This document shows, in pieces, positions 1 through 59,901 of a stretch of 59,901 bases of DNA; within the stretch, counting starts at the first letter, position 1, and every line of letters starts with the position of its first letter. The position numbers and the translations under genes were made by a program. The stretch lies in the NCBI GenBank assembly GCA_903845155.1, contig CAIMWN010000011.1:1-59901 (forward strand). The letters run 5' to 3'. The notes below the pieces were generated by a model. That model had not been told where the DNA came from. It saw only the letters and a list, made by a program, of their open reading frames with translations, and did not search any database. The DNA comes from Oligoflexia bacterium. GTDB lineage: Bacteria > Bdellovibrionota > UBA1018 > CAIMNF01.

Positions 1-2
1 AA

Positions 3-779
3 CCCATCATTCAAGAAAAACTCACTCAAGCCTCTGTCATTGTAATACAACAACCAAGCCCCGTACCTACTCCCGCCCCCGTAGTCCGTCGAGAACCCAG
101 TGCTTTTGATCTTGCAATCAGCAGGCTTGGTTTTGCCCTTGATTTAGGCTATTTTGCAGTGAAATAGCAAGACTTGAGTACGGGAGAGCGATCTACTATG
201 CTTTCGCGACTGAACCCAGGAGCGCTTGGATATTGGAAATTGGAATGGAATGATCAGTTTGAAACCAAGGCAACTTTCCGATACCAAAATTACACCATCG
301 TGCAATTTGAAGATTATAAATCAATTCAAAATCCAAATGGCAGCCGACTCTCTACTGAATTGTTAGGCACTTATCATTTTCACAATTCATTTTCCTTGGA
401 ACTTGGATTTGGAACTGAAGAGGAACTTTTTAATCGCTCGCTTAACACGAGTCTCATCAAAATAGATACCATCGCACTTCCCTATGCTAAATTGGGTGTG
501 AATTATCGCTGGTTGAGTTATCGCGGAATTACGCTCGACCAAGATGTCTACGGAAAATATTTTTTCTCGGGCACCACTGCCGATTATTCGATTGCAAGCG
601 GGACTGAATATGGTTCATCCGTAACGCTTTCCCATCGCTTCGATACTTTGGAACGTAAAAGAATTTTCCTAAATCTTTACTATCAAAGTTACTCACAAAA
701 CACCTCCATTACGAACAACCAATTCACAGCAATTGGGATGATGCTCGGCCTCGAATTCAAACTCAACGACGACAATTAG
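3..779 (+). pseudogene. outer-membrane beta-barrel protein, 5'-truncated by the window, interrupted by in-frame TAG
   Basis: The frame is open from the window edge to a TAG at 165-167, then continues in the same frame to the stop at 777-779. Before the TAG it reads as a Pro-rich linker followed by a strand-like segment (FALDLGYFAVK). After it come alternating aromatic and polar strands typical of a porin-like barrel (for example FETKATFRYQNYTIVQF). Both sides read as one barrel domain, so this looks like a single gene with a nonsense mutation. AAA-TAG-CAA is one base from a Gln codon. The downstream part could restart at TTG 174 or ATG 198, but neither has a convincing ribosome site and the product would lack a signal peptide. 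The family is not recognised. A sequencing error at 165-167 is the main alternative. Confidence 0.6.
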
Positions 780-947
780 CCAAAAAACTTGCTTCAGTTC
801 CCCATACCCCAAAATCGCGTTGAGTCGCTTGACGTTTTTCACGTTATTTACGCCATTTAAATGCTACTTTTTGTGCAGTCGTCAAAATAAATCCTCTGTG
901 GAATTCCCCTGTAATTACCGACAAGTCTTTAGGAAAGCTTGGGTAAA

Positions 948-3900
948 TTGAAACAAATTTCATTGAAATTACAAACGAAGAAAGTAGAAAGTGAGTCTCA
1001 AAAGACCCATCTATCACAGCTCTCTTTCTTAAGAGAAAATTGTGCTAGAGGTATTTTGTTTAATTTTTCTTTAGCCATCGCACTACTACTCACTGCTTGT
1101 TCGAACCCACTTGGTGGAGGCAGCGGTGTATCTACCATCAGCCAAGTTTACAATCCCGGGCTCCCAGTAGGCGCTTCCCACTCTGATCCTCAATATTCAA
1201 CTATCGTTGCGAACAACACCAATGTCGTTGCAGATGGTGTTTCTAAAGTGAATGTGACCATTACCCTTCAAGATTCAAATCAAAATCCCATTCCAAATGA
1301 ATCTCCTATTTTTATTGCAACCGACACTGGAAGTACAAATCAATATGGCGCTTGTACCAAAAGCAATATTTATGGAATTTCAACTTGTACCTTTACCTCC
1401 ACCAAAGCGGAAACAAAAACGCTAAGTTTAGTCAGTCCCGCTGCCATCAGCGGGAACAGCATTACTTTTATCAATGGAGTTGCCACTTCAATCACCTACC
1501 TCACTCAACCTACTGGAGGTGTCGCACCGAGCACAGTACTTCCCTCTCAACCAAGTGTTAAAATCATGGATGCGTTTGGAAATACCGTGACCACCGGAAT
1601 CGATGCCACTGCACCCATTTCACTTTCGCTCACCAGCGGAACTGGTGCACTCACCGGAACCACGACCAGCAATGCGTCGGGCGGTATTGCCACTTTTAGC
1701 GGAATCGCTATTGACACCATGGGCGCAAATAAAGTCATTACTGCAACTAAGGCTGCAACTGCCGGAAGCGGGAGCTTGTCTGTTGCTTCTCAAAATTTTG
1801 ATGTGAATCCAAATATTCCTGGAGCATTTACCATCACCTCTGCCACTTCTGGTGGCGGTCAAATTACGCTTGCATGGGGAGACGCGAGCAACGCGGCTTC
1901 GTACACGCTCAAATACGGAACTGCATCTGGAACTTACGGCACCATTGTATCCACGAGTGCAACTTCACCGTATGTCATCACCGGACTCAACAATGCAGGC
2001 ACGTATTACTTTATGGTGACCGCAGTAAACATTTCTGGATCGACCAATGCTACCTCTGAAATGGTAGCGACTCCTTCCACTCCCCCTTCTGCTCCTACAC
2101 TTACGCTCGCCGCGACACCGGGAACAGTGGGGCTTTCATGGACTGCAGCCACAGGAACAGGCCCTATCACCTATGCAGTACGGCGATCCAGCACCAGTGG
2201 GTCAGGATACACCACTCTCACTACGGGACTGAGCTCTACTTCTTACAACGACACCACCGTCGCCAACGGAACTCAATATTATTATATTGTGGACGCAAGT
2301 AATGCTGGTGGAACTTCGAGTTCGAGTGAACAAACAATCAAACCAATTAACAACTTTACGATCTCTAGTCTTACTCAAACAGGAAATGGTCAAATACAAA
2401 TAGCATGGGGAAATGCCACTGGGTCCTCTAGTTATACTGTAAAATATGGAACGAGCACTGGGGTGTATGGCACCACCGCTACTTCCAGTGCAACTTCGCC
2501 CCTCACAGTGAGTGGCCTTAGTAACGGAAACACTTACTACTTCATGGTCACCGCCAATAACAGCGTGGGATCTGGCACAAGCCTGAATGCGAGCGGCGAA
2601 TCATCCATTTCACTTCTCGCTATTCCTTCTGCGCCTGCTTCACTCACGGCAACTGCAACTCCGGGATCAGTCGCACTTTCATGGACACTCGTTTCAGGCT
2701 CAGGCACGCTCACCTATAATGTTTCTCGCTCCACGACTTCCGGATCTGGTTATAGTGTAATTGCAAGCGGGCTCACCTCAACTTCTTATACTGACAGCAC
2801 GGTCACTAACGGAACCGCTTATTATTATGTCGTCACCTTAAGTAATGTTTCTGGAACTTCTCCTTATTCAAATGAAGCGGCGGTAAAACCAATTGGAACA
2901 TTTACAATTTCAGCACTTACCGTGAACGGATCAGGCGGATTACAAGTAACATTTGGAAGTGCGACGGGCGCATCTACTTATACTGTCAAATACGGAACCA
3001 CCACTGGCGTATACGGATCAACTGCCTCTACGAGCGCCACTTCTCCTTACTCCATCACGGGTCTGAGTCCCGGCACTCCTTACTATGTCATGGTGATTGC
3101 AAATAATGCTATCGGTGCTGGAACTTCTCAAAATGCAAATATAGAAATCTCAGGCACTCCGCTTGGATCGTTTACTATTTCCTCGGCAGTTGCATCCTCA
3201 GGGCAAACAGCCCTTTCCTGGGGATCTTCAAGTGGAGCAACTTCCTACGATGTAAAATACGGTACTGCAACCGGCGTTTACGGAACTACATTCGCCAATA
3301 CTACTTCTACCTCAAGCACAGTGACTGGTCTCACCAACGGCACAACTTACTACTTGATGATCACGGCTAAAAACGCAACTGGTTCTCTGAATGCCACGAG
3401 TGAAGTGACTACCAATCCAATTGCAATTCCGACCATTCCTGCTTCGCTCACTGGAGTAGCCACCCACAATCAAGTTGCACTTTCTTGGGGAGCATCGACT
3501 GGCTCTGGAACCATTACTTATACTGTCTATAAATCTACCACTTCAGGCTCCGGCTACTCAAGCATTGCGACTTCTCTTTCTAGTCCAAACTATACAGATA
3601 CATCCGTGACTGATGGAACTGTTTATTATTATGTTGTGACGAGCAGTAATGCAGGGGGCACGAGCAATAATTCAGCTGAATTCGATGCCGAACCAATTAA
3701 TAACTTTTCACTTTCTAGTTTATCCACCGGGAACAGCACCGCACTTCTAAATTGGGGGGCCGCTACGGGTGCTACCAGTTATGACATTAATTATGGAACT
3801 GCAACGGGCGTTTACGGTTTAACAGCAAGTAACCAGACTTCGCCCGGAACCGTGTCGTCACTCACTGCGGGCACCACCTACTACTTCAGAGTCACTGCAA

Positions 3901-6900
3901 AGAACTCCCATCATGGTTTAGTCACCTCTAACAATGAACTTTCAGGAACACCGGTAAGCGGATTTGCGATCACCGGGTTAAATCAAAATGGAATTGGTAG
4001 TGCCGCCATCTCTTGGAGCGCCTCTTCTGGATCCACGAGTTACGATGTAAAATATGGTACTTCTAGCGGTGTTTACGGCACCACTCTCATGAATCAAACG
4101 TCACCATTAAGTGTTGCACCTTTAGCTGCTGGTCAAACTTATTATTTTATCGTCACCGCTAACAATGGCTCAGGTTCCACAAACAGCGCTGAATCATCCG
4201 TTTCCTTGCTCACCATTCCAGCAGCACCTTCGTCTCTCACCGCAACAAGCGCTCCCGCTTCAGTAGCATTGTCTTGGAGCGCAGTCGCGGGGCCTGGCAC
4301 TATTTCATATGATGTTTATCGTTCTACCACTTCTGGTACTTATGGATCAGCGCTTACTACTGGACTGACAAGCACCAATTATACCGATACCACTGCTAGC
4401 AATGGAACCACTTACTACTACGTCATCACTGCTAATAATATTTCGGGAGAATCTGCGCATTCAAATGAAATCTCAACTCGCCCTATTTCTGCATTTACCA
4501 TATCAGCAGTATCCATCAATGGTGCGGGCGCATTACAAGTATCTTGGGGAGCGGCAGCTGGTGCTGCTTCTTACACTTTAAAATACGGAACCGCTACGGG
4601 AGTATACGGAACTACGGTTTCAACTTCGGCGACTTCCCCTACTACTATTTCTTCTCTCACTGCAGGAACTACTTATTACTTCATGGTCGTTGCTAATAAT
4701 ACAGTTGGTGCAGGAACCTTAGTGAACGCAACTGAAACTACCGGCGTCCCAATGAATAGTTTTTCGATCACCGGCAACACTGCAACTACTGGCCAAGATG
4801 CTCTCGCTTGGGGAGCTTCAACAGGCGCTACTTCTTATGATGTAAAATACGGAACCGCCACTGGCGTTTACGGAACTACTTTCGCCAATACCACTTCTAC
4901 TTCAAGCACCGTGACCGGGCTCACCAACGGTACTACTTACTACTTAATGGTTACTGCAAAAAATGGAAGCGGCTCACTGAACGCAAGTGCAGAAGTAGTT
5001 GCAAACCCAATTGCAATCCCCACTACGCCTACTACTCTAACTGGCCAAGGCACTCATAATAACAGTGCTCTTTCCTGGACGGCATCTACTGGCTCTGGCT
5101 CTATTACTTATAATATTTATCGTTCAGCGACTTCGGGATCAGGTTATTCAAAAATTGCGAGCGCTGTTTCTACCAACTATTACAACGATGCAGGTGCCAC
5201 TGATGGATCTGTTTATTACTACGTCGTCACCGCGCAAAATGCAGGCGGAGAAACCGCTTATTCAAATGAGTTTGATGTCGAACCGATTAATAACTTTTTA
5301 CTTGCAACTGCCGCACCAGGCAATGCACAAGTGGCACTCTCTTGGGCGAGCGCAACCGGGGCTACTCAGTATGATGTAAAATACGGAACCGCAACTGGTG
5401 TTTATGGCACCACCATCACGAATCAAACTTCACCAAAAACGGTGGGCACGCTCACTGCAGGCACTACTTATTACTTCAGCGTCACTGCGAGCAATGCTCA
5501 TCATGGCTTAGTGATTGCGACCAATGAACTGAGCGCCAAGCCATTTTCAAGTTTTACAATTACTTCAGTTACACAAAGCAGCGGCACTCAGGTTCAAGTA
5601 GCATGGGGCGCTTCAACAGGTGCGACGAGTTACGACATTCAATACGGAACCACGAGTGGCACTTACACCACTACCGTCAGCAATCAAACTTCACCTGCAA
5701 CCGTGACGGGCCTCAGTGCAGGCACAACTTATTACTTCATGGTCACGGCGAATAATTCAAGCGGTTCACTGAATGCCTCGAGCGAAGTGGGAATCTCACT
5801 CATTATTCCACCGTCTGTTCCCGCTAGCCTCACTGCAGTGGCCTCGAACACACAAGTTGCACTTACGTGGGGGGCGTCGAGCGGCGCAGGAACCATTACC
5901 TACAATGTACTCCGCTCTACCACTAGCGGCTCTGGTTATTCTGCTGTCTCAACCGCACAAAGCGGAACTACTTTCACGGATACGGGATTATCAAATGGGG
6001 TTGCTTATTACTATGTGATTCAATCTTCAAATATTGCTGGAAATAGCGCAAATTCTGGCGAAATATCTGGCAAACCCATTGCAGCGTTTAGTATTTCTAG
6101 TGTCACCACTGGCATCACCGGTGCTACGGTTGTGTGGGCAGCACCCAGTGGCGCCTCCACTTATACCGTCTATTACTCTACCACTTCAGGAAGTGCCGCT
6201 AGCGGAACTGCTGCTTGCGCTGCCACCTCATCTACATCTTGTGTAGTCAGTGGCCTTACAGGCGGAAGCACTTATTATTTTACGGTACTCGCTAGCAATG
6301 CAAACAACGGCGCACAATACGCAAGCGCCGAGGGCTCCACTACCGTGATGAGTGCAGTTACCTATAATTGGACTTTCGATACCGGCACCGATTCAAGTTA
6401 CACGTTTGATAGTAGTAAAATTGCACTCCTCACCGATGGCTCTGCTCAAGTGAGTTCGCTACAGAATTTAACTCCAAACGACGCTAGCAATTCAAACACC
6501 ACAGGCTTTGGTGCGGGCACCATGAGTGGCGTGCAATGGAACTCAGGCAGTTCAAAACTCACGCTTAATTCTAGTCTAGATACTGGGGAATTAAACTCCA
6601 CTTGGACTCCGCAATATTCTAATATTGTGGGTTATTGGAAACTTAATGGCACCACAGGAAGCTCCATCACCCAAGGAACCGATATACCAGCAACGATTGG
6701 CCCGGACGGAATTTTTCAAAATGCAAATGCTTCGACTTATCCTTTAACTGGGTTTACAGCAGGACAGCAAAATCAGGGAATTACTTTTGATGGAACCGAT
6801 GATTACATTACCTTAGGAAACACGAGCGCTCTTGATTTTGGAACGAGCACTAGTTTTTCAGTTCAAGTATGGACGAAGTGGACCAGCACTACACTTGGAA

Positions 6901-9900
6901 ATTTCCGCGTTTTCAGCACAGGAGTGAGTGGTAACTCGAATGGTATTTTAATTTGGGCGAATACCACCTCCGGAATTGCCGGTAACATTGGCTTAACCTT
7001 GGGTGCGGGAGGCGTCACTGCAAGCGCCGTTTCTATTTATACTAACTCCGCGTACAATGACGGAAATTGGCACCATGTGGTCGCAACGGTAAACCAAAGC
7101 ACTACTTTGGCAACACTTTATGTAGACGGTTCTCCTGCCGCCATTTCTAAATCAAGCGGTACCTGCGGGACCATTAGTGGAACCACCATTAACTTTAATG
7201 GTTGCGCTATCAATGCAAACCACAGCAACGCCTCAAGCACAATCGGGGCACGCTTTGATAGTTCTTGTTTCTTTCCGGGATCGCTGGACGAAATTGCTGT
7301 TTGGAAAGGAGCGCTCGCTACCAGCGATGTCAAAACCATTTATGAACGCCAGAAAGCGGCCTACACTGGCACTCTCTTATCACGCGTCATGAATCAAGGA
7401 GCATCTTCTTCTTGGACCGCACTCAATTGGTTAAGTACACTTCCGTTTGGGAAAGAAATTCCAAATAAAACTACCTATGAAGATGACACCAATTACGCCG
7501 GCATCTCTTCGCTGACTCGAGGGTTAACAGCTTCGTGGAGATTTGACGATATCGCTGCGTCTACCAGTGTTGCCGACGTTTCACTTAATGCAATTTCAGG
7601 AACAGCTACTAGTGTCACCTTCGGAGGCAGCGGAAAAATCAATACCGATGCGAGTTTTAATGGAACTTCAAGCTACATTAATATAAGCAACCCTTCTTCG
7701 CTTACTAATCTTGGCCCCATGACTGTTTCCACCTGGATCAATCCAAGCACCACTTCAGGGATGATATACTACAAGTGTGTAAATAATGGCACCAGTGGTT
7801 GGGATCTCTACCTCACGAACGGGAAAATTGGTTTCGAGAACTGCGCAAACGGACACAATAACGCGGTTGTCACTTCGAGTACAGTAAGTACAGGGGCATG
7901 GACTCACTTACTGGTCACTTATGATGGTTCACTCACTTATGGTGGCGTACATATTTACATCAACGGAGTAGAAGCAAGCTACAGCATTCAAGTTTCTGCG
8001 GGCGGATCACAAACCTCAGATTCATCAAACTCCCTCACGATCGGGAAAGGTGGTTCAACAGATAAAGCTGGAACTGTCGCCTATTACAGTGGGTATTTGG
8101 ATGAAGCTAATATTTGGAATCGAATTCTCACCAGTACTGAAATCTCAACTCTCTATGCGCGTACCACCTCAGTCGATCCTGCACTCACCTCACAACTAGT
8201 TGGGCTTTGGCATTTAGATGAAGCGTCAGGCTCCAGCACAGTCACCGATTCCTCGGGAAATGGAAATACAGGTACCGTCGTCAGTGGAACAACTTTAAAT
8301 ACAACTGGGAAAGTTGGCACAGCAGCGACGTTCAATGGAAGTACTGGTTTTATTAAAATTCCAAATAGCGCTACACTAGACACCAATCCAACTCAGTTAA
8401 GCATCGCTGCGTGGGCACAAACTTTAACCACTAACACCTATAAAATAATATACTCAGCTGGAAACGCGGGGTCACATTCTGCGCAAGTGTGGATCAATGG
8501 GGGCACCGCAGAGCTTTTCGGAAACAATACAACTTTAACTTCGTCAAAATCAGTTGCTGATGGAGCATGGCACCACATCGTTGGAGTATTCAATGGAACC
8601 ACTGGGATGCTTTACGTAGATGGGTCGCTCATTAATTCGGCTACGATGTCCATTAGCGCACTAGGCGCATATGATAATCAAATCGGCGGACAATGTGCAG
8701 GCCTAGGCAGCACTTCCTGTAATGCTTTATGGAACGGCTCTATAGACGAAGTCGGTGTCTGGTCCCGAGCCCTCTCTGCCACTGAGGTCACCCAACTCTA
8801 CCAACGCGGGGCGAATCGCACTAAATTCCAAATGCGCGTGTGCACAGCCGCAGATTGCAGTGATGATTCAACCCAAGCCAATTGGAAAGGCCCGGACGGA
8901 ACCAACGGAACTTATTTTAGTGAATTATTTAATATGGGAACCCAAGCCACAACTCCAAGCGGTAACGTACTTGCAACATCTCCCGCCATGACATTTGCAA
9001 ATTTCACTTCTCTCGGAAATCAAACGTCTCAATATTTGCAATATAAAGCCATTTTAGAAAGTGATAGTTCTTCTTACTCGCCCGACATTACTTCTGTATC
9101 AGCTGGCCCTGCCCGTTTTGATGGCTCAACACCTACAATCATCCCAGTGAATGGACCCGCATATCAGGCCTTAACAGGCTTTAGTGCAACAGTGGGTCCC
9201 GCTTTATGTAGTGGAACCGCGAAGTACCAACTTTCACGCGACAAAACTACTTGGTATTATTATAACAGCGGTTGGTCCTCTACTACTGGTGGATATTCAA
9301 ATGCAAGTGACGTCGCCACCATCAACACCAACATCGCCTCATTCGCGACCGGTGTCGGCACCGGCACACTTTATGTAAAAGCATATCTGCCTTCTGACAC
9401 CACCACTGCCTGTGAAATTGATTCTATTACTGTCAATGCAGGTGATACCAGCCCAAGCAATTCTTCAAATCCAGGTGCATTCCAACTTTCAAGTATTACT
9501 GATGGAACGAGCCAAGTTATATTAAATTGGAGCGCTTCGAGCGGTGCAACCTCTTATACCGTTTGTTACGGAACCACACAAGCACTCGCCAATGCGTGTG
9601 GCAGTACTTACTCGGCCGCTGCGGCCACTTCGGCCACCATCACAGGACTTACCAATAATACTCAATATTATTTTACGGTCACCGCTAACAATGCTTCGGG
9701 CTCAACGGCATCGAATCCTACCTCTACCATTATTAATTCAGCCACACCCATGGCAACTCCGAGCGCTCCTACTGCACTTGCAGCAACGGGAGGACTTGCA
9801 AACATCGGTCTTACTTGGACTGCTTCTACTTCGAGTGGTACTGGTGCCATTACTTATAATATTTTACGGTCTACCACTTCGGGATCGGGCTACACTACAC

Positions 9901-12900
9901 TTGCAAGTGGCGTTGCGACCCCGGCTTACACCGATCTTACCGCACTTGCTGGAACCACTTATTATTACGTTGTTTCTGCAAGTAATCCGGGAGGCACTTC
10001 GGCAAATTCTTCGCAAGTCTCAGCCGTGAGTATGTCTACATTCGCTATCAGTGCCGTAGCCACCAACACCACTGCAGTGATTAACTGGACAGCTGCCACC
10101 GGTGCCAGTGCCACCAATTACACCGTACAATACGGTACTGCTTCAGGAATTTATACTACCTCGGCAACTGCGCAATCGCAGGCTTCTGGTTATACGATTC
10201 CGGGTCTCACCAACGGCACAACTTATTATGTGTTAGTAACTGCAAATAACACCACGGGCACAGCACGCGCACAATATGAAATTCAAGTAAAACCGATTGC
10301 AAGCTTCAGTATCGGAAGTGTTACACTTGGCACGAGTTCAGTAAGTGTTGCGTGGACTGCACCCACAGGCGCTTCTACTTACACGATTAAATACTCAACG
10401 ACTTCGGGGCAAGCATCTGCGAGCGGAACCGCTGTTTGCGCAGCCTCTACCACTTCTCCTTGTTCTGTAACTGGGCTCACCGCCGGCACTACTTATTATT
10501 TTGTAGTTGCAGCCATCAACACTGCTAATGGTGCTTACACCACTAACGAAGTGAGTGCTGTTCCTTACCAACCTTTTACTTACAATAATTCGTTCGCTTC
10601 TGGTACCAGTGCCACTGACACCATCATCAGCAGCAACATCGATGTCAACTCATCAAATGTGTTGGAGCTCACTCCTGCGTATCAAACGGATAATAGCAGT
10701 AGTGCTACTGTTGGGTTTGCGGCCGGCACCTATGTAGGGACTACTTATGCATCAGTTGCGGATGGAATCGGTTCTGGGTCTGCGCTTCAAATGGGAAATG
10801 ATGGAACTTGTAATGGAAAGACTACGAATTGTAATGAGCTCAGTTCAACCTGGACGCCTGAGTGGGCAAGCATTGTCGGTGTTTGGCATTTTGATGGAAC
10901 CACCGGATCCGTAAGTTCTGGTACCACGACCAGTGATAGTTCTGGAAATGGAAACACAGGAACTTGGACAAACACCGGTGGATCTTATGTTGCGGGTAAA
11001 TTAAATAATACCGCTTATTTTAATGGATCAAGTCCCTATATTAATATTCCAAATGTACCCAATGTTTACAGTTTTAACGGCGCGTTCAGCGTAAGTGCAT
11101 GGGTAAAACTTTCTTACCTATCTCAAGAGGACATTGTCAGTAACTACACTAGCACCAATTCAGGGTTCTTTTTGGAATTAAACACTTCAGGTCAAATTCG
11201 ATTTACTTATAAAAATAGCGGCACTGCAATTTTTGATTTCACACAAACCACTGCGCTTTCTACAGCTCAGTGGTACCACATCGTTGCTGTTTATAATCCA
11301 AGCTTAGGCACCCAAAATGCAGTGGTCTATTTAAACGGATCACAAATGAGCGTCACTGCAAATGCAACCACATCGATTAGCATAACAAACCCGCTCGTAA
11401 TTGGAAGTATCGATGGCGGAGCCCAAAGTTTAGGGCGATATTTTTTTGGAGACATTGATGAAGTTGGAATTTGGAAAAATGCTTTGTCTTCAAATGAGGT
11501 TTCTCAAATTTATAATTCTCAACTTGCAACTTATGGCGGATCGTTTGTTTCTAGGGTAATGGACGCCCTCACCTCACAATCGTGGACTTCACTCGCCTGG
11601 ACTCCGACACTTCCGTTTTATAAAGCACTTCCTGACTATGCAAGCGGCGCAATTCAGAATGAAACCTCAACCAGTTACTCATCACTTGCTACCAACACCT
11701 TGATGTCAAACATCGCCGGACTTTGGCATTTAGATGAGACCAGTGGCACAAGCATCAGTGACAGTTCTGGTAATTCCAACACGGGCACGGTCACGAATGT
11801 AACACTCGGGGCTTCTGGAAAACTAAACTCGAGCGCCTATTTTAATGGAACAACCAGCAAAGCCGTAATTGCGAACTCAGCTTCACTCAATCCAAGTACC
11901 TCACTCACGATTAGTGCGTGGGTGTATCCAACCGTAAGCTCTCAAAGTACAGGCATTATGTACAAGTGGGGAACCGGATCCAGCAATCAATTTGCGTTTA
12001 GATTAAATAGTGGTGCCGCCCGAATTACCGTTGCTCAAAGCAATCAAAGCGTTGTGGCTGTTAATGGGGGCACCACTCTCCCTATTAATCAGTGGTCGCA
12101 TGTCATGGCGATTGCAAATTCAGCCGCAGGCACCCTTACTCTCTATGTAAACGGGGTAACTGATGGAAGCACTACTTACAACGGAACACTTTACACCGGT
12201 GGCGCAACGCCTGTGCCTTTGAGTATTGGTTGTCAAATTGATGATGCAGGATCTGTTTGTTATAATTTCCTTGCTGGAAATTTAGATGAAGTCGCTCTCT
12301 GGTCTCGAGCCTTAGGTACAACCGAAGTACAACAGCTTTACCAACGCGGAGCAAGCCGCATTAAATTCCAAGCTCGTTCTTGCAGTGATTCAACCTGCAC
12401 TACTGGCTCACCAACTTGGAAGGGGCCAGACGGAACTGCGAATACTTATTTCTCAGAATTAGATAATATGAGCACACAAGCTGCTACCCCAAGCGGAACT
12501 GTGAATGCAACTGCTCCATCCATGACACTCGCCAACTACACTTCTGCAATTGGTTCTAATCGCTATTTCCAATACCGCACTATTTTTGAAAGTGATTCAG
12601 CGACCACAACACTCATGCCAGAATTAAAAGCGGTTACCGTTGGTCCAAATCATTATGATACCAGCGACCCGGCAACTATTCCTATCAATGGTCCACAATT
12701 TACTACTCTCTCTGGTTTCACTGTCACATTAGGTACAAACGGTTGCTCATCTACGCCGCAATTTGAACTCTCTACCGATAAAGTGAATTGGTATTATTGG
12801 AATGGATCTGCGTGGACCGCTACCGCTCCTTCTTTTGCAAATTCAAATACAGCCGCCGTTGTTAATACAAACATTGCCTCGTTCGCAACTACCGTTGGAA

Positions 12901-15900
12901 CCGGCTACCTGTATGTGCGTACTTTCTTGTCATCCACCGGGACGAGTGCTTGTGAAATTAGTAACATCGCGATTGCAGGCGCAAATACAACTGTTTCAAA
13001 TTCCTCTGATCCGGGAAATTTCACTGCAACCGCTACCGCTGCCAATACTCAAGCCACTCTCACTTGGACTGCATCCACCAGTGCAACTTCATATACCATT
13101 AGATATGGCACCGCTACCGGAGTGTATGGAACCACACTCACTAATCAAACTTCTCCTGTAACCATCACCGGATTAACTAATAACACTCCTTATTACTTCA
13201 TGGTCTATGCAAATGATGCCACGGGATCTACTCCTGCAACGTACGAAGTGAGCGCGACTCCGATTGCAAGCTTCAGTATTTCAAGCATCACCGTTGGCGT
13301 GGGAACTGCGACCGTGAATTGGGGAGCTGCAAGTGGTGCGTCTTCTTATGCCATACAATACGGAACGACAAGCGGCACCTACACCACTACTTTAAATGCA
13401 CAAACTTCAGGTACAACCATCTCCTCTTTAACTGGCGGCACCACTTACTACTTTAGAGTGCAAGCAAGCAACGCCAATAATGGGCTCACAAACTCAGCAG
13501 AAGTGAGTACTGTTCCACTTCAAACTTTTACTTTCAATGATGCCTTCACTAGCGGTACGGGTTCTAGCAATACCATTTCAAGTAGCAATGTAGATGTGAA
13601 TTCATCGAATGTATTGGAACTCACTCCTGCGTATCAAACGGATAATAGCAGTAGTGCTACTGTTGGATTTGGAGGTGGCACCTATGCCGGCATTTCAAGC
13701 TACGGAACTCTTACTGGTGAAAGTTCATCTAACGGATTAAAATTGGGCAGTGATGGAACTTGCGATGGCCGCCTCAACAACTGCGCGGAACTGGCGAGTA
13801 CCTGGGCACCTCAATACGCAAATTTGACAGGATACTGGAAATTGAATGGCACTGTCGGAGCAATTGCGAACTCGGCGAGTATTCCTGCTACAGTGGGAAA
13901 TAATGGTACAGCAGTAGGAACCGGTATGAACTATGCTGCTGGACAACTTTACCAAGGTGTTTCATTTAACGGAGGCGCAAACGGGATTAGCGTCAACCCA
14001 GCACTTGCAACTACTCAATACAATATCAGCGTTGCAGGATGGTTTAACAGTACCTCTACAGGAGCAAGACAAGGTCTCTTTGATTTTCTCACCACTGGAG
14101 GAACTTCCTATTTTCAAGCATATTTAGATGCCACCGGTAAAGTAAATATGCAATTAGGAAACGGTTCTGGAACATGCACGTACACATCCCTCGTTGGTAC
14201 TGTTGGCGGTTATGAAGACGGAAACTGGCACCACTACGTATATGTAAGAGATTATACCGCCCAGAAACATTACTTGTACATCGACGGTAAATTAAACAAT
14301 TCAGCAAGCGATACCCGCACCTGCAATTTATATACGACCACCGCTTACATTGGGCGAGACAACAACCCTTATCAATTAACAGGTATGGTGGATGATTTTG
14401 CAATATGGAGCACCGTCCTCTCAGCTGCTGATGTTTCAACCCTCTACGGTTTCCAAGCTTCCCAGCGGAGTTATGGCGGAATGTATACCTCCCGCGTAAT
14501 GGACGCCCTCACCTCACAATCATGGACTTCACTCGCCTGGACACCGACACTTCCGTTTTACAAAGCGCTACCTGATTACGCATCAAGTGCCGTACAAAAT
14601 GAAACTTCAACAACGTACTCTTCTTTACAGGGAGATACTCCGGCAACTGGCGATAATAATTTAATGACCGGGATTGTGGGGCTTTGGCATTTAGATGAAG
14701 CGGCTGGAACAAGCGGCACCGGAAGCGTGAAAGATACTTCAGGACAAACCAACAATGGAACACCGACCAGTGTGACGCTTGGAGCGAGTGGTAAATTTAA
14801 TACTGCAGCAACATTTAATGGAACGTCATCGAATATAGCTTTAGGCACCCCTAGTTCTCTCGCGTTCGGAACCACAACTAGCTTCACTGCTTCAGCTTGG
14901 TTCAAAACTACTGCGACTTCTGGCCGAATAGTAGGCAATGGTCCTGGTGGTTATTCTACTACAGGATGGGGCATGATCTTAAACGGAAGCACTGGCGTTG
15001 CCATACTTTTGGGTGCAAATACGGGTGTAAATACTGATTCAGTCAGTATTTATACTTCACCAACCACGAACGATGGTAACTGGCACTTGGTCACTGCAAC
15101 TTTTAATCAATCCACTAAGAAAATCATAGCCTACATTGACGGTTTACAGAGTGCTATTACCTTACAGTCAAGCACTTGTGGTTCCATCACTGCAAATGTG
15201 GTAGACTACTCCGCTTGTACCAAAGTAACTGCGAACTATGATTCAGGCGGCGGAACTTCTGCGAATATTGGATCTCATAACACTTCATCGGGTTACTTTA
15301 ATGGCTCCATCGACGAAGTCGCTGTCTGGAACAAAGTATTAAACGCCACTGAAGTGAAACAACTCTACCAACGCGGAGCAAGCCGTATTAAATTTCAAGC
15401 ACGTTCTTGCAATGATTCAACCTGCACCACCGGTTCACCGACCTGGAAGGGGCCAGACGGAACTGCGAATACTTATTTCTCAGAATTAGATAATATGAGC
15501 ACCCAAGCCGCCACTCCAAGCGGTACCGTAAATGCAACGGCTCCATCCATGACACTTGCGAATTATACTTCTGCAATTGGGTCTAACCGTTATTTCCAGT
15601 ACCGCACCATTTTTGAAAGTGATTCAGCGACCACAACACTCATGCCAGAATTAAAAGCAGTCACCGTGGGTCCAAATCACTACGACACCAGCGATCCTGC
15701 GACCATTCCTATCAACGGTCCACAATTTACTACTCTCTCTGGTTTCACTGTCACTTTAGGTACAAACGGTTGCTCATCTACGCCGCAATTTGAACTCTCT
15801 ACCGATAAAGTGAATTGGTATTATTGGAACGGATCTGCATGGACAGCAACCACGCCTTCTTTTGCAAACTCAAACACAGCCGCCGTCATCAATACGAATA

Positions 15901-18900
15901 TTGCTTCGTTCGCTACCACTGTTGGAACCGGCTACTTATATGTGCGCACTTTTCTACCTTCTACCGGCGCAAGCGCATGCGAAATTAGTAACATCGCGAT
16001 TGCAGGCACGAATGCAACAGTTGCTAATTCATCAGACCCAGGTAATTATACAGTGAGCGCAACTGCTGCAAATACACAAGCAACACTCACCTGGACTGCA
16101 GCAACGAGCGCCACCTCATACACCATCCGATACGGCACTGCGAGTGGTGTGTACACCGGCACCGCACTCAACCAAACTTCTCCTGCTACGATCACAGGAT
16201 TAACCAACAACACGCCTTACTACTTCATGGTCTATGCAAACGATGCAACAGGCTCTACCCCTGCAACTTATGAAGTGAGCGCAACTCCGATTGCAAGCTT
16301 CAGTATTTCAAGCATCAGCGTTGGTGTGGGAACTGCGACCGTGAATTGGGGAGCAGCAAGTGGCGCGTCTTCTTATGCCATACAATATGGAACCACAAGC
16401 GGTACCTATACTACCACCGTTTCAGGGCAAACTACAGGTGCAACCATTTCTTCGCTCACTGGCGACACCACTTATTATTTCCGTGTTCAAGCAACAAATG
16501 CAAATAATGGGCTTACGAATAGTGCGGAAGTAAGCGCAATTCCAACACAAACATTTACTTACAACTGGCCATTCACCAACGGCACCACCGCAAGCTACAC
16601 ACCTAGCAGTGGAACTTGGGGTTCTTCTACTATGGACTTCACCTCGGCAGGTGTCTGCGAACTCACTCCTGCGTATCAAACAGACAGTAGCAGTAGTGCC
16701 ACTATCGGCTTTGGTGGTGGTACCTATGTTGGGACTACTTACACTACAGTTGCGGATGGAATAAGTTCTGGGTCTGCACTCCAAATGGGAAGCGATGGCA
16801 CGTGCAATGGCACGACTACAAATTGTAATGTGCTCAGTTCTGTTTGGACACCTAACTATTCTAATTTAGCCGGATATTGGAAATTTGATGGCTCAGGATC
16901 AATTGCTACAGGATCAAGTAATATTACCGCAACCGCGGGCTCAAACGGTAGCTCAAGCAATGCAAATGGCTCAGGCCTTGCGTATGTCAGCGGTAAACTC
17001 GGACAAGGAATTAGTTTTGATGGAATTGATGATTCCATTTCTCTCGGTACTCTAGGAAACTTTGGTTCATCTCTCAGTTCAGCATCTACTATTTCACTTT
17101 GGGTTAAAACCTCGTCCACTAGCAGTACCTCAAATTTTGGCTTTATCAATTCAGGTACCGCCACTTTGGTGAAAATAGATTTCAATGCTACCACCAACCT
17201 TTCTTACAGCGCAGGATCAACTGCATTTGAATTACGTGATGACACGGGTAAAGGTATTAATGGATCTATCGCCACCAATATCTACGATGGAAACTGGCAT
17301 CAAATCACATGGGTGATCAATGGCCCAGCTAACACTTTCACCATCTATGTCGATGGAACAAACGTTACCTTTACTTATGGCACTAAGACTACTCCTAGCA
17401 GTTTTTCGAATCTCGGGTATGCGTTTACAATAGGCGCAGAAAACAACAGAGGAGCAGTGCAAGGATTTTTTACAGGCTCCGTCGACGAAGTGGCGTTTTG
17501 GAGTGCCGGGCTCACCGCCACTCAAGTTGCGCAACTCTACAACAACCAAGCCGCTACCTACGGCGGTTCTTTCACTTCCCGCGTGATGGACGCCCTCTCT
17601 TCACAATCTTGGACTTCACTTGCGTGGACTCCAACGCTTCCATTTTATAAAGCACTACCTGACTACGCAAGCAGCGCCGTTCAAAATGAAACATCCACTG
17701 TGTACTCATCATTGAAAGGTGATACTCCGGCAACCGGCGATAATAATTTAATGACGGGAATTGTCGGGCTTTGGCATTTGGATGAAGCAGCAGGAACGAC
17801 TGGCGCAAATACGGTAATAGATCATTCAGGGCAGGGCAACAATGGGACACCGACAAGTGTGACTTTTGGCGGAACCGGAAAACTTAGCACTGCTGCAAGC
17901 TTTAATGGAACCAGTAGTTCGATCGCCATGGGAAGCGGCCCGGCATTAAATACTTTTTCAATATCAGCGTGGATAAATGCCTCCTCTGCAATTACTGCAA
18001 CATCAGTCATCGCGGGGAGAATGCAAGGTTCTGCTGGTGGAACCAAACATAACTACTATCTACTAATCGATGGGACCACAAAAAAACTTGATATCGGCTT
18101 TAGCAATGGCTCTACTTGGCCAACAGTCCTTGGAACTAATACCACTTGGACTATCGGCACCTGGTATCACGTGGTTGGCACTTACGATGGCACAACTTCC
18201 TTACTCTATATCAATGGTGTATCAGACCCAACAACATCAGGTGCGGCATCTGGAACGCCCAACACCGCCGGCTCATTCACTCTAGATATCGGAGCAGATA
18301 CACCTGAATCAGCTTACTACTTTCCTGGCTCAATTGATGAAGTTGCTATTTGGAACAAAGCTTTGAACGCCACCGAAGTGAAACAACTCTACCAACGCGG
18401 AGCCAGCCGCTTAAAATTCCAAGTCCGTACCTGTAGCGAAAACACTTGCACCACCGGCTCTCCAACCTGGCAAGGTCCAGATGGAACAACTGCAACATAC
18501 TTCTCAGAGTTAGATAATATGAGCACTCAAGCTGCCACACCAAGCGGAACCGTGAATGCTGGAGCTCCATCCATGACTCTACAAAATTATACAAGCCCAG
18601 TCGGTACGAATCGCTACTTCCAATACCGCACCATTTTTGAAAGCGACTCTTCAACTACTGCGCTCATGCCAGAATTAAAAGCAGTGACAGCAGGGCCAAA
18701 CCACTACGACACTTCCACTCCTACCGTATACGGCACGAGTGGCTCTGCTTATGTCACACTGACTGGCTTCACGGTTACTTTGGGCGGCAATGGCTGCGCC
18801 GGCACGGCTAAATATCAACTCTCTAAAGATCAGTCTACTTGGTATTATTGGAATGGCTCTGCTTGGGTAAGCGGTACTGCGTATGCATCCGCAAGTGACG

Positions 18901-19043
18901 CTGCCACCATCAATACCAACATCAGCACATTCCCGACCACCGCAGGTGTGGGCACCGGCACTATTTATGTCCGCGCGTACTTGCCTTCTACAGGAACCGC
19001 CGCCTGCGAAATTGATAATATTAATGTGACGGGGACGCAGTGA
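948..19043 (+). CDS. giant multidomain lipoprotein (Ig-like, FN3 and LamG/concanavalin-like repeats), about 6,030 aa
   Basis: A probable surface-anchored adhesin or glycan-binding protein. The N-terminus has a basic stretch, a hydrophobic helix and a lipobox (LLLTAC, about residue 54), implying lipid anchoring. Rough order: two bacterial Ig-like domains (86-290); 17 FN3 domains (290-1805), many ending in a TTYYFMVTA-type strand; three LamG-like domains (1898-2620), with WHHVVATV and IDEVAVW-type signatures; four FN3 (2845-3210); then three blocks of LamG pairs (3315-3800, 4296-4810, 5309-5823) separated by pairs of FN3. A conserved QLYQRGASR...KFQ.R.C module with cysteines follows every second LamG. 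No C-terminal sorting domain is seen; it ends in a Cys-containing beta module. TTG 948 is chosen because AGGAAAG (931-937) lies 10 bases upstream; TTG 939 in the same frame is too close to it. Cell adhesion through LamG/FN3 is family knowledge; the ligand is unknown. Confidence 0.93.
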   Translation: MKQISLKLQTKKVESESQKTHLSQLSFLRENCARGILFNFSLAIALLLTACSNPLGGGSGVSTISQVYNPGLPVGASHSDPQYSTIVANNTNVVADGVSKVNVTITLQDSNQNPIPNESPIFIATDTGSTNQYGACTKSNIYGISTCTFTSTKAETKTLSLVSPAAISGNSITFINGVATSITYLTQPTGGVAPSTVLPSQPSVKIMDAFGNTVTTGIDATAPISLSLTSGTGALTGTTTSNASGGIATFSGIAIDTMGANKVITATKAATAGSGSLSVASQNFDVNPNIPGAFTITSATSGGGQITLAWGDASNAASYTLKYGTASGTYGTIVSTSATSPYVITGLNNAGTYYFMVTAVNISGSTNATSEMVATPSTPPSAPTLTLAATPGTVGLSWTAATGTGPITYAVRRSSTSGSGYTTLTTGLSSTSYNDTTVANGTQYYYIVDASNAGGTSSSSEQTIKPINNFTISSLTQTGNGQIQIAWGNATGSSSYTVKYGTSTGVYGTTATSSATSPLTVSGLSNGNTYYFMVTANNSVGSGTSLNASGESSISLLAIPSAPASLTATATPGSVALSWTLVSGSGTLTYNVSRSTTSGSGYSVIASGLTSTSYTDSTVTNGTAYYYVVTLSNVSGTSPYSNEAAVKPIGTFTISALTVNGSGGLQVTFGSATGASTYTVKYGTTTGVYGSTASTSATSPYSITGLSPGTPYYVMVIANNAIGAGTSQNANIEISGTPLGSFTISSAVASSGQTALSWGSSSGATSYDVKYGTATGVYGTTFANTTSTSSTVTGLTNGTTYYLMITAKNATGSLNATSEVTTNPIAIPTIPASLTGVATHNQVALSWGASTGSGTITYTVYKSTTSGSGYSSIATSLSSPNYTDTSVTDGTVYYYVVTSSNAGGTSNNSAEFDAEPINNFSLSSLSTGNSTALLNWGAATGATSYDINYGTATGVYGLTASNQTSPGTVSSLTAGTTYYFRVTAKNSHHGLVTSNNELSGTPVSGFAITGLNQNGIGSAAISWSASSGSTSYDVKYGTSSGVYGTTLMNQTSPLSVAPLAAGQTYYFIVTANNGSGSTNSAESSVSLLTIPAAPSSLTATSAPASVALSWSAVAGPGTISYDVYRSTTSGTYGSALTTGLTSTNYTDTTASNGTTYYYVITANNISGESAHSNEISTRPISAFTISAVSINGAGALQVSWGAAAGAASYTLKYGTATGVYGTTVSTSATSPTTISSLTAGTTYYFMVVANNTVGAGTLVNATETTGVPMNSFSITGNTATTGQDALAWGASTGATSYDVKYGTATGVYGTTFANTTSTSSTVTGLTNGTTYYLMVTAKNGSGSLNASAEVVANPIAIPTTPTTLTGQGTHNNSALSWTASTGSGSITYNIYRSATSGSGYSKIASAVSTNYYNDAGATDGSVYYYVVTAQNAGGETAYSNEFDVEPINNFLLATAAPGNAQVALSWASATGATQYDVKYGTATGVYGTTITNQTSPKTVGTLTAGTTYYFSVTASNAHHGLVIATNELSAKPFSSFTITSVTQSSGTQVQVAWGASTGATSYDIQYGTTSGTYTTTVSNQTSPATVTGLSAGTTYYFMVTANNSSGSLNASSEVGISLIIPPSVPASLTAVASNTQVALTWGASSGAGTITYNVLRSTTSGSGYSAVSTAQSGTTFTDTGLSNGVAYYYVIQSSNIAGNSANSGEISGKPIAAFSISSVTTGITGATVVWAAPSGASTYTVYYSTTSGSAASGTAACAATSSTSCVVSGLTGGSTYYFTVLASNANNGAQYASAEGSTTVMSAVTYNWTFDTGTDSSYTFDSSKIALLTDGSAQVSSLQNLTPNDASNSNTTGFGAGTMSGVQWNSGSSKLTLNSSLDTGELNSTWTPQYSNIVGYWKLNGTTGSSITQGTDIPATIGPDGIFQNANASTYPLTGFTAGQQNQGITFDGTDDYITLGNTSALDFGTSTSFSVQVWTKWTSTTLGNFRVFSTGVSGNSNGILIWANTTSGIAGNIGLTLGAGGVTASAVSIYTNSAYNDGNWHHVVATVNQSTTLATLYVDGSPAAISKSSGTCGTISGTTINFNGCAINANHSNASSTIGARFDSSCFFPGSLDEIAVWKGALATSDVKTIYERQKAAYTGTLLSRVMNQGASSSWTALNWLSTLPFGKEIPNKTTYEDDTNYAGISSLTRGLTASWRFDDIAASTSVADVSLNAISGTATSVTFGGSGKINTDASFNGTSSYINISNPSSLTNLGPMTVSTWINPSTTSGMIYYKCVNNGTSGWDLYLTNGKIGFENCANGHNNAVVTSSTVSTGAWTHLLVTYDGSLTYGGVHIYINGVEASYSIQVSAGGSQTSDSSNSLTIGKGGSTDKAGTVAYYSGYLDEANIWNRILTSTEISTLYARTTSVDPALTSQLVGLWHLDEASGSSTVTDSSGNGNTGTVVSGTTLNTTGKVGTAATFNGSTGFIKIPNSATLDTNPTQLSIAAWAQTLTTNTYKIIYSAGNAGSHSAQVWINGGTAELFGNNTTLTSSKSVADGAWHHIVGVFNGTTGMLYVDGSLINSATMSISALGAYDNQIGGQCAGLGSTSCNALWNGSIDEVGVWSRALSATEVTQLYQRGANRTKFQMRVCTAADCSDDSTQANWKGPDGTNGTYFSELFNMGTQATTPSGNVLATSPAMTFANFTSLGNQTSQYLQYKAILESDSSSYSPDITSVSAGPARFDGSTPTIIPVNGPAYQALTGFSATVGPALCSGTAKYQLSRDKTTWYYYNSGWSSTTGGYSNASDVATINTNIASFATGVGTGTLYVKAYLPSDTTTACEIDSITVNAGDTSPSNSSNPGAFQLSSITDGTSQVILNWSASSGATSYTVCYGTTQALANACGSTYSAAAATSATITGLTNNTQYYFTVTANNASGSTASNPTSTIINSATPMATPSAPTALAATGGLANIGLTWTASTSSGTGAITYNILRSTTSGSGYTTLASGVATPAYTDLTALAGTTYYYVVSASNPGGTSANSSQVSAVSMSTFAISAVATNTTAVINWTAATGASATNYTVQYGTASGIYTTSATAQSQASGYTIPGLTNGTTYYVLVTANNTTGTARAQYEIQVKPIASFSIGSVTLGTSSVSVAWTAPTGASTYTIKYSTTSGQASASGTAVCAASTTSPCSVTGLTAGTTYYFVVAAINTANGAYTTNEVSAVPYQPFTYNNSFASGTSATDTIISSNIDVNSSNVLELTPAYQTDNSSSATVGFAAGTYVGTTYASVADGIGSGSALQMGNDGTCNGKTTNCNELSSTWTPEWASIVGVWHFDGTTGSVSSGTTTSDSSGNGNTGTWTNTGGSYVAGKLNNTAYFNGSSPYINIPNVPNVYSFNGAFSVSAWVKLSYLSQEDIVSNYTSTNSGFFLELNTSGQIRFTYKNSGTAIFDFTQTTALSTAQWYHIVAVYNPSLGTQNAVVYLNGSQMSVTANATTSISITNPLVIGSIDGGAQSLGRYFFGDIDEVGIWKNALSSNEVSQIYNSQLATYGGSFVSRVMDALTSQSWTSLAWTPTLPFYKALPDYASGAIQNETSTSYSSLATNTLMSNIAGLWHLDETSGTSISDSSGNSNTGTVTNVTLGASGKLNSSAYFNGTTSKAVIANSASLNPSTSLTISAWVYPTVSSQSTGIMYKWGTGSSNQFAFRLNSGAARITVAQSNQSVVAVNGGTTLPINQWSHVMAIANSAAGTLTLYVNGVTDGSTTYNGTLYTGGATPVPLSIGCQIDDAGSVCYNFLAGNLDEVALWSRALGTTEVQQLYQRGASRIKFQARSCSDSTCTTGSPTWKGPDGTANTYFSELDNMSTQAATPSGTVNATAPSMTLANYTSAIGSNRYFQYRTIFESDSATTTLMPELKAVTVGPNHYDTSDPATIPINGPQFTTLSGFTVTLGTNGCSSTPQFELSTDKVNWYYWNGSAWTATAPSFANSNTAAVVNTNIASFATTVGTGYLYVRTFLSSTGTSACEISNIAIAGANTTVSNSSDPGNFTATATAANTQATLTWTASTSATSYTIRYGTATGVYGTTLTNQTSPVTITGLTNNTPYYFMVYANDATGSTPATYEVSATPIASFSISSITVGVGTATVNWGAASGASSYAIQYGTTSGTYTTTLNAQTSGTTISSLTGGTTYYFRVQASNANNGLTNSAEVSTVPLQTFTFNDAFTSGTGSSNTISSSNVDVNSSNVLELTPAYQTDNSSSATVGFGGGTYAGISSYGTLTGESSSNGLKLGSDGTCDGRLNNCAELASTWAPQYANLTGYWKLNGTVGAIANSASIPATVGNNGTAVGTGMNYAAGQLYQGVSFNGGANGISVNPALATTQYNISVAGWFNSTSTGARQGLFDFLTTGGTSYFQAYLDATGKVNMQLGNGSGTCTYTSLVGTVGGYEDGNWHHYVYVRDYTAQKHYLYIDGKLNNSASDTRTCNLYTTTAYIGRDNNPYQLTGMVDDFAIWSTVLSAADVSTLYGFQASQRSYGGMYTSRVMDALTSQSWTSLAWTPTLPFYKALPDYASSAVQNETSTTYSSLQGDTPATGDNNLMTGIVGLWHLDEAAGTSGTGSVKDTSGQTNNGTPTSVTLGASGKFNTAATFNGTSSNIALGTPSSLAFGTTTSFTASAWFKTTATSGRIVGNGPGGYSTTGWGMILNGSTGVAILLGANTGVNTDSVSIYTSPTTNDGNWHLVTATFNQSTKKIIAYIDGLQSAITLQSSTCGSITANVVDYSACTKVTANYDSGGGTSANIGSHNTSSGYFNGSIDEVAVWNKVLNATEVKQLYQRGASRIKFQARSCNDSTCTTGSPTWKGPDGTANTYFSELDNMSTQAATPSGTVNATAPSMTLANYTSAIGSNRYFQYRTIFESDSATTTLMPELKAVTVGPNHYDTSDPATIPINGPQFTTLSGFTVTLGTNGCSSTPQFELSTDKVNWYYWNGSAWTATTPSFANSNTAAVINTNIASFATTVGTGYLYVRTFLPSTGASACEISNIAIAGTNATVANSSDPGNYTVSATAANTQATLTWTAATSATSYTIRYGTASGVYTGTALNQTSPATITGLTNNTPYYFMVYANDATGSTPATYEVSATPIASFSISSISVGVGTATVNWGAASGASSYAIQYGTTSGTYTTTVSGQTTGATISSLTGDTTYYFRVQATNANNGLTNSAEVSAIPTQTFTYNWPFTNGTTASYTPSSGTWGSSTMDFTSAGVCELTPAYQTDSSSSATIGFGGGTYVGTTYTTVADGISSGSALQMGSDGTCNGTTTNCNVLSSVWTPNYSNLAGYWKFDGSGSIATGSSNITATAGSNGSSSNANGSGLAYVSGKLGQGISFDGIDDSISLGTLGNFGSSLSSASTISLWVKTSSTSSTSNFGFINSGTATLVKIDFNATTNLSYSAGSTAFELRDDTGKGINGSIATNIYDGNWHQITWVINGPANTFTIYVDGTNVTFTYGTKTTPSSFSNLGYAFTIGAENNRGAVQGFFTGSVDEVAFWSAGLTATQVAQLYNNQAATYGGSFTSRVMDALSSQSWTSLAWTPTLPFYKALPDYASSAVQNETSTVYSSLKGDTPATGDNNLMTGIVGLWHLDEAAGTTGANTVIDHSGQGNNGTPTSVTFGGTGKLSTAASFNGTSSSIAMGSGPALNTFSISAWINASSAITATSVIAGRMQGSAGGTKHNYYLLIDGTTKKLDIGFSNGSTWPTVLGTNTTWTIGTWYHVVGTYDGTTSLLYINGVSDPTTSGAASGTPNTAGSFTLDIGADTPESAYYFPGSIDEVAIWNKALNATEVKQLYQRGASRLKFQVRTCSENTCTTGSPTWQGPDGTTATYFSELDNMSTQAATPSGTVNAGAPSMTLQNYTSPVGTNRYFQYRTIFESDSSTTALMPELKAVTAGPNHYDTSTPTVYGTSGSAYVTLTGFTVTLGGNGCAGTAKYQLSKDQSTWYYWNGSAWVSGTAYASASDAATINTNISTFPTTAGVGTGTIYVRAYLPSTGTAACEIDNINVTGTQ
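10668..19040 (+). repeat. three-copy, roughly 3-kb in-frame tandem repeat inside the giant gene
   Basis: Three long units start at the same landmark (protein LTPAYQTD) at 10668, 13620 and 16662, giving spacings of 2,952 and 3,042 bases. Each unit encodes LamG, a SRVMDAL...LPFYKALPDY linker, a second LamG, a Cys-containing KFQ.R.C module and, except in the last copy, an FN3 pair. The first 47 bases of copies 1 and 2 appear identical. The stretch from 12,361 to 13,500 closely matches 15,388 to 16,530 at DNA level. This points to recent segmental duplication or ongoing recombination, on top of the older domain-level repetition in the proximal half. Confidence 0.85.
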
Positions 19044-19051
19044 GATTTACA

Positions 19052-20188
19052 TCACTTAAGGATCGACTGAAGCATCGCGCTCAAACCCAACATTTTAAGA
19101 TTTTGAGCGAAATTTTGAGTTTCTGTTTTAGGATTCACAATAAAAACTTTAGCTTCAGGGAACTTCTGAAGAAAAGACTGTGCGCTCCCAAGGGCTTTAG
19201 GTGATGCCTCTTCGTCAGGAACAAAAATGAATCCATAGTGAAACTTTTTTGTTTTGAGGACCAAATCAACCTCGGCTCCCCCACGCGTTCTGTACTGATA
19301 AAATTCATGCGCACCGGGAAATTGAAATTGTGCTGATACTCTTAAATTCGACCACGTGATCCGAATTAAATCCTGAATCACCTGCGGAGGAGTTGAGGCC
19401 ATGAGAAAACTTGCCTCACCCGCATCTTCAAATAAAACGGTGTAACGACCACTACCACCCATAATAGGAATTAGGCGAATTAAAAAGAGAGCCTCAAACG
19501 CACTGACTAGCTTTCTCACTGTTGGAATAGAAACTCGGGTTATCCTAGCAACAGAACTATAATTTAAAGGCGAACCCTGCCCGTGCGCCAACTCTGCCAA
19601 TACGCGCCTTGTTGCCGTAGTAGACAATGAGGTTTGAAGAACTAACTGCAGATCTCTACCTAAAAGTGTATCCAAATATGCAGAAAACAATTGATTCCTC
19701 ATTGAAGGAGTCCTCGTAAACATGGGACGCGGTAACCCCCCACTTTCAAGGTAATGAAGTGGGTTCTTAAAACTCCCACCGGCCTCTTGAATTGAAAAGG
19801 GCAAAAGTTCTTGAATTAAAATCCTACCGGTCAACGACTCTCTAATCTGTTTTCTTGACGTAAAGCGAACGGAGCCCGACAAAATAAATGATCCCGGCTT
19901 TGGATTTTTACGAATAAACTCCTTAATGGCCGGAAACACTTCGGGAGCAAACTGACACTCATCAATAATCATGAGCCCATCCTTTGCTTGTGCGATGAAT
20001 GCTTTAGGATTATTTCTCGCCACGTCCAAGGTAGCACCATCATCAAAAGTAAAATATTGGGCATTTTTAAATTGCCCTAGGAGCGTGGTCTTCCCCACTT
20101 GTCTGTGGCCAAAAAGTGCTACAGCAGGGCTAAAACGTAACATTTTCTTTAGGGATTCCCCTACTAGTCTTGCTCTTTCATGCGGCAT
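19052..20188 (-). CDS. AAA-type ATPase with DUF4143 C-terminal domain
   Basis: An ATP-binding protein of the AAA_14/DUF4143 family, 378 aa, typical length. Walker A is GHRQVGKTT (about residues 27-35), Walker B is LMIIDECQ (about 71-78), and a sensor-like SGSVRFTSR follows. The C-terminal half contains GGAEVDLVLK, the nuclease-like fold motif usual in DUF4143. Cellular roles in this widespread, often horizontally transferred family are poorly defined. The gene stands alone, convergent with the giant lipoprotein gene (8 bases between stops), and next to a toxin remnant, which fits an accessory island. An inverted repeat lies just upstream of its start. Confidence 0.88.
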   Translation of the reverse strand: MPHERARLVGESLKKMLRFSPAVALFGHRQVGKTTLLGQFKNAQYFTFDDGATLDVARNNPKAFIAQAKDGLMIIDECQFAPEVFPAIKEFIRKNPKPGSFILSGSVRFTSRKQIRESLTGRILIQELLPFSIQEAGGSFKNPLHYLESGGLPRPMFTRTPSMRNQLFSAYLDTLLGRDLQLVLQTSLSTTATRRVLAELAHGQGSPLNYSSVARITRVSIPTVRKLVSAFEALFLIRLIPIMGGSGRYTVLFEDAGEASFLMASTPPQVIQDLIRITWSNLRVSAQFQFPGAHEFYQYRTRGGAEVDLVLKTKKFHYGFIFVPDEEASPKALGSAQSFLQKFPEAKVFIVNPKTETQNFAQNLKMLGLSAMLQSILK

Positions 20189-20229
20189 AGTGGTTTCATC
20201 TTAATGAATGAGAAGGCACCTGTCAAATC

Positions 20230-20253
20230 GTAAAATACCATTGTCGATTTTAC
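20230..20253. promoter_or_regulatory. inverted repeat upstream of the DUF4143 ATPase gene
   Basis: GTAAAAT (20230-20236) and ATTTTAC (20247-20253) form a 7-bp inverted repeat with a 10-base spacer, 42-65 bases upstream of the ATPase start. Position and symmetry suit an operator or autoregulatory site. This is inference. Confidence 0.35.
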
Positions 20254-20305
20254 ATAACTAAAATATTGTCAGCACCCCTCCTCTGCCGGAGGCAGAAATG
20301 ATTAT

Positions 20306-20464
20306 ATTCGGGCAATAGAGTTCGGAAAACTATTACAATATAGCCCCAAAGGACTTCGCCGATTTCACTTAGGTGATTACAGTGTGAGTTTTCAAATTGA
20401 TGATAGAAGTAAGATCGTTTTGATTGTCAAAATTGGTCATCAAAAAGAAGTTTACGAAGGATAG
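20306..20464 (+). pseudogene. RelE/ParE-family toxin remnant (C-terminal fragment)
   Basis: The plus strand encodes a C-terminal RelE-type signature ending at TAG 20462-20464: RRFHLGDYSVSFQIDD, then KIVLIVKIGHQKEVY. This matches the usual RLR.GDYR..Y.I.D....VLI..IGHR..VY pattern of the family. The frame is open only back to a stop at 20255-20257, contains no ATG, GTG or TTG start, and covers about half a toxin. No antitoxin gene is seen next to it. Its 3' end overlaps the end of the MFS gene by 13 bases. Most likely a decayed toxin-antitoxin locus. Confidence 0.65.
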
Positions 20465-21660
20465 TACTCCTTCAAAAAACCCAAAACCAACACGCCCATT
20501 AACGCACCAATCGCTCCATAAACAAAAGTAGCCGCCGACCCGTAATGATCCCAAAGTAAACCCGCAACAAAACTTGCGAAGACTGTAGATACTCCGGTCA
20601 CGGCGCCCAAAACCCCTACGCCCGTGGCCTTTAACTCGGCCGGAACCAAATCAACCGCAAGCGCCTTGCCTACCCCGTCTGTCGCACCCATGTACAAACC
20701 ATAAACACCGAACAACAGCCAAAATTGCCACAATTGTATCGCCTGCGAAAACCCAAGGTAAACGAGTGCAAATACAAATAAGCCACCCATCAAAACATAT
20801 TTTCTCTTCATTTGATCAGAGAGGCGGCCAAGGTAGGGGCTCGAGAGTGCATAAACCACATTGTAAAAGCAGTATAAAAAAATCGTAGTTGAAAGTGAAA
20901 CTCCGCTTTGCTTGGTGCGAAGAATTAAAAAAACATCACTCGAGTTCGTCAGCGAAAATAAAGTCCAACCCAGGAAATAAGTTTTAAACCCAGAGTTGCG
21001 AAGCACATCGCGTGCAGGTTTCTTCACGGCCTGTGTTGATGTTGGTTTTTTACTTGTGCTCTCTTTAATGAAGAAAGTAATCAATACAGCGAGTAGTCCA
21101 GGAATTAAGGCCCAAAAATAAAGTGAGCGCAGAGAATGAGGACTCGCCGCCAAAAACAAAACTGCAATTAAAGGCCCAATAATGGCGCCCATGGTATCCA
21201 TGAGCCGGTGCCAACCAAAAGCTTCGCCCTGTGAATCGGCATCAATGGAATCAGATAAAAGCGCATCACGAGGGGCATTTCTAATACCCTTCCCTGATCT
21301 ATCTAATCCACGTGCGAAAAAAACGTGAGTCCATGAGCTCGAAAACCCAATGAGGGGTTTTGAAATCGCGGCGATAAAATATCCCGCAGTAATGAAAACT
21401 CGCCTCTTCCCGGTGCGATCAGACCACACTCCACCGTAGGCCTTGAATAAACTCGCCATTGCCTCAGCAAACCCTTCAGTCAAACCTACCGACACCATCG
21501 AGGCGCCCAAGGTTGCAGTCAAAAAGATAGGCGTTATAGGATAAAGCATCTCGCTCGATACATCGGCGAAGAAAGAAATAATCCCTAATTTAATAACCGT
21601 TTGACTGAGTGCTGACTTACGCCAAATGTCCAAGAACAATTCCTGTGGCGACGGAAACAT
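20452..21660 (-). CDS. major facilitator superfamily transporter
   Basis: A 402-aa, about 12-helix inner-membrane transporter. The cytoplasmic loop between helices 2 and 3 carries the MFS motif as GGVWSDRTGKRR, and a second copy follows helix 8 (LGRLSDQMKRK). DRSGKGIRNAPRDAL is a segment often seen in a subgroup of bacterial MFS permeases of unknown substrate. Last gene of the proS-pyrF-rlmB-MFS series on the minus strand. Its ATG lies 44 bases inside the end of the methyltransferase gene, so translation is probably coupled. Substrate cannot be inferred. Confidence 0.85.
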   Translation of the reverse strand: MFPSPQELFLDIWRKSALSQTVIKLGIISFFADVSSEMLYPITPIFLTATLGASMVSVGLTEGFAEAMASLFKAYGGVWSDRTGKRRVFITAGYFIAAISKPLIGFSSSWTHVFFARGLDRSGKGIRNAPRDALLSDSIDADSQGEAFGWHRLMDTMGAIIGPLIAVLFLAASPHSLRSLYFWALIPGLLAVLITFFIKESTSKKPTSTQAVKKPARDVLRNSGFKTYFLGWTLFSLTNSSDVFLILRTKQSGVSLSTTIFLYCFYNVVYALSSPYLGRLSDQMKRKYVLMGGLFVFALVYLGFSQAIQLWQFWLLFGVYGLYMGATDGVGKALAVDLVPAELKATGVGVLGAVTGVSTVFASFVAGLLWDHYGSAATFVYGAIGALMGVLVLGFLKEYYPS

Positions 21661-22399
21661 TGAGTGAGGTCACGACCGAACCCTTTGAAGGAATGGTGCA
21701 CATCATGTCGCACGATTTCTCAGTCAGCTGGCGAATACCTTTTTCTTCATTTCCGATAACGAGCAACCAAGGACGATCATTTTTCAATTTAAATAAAGAC
21801 TCTTTGGTATGTTCAGAGGTTCCCAAAATCCAAAGTCCGGCCTCTTTTGCTTTTTCAAATGCACGCTGAAGATTAATCACTGGTACGAAAGGCACCGCCT
21901 CTACACCACCAGAAGAAATATCGTAAACGGTTCCGGTCATGGGCGCTGAGCGCTCAGTGGTAAACAGCACGCCCTTTGCGCCGAAAAATGCTGCCGATCT
22001 AAAAATTGCGCCAATGTTTTGAGGATCTTGCAAACAATCCAGCGCAAGCCATACACCCCTTGAACTCGCATCAATCCCATCAAACATCTTCTCGAGTGAA
22101 GTCGAGGGCTTCACTTTGATTTGCGCTCCATGAGAACTTTCTCTGCCGGAAAAAGGAATCTCACCCTTCTCTTGCTTGCGAATATTATTCCCACGGTTTT
22201 TCTTTCCACCATGAAGACTGCGATCGGCCGGTTGGTAGTCGCGCATTTTCACTTTGTTTCGTTGTGCGTGTTCTGCGATCTCTTCCCACACCCCATCTAC
22301 ATCACGGGGGAAGATAATTTCAATCACGTCCCTGGGTCTGTTGATCACGGCTGGGAGAATACTATGGGGGTTTTTTACAAATACTTCATTTAAGCTCAT
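21617..22399 (-). CDS. rlmB: TrmH/SpoU-family RNA 2'-O-methyltransferase, RlmB-like
   Basis: A SpoU-class, SAM-dependent RNA ribose methyltransferase of 260 aa. The three SPOUT motifs are visible: NIGAIFRSA (motif 1, Asn and Arg), VIGNEEKGI (motif 2) and SLNVSVATGI (motif 3, forming the trefoil knot). The N-terminal about 80 residues are a basic, poorly conserved substrate-binding region. The RlmB assignment (23S rRNA G2251) rests on overall form; another TrmH-family target cannot be excluded. Its ATG overlaps the pyrF stop (22396-22399, ATGA). Confidence 0.85.
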   Translation of the reverse strand: MSLNEVFVKNPHSILPAVINRPRDVIEIIFPRDVDGVWEEIAEHAQRNKVKMRDYQPADRSLHGGKKNRGNNIRKQEKGEIPFSGRESSHGAQIKVKPSTSLEKMFDGIDASSRGVWLALDCLQDPQNIGAIFRSAAFFGAKGVLFTTERSAPMTGTVYDISSGGVEAVPFVPVINLQRAFEKAKEAGLWILGTSEHTKESLFKLKNDRPWLLVIGNEEKGIRQLTEKSCDMMCTIPSKGSVVTSLNVSVATGIVLGHLA

Positions 22400-23127
22400 T
22401 TTAATTCCTTTAATATTGTTTCAACTATTTTAAGTGGATCAGCTGCTTGGGTAATAGGACGTCCGACGACAATGGCCGATGCCCCTAAAGAGGATGCATC
22501 TCTTGGAGTCATCACTCGGTTTTGATCATGTGCTGATGTTCCCTCAGGGCGAATTCCCGGAACCATTAAAAACAGTTTAGGAAACTTTGAGCGGATGGCG
22601 GCAATTTCATTTGGCGAACAGACAAGTCCATGAAGTGCTGGATGATCATTCGCAAGGGTTGCAAATCTCATCACCGTTTCTTCAATACTTCTGATCGAAG
22701 TTAATTTTGCCATATGAGAAACATTCGCAATCCAATCGGCCTCTTTAAAAGAAGTTAGAACGGTTACGCCCAGCACCTTAGCTCTTTTAACAGGCTTACC
22801 CGAAAGCTCTGCCTCTCTAAATTTAGTTTCAATTTCATCCATCATCTGCTTACCGCCCGCAAGATGAATCGTGGTAAATTCCGCACCCAATTGCGATGCC
22901 TGAAGGACCGCATGTCCAACGGTGTTCGGAATATCATGAAACTTCAAATCAAGAAAAACGCGAACTCCTTTGCTCGTGAGCTCTTTCACCCAATCAGGAC
23001 CAGCACTGAGAAACAACTCAAGCCCCACTTTGTAAATCAAGGGATAGTCCTTCAAAGTGTGCATGAGTGCTTCGGCTAATTCCTTTTTAGAATAGTCGAG
23101 AGCGACCACGAGGTCGGTTCTCATCAA
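22396..23127 (-). CDS. pyrF: orotidine-5'-phosphate decarboxylase
   Basis: Final step of UMP synthesis, decarboxylating OMP. 243 aa, normal length for bacterial PyrF. The catalytic signature [10 protein letters not shown] is at residues 60-69 (Asp60, Lys62, Asp65). The N-terminal VVALDY strand and the C-terminal phosphate-gripper region VPGIRPEG ... IVVGRPIT are intact. ATGA-type overlaps with proS upstream and rlmB downstream indicate one transcript. Confidence 0.96.
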
Positions 23128-24596
23128 TAAGACCTCGCAAAAATAGCCATTACATTGCCTTCTTTTTTGCCTGTTTTAAAGCAAGGAAGTGAAGTGGTAA
23201 TCGGCTTGAAATCATCATCGAGAAGAATGCAACGAAGCGTGGCTTTTGTTTCTTCTTTCACCAACTCTTCTGCCGCACGATCAAGTCCCCATGGAACTCG
23301 GTAAAAACCGCCTTTTTCTTCGAGAGCGGTTTTGAATGTTTCGTAGTCATTCACTTCATGAATATTTTGATCCCGGTGAGCGCGCGCTTTAGCGAGCAAC
23401 TCCGCTTGCATGTCCGCGAGTTCTTTTGCCACCTTTGCCGGAACATCTGCGAGTGGAATAAATTCTTTCACGCCCTTGTCTCGGCGAGTGAACACGCATT
23501 GGTTTTTATCTAGGTCACGTGGTCCAAGCTCAATTCGAATTGGGATTCCAATCAATTCATATTCATGGAATTTCCAACCTGCTTGCTTCGTGTCGTCTTT
23601 ATCGACTTGAATTCCAGTAACATATGGAAGTTTTTTCACGTCCCCGTTTTCACGAATACTCGCAGCCAGTACATCAGCGGCTTCATACACACGTGGCGCC
23701 ATATCGGCCTTGGGAGTGATCGGCACAATCACGACATGAGTTTCAGCAAGCATCGGAGGAAGTACCAAACCCTTATCATCTGAATGGGTCATGATCATTC
23801 CACCAATCAAGCGAGTCGAAACTCCCCAACTCGTTTGGAACACATGTTTTTGCTTTCCATCTTTATCTAAAAAGTAAGTATCAAATGCTTTTGCAAAATG
23901 TGACGAAAGATTATGAGAAGTTCCTGCTTGGAGGGCTTTTCCGTCTTGCATCATCGCTTCGATACAATAAGTGCGAAGCGCGCCCGCAAATTTTTCAGCT
24001 TCTGATTTCATTCCTGCGAGAACCGGCATCGCGAGCACGTTTTCAGAAAACTCGTGATAAACTTTGAGCATTCTCTGAGTAAAAATTTCGGCGTCTTCAA
24101 GCGTGGCATGACAAGTATGCCCCTCTTGCCACAAGAACTCAGTGGTACGAAGGAAAAGACGCGTTCTCATTTCCCAACGAACTACGTTCGCCCATTGATT
24201 AATGAGGAACGGAAGGTCGCGGTAACTTTGAATCCACTTAGCAAACATGGAATTAATAATGGTCTCAGAGGTGGGTCTCACGACGAGCTTTTCTTCGAGG
24301 TCTTTCCCACCTGCATAGGTGACCACCGCCACCTGAGGCGCGAAACCTTCGACGTGATCGGCTTCCTTTTTAATGAAACTTTCAGGGATAAACATAGGGA
24401 AGTAAGCATTTCTCACCCCCGCAGTCTTTATCCTGAGATTCATTTCTTGCTGAATGCGTTCCCAAATGGAATATCCATTCGGACGAATCACCATACAACC
24501 TTTTACAGGGCTATAATCAGCCAATTTTGCCTGTAAAACGATGTCTTGATACCATTGTGAAAAGTCTTCTGTGCGGGGAGTAATTTTTTCTGCCAT
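23124..24596 (-). CDS. proS: prolyl-tRNA synthetase (short, archaeal/eukaryotic-type)
   Basis: Charges tRNA-Pro. 490 aa without the INS editing insertion, so this is the ProS type that resembles archaeal and eukaryotic enzymes rather than the E. coli form. Class II features: motif 1 region near [17 protein letters not shown] before motif 2, motif 2 near [15 protein letters not shown], and C-terminal anticodon-binding and zinc-like domains ending in a conserved Tyr (FARSY). First gene of the minus-strand operon, divergent from ntrY with 54 bases between starts. Confidence 0.96.
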
Positions 24597-24650
24597 GCCC
24601 AGTAGAATAGTTCGATTTAAGCCTAAAATCTATGATAATCTGAGCTTGAA

Positions 24651-26888
24651 GTGGAACAAAAAACCGAAACAAAAGAAGATTTTAAGGAATCCGTCAAGCG
24701 GAAGCGCGAACGCATCATTATCCTTGGGCTGGCGCTCGTTTTCGGCCTACTCACTGCAGTCGAGTTTCGGCTAGGAAAGATCTCGGCCACCCTTCCTTTT
24801 GTGAATTCCATCTTCTTTTTTGGGCTCATTAACTTCAATATTGTGATCCTGGTGGCCCTCTTGTGGCTCATTTTTAAGAATGTGGGCAAGATTTTCTTCG
24901 AACGAAGGAGCCGCCTCCTCGGGTCTCGTCTCAAAACAAAGTTAGTCACGGCCTTCATTGGGTTTTCCATCATTCCAACCCTCACCATTTTCTTCATCTC
25001 TGCTCTCTACATCAATCAGAGCTTCGACAAATGGTTCTCGATCAAGATTCAAAATACACTCCAATCTTCACTCGAGATCACGAGCCTTTATTACAAAAAT
25101 GCAGAGAACATTTCTACTCACTTTGCAGATCTCATCAATAAGCAAGTTCACTCGCAAATTAGTCGCCAAGCATTTCATCATCCCAATTATGAGAAAAAAT
25201 TAATCGAACTCTTAGAGCCGCTTCGTGCCACCTATGCGCTGAATGCGGTAGAGGTGTATACCGATCCTCTTGAGGATTCCATTTTGGTGATGGACCCTGA
25301 GTCTAGAATAAATAACCCCCACGCCTATGTAAGACTCAGCTTTGATCGCCTTCAACAAGCATTTCAGGGCACGCGGTTTTCCTTTATTCAAAGTATTGGC
25401 CACGCAGACCTGGTGCGTGCCTCCTCTCCGATTATTGATTACACCTCTGGTAAAGTTCGCGCAGTCATCGTCGTGAGTATTCTCATTCCGGTGAATCTCA
25501 CTTCGCGCGCAGGCCAAATCGCCCATGTGGCCGAAGATTATAAAGACCTAAATCCACTGAAGTACCCCATCAAAACCACTTACTTTGTGATTTTGATTCT
25601 AATCACTCTTCTTATTGTGTTCGCTGAGATTTGGCTCGGTCTTTATCTAGCAAGAGAACTCACCGTTCCTATCGAGCGCTTAGTGAAAGCGGCCCAAGAC
25701 GTGGGACGCGGCCGATTAGATGTCACCATCGAGAAAACAGGGAACGATGAAATTGCAATGCTGGTTGAGAGCTTTAACAAAATGACCGCAGATTTGCGAG
25801 AAAATCAATCAAAACTCCGTCAACGGACTCAACAGCTCGAAGCGATTCTTTCTAACATTGCAACCGGAGTGATCCTCGTCGATCACGAAGGAAAAATTCT
25901 CACTCTTAATAATTCCGCACTCAACTTACTTGAGCTTTCTCCGGGTGACTACTTAGGCACTCCCATGCACTCACTCTTTGCATCAGAAACACATCATGCG
26001 CTCTTGCATGTTCTGAGCGCAGGGCTAAAAGACCTTCCTAGGCCCGATCGCGAACAAACCTGGGCCACAAAAATTAAGGGTGAAGCAAGAAACTTAACTG
26101 CGATTTCTAATGCACTGAAAGAAAAAGGTAAAATTTGGGGAGCGGTAGCCGTGCTCGACGATTTAACTTACTTAGTAAAAGGTCAGCGTGAAATGGCGTG
26201 GCGAGAAGTTGCAAAGCGAATCGCTCATGAAATCAAAAACCCACTCACCCCGATTAAACTCTCAGCGCAACGACTTCAACGTCGCCTGAAAGAACTTCCT
26301 GGGAAAGATGGGCAACTCGTAAAAGAATGCACCGGCGTCATCATTCAGCACACCGATGAGTTAAAGGAGATGGTGAATGAATTTTCTAATTTCGCACGTT
26401 TCCCAGAAGTGTCTCCACTTCCACACCAACTCAATGACTTGATTCGCGAGACCATGCAGCTTTATTTATCCGCTCATCCTGAAATTCATTTCGTCACCAA
26501 ACTTGAACCCAAACTTCCAATTCTAAACCTAGATAAAGATCAAATCCGCCGAGTAATTTTGAATCTCATTGATAATGCAATTTCCGCGATTAAGGCCACC
26601 GACCTCACTTCACCAGGGCGAATAGAAGTTGAAACCCATTTCAATGAGAAATTAGAAATGGCTGCGCTCACCATTCGCGACAACGGCCCCGGAATGCCAG
26701 AGTCAGTTCAAGAGCGCGCTTTTGAACCTTACTTCTCGACCAAACAAGAAGGAACAGGCCTTGGACTCGCGATTGTGAAACGGATTATCAATGACCACGG
26801 CGGCTACATTCGCCTCTCATCCCAGCTGGGCGCAGGAACGACATTTATGATTGAACTCCCCACTAAAACCGCTAAGCTGGTCTCATGA
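24651..26888 (+). CDS. ntrY: NtrY-like membrane sensor histidine kinase
   Basis: A 745-aa sensor kinase that phosphorylates the response regulator encoded next. Helices lie at about 22-39, 51-76, 99-122 and 309-334, leaving a periplasmic domain of roughly 185 residues. HAMP follows (about 335-385), then PAS (about 395-510), then HisKA with the phosphoacceptor His526 in RIAHEIKNPLTPIKLSAQRL. HATPase motifs are NLIDNAISAI, RDNGPGMP and GTGLGLAIVKRI. GTG 24651 is the first start in frame. TATGAT at 24631-24636 could be a -10 element. The layout matches the NtrY family (nitrogen or redox/envelope sensing), but the actual signal is unknown. Confidence 0.9.
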   Translation: MEQKTETKEDFKESVKRKRERIIILGLALVFGLLTAVEFRLGKISATLPFVNSIFFFGLINFNIVILVALLWLIFKNVGKIFFERRSRLLGSRLKTKLVTAFIGFSIIPTLTIFFISALYINQSFDKWFSIKIQNTLQSSLEITSLYYKNAENISTHFADLINKQVHSQISRQAFHHPNYEKKLIELLEPLRATYALNAVEVYTDPLEDSILVMDPESRINNPHAYVRLSFDRLQQAFQGTRFSFIQSIGHADLVRASSPIIDYTSGKVRAVIVVSILIPVNLTSRAGQIAHVAEDYKDLNPLKYPIKTTYFVILILITLLIVFAEIWLGLYLARELTVPIERLVKAAQDVGRGRLDVTIEKTGNDEIAMLVESFNKMTADLRENQSKLRQRTQQLEAILSNIATGVILVDHEGKILTLNNSALNLLELSPGDYLGTPMHSLFASETHHALLHVLSAGLKDLPRPDREQTWATKIKGEARNLTAISNALKEKGKIWGAVAVLDDLTYLVKGQREMAWREVAKRIAHEIKNPLTPIKLSAQRLQRRLKELPGKDGQLVKECTGVIIQHTDELKEMVNEFSNFARFPEVSPLPHQLNDLIRETMQLYLSAHPEIHFVTKLEPKLPILNLDKDQIRRVILNLIDNAISAIKATDLTSPGRIEVETHFNEKLEMAALTIRDNGPGMPESVQERAFEPYFSTKQEGTGLGLAIVKRIINDHGGYIRLSSQLGAGTTFMIELPTKTAKLVS

Positions 26889-28297
26889 GCCGCACCATTC
26901 TCATCATCGACGATGAAACTTCCATTCGACAATCACTTGCAGGCGCCTTGAGCGATGAAGGCTATCGTATTCTGAGCGCATCGAATGCGACTCAAGGAAT
27001 GGAAATTTTGAGGAAACAAAGCCCCGACTTGATCCTACTCGACATCTGGATGCCTGAAATGGATGGCCTTACTGCCCTGAGTGAAATGAAAAATCAAGGC
27101 AATGAAATCCCAGTAATCATTATGTCGGGTCACGGCAACATTGAAACCGCAGTAAAGGCAACCAAATTTGGTGCCTTTGATTTTCTAGAAAAACCAATTG
27201 AACTCGATCGCCTTCTTGTCTTAATCCGCAATGCACTTTCTGCTCGCGATCTCATCGAAGAAAACCAAGCACTCCGAAAACAACTTTCCACCCGTAGACC
27301 CATTATTGGTGAATCATCTGCAATCAAAAATGTGCAAGAAGTGATTCGAAGAGTGGCGCCCACTTCAGGTTCAGTTCTTATCACTGGTGAAAACGGGACG
27401 GGTAAAGAAGTCGTGGCACAAACAATTCATGCCCTGTCCAATCGTTTTAAGAAGCCGTTTATTGAAGTCAACTGTGCCGCTATTCCTGAAGAGCTCATCG
27501 AAAGTGAGCTTTTTGGCCACGAAAAGGGTGCTTTTACAGGTGCCACGCAACTCAGACGCGGCCGTTTCGATCTTGCAAACGGTGGAACCCTATTTTTAGA
27601 TGAAATTGGCGACATGTCGTTAAAGACTCAAGCAAAAATTCTACGAATTTTGCAGGAACAGAAATTTGAACGCGTCGGTGGAAACGAAACTCATTCTGTC
27701 GACGTAAGAATCATTGCGGCAACGAATAAAGATTTAAAATCTGAAATGAGTCGCGGGGCATTTAGGGAAGATTTGTATTTTAGGCTAAACGTCGTCCGCA
27801 TTCAATTGCCAGCACTTCGCGAACGAAAAGAAGACATCACCCTTCTCGCCCAATATTTTATTAAAGAGTTTGCGACCCTTCACCAAAAACCAGTGCGCCC
27901 CATTAGCGACGACGCTATTGCAACGCTCACTAAATATCCTTGGCCCGGAAATATTCGAGAACTCAGAAACTTACTCGAACGTTTAGTGATCCTTCAAGCT
28001 CCTGGCGACGAGACCAATCCTATTCCTGACGCTGAAATCAAGCATCATCTGGCCGACATCTCTTATGATGGCGGCGTTCATGATGAACCCACTCAGACTG
28101 ACCTTTCTACCTTAAATGCAGTTCAACTTGCCGGCGGCAAGCCGTTGAAAGATGCGAAAACTGATTTTGAACGGGAATACATCGTTCAAGCCTTAAAAGA
28201 AAATGGTTGGAATGTCTCAAAAACAGCCCAAGTGCTCGGTATCGAACGAAGCTACCTTCACCGCCGGATGAAATCGTTTGGGATCGACGAAGAATAA
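26885..28297 (+). CDS. ntrX: NtrX-like sigma-54-dependent response regulator
   Basis: A 470-aa activator of sigma-54 RNA polymerase. Receiver domain 1-120 with acidic pocket DD (9-10) and phosphoacceptor Asp53 ([11 protein letters not shown]). AAA+ domain about 145-370 with Walker A GENGTGKE, the sigma-54-contacting GAFTGA loop, and Walker [12 protein letters not shown]-terminal Fis-type helix-turn-helix ([19 protein letters not shown]). It overlaps the kinase gene by 4 bases (ATGA), so the two are co-translated as a cognate pair. A strong sigma-54 promoter match at the right end of the window is one possible target. Confidence 0.93.
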
Positions 28298-28299
28298 GT

Positions 28300-29895
28300 C
28301 TATGTTCCGAAACGTATAAAAGTTTCGTGTTTTTCTTCTTCCTCGATATTTTTAAGCCTTGCCTTTAGCAAATCGCGAATCGTAATCACCCCGACAGCAT
28401 GACGAGATTCGCCGAATGAAATCACCGAAAGCGATTCTACACCTAACTTTGCCATTCGATCGGCGGCAACACGGCAAGACTCTTTCCCATTTACAGTACT
28501 CAAAAAGCTTGTCGATATTCCTGTACCCAAATCATGTAATTCACTCATTACTTCTTCAACTCTGACCCGTTCCAGCGGGTCCACTCCATACTCGCGAAAC
28601 AAATCATATCCACGCCGGGCAACCTTTTCGGTTAAAATTGATCGTTTCATGACCAGCACTGTGACGGCGTAGGCGATGATGGAAGCAATCATCAAAGGCA
28701 GGAGCGCATTTACATCATGAGTAAGTTCGAACGCAAAAATAATTGCGGTAAAAGGCGACCTCATCATTCCACCTAATACCGCTGCCATACTAATTAAGGG
28801 CCATATTCCCGCAATATTCCCCGGCAAAAACGAAGATTCTATCACACCCAATCCTGCGCCCATGATCAACAGCGGCGCAAGTACGCCGCCCGAAGTACCC
28901 GATGCTAAAGCGATTACCCATACCAATGCTTTCAGTGAAACCAATATGATTACAGTCGAGGGAGTAAAATCTCCTTTCAGTAAACTCGCGATCACGTCAT
29001 AACCCACACCCAAAATGCGCGGCTCAAAATAGCCCCCAATTCCTACCGCCAGTCCACCCAGTGCTGGCCACCACATCCAATGCATAGGAAGGCGAATAAA
29101 TGCATCTTCAAGTTTGTAGAGAAACTTACTGACTCCGGTTGCAAAGAATCCAGCGATCAATCCAACCAATACACTCCCCATTAATCCTGAAAGCCCTAAG
29201 GATTCATGGAAAGGAATTGGAAAAAGTGGCCCATTACCGCCTAAAACAAACGGCCTCATACCGCCTGCAACCATACTCGCAATGGCCACAGGAACCAAAC
29301 TACGCGGCTTCCATTCAAACAATAATAGCTCAACTGCAAGCAGCACCGCGGCGATCGGTGATGCAAATACGGCGGTCATGCCGGCGGCCGCCCCTGCGAC
29401 CAATAAAGTTTTCCGTTCCGCCGAAGTCAGATGAAAAACTTGCGCTAAAATAGAACCAAAAGCTCCGCCCGTCATAATAATCGGCCCCTCAGCACCAAAC
29501 GGTCCGCCGGAACCAATAGAAATGGCCGAAGACAAGGGTTTAAGAATCGCCACCTTGGGTTGCATTAAACTTTTTCCAAAGAGAATTGCTTCCAATGCTT
29601 CAGGTATTCCATGTCCACGAATTTTTTCGGATCCAAAGCGCGCCATCAAACCAATGATGAGCCCCCCCAACACCGGCACAAGAATACCGAACACTCCCCA
29701 GATGGCGTAAGTGGGTGCATGCGCTTCCAAGGAAAACTGATGATAATAAAATAGGTTTGTAAAAAAGCTAATCATTTTAAGAAGTAGCACTGCCACCCAT
29801 GTGCATATCACACCGATGATCACGGCAATGCTCGAAAGTAAAATGAGTCTCTTATTAGCGGCGAAATCGCCTCTTAAACTGACGTGATTTTTCAT
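28300..29895 (-). CDS. ClC-family chloride channel/antiporter with C-terminal CBS domains
   Basis: A 531-aa ClC protein. Selectivity-filter segments are present: RGHGIPEAL (GSGIP-equivalent), GSGGPFGAEGP with the gating glutamate in GAEGP, and GTSGGVLAPLLIMGA. About residues 435-520 form a CBS pair (VEEVMSELHDL ... GVITIRDLLKA). The retained gating Glu fits a ClC whose gate is intact; antiporter versus channel is not decided here. It follows the marR gene with 6 bases between them, so the MarR protein probably controls it. Convergent with ntrX, only 2 bases between stops. Confidence 0.93.
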   Translation of the reverse strand: MKNHVSLRGDFAANKRLILLSSIAVIIGVICTWVAVLLLKMISFFTNLFYYHQFSLEAHAPTYAIWGVFGILVPVLGGLIIGLMARFGSEKIRGHGIPEALEAILFGKSLMQPKVAILKPLSSAISIGSGGPFGAEGPIIMTGGAFGSILAQVFHLTSAERKTLLVAGAAAGMTAVFASPIAAVLLAVELLLFEWKPRSLVPVAIASMVAGGMRPFVLGGNGPLFPIPFHESLGLSGLMGSVLVGLIAGFFATGVSKFLYKLEDAFIRLPMHWMWWPALGGLAVGIGGYFEPRILGVGYDVIASLLKGDFTPSTVIILVSLKALVWVIALASGTSGGVLAPLLIMGAGLGVIESSFLPGNIAGIWPLISMAAVLGGMMRSPFTAIIFAFELTHDVNALLPLMIASIIAYAVTVLVMKRSILTEKVARRGYDLFREYGVDPLERVRVEEVMSELHDLGTGISTSFLSTVNGKESCRVAADRMAKLGVESLSVISFGESRHAVGVITIRDLLKARLKNIEEEEKHETFIRFGT

Positions 29896-29901
29896 AAGTG
29901 A

Positions 29902-30459
29902 CTATGCTTTCTTTTGTGCTTTTTTGTTCGTTTTCTTTACAATTTTGTTCGTTTTTTTTCGTTGCTTCTCATCTTCAAAAAATAACGATGCTGGCTCCTG
30001 AGCCAAACCTGCCTTTGCAACAACCGATTGCAAGAGCGTGGATAGTTGCAGTAAATTTGTAACTTTCATTTTTTGGAGTGCTATCACCAAGTTCTCTTGT
30101 GTAGTAGGTGGAATTTTCTTTAATTGGGCGTGACCTTTTGCAGTTAATTCTAATTCTATCCGTCTCGCATCGCCCTCGGACTGAAAGCGAACTACGAGCC
30201 CCTGCTCCACCAGCCGACTCGCCACCACCGACACTGAACTTTGATGAGTGAGCGTACGCTCGGCCAATTCATTTACGGAGAGTCTCTTTGCTTGACTCAG
30301 CTTCTGAAGCACAAAGAGCTGTGCCCCGCTAATTCCCAGCTCCTTTTCCGCCATTTTTGACGAAATACGCAATCCGCGCACGATGCGCCTAATTGAATCT
30401 AGAACATTCTGTACTTCTGGACTGGCATTTGTATGGGATACCATATATAATTCATACAT
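29902..30459 (-). CDS. MarR-family transcriptional regulator
   Basis: A winged-helix repressor-type protein of about 185 aa. The winged helix is visible as ISGAQLFVLQKLSQ, LSVNELAERTLTHQSSVSVVASRL and the wing FQSEGDARRIELELT with the family Asp-Arg pair. The C-terminus is an unusual Lys-rich tail (KKTNKIVKKTNKKAQKKA), perhaps nonspecific DNA binding. Start choices are ATG 30459, ATG 30444 and TTG 30480; none has a clear Shine-Dalgarno site. It is cotranscribed with the ClC gene and divergent from the zinc-ribbon gene, with start codons on the two strands overlapping at 30457-30460. Confidence 0.88.
   Translation of the reverse strand: MYELYMVSHTNASPEVQNVLDSIRRIVRGLRISSKMAEKELGISGAQLFVLQKLSQAKRLSVNELAERTLTHQSSVSVVASRLVEQGLVVRFQSEGDARRIELELTAKGHAQLKKIPPTTQENLVIALQKMKVTNLLQLSTLLQSVVAKAGLAQEPASLFFEDEKQRKKTNKIVKKTNKKAQKKA
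30432..30445. promoter_or_regulatory. candidate MarR operator palindrome
   Basis: TATGGGATACCATA is a 14-base palindrome matching at 12 of 14 positions, located between the divergent marR and zinc-ribbon gene starts. A TATAAT hexamer follows at 30446-30451 on the plus strand. Size and position suit autoregulation by the MarR protein. Confidence 0.4.
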
Positions 30460-30850
30460 GGCAACACGCACAGAAATCAAGCTCTTAGTTCAATCCAGAG
30501 ATCATCGAGATCTGCCCACCACCCATGCGAGCATTACCAAGGTGGTGTGGGATTCCCCCGAGCGAACGAAGAACGCACTCCGCACCTTGGGAATGATGCT
30601 CACTTTTACTTTTCTTTCCATTTTTATCCCCCTACTTCATTTCATTTTGGTACCCACTCTTTTCATCGCAAGCTTTGTTCTCGCTATGGATAAATTTGGT
30701 GAAAAAGTCAGAAACGAGGGAGGAACGGGTGAGTGTCCAAAATGTCATCAAACTTTTAAGGTTCAACCGTCAAAATGGGGTACTCGAATTACCAATGTAT
30801 GCGATCACTGCCCAGAAGATTTAGAAATGATATTACCGGAATCAGGATAG
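30458..30850 (+). CDS. membrane protein with C-terminal zinc ribbon
   Basis: A 130-aa protein of unknown function. Two closely spaced hydrophobic helices (about residues 45-82) are followed by a zinc-ribbon pattern, CPKC then CDHC, about 20 residues apart. ATG 30458 is chosen because the residues upstream in the open frame are antisense to marR. TATAAT at 30446-30451 would place the transcript start almost on this ATG, so the mRNA may be leaderless. Divergent promoter sharing with marR suggests common regulation. Confidence 0.75.
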   Translation: MATRTEIKLLVQSRDHRDLPTTHASITKVVWDSPERTKNALRTLGMMLTFTFLSIFIPLLHFILVPTLFIASFVLAMDKFGEKVRNEGGTGECPKCHQTFKVQPSKWGTRITNVCDHCPEDLEMILPESG

Positions 30851-30863
30851 AGTCCTAAAAAGT

Positions 30864-32177
30864 CTACCAGTTGTACGTCGGAATTTGTGAAGAGTTCACT
30901 TCAAAATACATATCTCTCAAACCAGGAGTGTAGTTTCGGCTAGCAGCATAGGCGTTCACAAAATCAATTTTCGATTTATAAAGTTGATTCAGAACTTGGA
31001 ACTCACCTAAGAATGGAACCCGACTTGCTCGCCACGCAAATCCGATATACTCGGTTCTTTTGTCTTTTTTTCTTAAAAATCCATCAGACCACGACCCACC
31101 TACAATATTGTGGTCTTTGTCGAGTTCCAGCCAGTAAAGTAGCTGTTTAGTTTCCTTATAAACGTGTTCGTTTGACTCAAAAGTGGGATATCCCTCCAGC
31201 ACATACCAAAGGGTGGTCGAAACCAAAATCTTCTCCACCGCTTCATGAGAAGCTTCATCTGCTCTTTTTAATTTTCTAGTTGCGAGCACTTCGCTGTCAT
31301 ACCCGAGCACCGGCTGGTTCCAAACTTGATTCGTTGGATCCACATTGACGACGAAGGAACGGTGGTAACGGCCCACCAAATTTGCAATGGCTAAGTGAAA
31401 CGCAGCGGGATTCATATTCGAGCCCTTGCAGTTCGGATGAAAGCCATCTCTGTTACAACGATTTCCAAGTTGACGATAAATAAAATAAACCATTTGAGGA
31501 TCGCGCTGAAAATAAACTTGTTTACTCGGGTCAACCGAATCTGTCTTAAAACCCCAGTTTTGATTCCCCACTTGATCAACGGCTGCCACTTCCCAAGCGT
31601 AATAATAAGAAATCAGTGCCTTAACATCTGATGACCCGAATTCAATGGTGATACCATCTTTGTTTTTAACCGTGACAGGCTCGGGTTCCGGATAATTAAT
31701 GGAAGCGGGTACCCAACCATGACAAATTCCCCACCAAAAAGGGCTCTCTTTTGAATAAGTTTTAAGTACCTTATTCGTCAGAGGGTAATCATAATTCGAT
31801 TTTAAAATATCAAACTTCTCTGCAGGAGAAAGCCCTTTCAGTTGATCAGGCTTCAGGTTTCTTAGTTCAACTAGCGAATAATGTTTTGCCGAAAAAGCAG
31901 CATCACCTGGTTCCGAATGGTGATAATAACGGACTGCAATTCCACCCTGTTTTGCTGGCCAAAAAGTTTCACTCCACGGAGCAGGGCCGCCTCCAGTCGT
32001 CACTCTTGAACTGGTTTTTAATAAATCGAAATTGGTTTCCAGTCTTTCATCTGAGTAAAGGAACTTGCCCGGATCTTCCCCCTCATTCCACTGCTGGGCG
32101 TGGGCCTGAGTATGGGATAGTTGAGCTATAAAAAACACACCTAATAAAATGGTATTCTTAAAAACGTAAGGTTTCAT
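30864..32177 (-). CDS. secreted transglutaminase-elicitor-like protein
   Basis: A 437-aa exported protein with a signal peptide ending near AHAQQ (residues 26-30). It resembles the TGase_elicitor family (known from oomycete GP42 transglutaminases and some bacteria). Candidate catalytic residues are Cys152 in WWGICHGWVPA, His261 in NPAAFHLAIANLVG and Asp280 in SFVVNVDPTNQVWNQPV. If active it would cross-link or hydrolyse Gln side chains outside the cytoplasm; substrate and partner are unknown. Single gene, convergent with the zinc-ribbon gene (13 bases) and without an obvious operon. Confidence 0.7.
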   Translation of the reverse strand: MKPYVFKNTILLGVFFIAQLSHTQAHAQQWNEGEDPGKFLYSDERLETNFDLLKTSSRVTTGGGPAPWSETFWPAKQGGIAVRYYHHSEPGDAAFSAKHYSLVELRNLKPDQLKGLSPAEKFDILKSNYDYPLTNKVLKTYSKESPFWWGICHGWVPASINYPEPEPVTVKNKDGITIEFGSSDVKALISYYYAWEVAAVDQVGNQNWGFKTDSVDPSKQVYFQRDPQMVYFIYRQLGNRCNRDGFHPNCKGSNMNPAAFHLAIANLVGRYHRSFVVNVDPTNQVWNQPVLGYDSEVLATRKLKRADEASHEAVEKILVSTTLWYVLEGYPTFESNEHVYKETKQLLYWLELDKDHNIVGGSWSDGFLRKKDKRTEYIGFAWRASRVPFLGEFQVLNQLYKSKIDFVNAYAASRNYTPGLRDMYFEVNSSQIPTYNW

Positions 32178-32270
32178 GTAGCGCGCACGCTAGCACACTG
32201 CTTCACCTAAACCAATGATCATCCTCATGAATAGATGAATCTTGTCCACCGAGAGCCACGCGATCGGACC

Positions 32271-32945
32271 TTACAAACGATGGATATTCTTAATTTTTTC
32301 CTTGAGCTCAGGAATTCCAGCTTTTATCCGGGCTACAAAAAGTAATTCCTGAAGCAAATACACAAGTAAACCCATTACGACCCCAGCCCCCACATGTGCT
32401 AACAGCACATGTGCATAGGATGAACTATCGCAATGAAAACCAAGCATCAAGGTGCCCGATAGGCCTGCCAGAGCCGAGATCAACATTCTTGATTTTCTCA
32501 AAGGCAGCGAAGAGGCAGTGAACGAGACGAACGCTAAATAAACTCCTGCCACAAATGTAGTCAATCCCCCCTTTAAGAAACAACCAAGAAACTCATGAAA
32601 GAAGGCGGCGTCCGATGAGTAAGCGGTTCTCTCAGCGATCGGAAAAAACACTCGTTCCGTTGCTAAACCAAGCGATAATAAAAATAGAACAAAATAGAGA
32701 CGTATGTTTTTAGCGAAAACAAAATTTTGTTCAAAAAGTTTTTTGAAAATGAATCCCAAGAATACGGTGGCAATCATATTTGGTAGAAGAAGGCGCGAGT
32801 TCATCGAATCATCTAACCCCTCACGCATCCCCAACCCCATAAACACAGGGATCGAGATCAGTACAAAAACAAAAAATGTGCGCGCCAAGTTCGTCGTTCG
32901 CTTCTGGCGATTTAAATCATCTTCAATCCACTTAATTGCGTCCAT
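32271..32945 (-). CDS. six-helix membrane protein, probable anti-sigma factor (NrsF/DUF1109-like)
   Basis: 224 aa. About 30 cytoplasmic residues are followed by six hydrophobic helices; a GFHCDSSSYAHVLLAH segment sits between helices 5 and 6. This architecture, together with a 14-base overlap with an ECF sigma gene just upstream, fits the NrsF-type anti-sigma proteins that hold sigma at the membrane through an N-terminal tail. The assignment is by context and topology; sequence similarity is weak by eye. Confidence 0.6.
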   Translation of the reverse strand: MDAIKWIEDDLNRQKRTTNLARTFFVFVLISIPVFMGLGMREGLDDSMNSRLLLPNMIATVFLGFIFKKLFEQNFVFAKNIRLYFVLFLLSLGLATERVFFPIAERTAYSSDAAFFHEFLGCFLKGGLTTFVAGVYLAFVSFTASSLPLRKSRMLISALAGLSGTLMLGFHCDSSSYAHVLLAHVGAGVVMGLLVYLLQELLFVARIKAGIPELKEKIKNIHRL

Positions 32946-33543
32946 AAATCTCCATGCTGAGCTGAATGAGGGCTAACATAACTAACAATTTTCTCAGTTC
33001 TTGATACGCCCGATGTGCCCTAATTTTCACTGCCCCCTCTGAAATGGAATGAATCTCAGCAATCTCTGCCATACTCAAGCCTTCAACCCCATAGAGGTAT
33101 ACGATCGAGCGCTCGATTGGTTTCAAAGCGATTAATCCCTTGTTAATATCTTGATGTAATTGGGTTTTTTCTTCTGGCGTCAACTCTATTGAAGCGAGCG
33201 AGTCGTCGTGATCATCAATCTCATCTGAAACTTTCTCTGCATTCGAATGAGCTCCGCGCCAGTGATCAATCAAGGTTCTTGAAGCGATCGTAAAGACCCA
33301 GGTCTTCAATGCAAGTTTTGAGTCGTAGCGGTCGCGAGAAAAATGAATCTTGAGGAGTGTGGCCTGAGCTAAATCCTCAATATCTTCATCTTTCCCCATA
33401 CGTGCACGGAAATAACCCTTCAGTACTTTTAAAATACCCTTAAAAAGTTCATTCGATGCGCTTGCACTCCCATCCATATACTTCTGAAACAGGCTCTCCA
33501 GCTCTAACCAATTTAAGGCATTTTTAGGATTTTCGGTTTGCAC
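32932..33543 (-). CDS. ECF-type RNA polymerase sigma factor
   Basis: A 203-aa sigma-70 family protein with regions 2 and 4 only. Region 2 includes DEDIEDLAQATLLKIH and KTWVFTIASRTLIDHWR. Region 4 is LKPIERSIVYLYGVEGLSMAEIAEIHSISEGAVKIRAHRAYQ, split here only by notation. The start is GTG 33543. It overlaps the downstream membrane gene, which is the usual sigma/anti-sigma order. The divergent neighbour has a GTAACC/CGTACT promoter-like pair that this sigma factor could use. Confidence 0.92.
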   Translation of the reverse strand: MQTENPKNALNWLELESLFQKYMDGSASASNELFKGILKVLKGYFRARMGKDEDIEDLAQATLLKIHFSRDRYDSKLALKTWVFTIASRTLIDHWRGAHSNAEKVSDEIDDHDDSLASIELTPEEKTQLHQDINKGLIALKPIERSIVYLYGVEGLSMAEIAEIHSISEGAVKIRAHRAYQELRKLLVMLALIQLSMEIYGRN

Positions 33544-33591
33544 GTGAACTGAGTTTATTCTTGAAGGGAAGACGAGGAAAGAAAAATCTTT

Positions 33592-33618
33592 GTAACCAAG
33601 CGCGCAAGGTCCCGTACT
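33592..33618 (+). promoter_or_regulatory. candidate ECF sigma promoter for the Dabb gene
   Basis: GTAACC (33592-33597) and CGTACT (33613-33618), 15 bases apart, resemble -35 and -10 elements recognised by several ECF sigma factors. The site lies 56 bases before the start of the Dabb-domain gene and points toward it. The match is by eye only. Confidence 0.4.
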
Positions 33619-33673
33619 ACCTCACAATCGATGCTGACATCGACTAAAACCAAAACCTAAAGAAAGACCAGTC

Positions 33674-34423
33674 ATGAAAACTACCAACACTCAAATACAA
33701 AAAATCACTCTCGCCATTTTAGTGGGCACACTGTCCACCCTCACCGCTTTCGCGGGTGACAGAATACATTCATCATTCTCAAGGACTTATTACGGACCCA
33801 TGAGCGCCGCTGAAATCACTGGGGCCGTGGAACTTGCAAAGAAATCTGCCACCAGCAAAGCCGAACTCCAATGCAACTCCACGGTCACTCTCGTATCCGA
33901 TTTTGCAATCAACAATAACTCGGGCTCGGCAGGAAGATATGGAGTGTTCACTAACATTGGCGTATCGGCAGACTTCGAGTGTGCAAACTCTTATCTTTCT
34001 GAAGAAGAGGCAACAATGAAGACCGCTCAGAACTATCACCGCGGAACGCTGAGACACTTGGTTACCTTCAAATTCAAACATGGCATCACTACCGCTCAAG
34101 TTCTAGAAGTGAAAAATAGATTTCTTGCACTCAAAAATAAATCATTACGAAATGGGCAACGGTTCATTCAATCCATTGAAACAGGGGCTGCTAATAGCTT
34201 TGAAGGGGCAGATCAAGGTAAAGAAATTGGCTTTCTAGTAACGTTCAAGTCTGAAGGCGACCGAAACTATTATGTTGGACAACCACTCATCAATCCTGCG
34301 CATCAGAATCTTTACGATGCTGCCCATTTAGATTTCAAAAACTTCGTAGGCCCGCTTCTCGCCACTCCAGTAGTATCAGAAGGCGTATTCGTTTTTGATT
34401 TCACGGTAAATGATAAAATTTAG
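33674..34423 (+). CDS. secreted protein with C-terminal Dabb (A/B barrel) domain
   Basis: 249 aa with a signal peptide ending at TAFA (about residue 27). Residues 28-105 are an unrecognised domain with two cysteines (Cys68 region and ADFECAN). Residues 115-245 look like a stress-responsive A/B barrel: LRHLVTFKFKHG at the start, IGFLVTFKSEGDRNYYVGQP, then NPAHQNLYDAAHLDF and a terminal VFDFTV. Dabb domains form dimeric alpha/beta barrels, sometimes binding small molecules; the role of a periplasmic one is unclear. Probably controlled by the divergent ECF sigma factor. Confidence 0.7.
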   Translation: MKTTNTQIQKITLAILVGTLSTLTAFAGDRIHSSFSRTYYGPMSAAEITGAVELAKKSATSKAELQCNSTVTLVSDFAINNNSGSAGRYGVFTNIGVSADFECANSYLSEEEATMKTAQNYHRGTLRHLVTFKFKHGITTAQVLEVKNRFLALKNKSLRNGQRFIQSIETGAANSFEGADQGKEIGFLVTFKSEGDRNYYVGQPLINPAHQNLYDAAHLDFKNFVGPLLATPVVSEGVFVFDFTVNDKI

Positions 34424-34476
34424 GCTTTCAAGATTACCCCAATGAGGCGCAGCACCTTAGCCAACTGAACTTGCTA

Positions 34477-34556
34477 CCCCATCTGCAATTGCGCCTAAAA
34501 AGCACACTGTCAACAAACCTTAATTTTGTGCTTTTCAGGCACAATTGCAGATGGGG
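34477..34556. repeat. long imperfect hairpin (30-bp arms, 20-base loop)
   Basis: Arms 34477-34506 and 34527-34556 are inverted copies matching at 28 of 30 positions; each begins with CCCCATCTGCAATTG when read inward. Both mismatches become G-U pairs in RNA transcribed from the minus strand, so that RNA folds without a break. The element follows the M32 carboxypeptidase gene (minus strand), where a terminator or RNA-stabilising hairpin is expected, but there is no clean U tract. A REP-like or MITE-like origin is also possible. Confidence 0.8.
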
Positions 34557-34608
34557 GATAACAACACAACAGTCCTGGCCTGGATCTATGACCAACACCC
34601 AGCAGCTG

Positions 34609-36114
34609 CTAATGAATGCCGTAAATCTTTCCGTATTTTTCACGAACATAATCCATGAAATAGTTGAATTTTAACTCACTCCCCGTAATGCGAGTCAAAA
34701 GTTCGCTAGAAGTATAACGGCGGCCATGAACATGGACCTTGTCATGCAACCACTTCAAAAGCGGTGCCATACTCCCGCTTTCAACATCATTGATAAAATT
34801 GGGGAGATCCTTTTTCATCTGAGCGCAAAGTTGGGCTGCATAGAAACTTCCAAAAGAATAAGTCGGGAAATAGCCAAAACTGCCATAGCTCCAGTGAACA
34901 TCTTGCAAACAGCCTTGAGAATCTGAAGGGGGGCGAATACCTAGGTAATCCTCATACCGATCATTCCAAAACTTAGGAACATCACTCACCTCAATGGATC
35001 CATCAATGAGCGATTTCTCAGTCAGATAACGAATATAAATATGAGCGTGATAGGTAAGCTCATCCGCTTCCACGCGAATAAAGGATGGCTCAACACGATT
35101 CACAGCCTTATAAAAATCTTCCATTTTGACCGTGCCCAAATTTTCCGGAAAGGCAACTTGGAGAGTCTTGAAGTTTGCTTTCCAATAGGAATGAGAGCGC
35201 GCAATATTATTTTCCCAAAGTCGCGACTGTGATTCATGAAATGCGAGTGACAACGCCTGCCCGAGCGGTAAGCCATATTGGGTAGCTTGATTCAAACCCA
35301 ACTCATATAATCCATGACCCGCCTCATGAACGGCTGCAAAAAACATTTGGTTAAAATGATTTTCATCTACTCGGATGGTGATTCGCACATCACCCGGCGC
35401 AAAGGTAGTACAAAACGGATGGGGAGCGTAATCTGCTCGACCGGAATCAAAATCATAGCCCATTTGTTTGACCATTTTTTCAGAGAAGTTCCATTGTTTG
35501 TCTTTTGCATAATGTTTATGCAAAAACTCACTCGCTGGCCTTACCTTGCCAGTAAGCTGTTTAATGAATGGAAAAAGCTCAGCTTTCACCTCGTCGAACA
35601 CTTCATCAATTTTTTTCACCGTGAGGCCAGGTTCGTAATCTTCTAACAAGGCCTCATAGGGATGCTCAGTGTAACCTAGAAATTTTGCTTCAACGCGCTT
35701 CAATTCAACTATTTTCTTTAGAGTGGGTTCAAACAACGAAAAATCGTTCTTTGCTCTCGCTTCTTGCCATCCAGAAAATGCGTCCGCACAGACGCGTGCA
35801 TGCTCCTGAACAAAAGAGTTTGGATACTTTTTCTTTCGCAAGTAATCTTTTGTTACGAGTTTCACATTGAGCTGTTCACTCTCACCCAAAGTATCGTCTG
35901 TAGATAGTTCTTGGAGTAAATCACCGAATTTTGAATCGACAAAAATCTCATGCGCAAGCGCTTGCAAGGTGGCCATTTGCTGTCCACGAAACGCAGCTCC
36001 ATTTTTAGGCATATAGACTTGTTGATCCCAGCCTAATACTGCGCCAGAAAAAGTAATGTCGGCGACTTTTTGTAAGTGTAATTTAAAGGCTTCGTATTTT
36101 GAATTATTCTTCAT
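34609..36114 (-). CDS. carboxypeptidase Taq-type metallopeptidase (M32)
   Basis: A 501-aa zinc carboxypeptidase of family M32, normal length. The active-site motif HEAGHGLYELG supplies two zinc His residues and the catalytic Glu; downstream are the family segment SLAFHESQSRLWENN (HES signature) and IRVEADELTYHAHIYIRY. ATG 36114 is chosen: it overlaps the pruA stop by 11 bases, and the upstream residues in frame do not fit the family. Cytoplasmic; it trims amino acids from peptide C-termini. As last gene after oppBCDF, phhB and pruA it could digest imported peptides. Confidence 0.93.
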   Translation of the reverse strand: MKNNSKYEAFKLHLQKVADITFSGAVLGWDQQVYMPKNGAAFRGQQMATLQALAHEIFVDSKFGDLLQELSTDDTLGESEQLNVKLVTKDYLRKKKYPNSFVQEHARVCADAFSGWQEARAKNDFSLFEPTLKKIVELKRVEAKFLGYTEHPYEALLEDYEPGLTVKKIDEVFDEVKAELFPFIKQLTGKVRPASEFLHKHYAKDKQWNFSEKMVKQMGYDFDSGRADYAPHPFCTTFAPGDVRITIRVDENHFNQMFFAAVHEAGHGLYELGLNQATQYGLPLGQALSLAFHESQSRLWENNIARSHSYWKANFKTLQVAFPENLGTVKMEDFYKAVNRVEPSFIRVEADELTYHAHIYIRYLTEKSLIDGSIEVSDVPKFWNDRYEDYLGIRPPSDSQGCLQDVHWSYGSFGYFPTYSFGSFYAAQLCAQMKKDLPNFINDVESGSMAPLLKWLHDKVHVHGRRYTSSELLTRITGSELKFNYFMDYVREKYGKIYGIH

Positions 36115-37735
36115 CCATATAAGGGTACAACAGGCCCTTAGGTGGAACAAAGTTTTCTTTAATCGTGCGAGGGCTCATCCAGCGAATCATGTTCAAAAAA
36201 CTACCCGCTTTATCATTAGTTCCCGATCGACGAGCACCGCCAAAAGGCTGCTGGCCCACTACCGCTCCAGTAGGTTTATCATTTAAGTAAAGATTTCCTG
36301 CAGAATACCTTAACTCATTCGCCATCGAGTTCATTGCTTTTGCGTCTTGCGCAATAATCGCTCCGGTTAAGGCGTAAGGCGAGGTCTCGTTACAGAGCTT
36401 CAAAGTTTCTTGTAATTTTGCATCCTCGTAAACATAGATGGTCAGCACAGGTCCAAAAATTTCTTCGCACATCGTTCTCGCTTTTGGATCACTCGCAAGA
36501 AGCACCGTTGGTTTCACGAAGTAACCTTTCGATGAATCGCACTCACCACCGACTAATATCTTAATTTTCGGATCTGCTTTAGCACCATCGAGGAAACCCT
36601 TAATTTTATTGAATGAACGCTCATCAATCACGGCGCCCACCATTGTTCTAAAGTCACGAACATCGCCAACGCGCATACCTTCAACTTCTGCGACGAGTTT
36701 TGGCTGAAGTTTACCCCACAATGAGGCCGGAATGTAGGCACGGGATGCAGCAGAACACTTTTGGCCTTGGTATTCAAAAGCGCCGCGAATGAGTGCGATA
36801 TTCAAAACTTCAATATCGGCTGTTGGATGCGCAAATACAAAATCCTTCCCGCCTGTTTCGCCAACGATTCGAGGATAACTTTTATAAATCTCCACATTGG
36901 TGCCAATCGTTTTGTAGATGTGATTAAAGGTAGCGCTCGATCCAGTAAAATGAACACCTGCAAGTTCTGGATGTTGAAGCACCACTTCCCCTGCAACTGG
37001 CCCCAGAGCAGGCACGAAGTTAATCACGCCAGCAGGAACACCAGCTTCCATGAAAAGTTGCATCGTGCGATAAGCAGACAAACACTGCTGTTCTGATGGC
37101 TTCCATACTACCGTATTGCCCACCATCGCTGGCGCAGATGGCAGGTTTCCTGCAATTGCTGTAAAGTTAAAGGGAGTAACGGCAAAAACGAAGCCTTCTA
37201 ATGCACGATAATCTACCGAATTATGAATATTATGGCTTGAGAGCGGCTGCATCGACAAAATGTTTTCATAAAAGTGGGCATTGAAGCGTAAAAAGTCGAT
37301 TAGCTCGCACGCAGAATCGACCTCAGCTTGAAATGCATTCTTGGACTGCCCATGCATGGTTGCCGCATTTAAAATATGGCGCCAAGGGCCCGCAAGTAAA
37401 TCCGCTGCCTTTAAAAAAATCTTAGCCCGCTCATACCAAGCAAGAGATTCCCATTCTTCCTTAGCTTTTAGTGCCGCTTCCACTGCGAGCTTCACTTCCT
37501 CTTTTCCTGCAAGGTGCACTTTTGCAATGATGTGGCGGTGATCATGGGGCATTCTCACTTCAAAAATATTTCCGGTCCGAACTTCTTTACCGCCGATGAT
37601 GCACGGAATGTCGACCACTTCATTTTCAATTTTCTTTAGTGCCTCTTTCAACAGAAGTTTTTCTTTGGAACCTTTCAGGTAGCCATAGATGGGTTCATTT
37701 ACGGGAGTAGGAATACGAAAATGAGTGTTTTGCAT
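36104..37735 (-). CDS. pruA: 1-pyrroline-5-carboxylate dehydrogenase
   Basis: Oxidises P5C/glutamate semialdehyde to glutamate, the second step of proline breakdown. 543 aa, the stand-alone (ALDH4-like) form rather than the PutA fusion. The nucleotide and active-site motifs are clear: TPFNFTAIAGNLPSAPAMVGN, GETGGKDFVFAH (general-base Glu) and GQKCSAASRAY (catalytic Cys). ATG 37735 follows the phhB stop by 10 bases; the longer frame would overlap phhB. No proline dehydrogenase is seen in the window. Confidence 0.93.
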   Translation of the reverse strand: MQNTHFRIPTPVNEPIYGYLKGSKEKLLLKEALKKIENEVVDIPCIIGGKEVRTGNIFEVRMPHDHRHIIAKVHLAGKEEVKLAVEAALKAKEEWESLAWYERAKIFLKAADLLAGPWRHILNAATMHGQSKNAFQAEVDSACELIDFLRFNAHFYENILSMQPLSSHNIHNSVDYRALEGFVFAVTPFNFTAIAGNLPSAPAMVGNTVVWKPSEQQCLSAYRTMQLFMEAGVPAGVINFVPALGPVAGEVVLQHPELAGVHFTGSSATFNHIYKTIGTNVEIYKSYPRIVGETGGKDFVFAHPTADIEVLNIALIRGAFEYQGQKCSAASRAYIPASLWGKLQPKLVAEVEGMRVGDVRDFRTMVGAVIDERSFNKIKGFLDGAKADPKIKILVGGECDSSKGYFVKPTVLLASDPKARTMCEEIFGPVLTIYVYEDAKLQETLKLCNETSPYALTGAIIAQDAKAMNSMANELRYSAGNLYLNDKPTGAVVGQQPFGGARRSGTNDKAGSFLNMIRWMSPRTIKENFVPPKGLLYPYMDEE

Positions 37736-37745
37736 ACCTGTAACC

Positions 37746-38054
37746 CTAAATGATAGGCAGGGTATTCGCAAGTCGCGCCAATTCAAAATCTTTGGCCGTT
37801 AGTCCACCCGAGTCGTGTGTAATCAATGCCAAACGCACTTTATTCCACTGAATCAAAATATCAGGGTGATGATTTTTAGATTCTGCAAGAAGCCCCACCG
37901 CAGTCACAAAGAGTAAGGACTGAGGAAATCCTGTAAATACATAGGTTTTCTCAATTTCGCCACTCGAATTGAGCTTCCAATCCGGAAGTTCTTTCAGAAG
38001 AATATCCAATTGTGTCGGCGTCAACTTTGATGCTTTGATCTGATCGTTACTCAT
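37746..38054 (-). CDS. phhB: pterin-4a-carbinolamine dehydratase
   Basis: Recycles the tetrahydrobiopterin-type cofactor after aromatic amino-acid hydroxylation. 102 aa, full length. Family signature: ESKNHHPDILIQWNKV (His62, His63, Trp70), then LITHDSGGLTAKDFELA (His80, Asp89). Its ATG overlaps the oppF stop (38051-38054). No phenylalanine hydroxylase gene lies nearby, so its partner must be elsewhere or it has another role. Confidence 0.93.
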   Translation of the reverse strand: MSNDQIKASKLTPTQLDILLKELPDWKLNSSGEIEKTYVFTGFPQSLLFVTAVGLLAESKNHHPDILIQWNKVRLALITHDSGGLTAKDFELARLANTLPII

Positions 38055-39103
38055 TTACTCACTCCCATTAGTCCATTACCGCGAGTAGGAAGAGGCGCAT
38101 CACTTGGATAGTGACATGCGGCCTCATGAATGCCCGCGCCACTTACTTCATTTAACTCAGGAATATCAACCCTACACTGATCTTGTACTACCGGACAACG
38201 GGGATGAAAAAAACACCCCGAAGGTGGATTGAGCGGTGAGGGCACATCACCTTGTAAAATCACACGGTCCTTTTTGTAATTTGGATCAGGCAAAGGGATC
38301 GCGGAGAGCAGCGCCTTGGTATAAGGATGTTTTGGATGCGCGTAAAGCTCTTCTGCATCCGCCACTTCGGCAATTTTACCTAGGTACATTACCGCAACCC
38401 GATTAGAAATGTGCTCCACTACTTTTAAGTCATGGGCGATAAAAAGGTAGGTAAGCTTTAACTCCTTTTGCAGATCTTGCATCAGGTTAACGATCTGCGC
38501 TTGAATAGAAACATCGAGGGCAGATACCGGTTCATCACACACTAAAAATTCTGGCTGCACCGCTAAGGCGCGCGCAATACAAATACGCTGACGTTGACCA
38601 CCTGAAAACTCATGTGGATATCGGGCAATCGCTTCGCGACGAAGGCCAACCAGATCAAGGAGTTCAATTATTTTCTTTTTTCTCGCTTCTTTATTGGGAG
38701 CCAAATGATGAATAATCAGGGGCTCACCCAAGATTTCCTCAATGGTCATTCGCGGATTAAGCGAAGCATAAGGATCTTGAAATACGATCTGCATATTGCG
38801 GCGAAGCTTGCGCATTTCGGTGGGGTTAATCTTGGTGATATCTTGTCCCTTAAATAAGATCTGCCCGCTACTTGGCTCAATTAATCGTAAAATACAACGG
38901 CCGAGCGTCGATTTACCACAACCCGATTCACCCACTAGCCCTAGCGTTTCACCTTTGTAAATATCAAACGAAATATCCTGAACGGCCTTTACCGAACCCA
39001 CTTCACGGCCGAGGATGCCTCCCTTGATCGAAAAGTGTTTTGTTAAATTCTTTACGGATAATAAAATTTCTTTACCTGGCGGCTTCACTATCTCTGCACT
39101 CAT
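38051..39103 (-). CDS. oppF: oligopeptide ABC transporter ATPase, OppF-type
   Basis: One of the two cytoplasmic ATPases of a peptide importer, 350 aa. Walker [10 protein letters not shown], signature FSGGQRQR, Walker [12 protein letters not shown]. The C-terminal extension has the oligopeptide/dipeptide family Cys pattern ([12 protein letters not shown] ... CRV), which can bind an Fe-S cluster. ATG 39103 overlaps the oppD stop (39100-39103); the longer frame runs into oppD. Confidence 0.94.
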
Positions 39104-40116
39104 TTTTTCGCTCCTGCTGAAATTGCTTCCGCATGTATACAACGAACTTCTCGTCCCTGATCAATCACTCTTAAGCTAGGTTCTACTACCTTGCATTCGT
39201 CTGTGACATACTTGCATCTCTCTTGAAAGCGACACCCCTTGGGCAGTTCAAGTAAGTTAGGAACAATTCCTGGAATAGGCTCCAGTCTCGATTTTTTAAT
39301 TTTACCGGTGGGATCGCGATTCAGAATGGGAATACTATTGAGCAATCCTTGGGTGTAGGGATGTTTGGGCGATGCGAAAATTTCATGCACAGGTGCACGC
39401 TCTACTACGTTGCCGGCATACATCACGACTACTTCATGCGCCATCTCAGCGACTACACCTAAGTCATGAGTGATCAGCATGAGCGAGAGGCCCACTTTTT
39501 GCTGTAAATCGCGGAGCAAATCGAGAATTTGTGCTTGAATAGTGACATCAAGAGCGGTGGTGGGTTCATCGGCAATTAAAATTTGAGGATTACAGGAAAG
39601 CGCCATCGCAATCATCACTCGCTGGCGCATTCCACCCGAGAGCTGATGGGGGTAATCTTTAATTCGCTTATCAGGGGCGGGGATTCCAACCAACGTTAAC
39701 ATTTCGACGGCTTTATTGATGGCGTCGCCTTTAGAAAGATCTTGATGTAATTGAATCGCCTCTACGAGTTGATTCCCTATCGTAAATACCGGATTCAATG
39801 AAGTCATGGGTTCTTGGAAAATCATGGAAATTTCGTTTCCACGAATTTTTCTCATTTCTTCCATACTCAGATTCAATAAATTTTTGCCTTTATAAAGAAT
39901 TTCTCCGCCTACAATTTTTCCCGGCGGATTCGGAATCAGTCTCATGATCGAAAGGGAGGTCACCGATTTCCCACATCCCGACTCTCCTACAATACAAACG
40001 GTTTTCCCTTTATAAACATCAAAACTCACGTGGTCGACGGCCTTCACTTCGCCGCGTTCCGTAAAGAATGAAGTTTGCAAATCTTTTACTTCTAGAATTT
40101 TCTCAAACGCTTCCAT
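39100..40116 (-). CDS. oppD: oligopeptide ABC transporter ATPase, OppD-type
   Basis: Second ATPase of the importer, 338 aa. Walker [11 protein letters not shown]-loop [12 protein letters not shown], signature LSGGMRQR, Walker [12 protein letters not shown], and the C-terminal family segment [14 protein letters not shown] with clustered cysteines. Lies 17 bases after oppC. Confidence 0.94.
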
Positions 40117-40133
40117 CTCGGCACTCTCCGTCG

Positions 40134-40976
40134 TTAAATTTGGGCTTTGGGATCAAGCGCATCACGCACATAATCACCCAAGACATTGATCGCAAACATC
40201 AATAAAAACATAGCACACGTGGTAGCGGTGAGCTGCCACCAAACGCCGGTACTGAGTTCACCTTTGGCGTCATCAATCATCTTGCCCCAACTAGGTAAAT
40301 TTTGAACCCCTAAACCTAAATAGGAAAGCAAAACCTCTGAACGAATCGCAATCTCCACCATAAAAGTCATACTCAGGATAATCTGATGCGCAACATTGGG
40401 GAGAAGATGCTTAAAAATCCGCCCACCATGGCCCACACCAATGCTTTCGGCCGCAATCAAATACTCTCTTTGTTTGTGCTTAATCACTTCGCCCCGTAAA
40501 ATTCTGGCGAGAGTAATCCAACTGGTTGCGGTCAACGCGATATAGACTGCGCCCATCCCGCGTCCCATGCTGTAACTAATCGCAATCAATAGAAGAATAT
40601 TAGGAATCGAAGAAAGGGTGGCGATCAACCATACTATTAAATCGTCGATGATACCGCCAAAGTAGCCGGAGACGCAACCAAAGAACACCCCAATGGGAGC
40701 ACTCAAAACCGCAGTGATGATCCCCACACTCAAAGCCACGCGAGTCCCTTGAATGACTTTATAAACCACACTTCTTCCTAAAACATCCGTGCCCAACCAA
40801 AGATTAAATGCAGAAAAATTTGGCGGTAGATACTGAACGCCTACGGGCACATCCCAATTGGAAGCGAGTCCAAAAAACTGAGCGGCAAACGCAATGAACA
40901 CGAAAATCATGATGATCACGGCACAGAGGAGAGCGATTTTTTTCTGAAGTATAGTTTTAAGTACTTTGCTCCACAT
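40134..40976 (-). CDS. oppC: peptide ABC transporter permease, OppC-type
   Basis: 280-aa inner-membrane permease with an N-terminal helix (about 14-34) followed by the binding-protein-dependent permease domain. The EAA-type loop that docks on the ATPase is visible around [19 protein letters not shown]. The large first periplasmic loop and [18 protein letters not shown] segment are typical of OppC/DppC. Three bases separate it from oppB. Confidence 0.92.
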
Positions 40977-40979
40977 ACC

Positions 40980-41924
40980 CTAACCCCTTTTTCCAAAACT
41001 CATGCGTGGGTCGACCAAACGGTAGAGCACGTCAGTGAGGAGCGTCGTTAAGATATAGAGAAGTGAAATCACTGTAGTCATGGCCTTCAGTACCGGAAAA
41101 TCACTGTTGTTCACGGCTTCTACCGTCATCCCACCTAAGCCCGGGATGGAGAAAAAACTTTCTAAGAGAAGTGAACCTAAAACCAAGTATGGAATTTGAA
41201 TGACCACATAGGTGATCACCGGGATCATACTATTCTTTAACACGTGCTTTAAATACACCCATTTTTCGGCAAGTCCTTTTGCCCGGGCAGTTCTCACATA
41301 ATCCTGCCCCACCTCTTCAATAATCGAATTTCTGAAAAAACGAATATCGGAGCCTAAATTAAGAAAAACAGAAATGAGCACCGGGAGTGCCAAATAATAT
41401 GCGCGTTCTGACCAAGACGAACCATAGCCCGATATGGGGAACCAACCTAATTTTGAGGCCAAAATATACTGACCAAATAGAATGTACGCGAGCGCGGGCA
41501 TGCTCATCAAAAACACAAAAAAGATAATTGAAAGCCGATCAATCATTCGCCCTCGATAATAAGAAACGACGAGCGCAATGAGTAAGGAAATGATGGCCGT
41601 CAGAAAAAATGCTGGAATAGTTAAACACAATGTGGGACCGAGACCATTTAAAATCTTAGTGCTAATTTCTTCACGGGTGGTGTAACTCTTACCGAAATCA
41701 AAGGTCACAATTTGCTTTAGGTAATCGCCAAACTGCACCACCATGGGGCGATCTAATCCTAATTCGGTTCTGACCATCGCCACGCGTTCTGCAGTCGCGT
41801 GTTTTCCGAGGAGCAATACTGCGGGGTCTCCGCCCACTAAATTAAAGAGTGCAAAAACAACTAGAGCAACCCCGAAAAGGATAGGAACAGAATAAATCAA
41901 TCTACGGATGATGTATGCCCACAT
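40980..41924 (-). CDS. oppB: peptide ABC transporter permease, OppB-type
   Basis: 314-aa permease, first gene of the transporter. N-terminal MWAYIIRRLIYSVPILFG is characteristic of OppB/DppB. The EAA loop is near YVRTARAKGLAEKWVYLKH, and the C-terminus has the usual TDVLYRLVDPRMSF. No periplasmic binding protein gene lies on either side, so specificity must come from an oppA elsewhere or from another binding lipoprotein. Confidence 0.92.
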   Translation of the reverse strand: MWAYIIRRLIYSVPILFGVALVVFALFNLVGGDPAVLLLGKHATAERVAMVRTELGLDRPMVVQFGDYLKQIVTFDFGKSYTTREEISTKILNGLGPTLCLTIPAFFLTAIISLLIALVVSYYRGRMIDRLSIIFFVFLMSMPALAYILFGQYILASKLGWFPISGYGSSWSERAYYLALPVLISVFLNLGSDIRFFRNSIIEEVGQDYVRTARAKGLAEKWVYLKHVLKNSMIPVITYVVIQIPYLVLGSLLLESFFSIPGLGGMTVEAVNNSDFPVLKAMTTVISLLYILTTLLTDVLYRLVDPRMSFGKRG

Positions 41925-41975
41925 GTTCTATATAAAGTACTCGATCCCTAGGCAAAATTAAACAGACTTTGGTGT

Positions 41976-42689
41976 TTATTTGATTTCCCGCGTTCTCCAC
42001 GTCCATTTCAACTCACCTTCGGGCGAGTGAACGGTGACCTTCTTGGCATAGGAAGCATCGACATCCCACCCTTCAATACTCATTTCAATTTGATCTTTTA
42101 TGCTTGCGCCTTTTGCCTGCGGAATTAAACGAACATGAACGGGAACTTCTCTTTCATCTACGCCTCCCCGCTCAAAAATCCATTTCCAATTTGCAGTCTC
42201 CATCACAATCCTTGCTCCCTCAACTCCGATTTTATTACCGGCCTCAACGGTCGGGCAAGGAAGGTCCCCATGAAGAAGCTCAGCCAGCACAGATAACTCC
42301 AAACCTAGATAATGAGTGATCCCCGTTCTGCTGTATTTGGGTTTGGATGGAACGGTTATCGCTAGCGCTTGATCATTCCCTTTCAATTGCACGAGCGTTC
42401 CTCCAATAATATTGGTGACCTCCAACTGAAATGCTCCACCTTGATCAAAATGCAAAGAGGCCGGATATTGGCCTTTGAACTCTTGAGTATTAGCTTTCAT
42501 CACCAGGTTACCGAGAAGCTCAGACTGAGGATGCGGTTTCGCACAATAACGACTTAGCCACTTTTCTGCTTCCGCTTGGCTTGCCACTTTAATGCTTATT
42601 TTAGGTGTGCTGGAACATGCCGTCACTAGAACGAGCAGACTGAAAATTAAAATCGAGTGAATCAAGGATGAAGCGTAGCTCTTTTGCAT
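41976..42689 (-). CDS. lipoprotein of unknown function, possibly LolB-like fold
   Basis: 237 aa with a signal peptide and lipobox LVTAC (Cys about residue 25). The rest reads as a beta-rich domain with alternating strands (LLGNLVMKANTQEFKGQYPA, FQLEVTNIIGGTLVQLKG) reminiscent of LolB/LolA half-barrels, but similarity is weak. It follows the TPR lipoprotein gene by 22 bases and precedes oppB by 51, so it may belong to either unit. Confidence 0.6.
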   Translation of the reverse strand: MQKSYASSLIHSILIFSLLVLVTACSSTPKISIKVASQAEAEKWLSRYCAKPHPQSELLGNLVMKANTQEFKGQYPASLHFDQGGAFQLEVTNIIGGTLVQLKGNDQALAITVPSKPKYSRTGITHYLGLELSVLAELLHGDLPCPTVEAGNKIGVEGARIVMETANWKWIFERGGVDEREVPVHVRLIPQAKGASIKDQIEMSIEGWDVDASYAKKVTVHSPEGELKWTWRTREIK

Positions 42690-42711
42690 ACTTTACAGCA
42701 TGCCGGAAAGC

Positions 42712-44493
42712 TTACTTTTCTTCAACTGATGCAGGAGCTCTGGCCGTAGTTGCGTTAAATTCAGGGTCAACTGCAGCCGATAGCCTTTTGATCTTCTCCT
42801 GGGTGACCTGAGCACGATCTGGCATCTGGTTTTTAGCATAAACCTCAACCAAATGCTCTAGAATGGCCACTTCATCTGACTTAAGGCTTGCAGCCTTCTC
42901 CAGGTAAACAAGCGCATTTTGATTCTTACCCAACATAAACTGATTCCATCCATAACTGTCCATAATAAATGGACTCTCAGGTTTTAACTTCATTGCACGC
43001 TTCAGCATTTCTTCTGCGTCATGGAGACGAACCCCCTGACTGGTCCAAGTGTAAGCAATATAGTTTAACGCCTCGGCAAAGTTTGGATTTTGTTTCACTA
43101 ATTTTTCCATCTCTACAATCGCTTCATTTTGCTTGCCCAAGCGATCGAGAATCGCTCCGTAAAAATAGCGCATTTTTTCATGATCTGGGAAAACTTTGAG
43201 ACCATCATTCAATGTACTAGCTGCACTCTTTAGATCTCGCTGATCTTCAAACAAGCTCGCGAGCACCAAATAGAAACCTGAATTTTCGGGTGACTTTTGG
43301 ATCGCAGTCTTGATTACATTAAACGCTTTTTGGGATTGAAGTAATTTCCGATAGAGCGCCGAAGCATGGATATTTGCATCTTCAAATAGATTTGAATCCG
43401 GCATCACTTTTAAGAGATGCTCGATCGAATTTTCGAACTTACCTTGCTCCTCTAAGACCGCTGCAATGTAATAGTTCACTTTATCTGAATCAGGAACCTT
43501 TGCCAGGATCGCTTCAAAGATTTTTCTAGATGGCTCCCATTCTTGCTTTTGCATATAAACCAAGCCGATTTTCATTTGCGTATTTAAATCTTCAGGATCG
43601 AGTGCCGCCATGACATCAAGCGTTTTGAGCGCAAGATCGAGTTGATTCAATTTCAGATAAAGCGTGGCCAGGCGTCCAGCGACCTGCAAATCTTGCTTTT
43701 GCTCAAGTTGCTCTTGGTATACTTCTAGAGCTTTGGTCGTTTCGCCATGAGTCTCAAAAATCATTCCGAGTGCAATCGTTGCTTGAGAAAATCCAGGACG
43801 AATTTCAAGAGCGATCCTGTAGTTTTTGATCGCCTCATTCACGTTGTTTTTTGCGTACTCTAGCTTACCCGCGTAAAACCAAGCCGCTGCCGAGTCTTTC
43901 ACTGTGGCAGTGAAAGAGCGAATGAACTTCAGTGCTTCGTCTTGACGTTCACTCTCCACGAGCACTTGGGTTTTAAAAACGGCTGCCTCATCATTCTTCG
44001 GATCCATTTTCAAAATTGCATCATATTCCTTCAATGCATTTTCCGTTTCATTGCCAATGGAATAAATTCCACCTAACATTAATCGGACGTCGGCATAACT
44101 TGGATCGAGTTCGATTGCGCGCTTACATTCTTCAATGGCAAAACTACTGGAACCTTTTTTCAAATATTCGGCCGCAACTTTTGCGTGGAGTACTGCTGAA
44201 TTTGGATCGTAAGCAAGCGCCGCTCGATACTCTTCAATCGCGCGATCTGCCTTGCCTTCATTCGAATAAGCTTGAGCGAGAGCGAAGTGATAATCGGCAG
44301 TGGCAGTATAAGGGTGAGACTCCCACGCGGCTTGCGTTTTTTGCTGAAAATTACTTGGCTCGTCAAAGCTGGTGGGAGTGCGTCCAGAACTGAAAGTTGC
44401 GCACCCTGAGGCCATAAAAACAGCCCCCAGCGCTAAGCTTAAATTTCTATAAATTAGCAATAGTTTCAAAGACCTATAATATGAACCCATCAT
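42712..44493 (-). CDS. TPR-repeat lipoprotein
   Basis: 593 aa. The signal peptide ends in a lipobox (FMASGC, about residue 31), then about a dozen tetratricopeptide repeats run from residue 60 to 575 (for example ADRAIEEYRAALAYDPNSAV, NEAIKNYRIALEIRPGFSQA). TPR lipoproteins scaffold protein complexes at the outer membrane, such as in envelope assembly or motility. GGGAG, a few bases before ATG 44493, is a plausible ribosome site. Specific role unknown; paired with the next lipoprotein gene. Confidence 0.85.
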   Translation of the reverse strand: MMGSYYRSLKLLLIYRNLSLALGAVFMASGCATFSSGRTPTSFDEPSNFQQKTQAAWESHPYTATADYHFALAQAYSNEGKADRAIEEYRAALAYDPNSAVLHAKVAAEYLKKGSSSFAIEECKRAIELDPSYADVRLMLGGIYSIGNETENALKEYDAILKMDPKNDEAAVFKTQVLVESERQDEALKFIRSFTATVKDSAAAWFYAGKLEYAKNNVNEAIKNYRIALEIRPGFSQATIALGMIFETHGETTKALEVYQEQLEQKQDLQVAGRLATLYLKLNQLDLALKTLDVMAALDPEDLNTQMKIGLVYMQKQEWEPSRKIFEAILAKVPDSDKVNYYIAAVLEEQGKFENSIEHLLKVMPDSNLFEDANIHASALYRKLLQSQKAFNVIKTAIQKSPENSGFYLVLASLFEDQRDLKSAASTLNDGLKVFPDHEKMRYFYGAILDRLGKQNEAIVEMEKLVKQNPNFAEALNYIAYTWTSQGVRLHDAEEMLKRAMKLKPESPFIMDSYGWNQFMLGKNQNALVYLEKAASLKSDEVAILEHLVEVYAKNQMPDRAQVTQEKIKRLSAAVDPEFNATTARAPASVEEK

Positions 44494-44780
44494 GAACAGC
44501 TCTCCCTCAATAGACCTTTCGTCATCGGTTGAGAAAAACTATAGAAAAGGATTTAGACTGCACGGCAGCGAAGTGCTTGACTTTACTCAACCTCATTGCT
44601 AACAAAGTGAGGTGCTAGTCACTATTGCGGCATGTCAAATTCCGTTATAGTGGTGGCCAACCTTGATGCAGGAACGTCAATTTTTTGATAAAAACGGGGG
44701 TTTGTTTTAGTTTTTATTAGAAAAGTTTCTGAAACGAGGGGGAATAATAATTAACCTCAGACCTATATTTAGGGGGCAGT

Positions 44781-45164
44781 ATGAAAGAAGCAAAAGTAAT
44801 TAAACGTTATCAGAACCGTAAGCTCTATGACACTCATGAGTCTAGTTATGTGACTCTTGATGAAATAGCGAAAATGATTCGCGCAGGCGAAGAAATTCGT
44901 GTCATCGACAACAAAACCAAGAATGACATCACAGCAGCGACTTTGACTCAACTTCTCTATGAAAGTGAGCGCAAAGCTAAAACTCAGCCTTCTGTGAATC
45001 TTCTTAAGACGATCATTCGCAGTGGCGATGGCTCTTTCTCTGGTTTCATCCAAGAGAAACTTAAGGGTGATCTAGCTGCTATCGAAGCTGAAGCAGCTGC
45101 AGCGATTGCTGCAAATAATGCGAGCACTGCTAACGTAAGCAATGCTCCGACTATGAATCAATAA
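44781..45164 (+). CDS. phaR: PHA/PHB accumulation regulator, PhaR-like
   Basis: 127 aa. Residues 1-65 match the PHB/PHA regulator DNA-binding domain (VIKRYQNRKLYDTHESSYVT, then IAKMIRAGEEIRVIDNKTKN, TQLLYESE). In PHA producers PhaR represses phasin and storage-granule genes; no PHA synthesis gene is in this window, and relatives of PhaR in some bacteria regulate other genes. The C-terminus is Ala-rich. A strong ribosome site (AGGGGG, 44771-44776) precedes the ATG. Confidence 0.88.
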   Translation: MKEAKVIKRYQNRKLYDTHESSYVTLDEIAKMIRAGEEIRVIDNKTKNDITAATLTQLLYESERKAKTQPSVNLLKTIIRSGDGSFSGFIQEKLKGDLAAIEAEAAAAIAANNASTANVSNAPTMNQ

Positions 45165-45215
45165 TAGCGAATCATAATCGGATCCTCAAACGATTCAATT
45201 AGAGACCTCGTCAAC

Positions 45216-45243
45216 GGGTCAGTTAAAATACTGACTCTTTATT
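45216..45243 (+). terminator. probable rho-independent terminator after phaR
   Basis: GTCAGT (45218-45223) and ACTGAC (45230-45235) form a stem, extended to 8 bp by flanking G-U and G-C pairs, with loop TAAAAT and a T-rich tail starting at 45238. Confidence 0.55.
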
Positions 45244-45331
45244 CACAATTTATCTGCGAATTCTCATAAAATTTTTATGTGTAGTTCACATCTAGCTTTG
45301 CTTCTTTTCAGACACCGAATACACTCTAACC

Positions 45332-46036
45332 ATGGAGTGCATAACACTTAGAAACCTCGCGACGTTGAGTTTTACTATGATCCTCTTTGGAGTGTATTCG
45401 GTCTCTACTGAAGCCCAAGCATACCCTCTCAGTAAAGCCCCGCCTCAAAGCGCTGAATCGGCGCCCGTTAAAGACACCCGCAGCAACACGCGAGAAAATA
45501 AAAAAACTCAAAATTATAACGACACTTCCTCATCTGGGCCCCTTTCACCTGGAACACATAATCTTTCTATCGGCATTGGCCAGACTTTCTTATTGGGTGA
45601 TCTAGGTAATAGATATGAAAACGCCCTAGGAATGGACCTTAACTATACTTATGGGGTTAGTGATTTATTTTCATTTGAAACCGACTTTGGATACAGTTCG
45701 CATTCGGGCTCAAGCGGACAATTCTCTGCAAGCCACCTCACCGTGGGAGTTCGCACCAACCTTGTATATTTTGACCAACTTGTACCTTATTTTGATGCAG
45801 GCGTTGGATTTTATCGTCCATCTTATACCTATCCCGGCTACACGCTCAATGGACTGCTTTTTGGAATTCAAATGGGTGGAGGAGTAGACCTTCTCATCAG
45901 CAAAAATCTTTTCTTTGGCCCGAGCCTTACTTACAACAATATGTTTACCTCTACCAAAACCGGGTCCGACAATTTACAGCATGAGCTCGGTGGAGCGTTC
46001 ATTTCATTTTTAGTACATGTGGGAATGACATTTTAG
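45332..46036 (+). CDS. outer-membrane beta-barrel protein
   Basis: 234 aa. A signal peptide (cleavage near TEAQA, residue 29) is followed by a low-complexity Ser/Pro/Asn region (30-75) and then an OmpA-like eight-strand barrel from about residue 76 (LSIGIGQTFLLGD, GMDLNYTYGVSDLFSFETD, LTVGVRTNLVYF). It ends in an aromatic residue (VGMTF) as needed for BAM recognition. The 3' end overlaps the probable true 5' end of hsp33. Confidence 0.82.
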   Translation: MECITLRNLATLSFTMILFGVYSVSTEAQAYPLSKAPPQSAESAPVKDTRSNTRENKKTQNYNDTSSSGPLSPGTHNLSIGIGQTFLLGDLGNRYENALGMDLNYTYGVSDLFSFETDFGYSSHSGSSGQFSASHLTVGVRTNLVYFDQLVPYFDAGVGFYRPSYTYPGYTLNGLLFGIQMGGGVDLLISKNLFFGPSLTYNNMFTSTKTGSDNLQHELGGAFISFLVHVGMTF

Positions 46037-46914
46037 AATTCAAATCAACTCAAGATAAATGGATTAAGTGCATCTCCACCTCCGGAACCATTCGCGCGGT
46101 TGCAGTGACCGCAACCGAAGTTGCAAGACAAATGGCTCTACGACACCACACTTCAAAGGAAGCCACTAAAGCATTGGCGGAAGCAACGGTAGCTGGTCTC
46201 ATACTCTCTTCCTACTGTAAGTCAGGCGAAAAAGTGAATTTAAACATTCAAGGCTCAGGTTGGTGCAAACAGGCCATCATTGATGCAAATGCGGACGCAG
46301 AAGTTCGAGGTTATATCGTCGAAAGACCAGAAATTGACATTCATTTAGCCCGAAATATTGGCCCTTGGGGAATTGGTCTCCTTTCTGTTCTTCGCACTAA
46401 AACAGAAGAGTCTCAGCCTTATATCGGAACCGTCCCTCTCCTTACCGGTCACTTAGCGAAAGACCTCACCTTTTACTGGCTCCAATCCGAACAAGTTCAA
46501 TCTGCAGTTGGAATTGAAGTATTCATGAATGGTGATGAAATCGTTCTAGCAGAAGGATTTTTGATTCAGGCACTACCCGGAGCCACCGACGAAGACATCG
46601 CATTGATTGAAGACCATCTGAAAAAGATTCACACACTGAAGCTTGAAGCGGAGCAAAGAAAAACGCCACTTAATTTAATTTCATATATCTTGGACAATCA
46701 ATCTTTCAGTGTTTTGGATGAAACCAATATCAGCTTTAAATGCCCTTGTTCTATTGAGCGTGTGAAACGATCACTCTGCTTAATTGGAAGCGAAGAGTTA
46801 CGCTCCATGCTAGACGAAGGCAAAGACGTTGAAATTTTATGTGATTTTTGCTCGGAGAAATACATCTTCAAAATAGAGATGATCGCAGAGCTCATCAAAA
46901 CCAACGAAACGTAG
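46030..46914 (+). CDS. hslO: Hsp33 redox-regulated holdase chaperone, probable non-standard start
   Basis: Hsp33 becomes an active holdase when its cysteines are oxidised. The zinc switch is intact: CPC in SFKCPCSIERVK and CDFC in ILCDFCSEKYIF. The first ordinary start, GTG 46105 (269 aa), would delete conserved N-terminal residues: the frame upstream reads KWIKCISTSGTIRAVAV, which matches the Hsp33 N-terminus, and is open back to a stop at 45982. No ATG, GTG or TTG occurs there. ATT 46030, 8 bases after GGGA and overlapping the barrel gene stop, is the best candidate start (294 aa) and would be coupled to that gene. Family assignment is firm; the start is inference. Confidence 0.9.
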   Translation: MLEFKSTQDKWIKCISTSGTIRAVAVTATEVARQMALRHHTSKEATKALAEATVAGLILSSYCKSGEKVNLNIQGSGWCKQAIIDANADAEVRGYIVERPEIDIHLARNIGPWGIGLLSVLRTKTEESQPYIGTVPLLTGHLAKDLTFYWLQSEQVQSAVGIEVFMNGDEIVLAEGFLIQALPGATDEDIALIEDHLKKIHTLKLEAEQRKTPLNLISYILDNQSFSVLDETNISFKCPCSIERVKRSLCLIGSEELRSMLDEGKDVEILCDFCSEKYIFKIEMIAELIKTNET

Positions 46915-46959
46915 AATCCTCAGTTCTGGTATGATATAAACAACTAAAGGGGAACTCAC

Positions 46960-47538
46960 ATGAAATCATCAACGATCGCTATTCTTTCCGTAGTAGGAGT
47001 ATTGGTACTAGGCACACTTTGGTACATCTCAGCGGGTAACGGACTCGTGGCTCAAAACGAAAATGTGAGCAGCGCATGGGCCCAAGTTGAAAACGTATAC
47101 CAACGACGTGCCGATTTAATTCCAAATTTGGTGAACACGGTAAAAGGATATGCAAAGCACGAAGCGGATGTTTTAGAGGCGGTTACTCAGGCTCGCGCCT
47201 CTGTCGGCCAAATTAAAGTAAACTCTCCAGACGATTTGAAAAAATTTGATGCCGCTCAAGGTCAACTTTCCACTGCGCTCTCTCGCTTGATGGTCATTTC
47301 GGAAAAATATCCAGAACTCAAAGCCAACACCAATTTTCTTGAACTTCAAAGCCAACTCGAAGGTACAGAAAACAGAATCACCATTGAACGTCAGCGCTTT
47401 AATGATGTAGCTCGTTCCTTTAATACCGCTATTAAACAATTTCCGGGATCCATCGTTGCAGGCAACAAAGGATTTAAAGAGAGAGCTTACTTTGAATCTA
47501 AAAAAGGCTCTGATGTTGCACCAGAAGTAAAATTCTAA
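46960..47538 (+). CDS. lemA: LemA family protein
   Basis: 192 aa. An N-terminal membrane helix (about 5-25) is followed by the helical-bundle domain with the family core YQRRADLIPNLVNTVKGYA and a second conserved stretch (QLEGTENRITIERQRFNDV). LemA proteins are membrane-anchored and commonly encoded with TPM-domain proteins, as here. Role poorly defined. Ribosome site AAGGGGAA precedes the ATG. Confidence 0.94.
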   Translation: MKSSTIAILSVVGVLVLGTLWYISAGNGLVAQNENVSSAWAQVENVYQRRADLIPNLVNTVKGYAKHEADVLEAVTQARASVGQIKVNSPDDLKKFDAAQGQLSTALSRLMVISEKYPELKANTNFLELQSQLEGTENRITIERQRFNDVARSFNTAIKQFPGSIVAGNKGFKERAYFESKKGSDVAPEVKF

Positions 47539-48356
47539 TGCGTATATTAAGAATTAACTCCAAATTCATTCAGCAGCTGTTGGTTCGTTCAGTATGGACC
47601 ACTACCGTTCTTATTGGCCTTTCGATTTTCTCGCCAGCACAAGCGGCAAAACCTTTTCCGCCTGAACCCACTCAGTATGTATATGATGAGCAACCCCTAC
47701 TTTCTCCATCAGCTCATAGCCAATTGTTGCAAATACTTTCTCAGGAGGATCAAAAAACTAGCAATCAGATCATTGTTGCTATTTTTAAATCGCTCGATGA
47801 CGAGGACGCCCCCGACTATACCAACCGACTTTTTCATGCATGGAAAATCGGGAACAAAGAAAAGAGCAACGGTTTACTTTTAGCGATCTACTTAAAAGAG
47901 CACAAAATGCGTTTTGAAGTAGGCTACGGTCTTGAACCGCTCCTTACTGATGCTAAATCAAAAATGATCATTCAATCTATTTTGGTCCCAGCATTTCAGC
48001 AAAAGGCTTATGACGCTGGTGTGATCACTGCAGTACAAAGCGCACTCAGCGTTATCCATTCAGATGCCAATGACCCCAATGCTCAACCTGCGGCAGCACG
48101 CACCAAAAGATCAGGCAATAGACCCCGACTTCCGCTCGGTTTTTTACTCGTCATTATATTCGTCATTTTCAGATTCCTCGATCGTTTTCAGGGTAACACC
48201 ATTTCTAGCAGTGGCTCAATTCGCAGAGGCGGATGGGGTGGCGGTTTCGGCGGCGGATTTGGTGGAGGTGGCGGATGGGGCGGAGGTGGAGACGGCGGCG
48301 GCTTTAGTGGCGGCGGCGGTAGCAGTGGTGGTGGTGGAGCGGGAGGAGATTGGTAA
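47538..48356 (+). CDS. TPM-domain protein, YgcG-like, secreted/membrane-anchored
   Basis: 272 aa. A signal peptide (to about residue 35), then a TPM domain (about 45-170; VYDEQPLLSPSAHSQL, EVGYGLEPLLTDAKS). A transmembrane helix (about 199-218) precedes a very Gly-rich tail (GGGFGGGFGGGGGWGGGGD). This is the standard layout of YgcG proteins that accompany LemA. The stop of lemA and this ATG share one base. Confidence 0.9.
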   Translation: MRILRINSKFIQQLLVRSVWTTTVLIGLSIFSPAQAAKPFPPEPTQYVYDEQPLLSPSAHSQLLQILSQEDQKTSNQIIVAIFKSLDDEDAPDYTNRLFHAWKIGNKEKSNGLLLAIYLKEHKMRFEVGYGLEPLLTDAKSKMIIQSILVPAFQQKAYDAGVITAVQSALSVIHSDANDPNAQPAAARTKRSGNRPRLPLGFLLVIIFVIFRFLDRFQGNTISSSGSIRRGGWGGGFGGGFGGGGGWGGGGDGGGFSGGGGSSGGGGAGGDW

Positions 48357-48806
48357 ATGTTAAATTTATTTTTTAGAAAACTCTCCATCAAAGACAAGAA
48401 AGAAATCTCTTCAGCCATTCATGAAGCGGAAAGCCAGACCAGCGGTGAAATCAGGGTGCACGTTTCTTATGCTAAGAAAGAAACCAACCCACTTCAGGCT
48501 GCACAAATGCATTTTCAGAAAATGAAGATGCACGAAACCAGATCCCGCAATGCGATCCTTCTTTATATTAATCCACGTCTGAAAAAATTCGCGTTTTTCG
48601 GAGATGAGGGTATTCACCAAAAAGTAGGACAAACGTTCTGGGATCAGTTAAGAACAAATGTTCGACAAATAATTAGAGATGAAAGTGTTCGCCATGGAAT
48701 CGTCCACGCTGTTGGCGCGATTGGCATCGCATTGAAAGAGCACTTTCCCCACATCGATCAAGAAGATGATAATCAACTCAGCGACGAAGTTACCGAATCT
48801 AATTAA
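48357..48806 (+). CDS. second TPM-domain protein
   Basis: 149 aa, no signal peptide. It matches the TPM fold (EAESQTSGEIRVHVSY, NAILLYINPRLKKFAFFGDEG, a helical end) and directly follows the first TPM gene without a gap. It is probably a cytoplasmic or peripheral partner in the LemA/TPM set. Confidence 0.85.
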   Translation: MLNLFFRKLSIKDKKEISSAIHEAESQTSGEIRVHVSYAKKETNPLQAAQMHFQKMKMHETRSRNAILLYINPRLKKFAFFGDEGIHQKVGQTFWDQLRTNVRQIIRDESVRHGIVHAVGAIGIALKEHFPHIDQEDDNQLSDEVTESN

Positions 48807-49303
48807 TGAATTTGCAGCCTACCCTCATCGGTAAATTAATAAAACTCAGACCTCTCACGACTGAAGACCATGAAGCTTTATTCCTTGCTGCATCGGACCC
48901 GCTTATTTGGCAGTTGCATCCAGAACCCACTCGTTATCAGTGCCCAGAGTTTCAAAGATACTTAGACAGTGCAATGGCATGCAAAGGGGCATTCGTCATT
49001 ATCGACCTCAAAACCAACGAAATTATTGGTTGCAGTCGCTACTATGATTTCAAAGATGATTTAAAACAAGTTGTTGTGGGTTTTACTTTTCTAACCCGCA
49101 CGTATTGGGGCGGAACATACAATCATGAGCTGAAGGAGTTAATGCTCAAGCACGCTTTTCAGTTTGTTGAAAGCGTAATTTTTTATGTGGGCAGCACCAA
49201 TTTTCGCTCGCAGAGGGCTTTACTGAAAATTGGTGCTGAACTCTTAGGAAACAAAGATGAATATAATCTGACTTTTAAAATCACTCAGACTACGTTTATC
49301 TAA
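48806..49303 (+). CDS. GNAT-family N-acetyltransferase
   Basis: 165 aa, RimJ/RimL-like GNAT fold: start LIGKLIKLRPLTTEDHEALF, central strand IGCSRYYDF, acetyl-CoA region TYWGGTYNHELKELMLKHAF, then FYVGSTNFRSQRALLKIGAE. The Asn/Ser-Gln-Arg-Ala segment is characteristic. Its ATG overlaps the TPM stop by one base. Substrate unknown. Confidence 0.88.
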   Translation: MNLQPTLIGKLIKLRPLTTEDHEALFLAASDPLIWQLHPEPTRYQCPEFQRYLDSAMACKGAFVIIDLKTNEIIGCSRYYDFKDDLKQVVVGFTFLTRTYWGGTYNHELKELMLKHAFQFVESVIFYVGSTNFRSQRALLKIGAELLGNKDEYNLTFKITQTTFI

Positions 49304-49750
49304 TTATCCAAAAATCAATTGAGTGCAGCTTAGCTTAATGGCTCGTCCATTCTTAATATAAGGAGTGTTGAGAACAGCTGGACTGGTTTGTGTACCAGTT
49401 CCATCTTTAATTCCTTCTTTTAGAGTTTTAACTGGCTCATAAAGCTTGAGATAGGTTCCACCCTTACCTACAAACAGTGTCCCTTTGCGATCAATTCCGG
49501 CGGGTTTAATTTTGAAAGGACTTGAGGTCCAAGTGGGGTCTGTACTGGTTTCGATTTGCATTGGAACCTTCACTTCGAGCTCATCTCTGAAAAAACCAGA
49601 ATCCCGATGAATCACAATAGTCTCAGCCTGGGTTCTATAATTGAAAGTCACTTCAACTTCAATTCCCTTACCGGTACATTTGTAAGTGGTATCATCCGCA
49701 TAGGCACTGAAAGCGGTAAGAAAACTGAGTGCGAAAATAATTTTATTCAT
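49304..49750 (-). CDS. small secreted protein of unknown function
   Basis: 148 aa with a signal peptide ending at SAYA (residue 18). The mature part is beta-rich with two cysteines (YKCTGKG near the start and KLSCTQLIFG at the end) that could pair. ATG 49750 has GGAG 6 bases upstream and gives a good signal peptide; the longer frame adds 8 unneeded residues. Its stop abuts the GNAT stop directly. No family recognised. Confidence 0.7.
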   Translation of the reverse strand: MNKIIFALSFLTAFSAYADDTTYKCTGKGIEVEVTFNYRTQAETIVIHRDSGFFRDELEVKVPMQIETSTDPTWTSSPFKIKPAGIDRKGTLFVGKGGTYLKLYEPVKTLKEGIKDGTGTQTSPAVLNTPYIKNGRAIKLSCTQLIFG

Positions 49751-49991
49751 AGTGAACTCCATGACTGATTTCAATAAATTTGTCCATTTTTACCATAGCT
49801 CGACAATTTAGTACACATCATATATTTAAAGCAATAGTTCAATCCATGTGGTGTTTTACTTAATGGTTTTAATTGATTTCGAAATTTTTCGAGCCAATAA
49901 AATTTTCTTCCAAAACACTTTAACAAAGCTCTTAAGTACACAAACGCCATATATGCAATGATTCGGCAAATTGAACACTCAGGGTGAAATA

Positions 49992-50153
49992 ATGAAGTGT
50001 TTTTTAAAACTAATTTTTGCCATTACTCACTTCAGCTTTTACGCGTTTGCCAAAGCTAGTTACTGCACTAGCACTGACGACAGCTGGGCAATTGAAAATG
50101 GCACCCTTTGCTGTGGTAAAAACTACAACAACTGGGAACCGATGACCCAATAA
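49992..50153 (+). CDS. short Cys-containing secreted peptide
   Basis: 53 aa. ATG 49992 follows AGGGTGA with 6 bases spacing. The first about 20 residues are a signal peptide (MKCFLKLIFAITHFSFYAFA); the remaining about 33 carry a lone Cys and a Cys-Cys pair (TLCCGKN). Unrecognised. It could be a secreted peptide or a remnant of a larger protein. Coding status is supported by the ribosome site and signal peptide only. Confidence 0.45.
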   Translation: MKCFLKLIFAITHFSFYAFAKASYCTSTDDSWAIENGTLCCGKNYNNWEPMTQ

Positions 50154-50203
50154 AGACCTCTATCGGCTTACGGAATGCTCAAACAAGTATATAAGGCATA
50201 AAA

Positions 50204-50238
50204 AAAGCCCCCTTGCAGACTAACTGCAAGAGGGCTTT
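50204..50238 (-). terminator. rho-independent terminator of groESL
   Basis: A 15-bp stem (50204-50218 with 50224-50238), loop of 5 bases, and a T tract on the minus strand (50201-50206 read as A on plus). The single imperfection is a G-U pair in minus-strand RNA, confirming the orientation toward groEL. Confidence 0.85.
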
Positions 50239-50302
50239 AAACTAACATTTGGGCTCAGATTTTTGACTCATTGCTGAACCAAAAGGTGGGCCCGACCTTT
50301 GG

Positions 50303-51967
<1,665 letters not shown>

Positions 51968-51988
51968 TTATGTTCGTTATTTTTTAAA

Positions 51989-52276
51989 TTATTGAATGAT
52001 GCCGAGGATGTCTTCTTCACGCATCATGAGGAAATCATCGCCTTCGATTTTAATTTCAGTTCCTGCGTATTTGCCGAAAAGCACTTTGTCGCCTTTTTTC
52101 ACTTCGAGGGGACGAACTTTTCCGTCTTCAGCAACGCGGCCAGCACCTACAGCGATGATTTCGCCTTGGACTGGTTTTTCTTTTGCTGTATCAGGAATAT
52201 AGATTCCACCCTTTGATTTTTCTTCTTCTAGAAATCTTTTAACGAGTACGCGATCATGTAATGGACGAACTTGCAT
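51989..52276 (-). CDS. groES: co-chaperonin GroES
   Basis: 95 aa, full length. N-terminal [12 protein letters not shown], the mobile loop near [15 protein letters not shown], and C-terminal [15 protein letters not shown]. Ribosome site AAGGAG 8 bases upstream. Precedes groEL by 33 bases. Confidence 0.97.
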
Positions 52277-52330
52277 AGTTCAATTCTCCTTTTTGACTTT
52301 GGTTAAATCCAAAATTTTGGTTTCAGGTGA

Positions 52331-52359
52331 TTAAATGGTTCCGGATAGCTCCTTGTCAA
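52331..52359 (-). promoter_or_regulatory. candidate groESL promoter
   Basis: On the minus strand TTGACA (52354-52359) and ATTTAA (52331-52336) are 17 bases apart and about 55 bases before the groES ATG. I see no CIRCE inverted repeat (TTAGCACTC-type) between 52277 and 52450, so HrcA control is not indicated. Confidence 0.5.
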
Positions 52360-52457
52360 CTCGGAAACCGTCTTTTTTGGAATAATGCTTAAAATATCAG
52401 GTATTTTGCGTCATTTACGACATGTGCAGCAATGCGTTACTTTTATTGTTTTTTCCC

Positions 52458-52486
52458 TTGACGTCGCTAACGCCCCGCGATACGAC
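52458..52486 (+). promoter_or_regulatory. candidate promoter for the small secreted protein
   Basis: TTGACG (52458-52463) and TACGAC (52481-52486) with a 17-base spacer, pointing to the gene at 52574. The -10 is a weak match. Confidence 0.35.
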
Positions 52487-52573
52487 CCTCCTCATCAAAA
52501 GGGAACGAACTCAATTTAGGCAGGGGATAGCAGGTCTAGAGAGTTCTGAGAAAATTGTGAGAGGGAAAAGAAA

Positions 52574-52906
52574 ATGAATACCAAGCTAATTGGTCTACTA
52601 ACAGTCGTGGCTGTTGCATATACCGTCCAGGACAGTACTGCCTCAACCGGAACTCCAGATATTTATTCTGAATCATTATACATGGAAAAGTCATCAGCCG
52701 AGATTCCAGGAAGCCTCGCCGCAAGTACCGGTAAAGAAGCTCCCATTGCCGCAGTAGTGGCTGGAAAACCTAAGGCTGTTGGAGTAATCGCTAAGGCATC
52801 TGTGCAGAAAATCAAGTATATGTCGGACGATGACAGCACCCCAGAGACCGTGGATCAAGCCCTGGGGCAGGCTCCTGTAAAAAAGAAGCACAAAAGATCA
52901 CTTTGA
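52574..52906 (+). CDS. small secreted protein of unknown function
   Basis: 110 aa. A signal peptide (cleavage near DSTAS, about 23) is followed by an Ala/Val-rich, mostly disordered chain and a basic end (VKKKHKRSL). ATG 52574 follows GAGGGAAAAG. No family recognised. It overlaps the 3' end of msrB on the other strand by 9 bases. Confidence 0.6.
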
Positions 52907-53293
52907 TTTGAACTGAAGAGCTACTGAGTTCATGCAATATCGCTTGCCCGTGGGCTTCGGGCCATCATCGAACACGTGGCCCAAATGAGAATCGCACTTT
53001 GCACACAAAACTTCGGTGCGGGTTTGCCATCCCAATTCATGGTCAGTCTGGTATTTCATGGAGCCATCGGAAATGGGCTCAAAAAAACTAGGCCAACCAC
53101 AACCCGCATCGAACTTAGCATCGGAACGAAAAAGCTCAGCTCCACAGGCTCCACAACAATAGAGACCAATATCCCAAAAATCATTGTATTTACCGCTAAA
53201 AGGGCGCTCAGTCGCCTTCTCTCGAAGCACAGAATAGGCCTCAGGACTCAGTGTTTTCCTAAACGATTGGTTTGCTGAACTCTCGTCATTCAT
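52898..53293 (-). CDS. msrB: peptide-methionine (R)-S-oxide reductase
   Basis: Repairs Met-R-sulfoxide in proteins. 131 aa, normal MsrB length. The zinc ligands are Cys47/Cys50 (CGAC) and Cys97/Cys100 (CAKC). The catalytic Cys120 is in [11 protein letters not shown]. The signal-free N-terminus implies a cytoplasmic enzyme. Its neighbours (groESL, Hsp33 nearby) share a stress-repair theme but not an operon. Confidence 0.95.
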
Positions 53294-53371
53294 GAATAGA
53301 AGTATACTCGACTCAGCTTTTTAGTTGCCTTTTTTTTCACCATTGGATAATCCTAAACGTCTGAAATGATT

Positions 53372-53447
53372 GCCCAGATAGCTCAGTCGGTAGAGCAGAG
53401 CCCTGAAAAGGCTTGTGTCGGCGGTTCGATTCCGTCTCTGGGCACCA
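53372..53447 (+). tRNA. tRNA-Phe (GAA)
   Basis: 76 bases with encoded CCA. Acceptor GCCCAGA pairs with TCTGGGC, followed by discriminator A and CCA. D-loop AGCTCAGTCGGTAGAGC; anticodon stem GAGCC/GGCTT with loop containing GAA; T-loop GGTTCGATTCC. The anticodon GAA is in the right position. Confidence 0.97.
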
Positions 53448-53575
53448 CTTCTTTCTTCACTTCAGACTTGATAAACCCCATTTAAAACTCACTTAGAACT
53501 CAAATTAAACCAGGCCTGTTTAATCTCAAACTAGTTATTGACTATTTTACTCAGGTATGCGATACTCCACCACTT

Positions 53576-56500
53576 ATGAATCGCATCCTTCGCTTTTTCT
53601 CACACCTATTGTGCCTGATCCTCATTTTACAACTCTCATTCGGGTATCGGGTGACTTCGTATGCGCAAAGTACCCATACCAGTGATGACGAACGAGAGCT
53701 GCACAAGGAAATTGGCAGTCTTCTCATTCATCCTGCGATCGCGGAAATTGAGAATGCCCCGGCTGAAGACGAGTACAACCTTCATCTCTCGCCTCAGGAT
53801 CCAATCGTGGATCAAAATCCATTTTTCTTAGAGAGTCAAAACTGGCAAGCCAAATCGAAACCGACAGACCATGAGGCGGTTGGCTTCGTTGAAAACGCTG
53901 ACGATCTCGTTATTCACCCAAGAGGCTTATCACAATCATGGACACTACGTGAATCGCTCCATCCTATTTTAGCTACTGACGAATACATTTACCTCTCCGC
54001 TCGTGATTCCTCTGTTTTCGCCAGCAAGGGAAATGGACAAGGCGTATTTGTCGTCCCTTACCAAAAATTAATTGAGTCTTCGATTACCAAGGCAAAAGTG
54101 CCCGTATTCTTTTTTCCACTTCCCGGTGAAGGCTGGAGTGGCAAAATGAGTGCGAAAGAAATCCCGCAACAAAACGTAGTCGTGCTCACCAACTCAGACG
54201 GAATTCCACTGCCAGTATCCGTTGACGATGTAAGACAGATCGTAAAAATTGAAACGCTTAATCTTCTGTTTGCAACTTCACAAGCAATGCAGCTCGCATT
54301 TGAGAAGCTCAAACCTCATCAGGAAGATGCAAGTCGATTACAAATTTCAATGGCAGACGCCATGAAAAGCCTCTCTCAAGAAATGTCGCAAGCACAACCC
54401 GACCCAAGCAAGAGCGCAAAAAAATTCTTGGCCCACACCAACGATGTATCTTCGACCATAGAAAAGATCTTAGGAACCCGTGAACTTTCACTCGCAAAGG
54501 GCTCTACAGCAGGTTTTGGCCTTCTCTATACTGGTTTTGATCTCGACCATCCTGAGTGGGGTTCCGCAGTTTTTTCACAGCCTGATGGCCGTACTTCTTG
54601 GACACAAAAAGTATTGCAAGTGTTCGGAATTCAAAACGCGCGCGCCCTCAATCCAGAAGTGGCAAAATTTCTGGCCCATACCATTCGCGTGATGACCGTT
54701 TGCGGAGTGGTGTTTGCGGGTGGAATTGTTGCTCGTCTCACCGTGCTTAAAGAAGAAATTGATCGCCGAATTGCAGAAGGTACCGCAAAAGGCTTAAAAA
54801 ACGCCGCTCTCCGAAGTTACTTCGATATATTTGCGCATTCTATCACCGTGGTTGCGCAAGTACCGTCAGTGTGGACATCACAAGCCCTGCGCTACACTCT
54901 GGACAAAATCGGAGTCAGTGAGAACAACGCCATCAGAAGATTATACAATGCGACTTTTGGCTTTTCACTTAAAACAAGTGACCACACCCCCGTTAACACA
55001 AAGACACTCATTCAAGGAGTTTTGGTATTAGGTGGAGTAGACACAGCATTGGTCGCATTTCAGGCATATTTTCTTACCGGTTGGATTGCAGATGGACTCG
55101 CGTGGGTGTTCCCTAACATGCTGCCTAGAGTGAATGCAGCTTATCACGCTGCCGATGCGGGCGTTTCTTTGTATCTCATGCTCTCGGTGGTACAAAACTT
55201 TATCGCTTACGTTTCTACGGGTGCGTATTCCTATGCACATGATGTTCAATCCAATAAAACTCTCGAGGGTGAACGCTCTGTGAGCACCTCTATGCAAGGT
55301 GAAGGCAAAAATCCCAATTCGCCTCTCTACAAGGCGGAATATGACCTCAGAGTAAAAAACTATGTCCGGGACGCTATGGAACGACAAGGGCTCCCCAATG
55401 AGAGTGAGTTCTTATTTGATGCAAATACTCTCTACGGAAATATTATTGGAGTCATTGGTTATGAAGCCCCCAAGAATGCTCCACCCACTGCTTCCTATCA
55501 GGCCACTATTAGACCAGGCTTAACTGCACGCGCACTCCAAAACGCAATCGATGTTGCCGCTAAGAAAAGCAAAAATGATCCGGCTTCACTTAATAAAAAA
55601 GGAGCACTCCTGATGCTTCAGCACGCTCAAACAGAAATGAGCTTTCTTCGTAGCTTCATTGATAATCCATCTGCATTTTTTTCTGTTTATGACTTACTTG
55701 ATGTAGCAAAACGCTTTAAAGAGGTGCGAATGGAATTAGTGGCGCTGACGGATACAAGCACTAATGAAATCATCGTGCCAGAGAGTTGGAAGAACATTGA
55801 TCTTGGACCTGCCAAACTTGCCGCTAAAATTTTTAGAAAATCGTTTTTTGAGATCATCGCCATTCCGAAGGAACAAGCTAACGCTTCCTCGACTGTTGGC
55901 CGCGTGCTCTCCGCTCCCTTTCGCTTTGTAGAAAATACTTTTGAAAATTGGCAAATTCGCCGGGCCATTACTCGTGCAAAAGAAAAATATATTGGCCAGA
56001 CGGGTGAAAACCCAAATGACGTCCAAGCAGAAGCATTGGAAGTGCCGAGCGACCACAAGAAACTTTGGGACCAGTTGCTTCAAAAGGAACTCGTCAGTGC
56101 AATGGGAATATCGCTCGATGAAAGTGAAGCTGATTTCTTAGCCACGGTGGATGCTGCCGCAACCACAAAACTAGACCAACGTCTCAATTCAGATCTGGAA
56201 TTCAAGACACAACTGAAAAAACTTGCTCCAGGTGAAAGAAATAAGGTAATTGCCTTAGAGAAAGCTGACTTGTTCTCTGAATGCTATGTAGATGCAACCA
56301 TTGTCAAAGAGACGGTTGAAGCACTTTCGCCATTGCAGCCCGGAATCTTACAAAAAATTCGTCAGACAAAATGGGTGAGAAAATCAAACGTCGTCACTTA
56401 TGGGTTACGTGCCGTAGAAGGTGTATTTTCAAACTCCCGCTATCAGTTGGGGCTTTGGGCTAAAGTCCTCCGTACCATTCCCCTGCTTGAGGACATCATT

Positions 56501-56845
56501 CAAGGAAACTTAATTGTTTTTCGAAATCTTCCAGTGTCCGCAACCGTTGCTTACTGGTGGAGCTGGGCGGTTTGGGGCTCGGCCTATCCACGAATGACTT
56601 GGTTCATTAATACAGTCTTACTTGCCGGGACAACGGTACGAGCCGGATGGATGGTGACTCAGCGGATGACCGCAAACCTGGGAATTAAGCCGGGGGGAAC
56701 AACGGGCGGAATGATCAAATATGGCTTGATTGGTAGCTTTGCAACCATGTGGGGATTTTTCTTTTATCCCATGTATCAAAAGGATATCGTCCATAGTCTT
56801 TTAACATTTGGGTCACATTGCAGCAAAATTTTACTGGGTCATTAA
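53576..56845 (+). CDS. large multipass membrane protein of unknown function
   Basis: 1,089 aa. A signal-type helix (1-30) ends near VTSYA. Residues 31-370 are a soluble region containing FFPLPGEGWSGKMSAKEIP. Helices lie at about 372-391, 478-512 (probably two), 528-547, 989-1027 (probably two) and 1046-1067. Residues 550-985 form a long helical, charged, soluble segment between the two helix groups. I do not recognise any domain. No adjacent gene overlaps it; it starts 128 bases after the tRNA. Plausibly an inner-membrane protein with large periplasmic or cytoplasmic loops. Confidence 0.75.
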   Translation: MNRILRFFSHLLCLILILQLSFGYRVTSYAQSTHTSDDERELHKEIGSLLIHPAIAEIENAPAEDEYNLHLSPQDPIVDQNPFFLESQNWQAKSKPTDHEAVGFVENADDLVIHPRGLSQSWTLRESLHPILATDEYIYLSARDSSVFASKGNGQGVFVVPYQKLIESSITKAKVPVFFFPLPGEGWSGKMSAKEIPQQNVVVLTNSDGIPLPVSVDDVRQIVKIETLNLLFATSQAMQLAFEKLKPHQEDASRLQISMADAMKSLSQEMSQAQPDPSKSAKKFLAHTNDVSSTIEKILGTRELSLAKGSTAGFGLLYTGFDLDHPEWGSAVFSQPDGRTSWTQKVLQVFGIQNARALNPEVAKFLAHTIRVMTVCGVVFAGGIVARLTVLKEEIDRRIAEGTAKGLKNAALRSYFDIFAHSITVVAQVPSVWTSQALRYTLDKIGVSENNAIRRLYNATFGFSLKTSDHTPVNTKTLIQGVLVLGGVDTALVAFQAYFLTGWIADGLAWVFPNMLPRVNAAYHAADAGVSLYLMLSVVQNFIAYVSTGAYSYAHDVQSNKTLEGERSVSTSMQGEGKNPNSPLYKAEYDLRVKNYVRDAMERQGLPNESEFLFDANTLYGNIIGVIGYEAPKNAPPTASYQATIRPGLTARALQNAIDVAAKKSKNDPASLNKKGALLMLQHAQTEMSFLRSFIDNPSAFFSVYDLLDVAKRFKEVRMELVALTDTSTNEIIVPESWKNIDLGPAKLAAKIFRKSFFEIIAIPKEQANASSTVGRVLSAPFRFVENTFENWQIRRAITRAKEKYIGQTGENPNDVQAEALEVPSDHKKLWDQLLQKELVSAMGISLDESEADFLATVDAAATTKLDQRLNSDLEFKTQLKKLAPGERNKVIALEKADLFSECYVDATIVKETVEALSPLQPGILQKIRQTKWVRKSNVVTYGLRAVEGVFSNSRYQLGLWAKVLRTIPLLEDIIQGNLIVFRNLPVSATVAYWWSWAVWGSAYPRMTWFINTVLLAGTTVRAGWMVTQRMTANLGIKPGGTTGGMIKYGLIGSFATMWGFFFYPMYQKDIVHSLLTFGSHCSKILLGH

Positions 56846-56927
56846 TCCTGATCATTATACTGAAATACTCCTTGAAGATCACCATCGCCCAGCGGACAAT
56901 GGACGTGATCTTAAAAAGGAGACTCAA

Positions 56928-57344
56928 ATGAAAACATTCATGATCATCACACTCGTATTAGTACTTCAAACCCAAAATTCTCATGCAGCCACTACTCAAG
57001 TGAACTGTAAAGATGAAGCAAGCTACCCCATCATTACCCTTGCTGACCTTCAAACAGCAATCAATGCAAAAGAACCTGCAAAAAAACCCGCACTCATTGT
57101 GGACGTCAACAGTAATGATAGCTTCAAGGAAGCAAGTGTGACCGGTGCTGTTCATTTTACAAAAGCAGACGAACTCGCAAAAATTCTGCCTAAAGATAAA
57201 AATGCACTCATCGTTGCCTATTGTGGCGGACCAAAATGCACTGCTTGGTTTAAAGCAGCCAAAGTTGCTTGCGATGCAGGCTATACCAATATTCAACACT
57301 TTAAAGAAGGCATCTCTGGCTGGAAAAAAGCCAAGCACAGCTAA
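56928..57344 (+). CDS. periplasmic rhodanese-like protein
   Basis: 138 aa. A signal peptide ends near SHA (residue 20), followed by a single rhodanese domain with LIVDVNSNDSFKEASVTGAV and the active-site loop AYCGGPKCTAW (Cys99). Such loops carry sulfur-transfer or redox activity. ATG 56928 is chosen for its ribosome site (AGGAG); the longer frame overlaps the upstream gene and gives no signal peptide. Confidence 0.85.
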   Translation: MKTFMIITLVLVLQTQNSHAATTQVNCKDEASYPIITLADLQTAINAKEPAKKPALIVDVNSNDSFKEASVTGAVHFTKADELAKILPKDKNALIVAYCGGPKCTAWFKAAKVACDAGYTNIQHFKEGISGWKKAKHS

Positions 57345-57368
57345 TTTTTAAAGTCTATAACTCTAAAC

Positions 57369-57416
57369 GAGGCACACGTGCCAAGGGTTAATCCCGATGG
57401 CGCGTGTGCCTCTTTT
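57369..57416 (+). terminator. rho-independent terminator after the rhodanese gene
   Basis: Arms 57369-57382 and 57399-57412 pair at 13 of 14 positions (GAGGCACACG core), followed by TTTTATTTT. It separates the rhodanese gene from cysE. Confidence 0.8.
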
Positions 57417-57458
57417 ATTTTCTCCCTTTATTATTCCATCTCATTCATGATAAATTAT

Positions 57459-57974
57459 ATGCCCATGCAAGCACTCATACAGGCCTACAAAAAAAATGAT
57501 CCTGCCGCACAAAGTTCTCTCGAAGTGCTTCTCTGTTATCCAGGCATCAAAGCCGTTTTTTTTCATCGTATCTCTCACGCCCTCTATCTATTAAAGTTTC
57601 CCATCCTTCCACGAATGATTTCCGAGTTCTCTCGTTTTATTACTGGCATTGAAATTCATCCCGGTGCGAAAATTGGAAATTGTTTAGTCATCGATCACGG
57701 TATGGGTGTGGTCATTGGTGAAACGGCAGTGATCGAAGATCACGTGCTCATTTATCACGGCGTGACTCTGGGCGGAGTTTCTTTGCAACGCGGAATTAAG
57801 CGTCACCCTACCGTCAAGAGCAATTGCGTACTGGGATCGGGTGCAAAAATTTTAGGTGATATTGAAATCGGCGAAGGCTCAAAAGTAGGATCAAATTCCG
57901 TCGTCATTCATAGTGTTCCTGCAAACTCTACCGTAGTAGGGATCCCCGGCCGCGTTCTTGAAGCTAGTAAATAA
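57459..57974 (+). CDS. cysE: serine O-acetyltransferase
   Basis: Makes O-acetylserine from serine and acetyl-CoA for cysteine synthesis. 171 aa, the short EpsC-type enzyme rather than the 270-residue enterobacterial one. Left-handed beta-helix signatures: [51 protein letters not shown], ending [12 protein letters not shown] 57459 is chosen over ATG 57447 and 57465 by family length; the ribosome site is weak. Confidence 0.92.
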
Positions 57975-58179
57975 TACTGATTTCTCCGCTTGAGTGCTGA
58001 TTTTAATTACCGCCAGTAAGCGGACTTTCTTTCTTTTAAGGCATTTACTTGGGGTCGCCCGTCCATGGGCTGTCTTACGATCTCTTCCGGATTCATATCC
58101 CCAAGTAAATGCCTTAAAAGAAAAAAAGTCCGCTTGGTAAACCCATTTAAGTTCAGCGCTCAAGCGGAGAATTCAGTAT
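57974..58179. repeat. 206-bp near-palindromic element with long inverted repeats
   Basis: Arms 57976-58054 and 58099-58177 are each 79 bases and are inverted copies matching at 65 of 79 positions with no gaps. The outer 31 and inner 37 bases match best, and most mismatches cluster in the middle. The 44-base spacer is 58055-58098. Each arm has TA at its outer edge, and the element starts at the cysE stop codon. No protein is encoded. It could be a MITE (TA target of IS630/Tc1-type elements) or a cruciform-forming element. Confidence 0.85.
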
Positions 58180-58233
58180 ATAATTTAAGCTTTTTCAAGA
58201 AGTAATGCAGAAGCCACAACATCGACTCTCACT

Positions 58234-59082
58234 TCAACGATTCAATGTCTTCACTCTGCGGTATTGAGCCATTCCATATCTACAAAGTGAAAAATCAAAG
58301 CGTGTTGGATCTACCGGATCTAGCTTTTTAAGCTTTTCGGTGACTTCAATTGCGGTAAGCCAGTTTGCAGTTTTTCTGCTCGTTAACTTTAGCTCCTTTG
58401 ATATTTTAAAGAGATGCGTATCTATAGGAATTACAAGCTGATCGGTACGAATCTTCCCTGAAGTTCGCCAAAGGCCGAGATCGATTCCATCGTCTTCCCG
58501 CACCATCCATTTCAGAAACATCACCCAACGCTTACAGGCACTTTTTTGCTCGGGTGAGTTGAGCATGTGTTTGAAATAGGTCCCAGGCTTAAATGAACTC
58601 TCTTGAACCCAAAGACGGTAATCACTCACTATCCCAGAAAGACCTTCAGCGATGGAGGACGATTGGACCGAATGATGGACTAAAAAATGATTTTCTAAAC
58701 TTCCGTATTTCATCCATGAATTGCGGTAAAGCAAAAGAAGCATGACGAGGTCACGGTCAATATAAATTCGGTGTCTAAAACCCCTGAGTCTTCGCAATAA
58801 CTCTTGTGTAAGCTTATTTTCATCAGGTTCAAGAATCAGAAATTGTACCAAACTAGGATGTTCAGACTGAAGAGCAAGCAGGACACGCTCCACCGAGGCA
58901 AGGATTTGCTTTACCCCACCGAACGCAAATAATGCTGAGATGAGAGAAATCAGTTCGATGTCTTGATGTCCCTGAAAGCGTCGTGCAATGAACAAGGGAT
59001 CCCATTCCAAATATTTTGGATCATGAAACTCCTGATAGAGCTCAAGTATGATTTTTTGCGAGTGTGTTTTTTTTGAAACCAT
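58234..59082 (-). CDS. TIGR02757 family protein (DUF2400)
   Basis: 282 aa, full length. Family segments: DPLFIARRFQGHQDIELISL, FAFGGVKQIL, KRWVMFLKWMVREDDGIDLG, IPIDTHLFKISKELKLTSRK, and DPVDPTRFDFSLCRYG. The helical pattern resembles helix-hairpin-helix DNA glycosylase-like folds, but the function is not established. It begins inside the end of the membrane protein gene upstream (41-base overlap), so the two are co-translated. Confidence 0.9.
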   Translation of the reverse strand: MVSKKTHSQKIILELYQEFHDPKYLEWDPLFIARRFQGHQDIELISLISALFAFGGVKQILASVERVLLALQSEHPSLVQFLILEPDENKLTQELLRRLRGFRHRIYIDRDLVMLLLLYRNSWMKYGSLENHFLVHHSVQSSSIAEGLSGIVSDYRLWVQESSFKPGTYFKHMLNSPEQKSACKRWVMFLKWMVREDDGIDLGLWRTSGKIRTDQLVIPIDTHLFKISKELKLTSRKTANWLTAIEVTEKLKKLDPVDPTRFDFSLCRYGMAQYRRVKTLNR

Positions 59083-59605
59083 ACAGCAAGCTTACACTAC
59101 AGAGTAGCAATGATCCTTTGGCAGAAAAAAATTCGGCGAAAGAAATCATGTTTGTTGAAAAACCTTTAAACGAAGCTGTTAAAAGGATGGACTGACTCAC
59201 CAGCCCTAAAACCAGACCTAAACTTAACCCCGCAAAAGAAACGGCTACCGATCGAGTAGAACTTCTAAACCCTTTGAGAACAAAAAGTAGCGTTCTGAAA
59301 AAGAGTAACGCGCCGACTGTATGGGTGAGTGATCCCGTACCCGTCTTTTGTCCGATGCTAATTAACACTAATAAAAAAATCATGAGCATCACCATCGGTA
59401 CTAATTCATTCATGGTCGGGAGTTCAGTACGAGTAATTTTTGGAAAAAGACTCCAGATCAAACCAAATCCCATTGCACTCCAAAGCCCTGAGAGTATCCA
59501 CTCAGACGGAATCGTTCCGCCATGCGTTTGGTTCCATAGATAATAGGCAAGGTAGATTAAACTGACGGGGATAAAGTAACGGTAGGCTTCTGTACGATGA
59601 TTCAT
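59042..59605 (-). CDS. polytopic membrane protein of unknown function
   Basis: 187 aa with about six hydrophobic helices and short loops (YFIPVSLIYLAYYLW; VPMVMLMIFLLVLISIG; FAGLSLGLVLGLVSQSILL). No recognised motifs. It overlaps the TIGR02757 gene, suggesting a functional or at least transcriptional link. Confidence 0.7.
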   Translation of the reverse strand: MNHRTEAYRYFIPVSLIYLAYYLWNQTHGGTIPSEWILSGLWSAMGFGLIWSLFPKITRTELPTMNELVPMVMLMIFLLVLISIGQKTGTGSLTHTVGALLFFRTLLFVLKGFRSSTRSVAVSFAGLSLGLVLGLVSQSILLTASFKGFSTNMISFAEFFSAKGSLLLCSVSLLYGFKKNTLAKNHT

Positions 59606-59761
59606 GCGCTCTCAATTTTTGGATAAACTTAGTTTCTCCGTCCTATTTTAACTGTAAAAACTTTTGACAGCAATACCAGCTTTTGAACGTTGAAATTATT
59701 CTACTATTTTAATGGAATTGAACAATAACAAACGATTAAGTGATCAAATCTGCCTGTTTTC

Positions 59762-59778
59762 TTGGCACACCCCCTGCA
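59762..59778 (+). promoter_or_regulatory. sigma-54 (-24/-12) promoter match
   Basis: TTGGCACACCCCCTGCA has the -24 GG and -12 GC dinucleotides exactly 10 bases apart and keeps TTGGCAC. Transcription would start near 59789, only about 4 bases before ATG 59793 or about 19 before ATG 59808. Confidence 0.65.
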
Positions 59779-59792
59779 TTATTATTGTTCGT

Positions 59793-59901
59793 ATGAGAAA
59801 TTTAAAAATGATTGCCTTATCACTGAGTTTAGCTGTTTTAGCTGCCTGCGGATCTGCATCTCAGAATACTGCATCCTCTACTGCTAACGGCAGCACTGCA
59901 A
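59793..59901 (+). CDS. lipoprotein, 5' part (cut by the window end)
   Basis: The frame opens at ATG 59793 and runs past the window end. It encodes a signal peptide with lipobox LAAC (MIALSLSLAVLAACGSA), then a Ser/Thr/Ala-rich start of the mature chain. ATG 59808 is an alternative start that gives a longer leader. Behind a sigma-54 promoter match, so probably regulated by an NtrC-family activator. Confidence 0.75.
   Translation, partial: MRNLKMIALSLSLAVLAACGSASQNTASSTANGSTA

Follow-up and report, generated by a model that had tools for sequence, protein, structure and literature searches.

How a lipoprotein of several thousand residues is brought to a cell's surface, held there and put to use is the question raised by a 59,901-base contig of an Oligoflexia bacterium (the window, meaning the whole stretch of DNA that was analysed). 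The contig belongs to a 4.29-Mb assembly of 337 contigs, and metagenome-assembled genomes (MAGs) of Bdellovibrionales and Oligoflexia are the closest to it in named collections, in keeping with an affiliation to Bdellovibrionota. Behind this lies the wider question of how recognition of many different partners is achieved by predatory and epibiotic microbes. A sequence-only reading of the window had described one open frame of about 6,030 codons as a lipid-anchored chain of two Ig-like, about 25 FN3 and nine LamG domains, an unusual combination with a possible part in cell contact.

The frame itself is sound. It opens with TTG and runs through 6034 codons with zero internal stops (Table 1); its start is uncertain, with TTG codons at 939, 948 and 963 all feasible. 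A tandem-repeat search of the gene finds no tandem array, the strongest internal DNA duplication has 85% identity over 1.17 kb (the internal duplications are old), and exact repeats reach no more than 74 nt; collapse or misjoining by short reads is therefore unlikely. Unbroken frames of great length with these modules recur, at 3596 and 2531 aa in other assemblies, at 3258 aa on another contig of the source genome, and also in single-contig genomes, which speaks against an isolated artefact. Assembly collapse, which the sequence-only reading had named among the findings that would undo it, is rejected on both counts, and it is unlikely that the giant frame is an artefact of assembly. Elsewhere in the window, the reverse strand at 30864-32177 encodes a protein with a transglutaminase-elicitor domain (PF16683, E 1.3e-28), a domain known mainly from oomycetes, and the forward strand at 53576-56845, right after tRNA-Phe, encodes a 1089-aa protein with no Pfam match.

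The inventory of domains largely stands. Big_1, fn3 and Laminin_G_3 are all matched far over their cut-offs: scanned in thirds, the giant protein matches fn3 (PF00041) at E 6e-73, 3e-33 and 9e-20, above the curated cut-off, and Laminin_G_3 (PF13385) at E 1e-89 and 6e-70 in the second and third thirds, the whole-protein scores for the latter being 299 and 235 bits against a curated cut-off of 27.6. Per-domain searches count 22 FN3 domains at E <= 1e-3, which makes "about 25" a fair estimate, and nine LamG domains, exactly as proposed. Of the two Ig-like domains one is a Big_1 domain by Pfam; the second is recognised by eye and draws no Pfam call. The signal for the predicted lipid anchor is also there: LLTAC follows a hydrophobic stretch and conforms to the lipoprotein pattern [LVI][ASTVI][GAS]C, and related lipoproteins of the family have canonical short signal peptides.

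Table 1. Features of the giant lipoprotein gene and of the barrel gene upstream, in window coordinates.
Feature	Position	Strand	Remarks
Partner gene, 3' part, outer-membrane beta-barrel	3..779	+	cut by the contig edge, any LysM part off contig; in-frame TAG 165-167
201-aa ORF past the TAG, most of the barrel domain	174..779	+	ORF and profile match
Giant lipoprotein gene	939..19043	+	6034 aa
Lipobox LLTAC, residues 50-54	1086..1100	+	Cys54 codon 1098-1100; by eye and by script
YNPG, candidate docking motif	1149..1160	+	17 residues after the lipidated Cys
Ig-like domain (Big_1), residues 87-177	1197..1469	+	Pfam PF02369, E 3.5e-10
Second Ig-like repeat	1491..1817	+	boundaries approximate; by eye; similar stretches in paralogues; no Pfam call
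N-terminal FN3 array	1818..6308	+	PF00041 matches
Compound module M1	6354..9440	+	three LamG: 6630-7352, 7530-8165, 8202-8810
FN3 spacer	9468..10538	+	PF00041
Compound module M2	10575..12983	+	LamG1 10878-11522, LamG2 11718-12350
Internal duplication, 85% identical	12321..13486 (copy 1); 15348-16513 (copy 2)	+	H3, C-terminal domain and FN3 pair
FN3 pair, M2-M3 junction	13005..13511	+	PF00041
Compound module M3	13527..16010	+	LamG1 13830-14456, LamG2 14679-15377
FN3 pair, M3-M4 junction	16035..16535	+	PF00041
Compound module M4	16554..19040	+	LamG1 16872-17549, LamG2 17766-18401; C-terminal conserved domain 18711-19040
Nested unit H2-LamG2-H3 of M4	17562..18695	+	stretch modelled with AlphaFold2

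The LamG domains are not beads on a string. The C-terminal two thirds of the protein consist of four compound modules (M1-M4) linked by FN3 domains, each with the order N-terminal segment, LamG1, scaffold segment H2, LamG2, scaffold segment H3 and C-terminal domain, M1 having an extra LamG. The signatures of the two scaffold segments are GGSFTSRVMDA..WTSLAWTPTLPF.KALPDY for H2 and RLKFQVRSC...GPDGT..YFSEL...RYFQYRTIFESD...PELKSV for H3; the domain that closes each module (YQLSxDxxTWYYWNGSAW...ACEIDNI.V) is likewise conserved and has no Pfam model. That LamG2 is inserted into the scaffold follows from three observations: two related loci have the scaffold and LamG2 and lack LamG1, a Pacearchaeota MAG has H2 and H3 contiguous without LamG2, and AlphaFold2, given 35 aligned units, folds H2-LamG2-H3 as one body (pLDDT 87.9, pTM 0.89) with scaffold strands at positions 2-24, before the LamG, and 282-377, after it. 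(An earlier AlphaFold model of a whole 822-aa module was poor, with pLDDT 61 and pTM 0.46, and was not used.) At the level of sequence and structure prediction LamG2 is thus nested in a scaffold domain, and by the same logic LamG1 would be nested also; the scores of the model suggest that strands pair across the insertion. The scaffold finds no match in Pfam even at E 10, and matches in the PDB span the LamG part only. This part superposes on domain 4 of the arabinanase AbnA (5hon, crystallised with a ligand) with a TM score of 0.79 by target; many matches to botulinum and tetanus proteins and to sialidases reflect a common jelly-roll fold and were set aside as evidence of relatedness.

Scaffold and lectin cores have had different histories. 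Between M2 and M3 the scaffold side is nearly uniform (99% identity in H3, 95% in the C-terminal domain, 84% in H2), whereas LamG1 and LamG2 are only 27% and 39% identical; differences at fourfold-degenerate sites number 36 of 109 in H3 and the C-terminal domain versus 54 of 73 in the LamGs (p 8e-8). A tree of LamG domains does not join those of M2 and M3 as sisters: with moderate support and several long branches, LamG1 of M3 clusters with the LamGs of a lipoprotein on contig C102 of the same genome (98/79), LamG2 of M3 with LamGs from two other genomes (87/91), and LamG2 of M2 with the last LamG of M1 (95/86). Scaffold and lectin, as their sequences tell it, evolve separately, in a mosaic manner; either the LamG cores have been exchanged or the scaffold has been homogenised by conversion, and both would leave a constant scaffold with varied heads. 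An exchange of cores is what this pattern of evolution would suggest for the function of the modules.

The combination of domains, thought unusual when the window was read by itself, turns out to characterise a family in Bdellovibrionota. Single-module lipoproteins of about 640-1070 aa with the same order of segments are present throughout the order, and closed genomes encode lipoprotein-Ig-FN3-module proteins of 1.4-2.0 kaa. The source genome encodes other proteins with LamG domains: lipoproteins of 3.2 kaa on C195 and 4.1 kaa on C215, and the C102 lipoprotein, which has 754 aa and three LamGs. On contig C295 of this genome (L012 3727-5223) a prepilin-like protein (GFTLLELLMVIAILS) has a LamG at its end, with a GspE/PilB-like gene and a secretin-like match close by.

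The same nested form also occurs at four loci of Patescibacteria and Diapherotrites. With a profile of H3 at E <= 1e-5, scaffold matches are found in 46 of 291 genomes of Bdellovibrionota, 42 of 240 of Patescibacteria and 27 of 228 of the phylum that includes a Woesearchaeota genome, compared with 2 of 241 in Chloroflexota, 5 of 195 in Myxococcota and 6 of 231 in Verrucomicrobiota (Fisher p 1e-8 to 2e-15), the comparison phyla having been picked for a known match or near-match, which works against the contrast, and the profile having been trained mainly on Bdellovibrionota sequences, which works in its favour. Three genomes of the Woesearchaeota-containing phylum, of about 1.2-1.3 Mb, carry open frames of 8-9 thousand aa with H3 matches (G663:C2, G713:C12 and G651:C28).

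The claim that N-terminal lipid is the anchor stands as far as the lipobox goes, but lipid probably accounts for only part of it, since genes of the family often adjoin one for an outer-membrane barrel. The recurrent barrel, of about 220 aa, is preceded in many of these partner proteins by LysM (Pfam E values down to 7e-11) and a proline-rich linker; in others a FecR-like stretch, recognised by eye, takes that place, or there is none. At five loci, and twice at one of them, the barrel gene and the start of the lipoprotein gene overlap or abut, and this arrangement is seen in single-contig genomes of one family. The barrel profile matches 87 of the 291 Bdellovibrionota genomes, with 29 of the 46 scaffold genomes among them as against 58 of the other 245 (p 3.6e-7). 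Adjacent barrel-lipoprotein pairs number 17 in the 291 genomes where about 0.43 would be expected within 10 kb, the pairs having been read from two match lists, the expectation being analytic, by way of genome sizes, and related genomes not being independent. When loci are drawn for the barrel alone, 7 of 12 have a giant serine/threonine-rich lipoprotein directly adjoining, some of these lacking the module; conversely, several module lipoproteins (at three loci, for example) have no barrel gene nearby, and in two loci of this genus, one of them the C195 locus of the source genome, the barrel is divergently oriented. One closed genome has two tandem barrel/lipoprotein pairs (L110, 2396-7600 and 8813-14254), and a close relative of one of these pairs stands alone in another genome. 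At three loci a FecR-like N-terminal part replaces LysM in barrel homologues beside giant lipoproteins, and at one of the three (L132) a kinase-like ORF lies between the two genes. A search of the PDB with the barrel gives no match.

The window has its own remnant of this partner. A LysM/barrel profile built without the window sequence matches the stretch immediately before the giant gene at E 1.1e-25, and a second barrel profile, which includes the window sequence, scores it at 1.6e-78 with one TAG inside; the remnant ends 159 bp upstream of the giant gene's TTG. Clear homology to the barrel continues on both sides of the TAG, which may mark a pseudogene, an assembly error or recoding; the barrel gene of the window may accordingly be inactive or wrongly read, and the local pair may be broken. 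Just past the lipidated Cys of the giant protein is an aromatic-x-Pro-Gly-like motif, and a motif of this kind at the mature N terminus, C-x(5-19)-[YF]-x-[PGA]-[GNTF], is found in 19 of 22 barrel-adjacent but 4 of 26 other lipoproteins (p 1.3e-6), having been defined post hoc and tested on the same data, with close relatives among the sequences. Since it was chosen after many of the sequences had been viewed, its association with barrel adjacency is a lead.

What emerges, with about an even chance of being right, is a barrel-assisted, peptidoglycan-tethered surface adhesin that functions like a split intimin or invasin, while not being a member of that family in sequence. Lipobox proteins cross the inner membrane by Sec and receive at the Cys the lipid that keeps them in the outer membrane, and the giant protein would follow this course, with Cys54 as its site of lipidation. 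Its Ig-like and FN3 domains would form a stalk and its four compound modules the binding heads, in which a beta-sandwich scaffold bears LamG domains in its loops and lectin-type cores could be exchanged with the scaffold unchanged. The barrel, often with its N-terminal LysM, would tether the pair to peptidoglycan and help the lipoprotein to reach the outer face or stay there, and the aromatic-x-Pro-Gly-like motif would be the docking point; conserved adjacency is what suggests these roles for barrel and motif. The likely targets would be glycans on other cells, whether prey or neighbours, to judge from the LamG fold and from the lineages that carry the scaffold. From all this we infer surface exposure, barrel docking, glycan binding and contact with other cells, and contact or adhesion, the function first suggested for the gene, is retained as the likeliest. 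Our literature search for LamG in Bdellovibrio found nothing, and the one on giant genes in predatory bacteria and on LysM barrels paired with lipoproteins turned up no account of the pair, most subscription papers lying outside it. We propose more tentatively, and as somewhat doubtful in its entirety, an undescribed two-gene display system of Bdellovibrionota in which a LysM barrel would take the lipoprotein by its aromatic-x-Pro-Gly motif and so hold giant FN3/LamG surface fibres, lectin cores would be swapped within a conserved scaffold, and that scaffold, common to host-dependent Patescibacteria and DPANN-type archaea, would serve recognition of partner or prey.

The barrel could instead be a bystander, or a co-expressed porin anchored to peptidoglycan, and the lipoprotein be exported to the surface by a type II secretion system (T2SS) like InvL or pullulanase. 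We consider this unlikely, although the source genome encodes a GspD secretin that exceeds the cut-off of its family, the invasin-like lipoprotein InvL depends on the T2SS for its surface display (PMC9245377), and some module lipoproteins have no barrel neighbour: T2SS export leaves unexplained why barrel adjacency and gene overlap are conserved across several families and why the motif accompanies them. It is decidedly improbable that the heads capture polysaccharide for nutrition, in the service of extracellular degradation; the closest structural match of the LamG is indeed the binding domain of an arabinanase, but the Pfam scan of the giant protein finds no catalytic domain, and no glycan-degrading family is found among the neighbour genes tested (19052-32945, a region with a glycosyltransferase-like ORF excluded). 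Least probable of all is a structural protein of the periplasm or cell envelope, with its lipid in the inner leaflet of the outer membrane and its LysM partner on peptidoglycan: a lipobox is by itself no proof of surface exposure and the partner family does have a peptidoglycan-binding LysM, but more than 35 serial domains, if extended, would far exceed the length of the periplasm, arrays of LamG and FN3 domains typify extracellular proteins, and Bd0875 of Bdellovibrio bacteriovorus is a lipobox adhesin exposed on the outer face (PMC11003981).

A modular head with variable lectin cores in a fixed scaffold would be one answer to the problem of partner recognition. The conserved barrel partner makes export and anchoring of a giant lipoprotein testable by deletion of a single gene. 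Should the enrichment of the scaffold in Bdellovibrionota, Patescibacteria and the Woesearchaeota-containing phylum prove robust to an unbiased profile, it would suggest that unrelated small-cell lifestyles have a contact module in common. Scaffold, C-terminal companion domain and barrel have no family model, and naming them would annotate many proteins.

Among known systems, two-partner secretion (type Vb) finds no counterpart, the barrels and the giant protein having no Pfam match to POTRA or haemagglutination-activity domains, nor do the partner proteins match Slam, a surface-lipoprotein translocator with a barrel domain and N-terminal TPR. The LamG region matches the TafC family of fimbrial proteins (NCBIfam NF052521), but membership is rejected at 160.4 bits against a cut-off of 410 bits; the literature yielded no explanatory paper on TafC. 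The mosaic adhesive trimers (MAT) of Bdellovibrio and Bd0875 are, like the giant protein, taken as predator surface adhesins, Bd0875 also having a lipobox (PMC10769870, PMC11003981), and for one MAT protein it is established that surface fibres recognise prey glycans (PMC10769870). The MAT fibres differ in being described as trimeric, with beta-helix tips and no mention of a laminin domain (PMC10769870), and Bd0875 is a MIDAS/vWA protein (PMC11003981). InvL of Acinetobacter is a surface lipoprotein of invasin-like architecture; it differs in its size (492 aa), its relation to InvA through a C-type-lectin-like fold, its export by the T2SS and the absence of any reported barrel partner (PMC9245377). 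ZirTSU-type platforms resemble the pair, by their description, in that a barrel serves separately encoded passengers, ZirT being itself an inverse autotransporter with a passenger of its own (PMC6714894).

In its layout the pair is akin to the inverse autotransporters of type Ve (intimin, invasin, YeeJ), which share LysM (in the larger members), a barrel of about 220-245 aa, an Ig-like passenger and a lectin-type head (PMC6714894). LysM ahead of the barrel, as in type Ve, is a trait of many partner proteins, gives way to a FecR-like part or is missing in others, and in the window falls off the contig. The intimin-like beta-barrel (PF11924) defines that family (PMC6714894); membership is rejected, with no PF11924/IAT_beta match among the scanned barrels and with separate genes, and comparison of the partner barrel with YeeJ by profile and by hhalign detects no similarity. 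The heads here are LamG domains where those of type Ve are C-type lectins, and barrel and passenger, joined in type Ve, are two genes, the passenger being a lipoprotein. The barrel/lipoprotein pair may thus work in the manner of an inverse autotransporter from outside that family.
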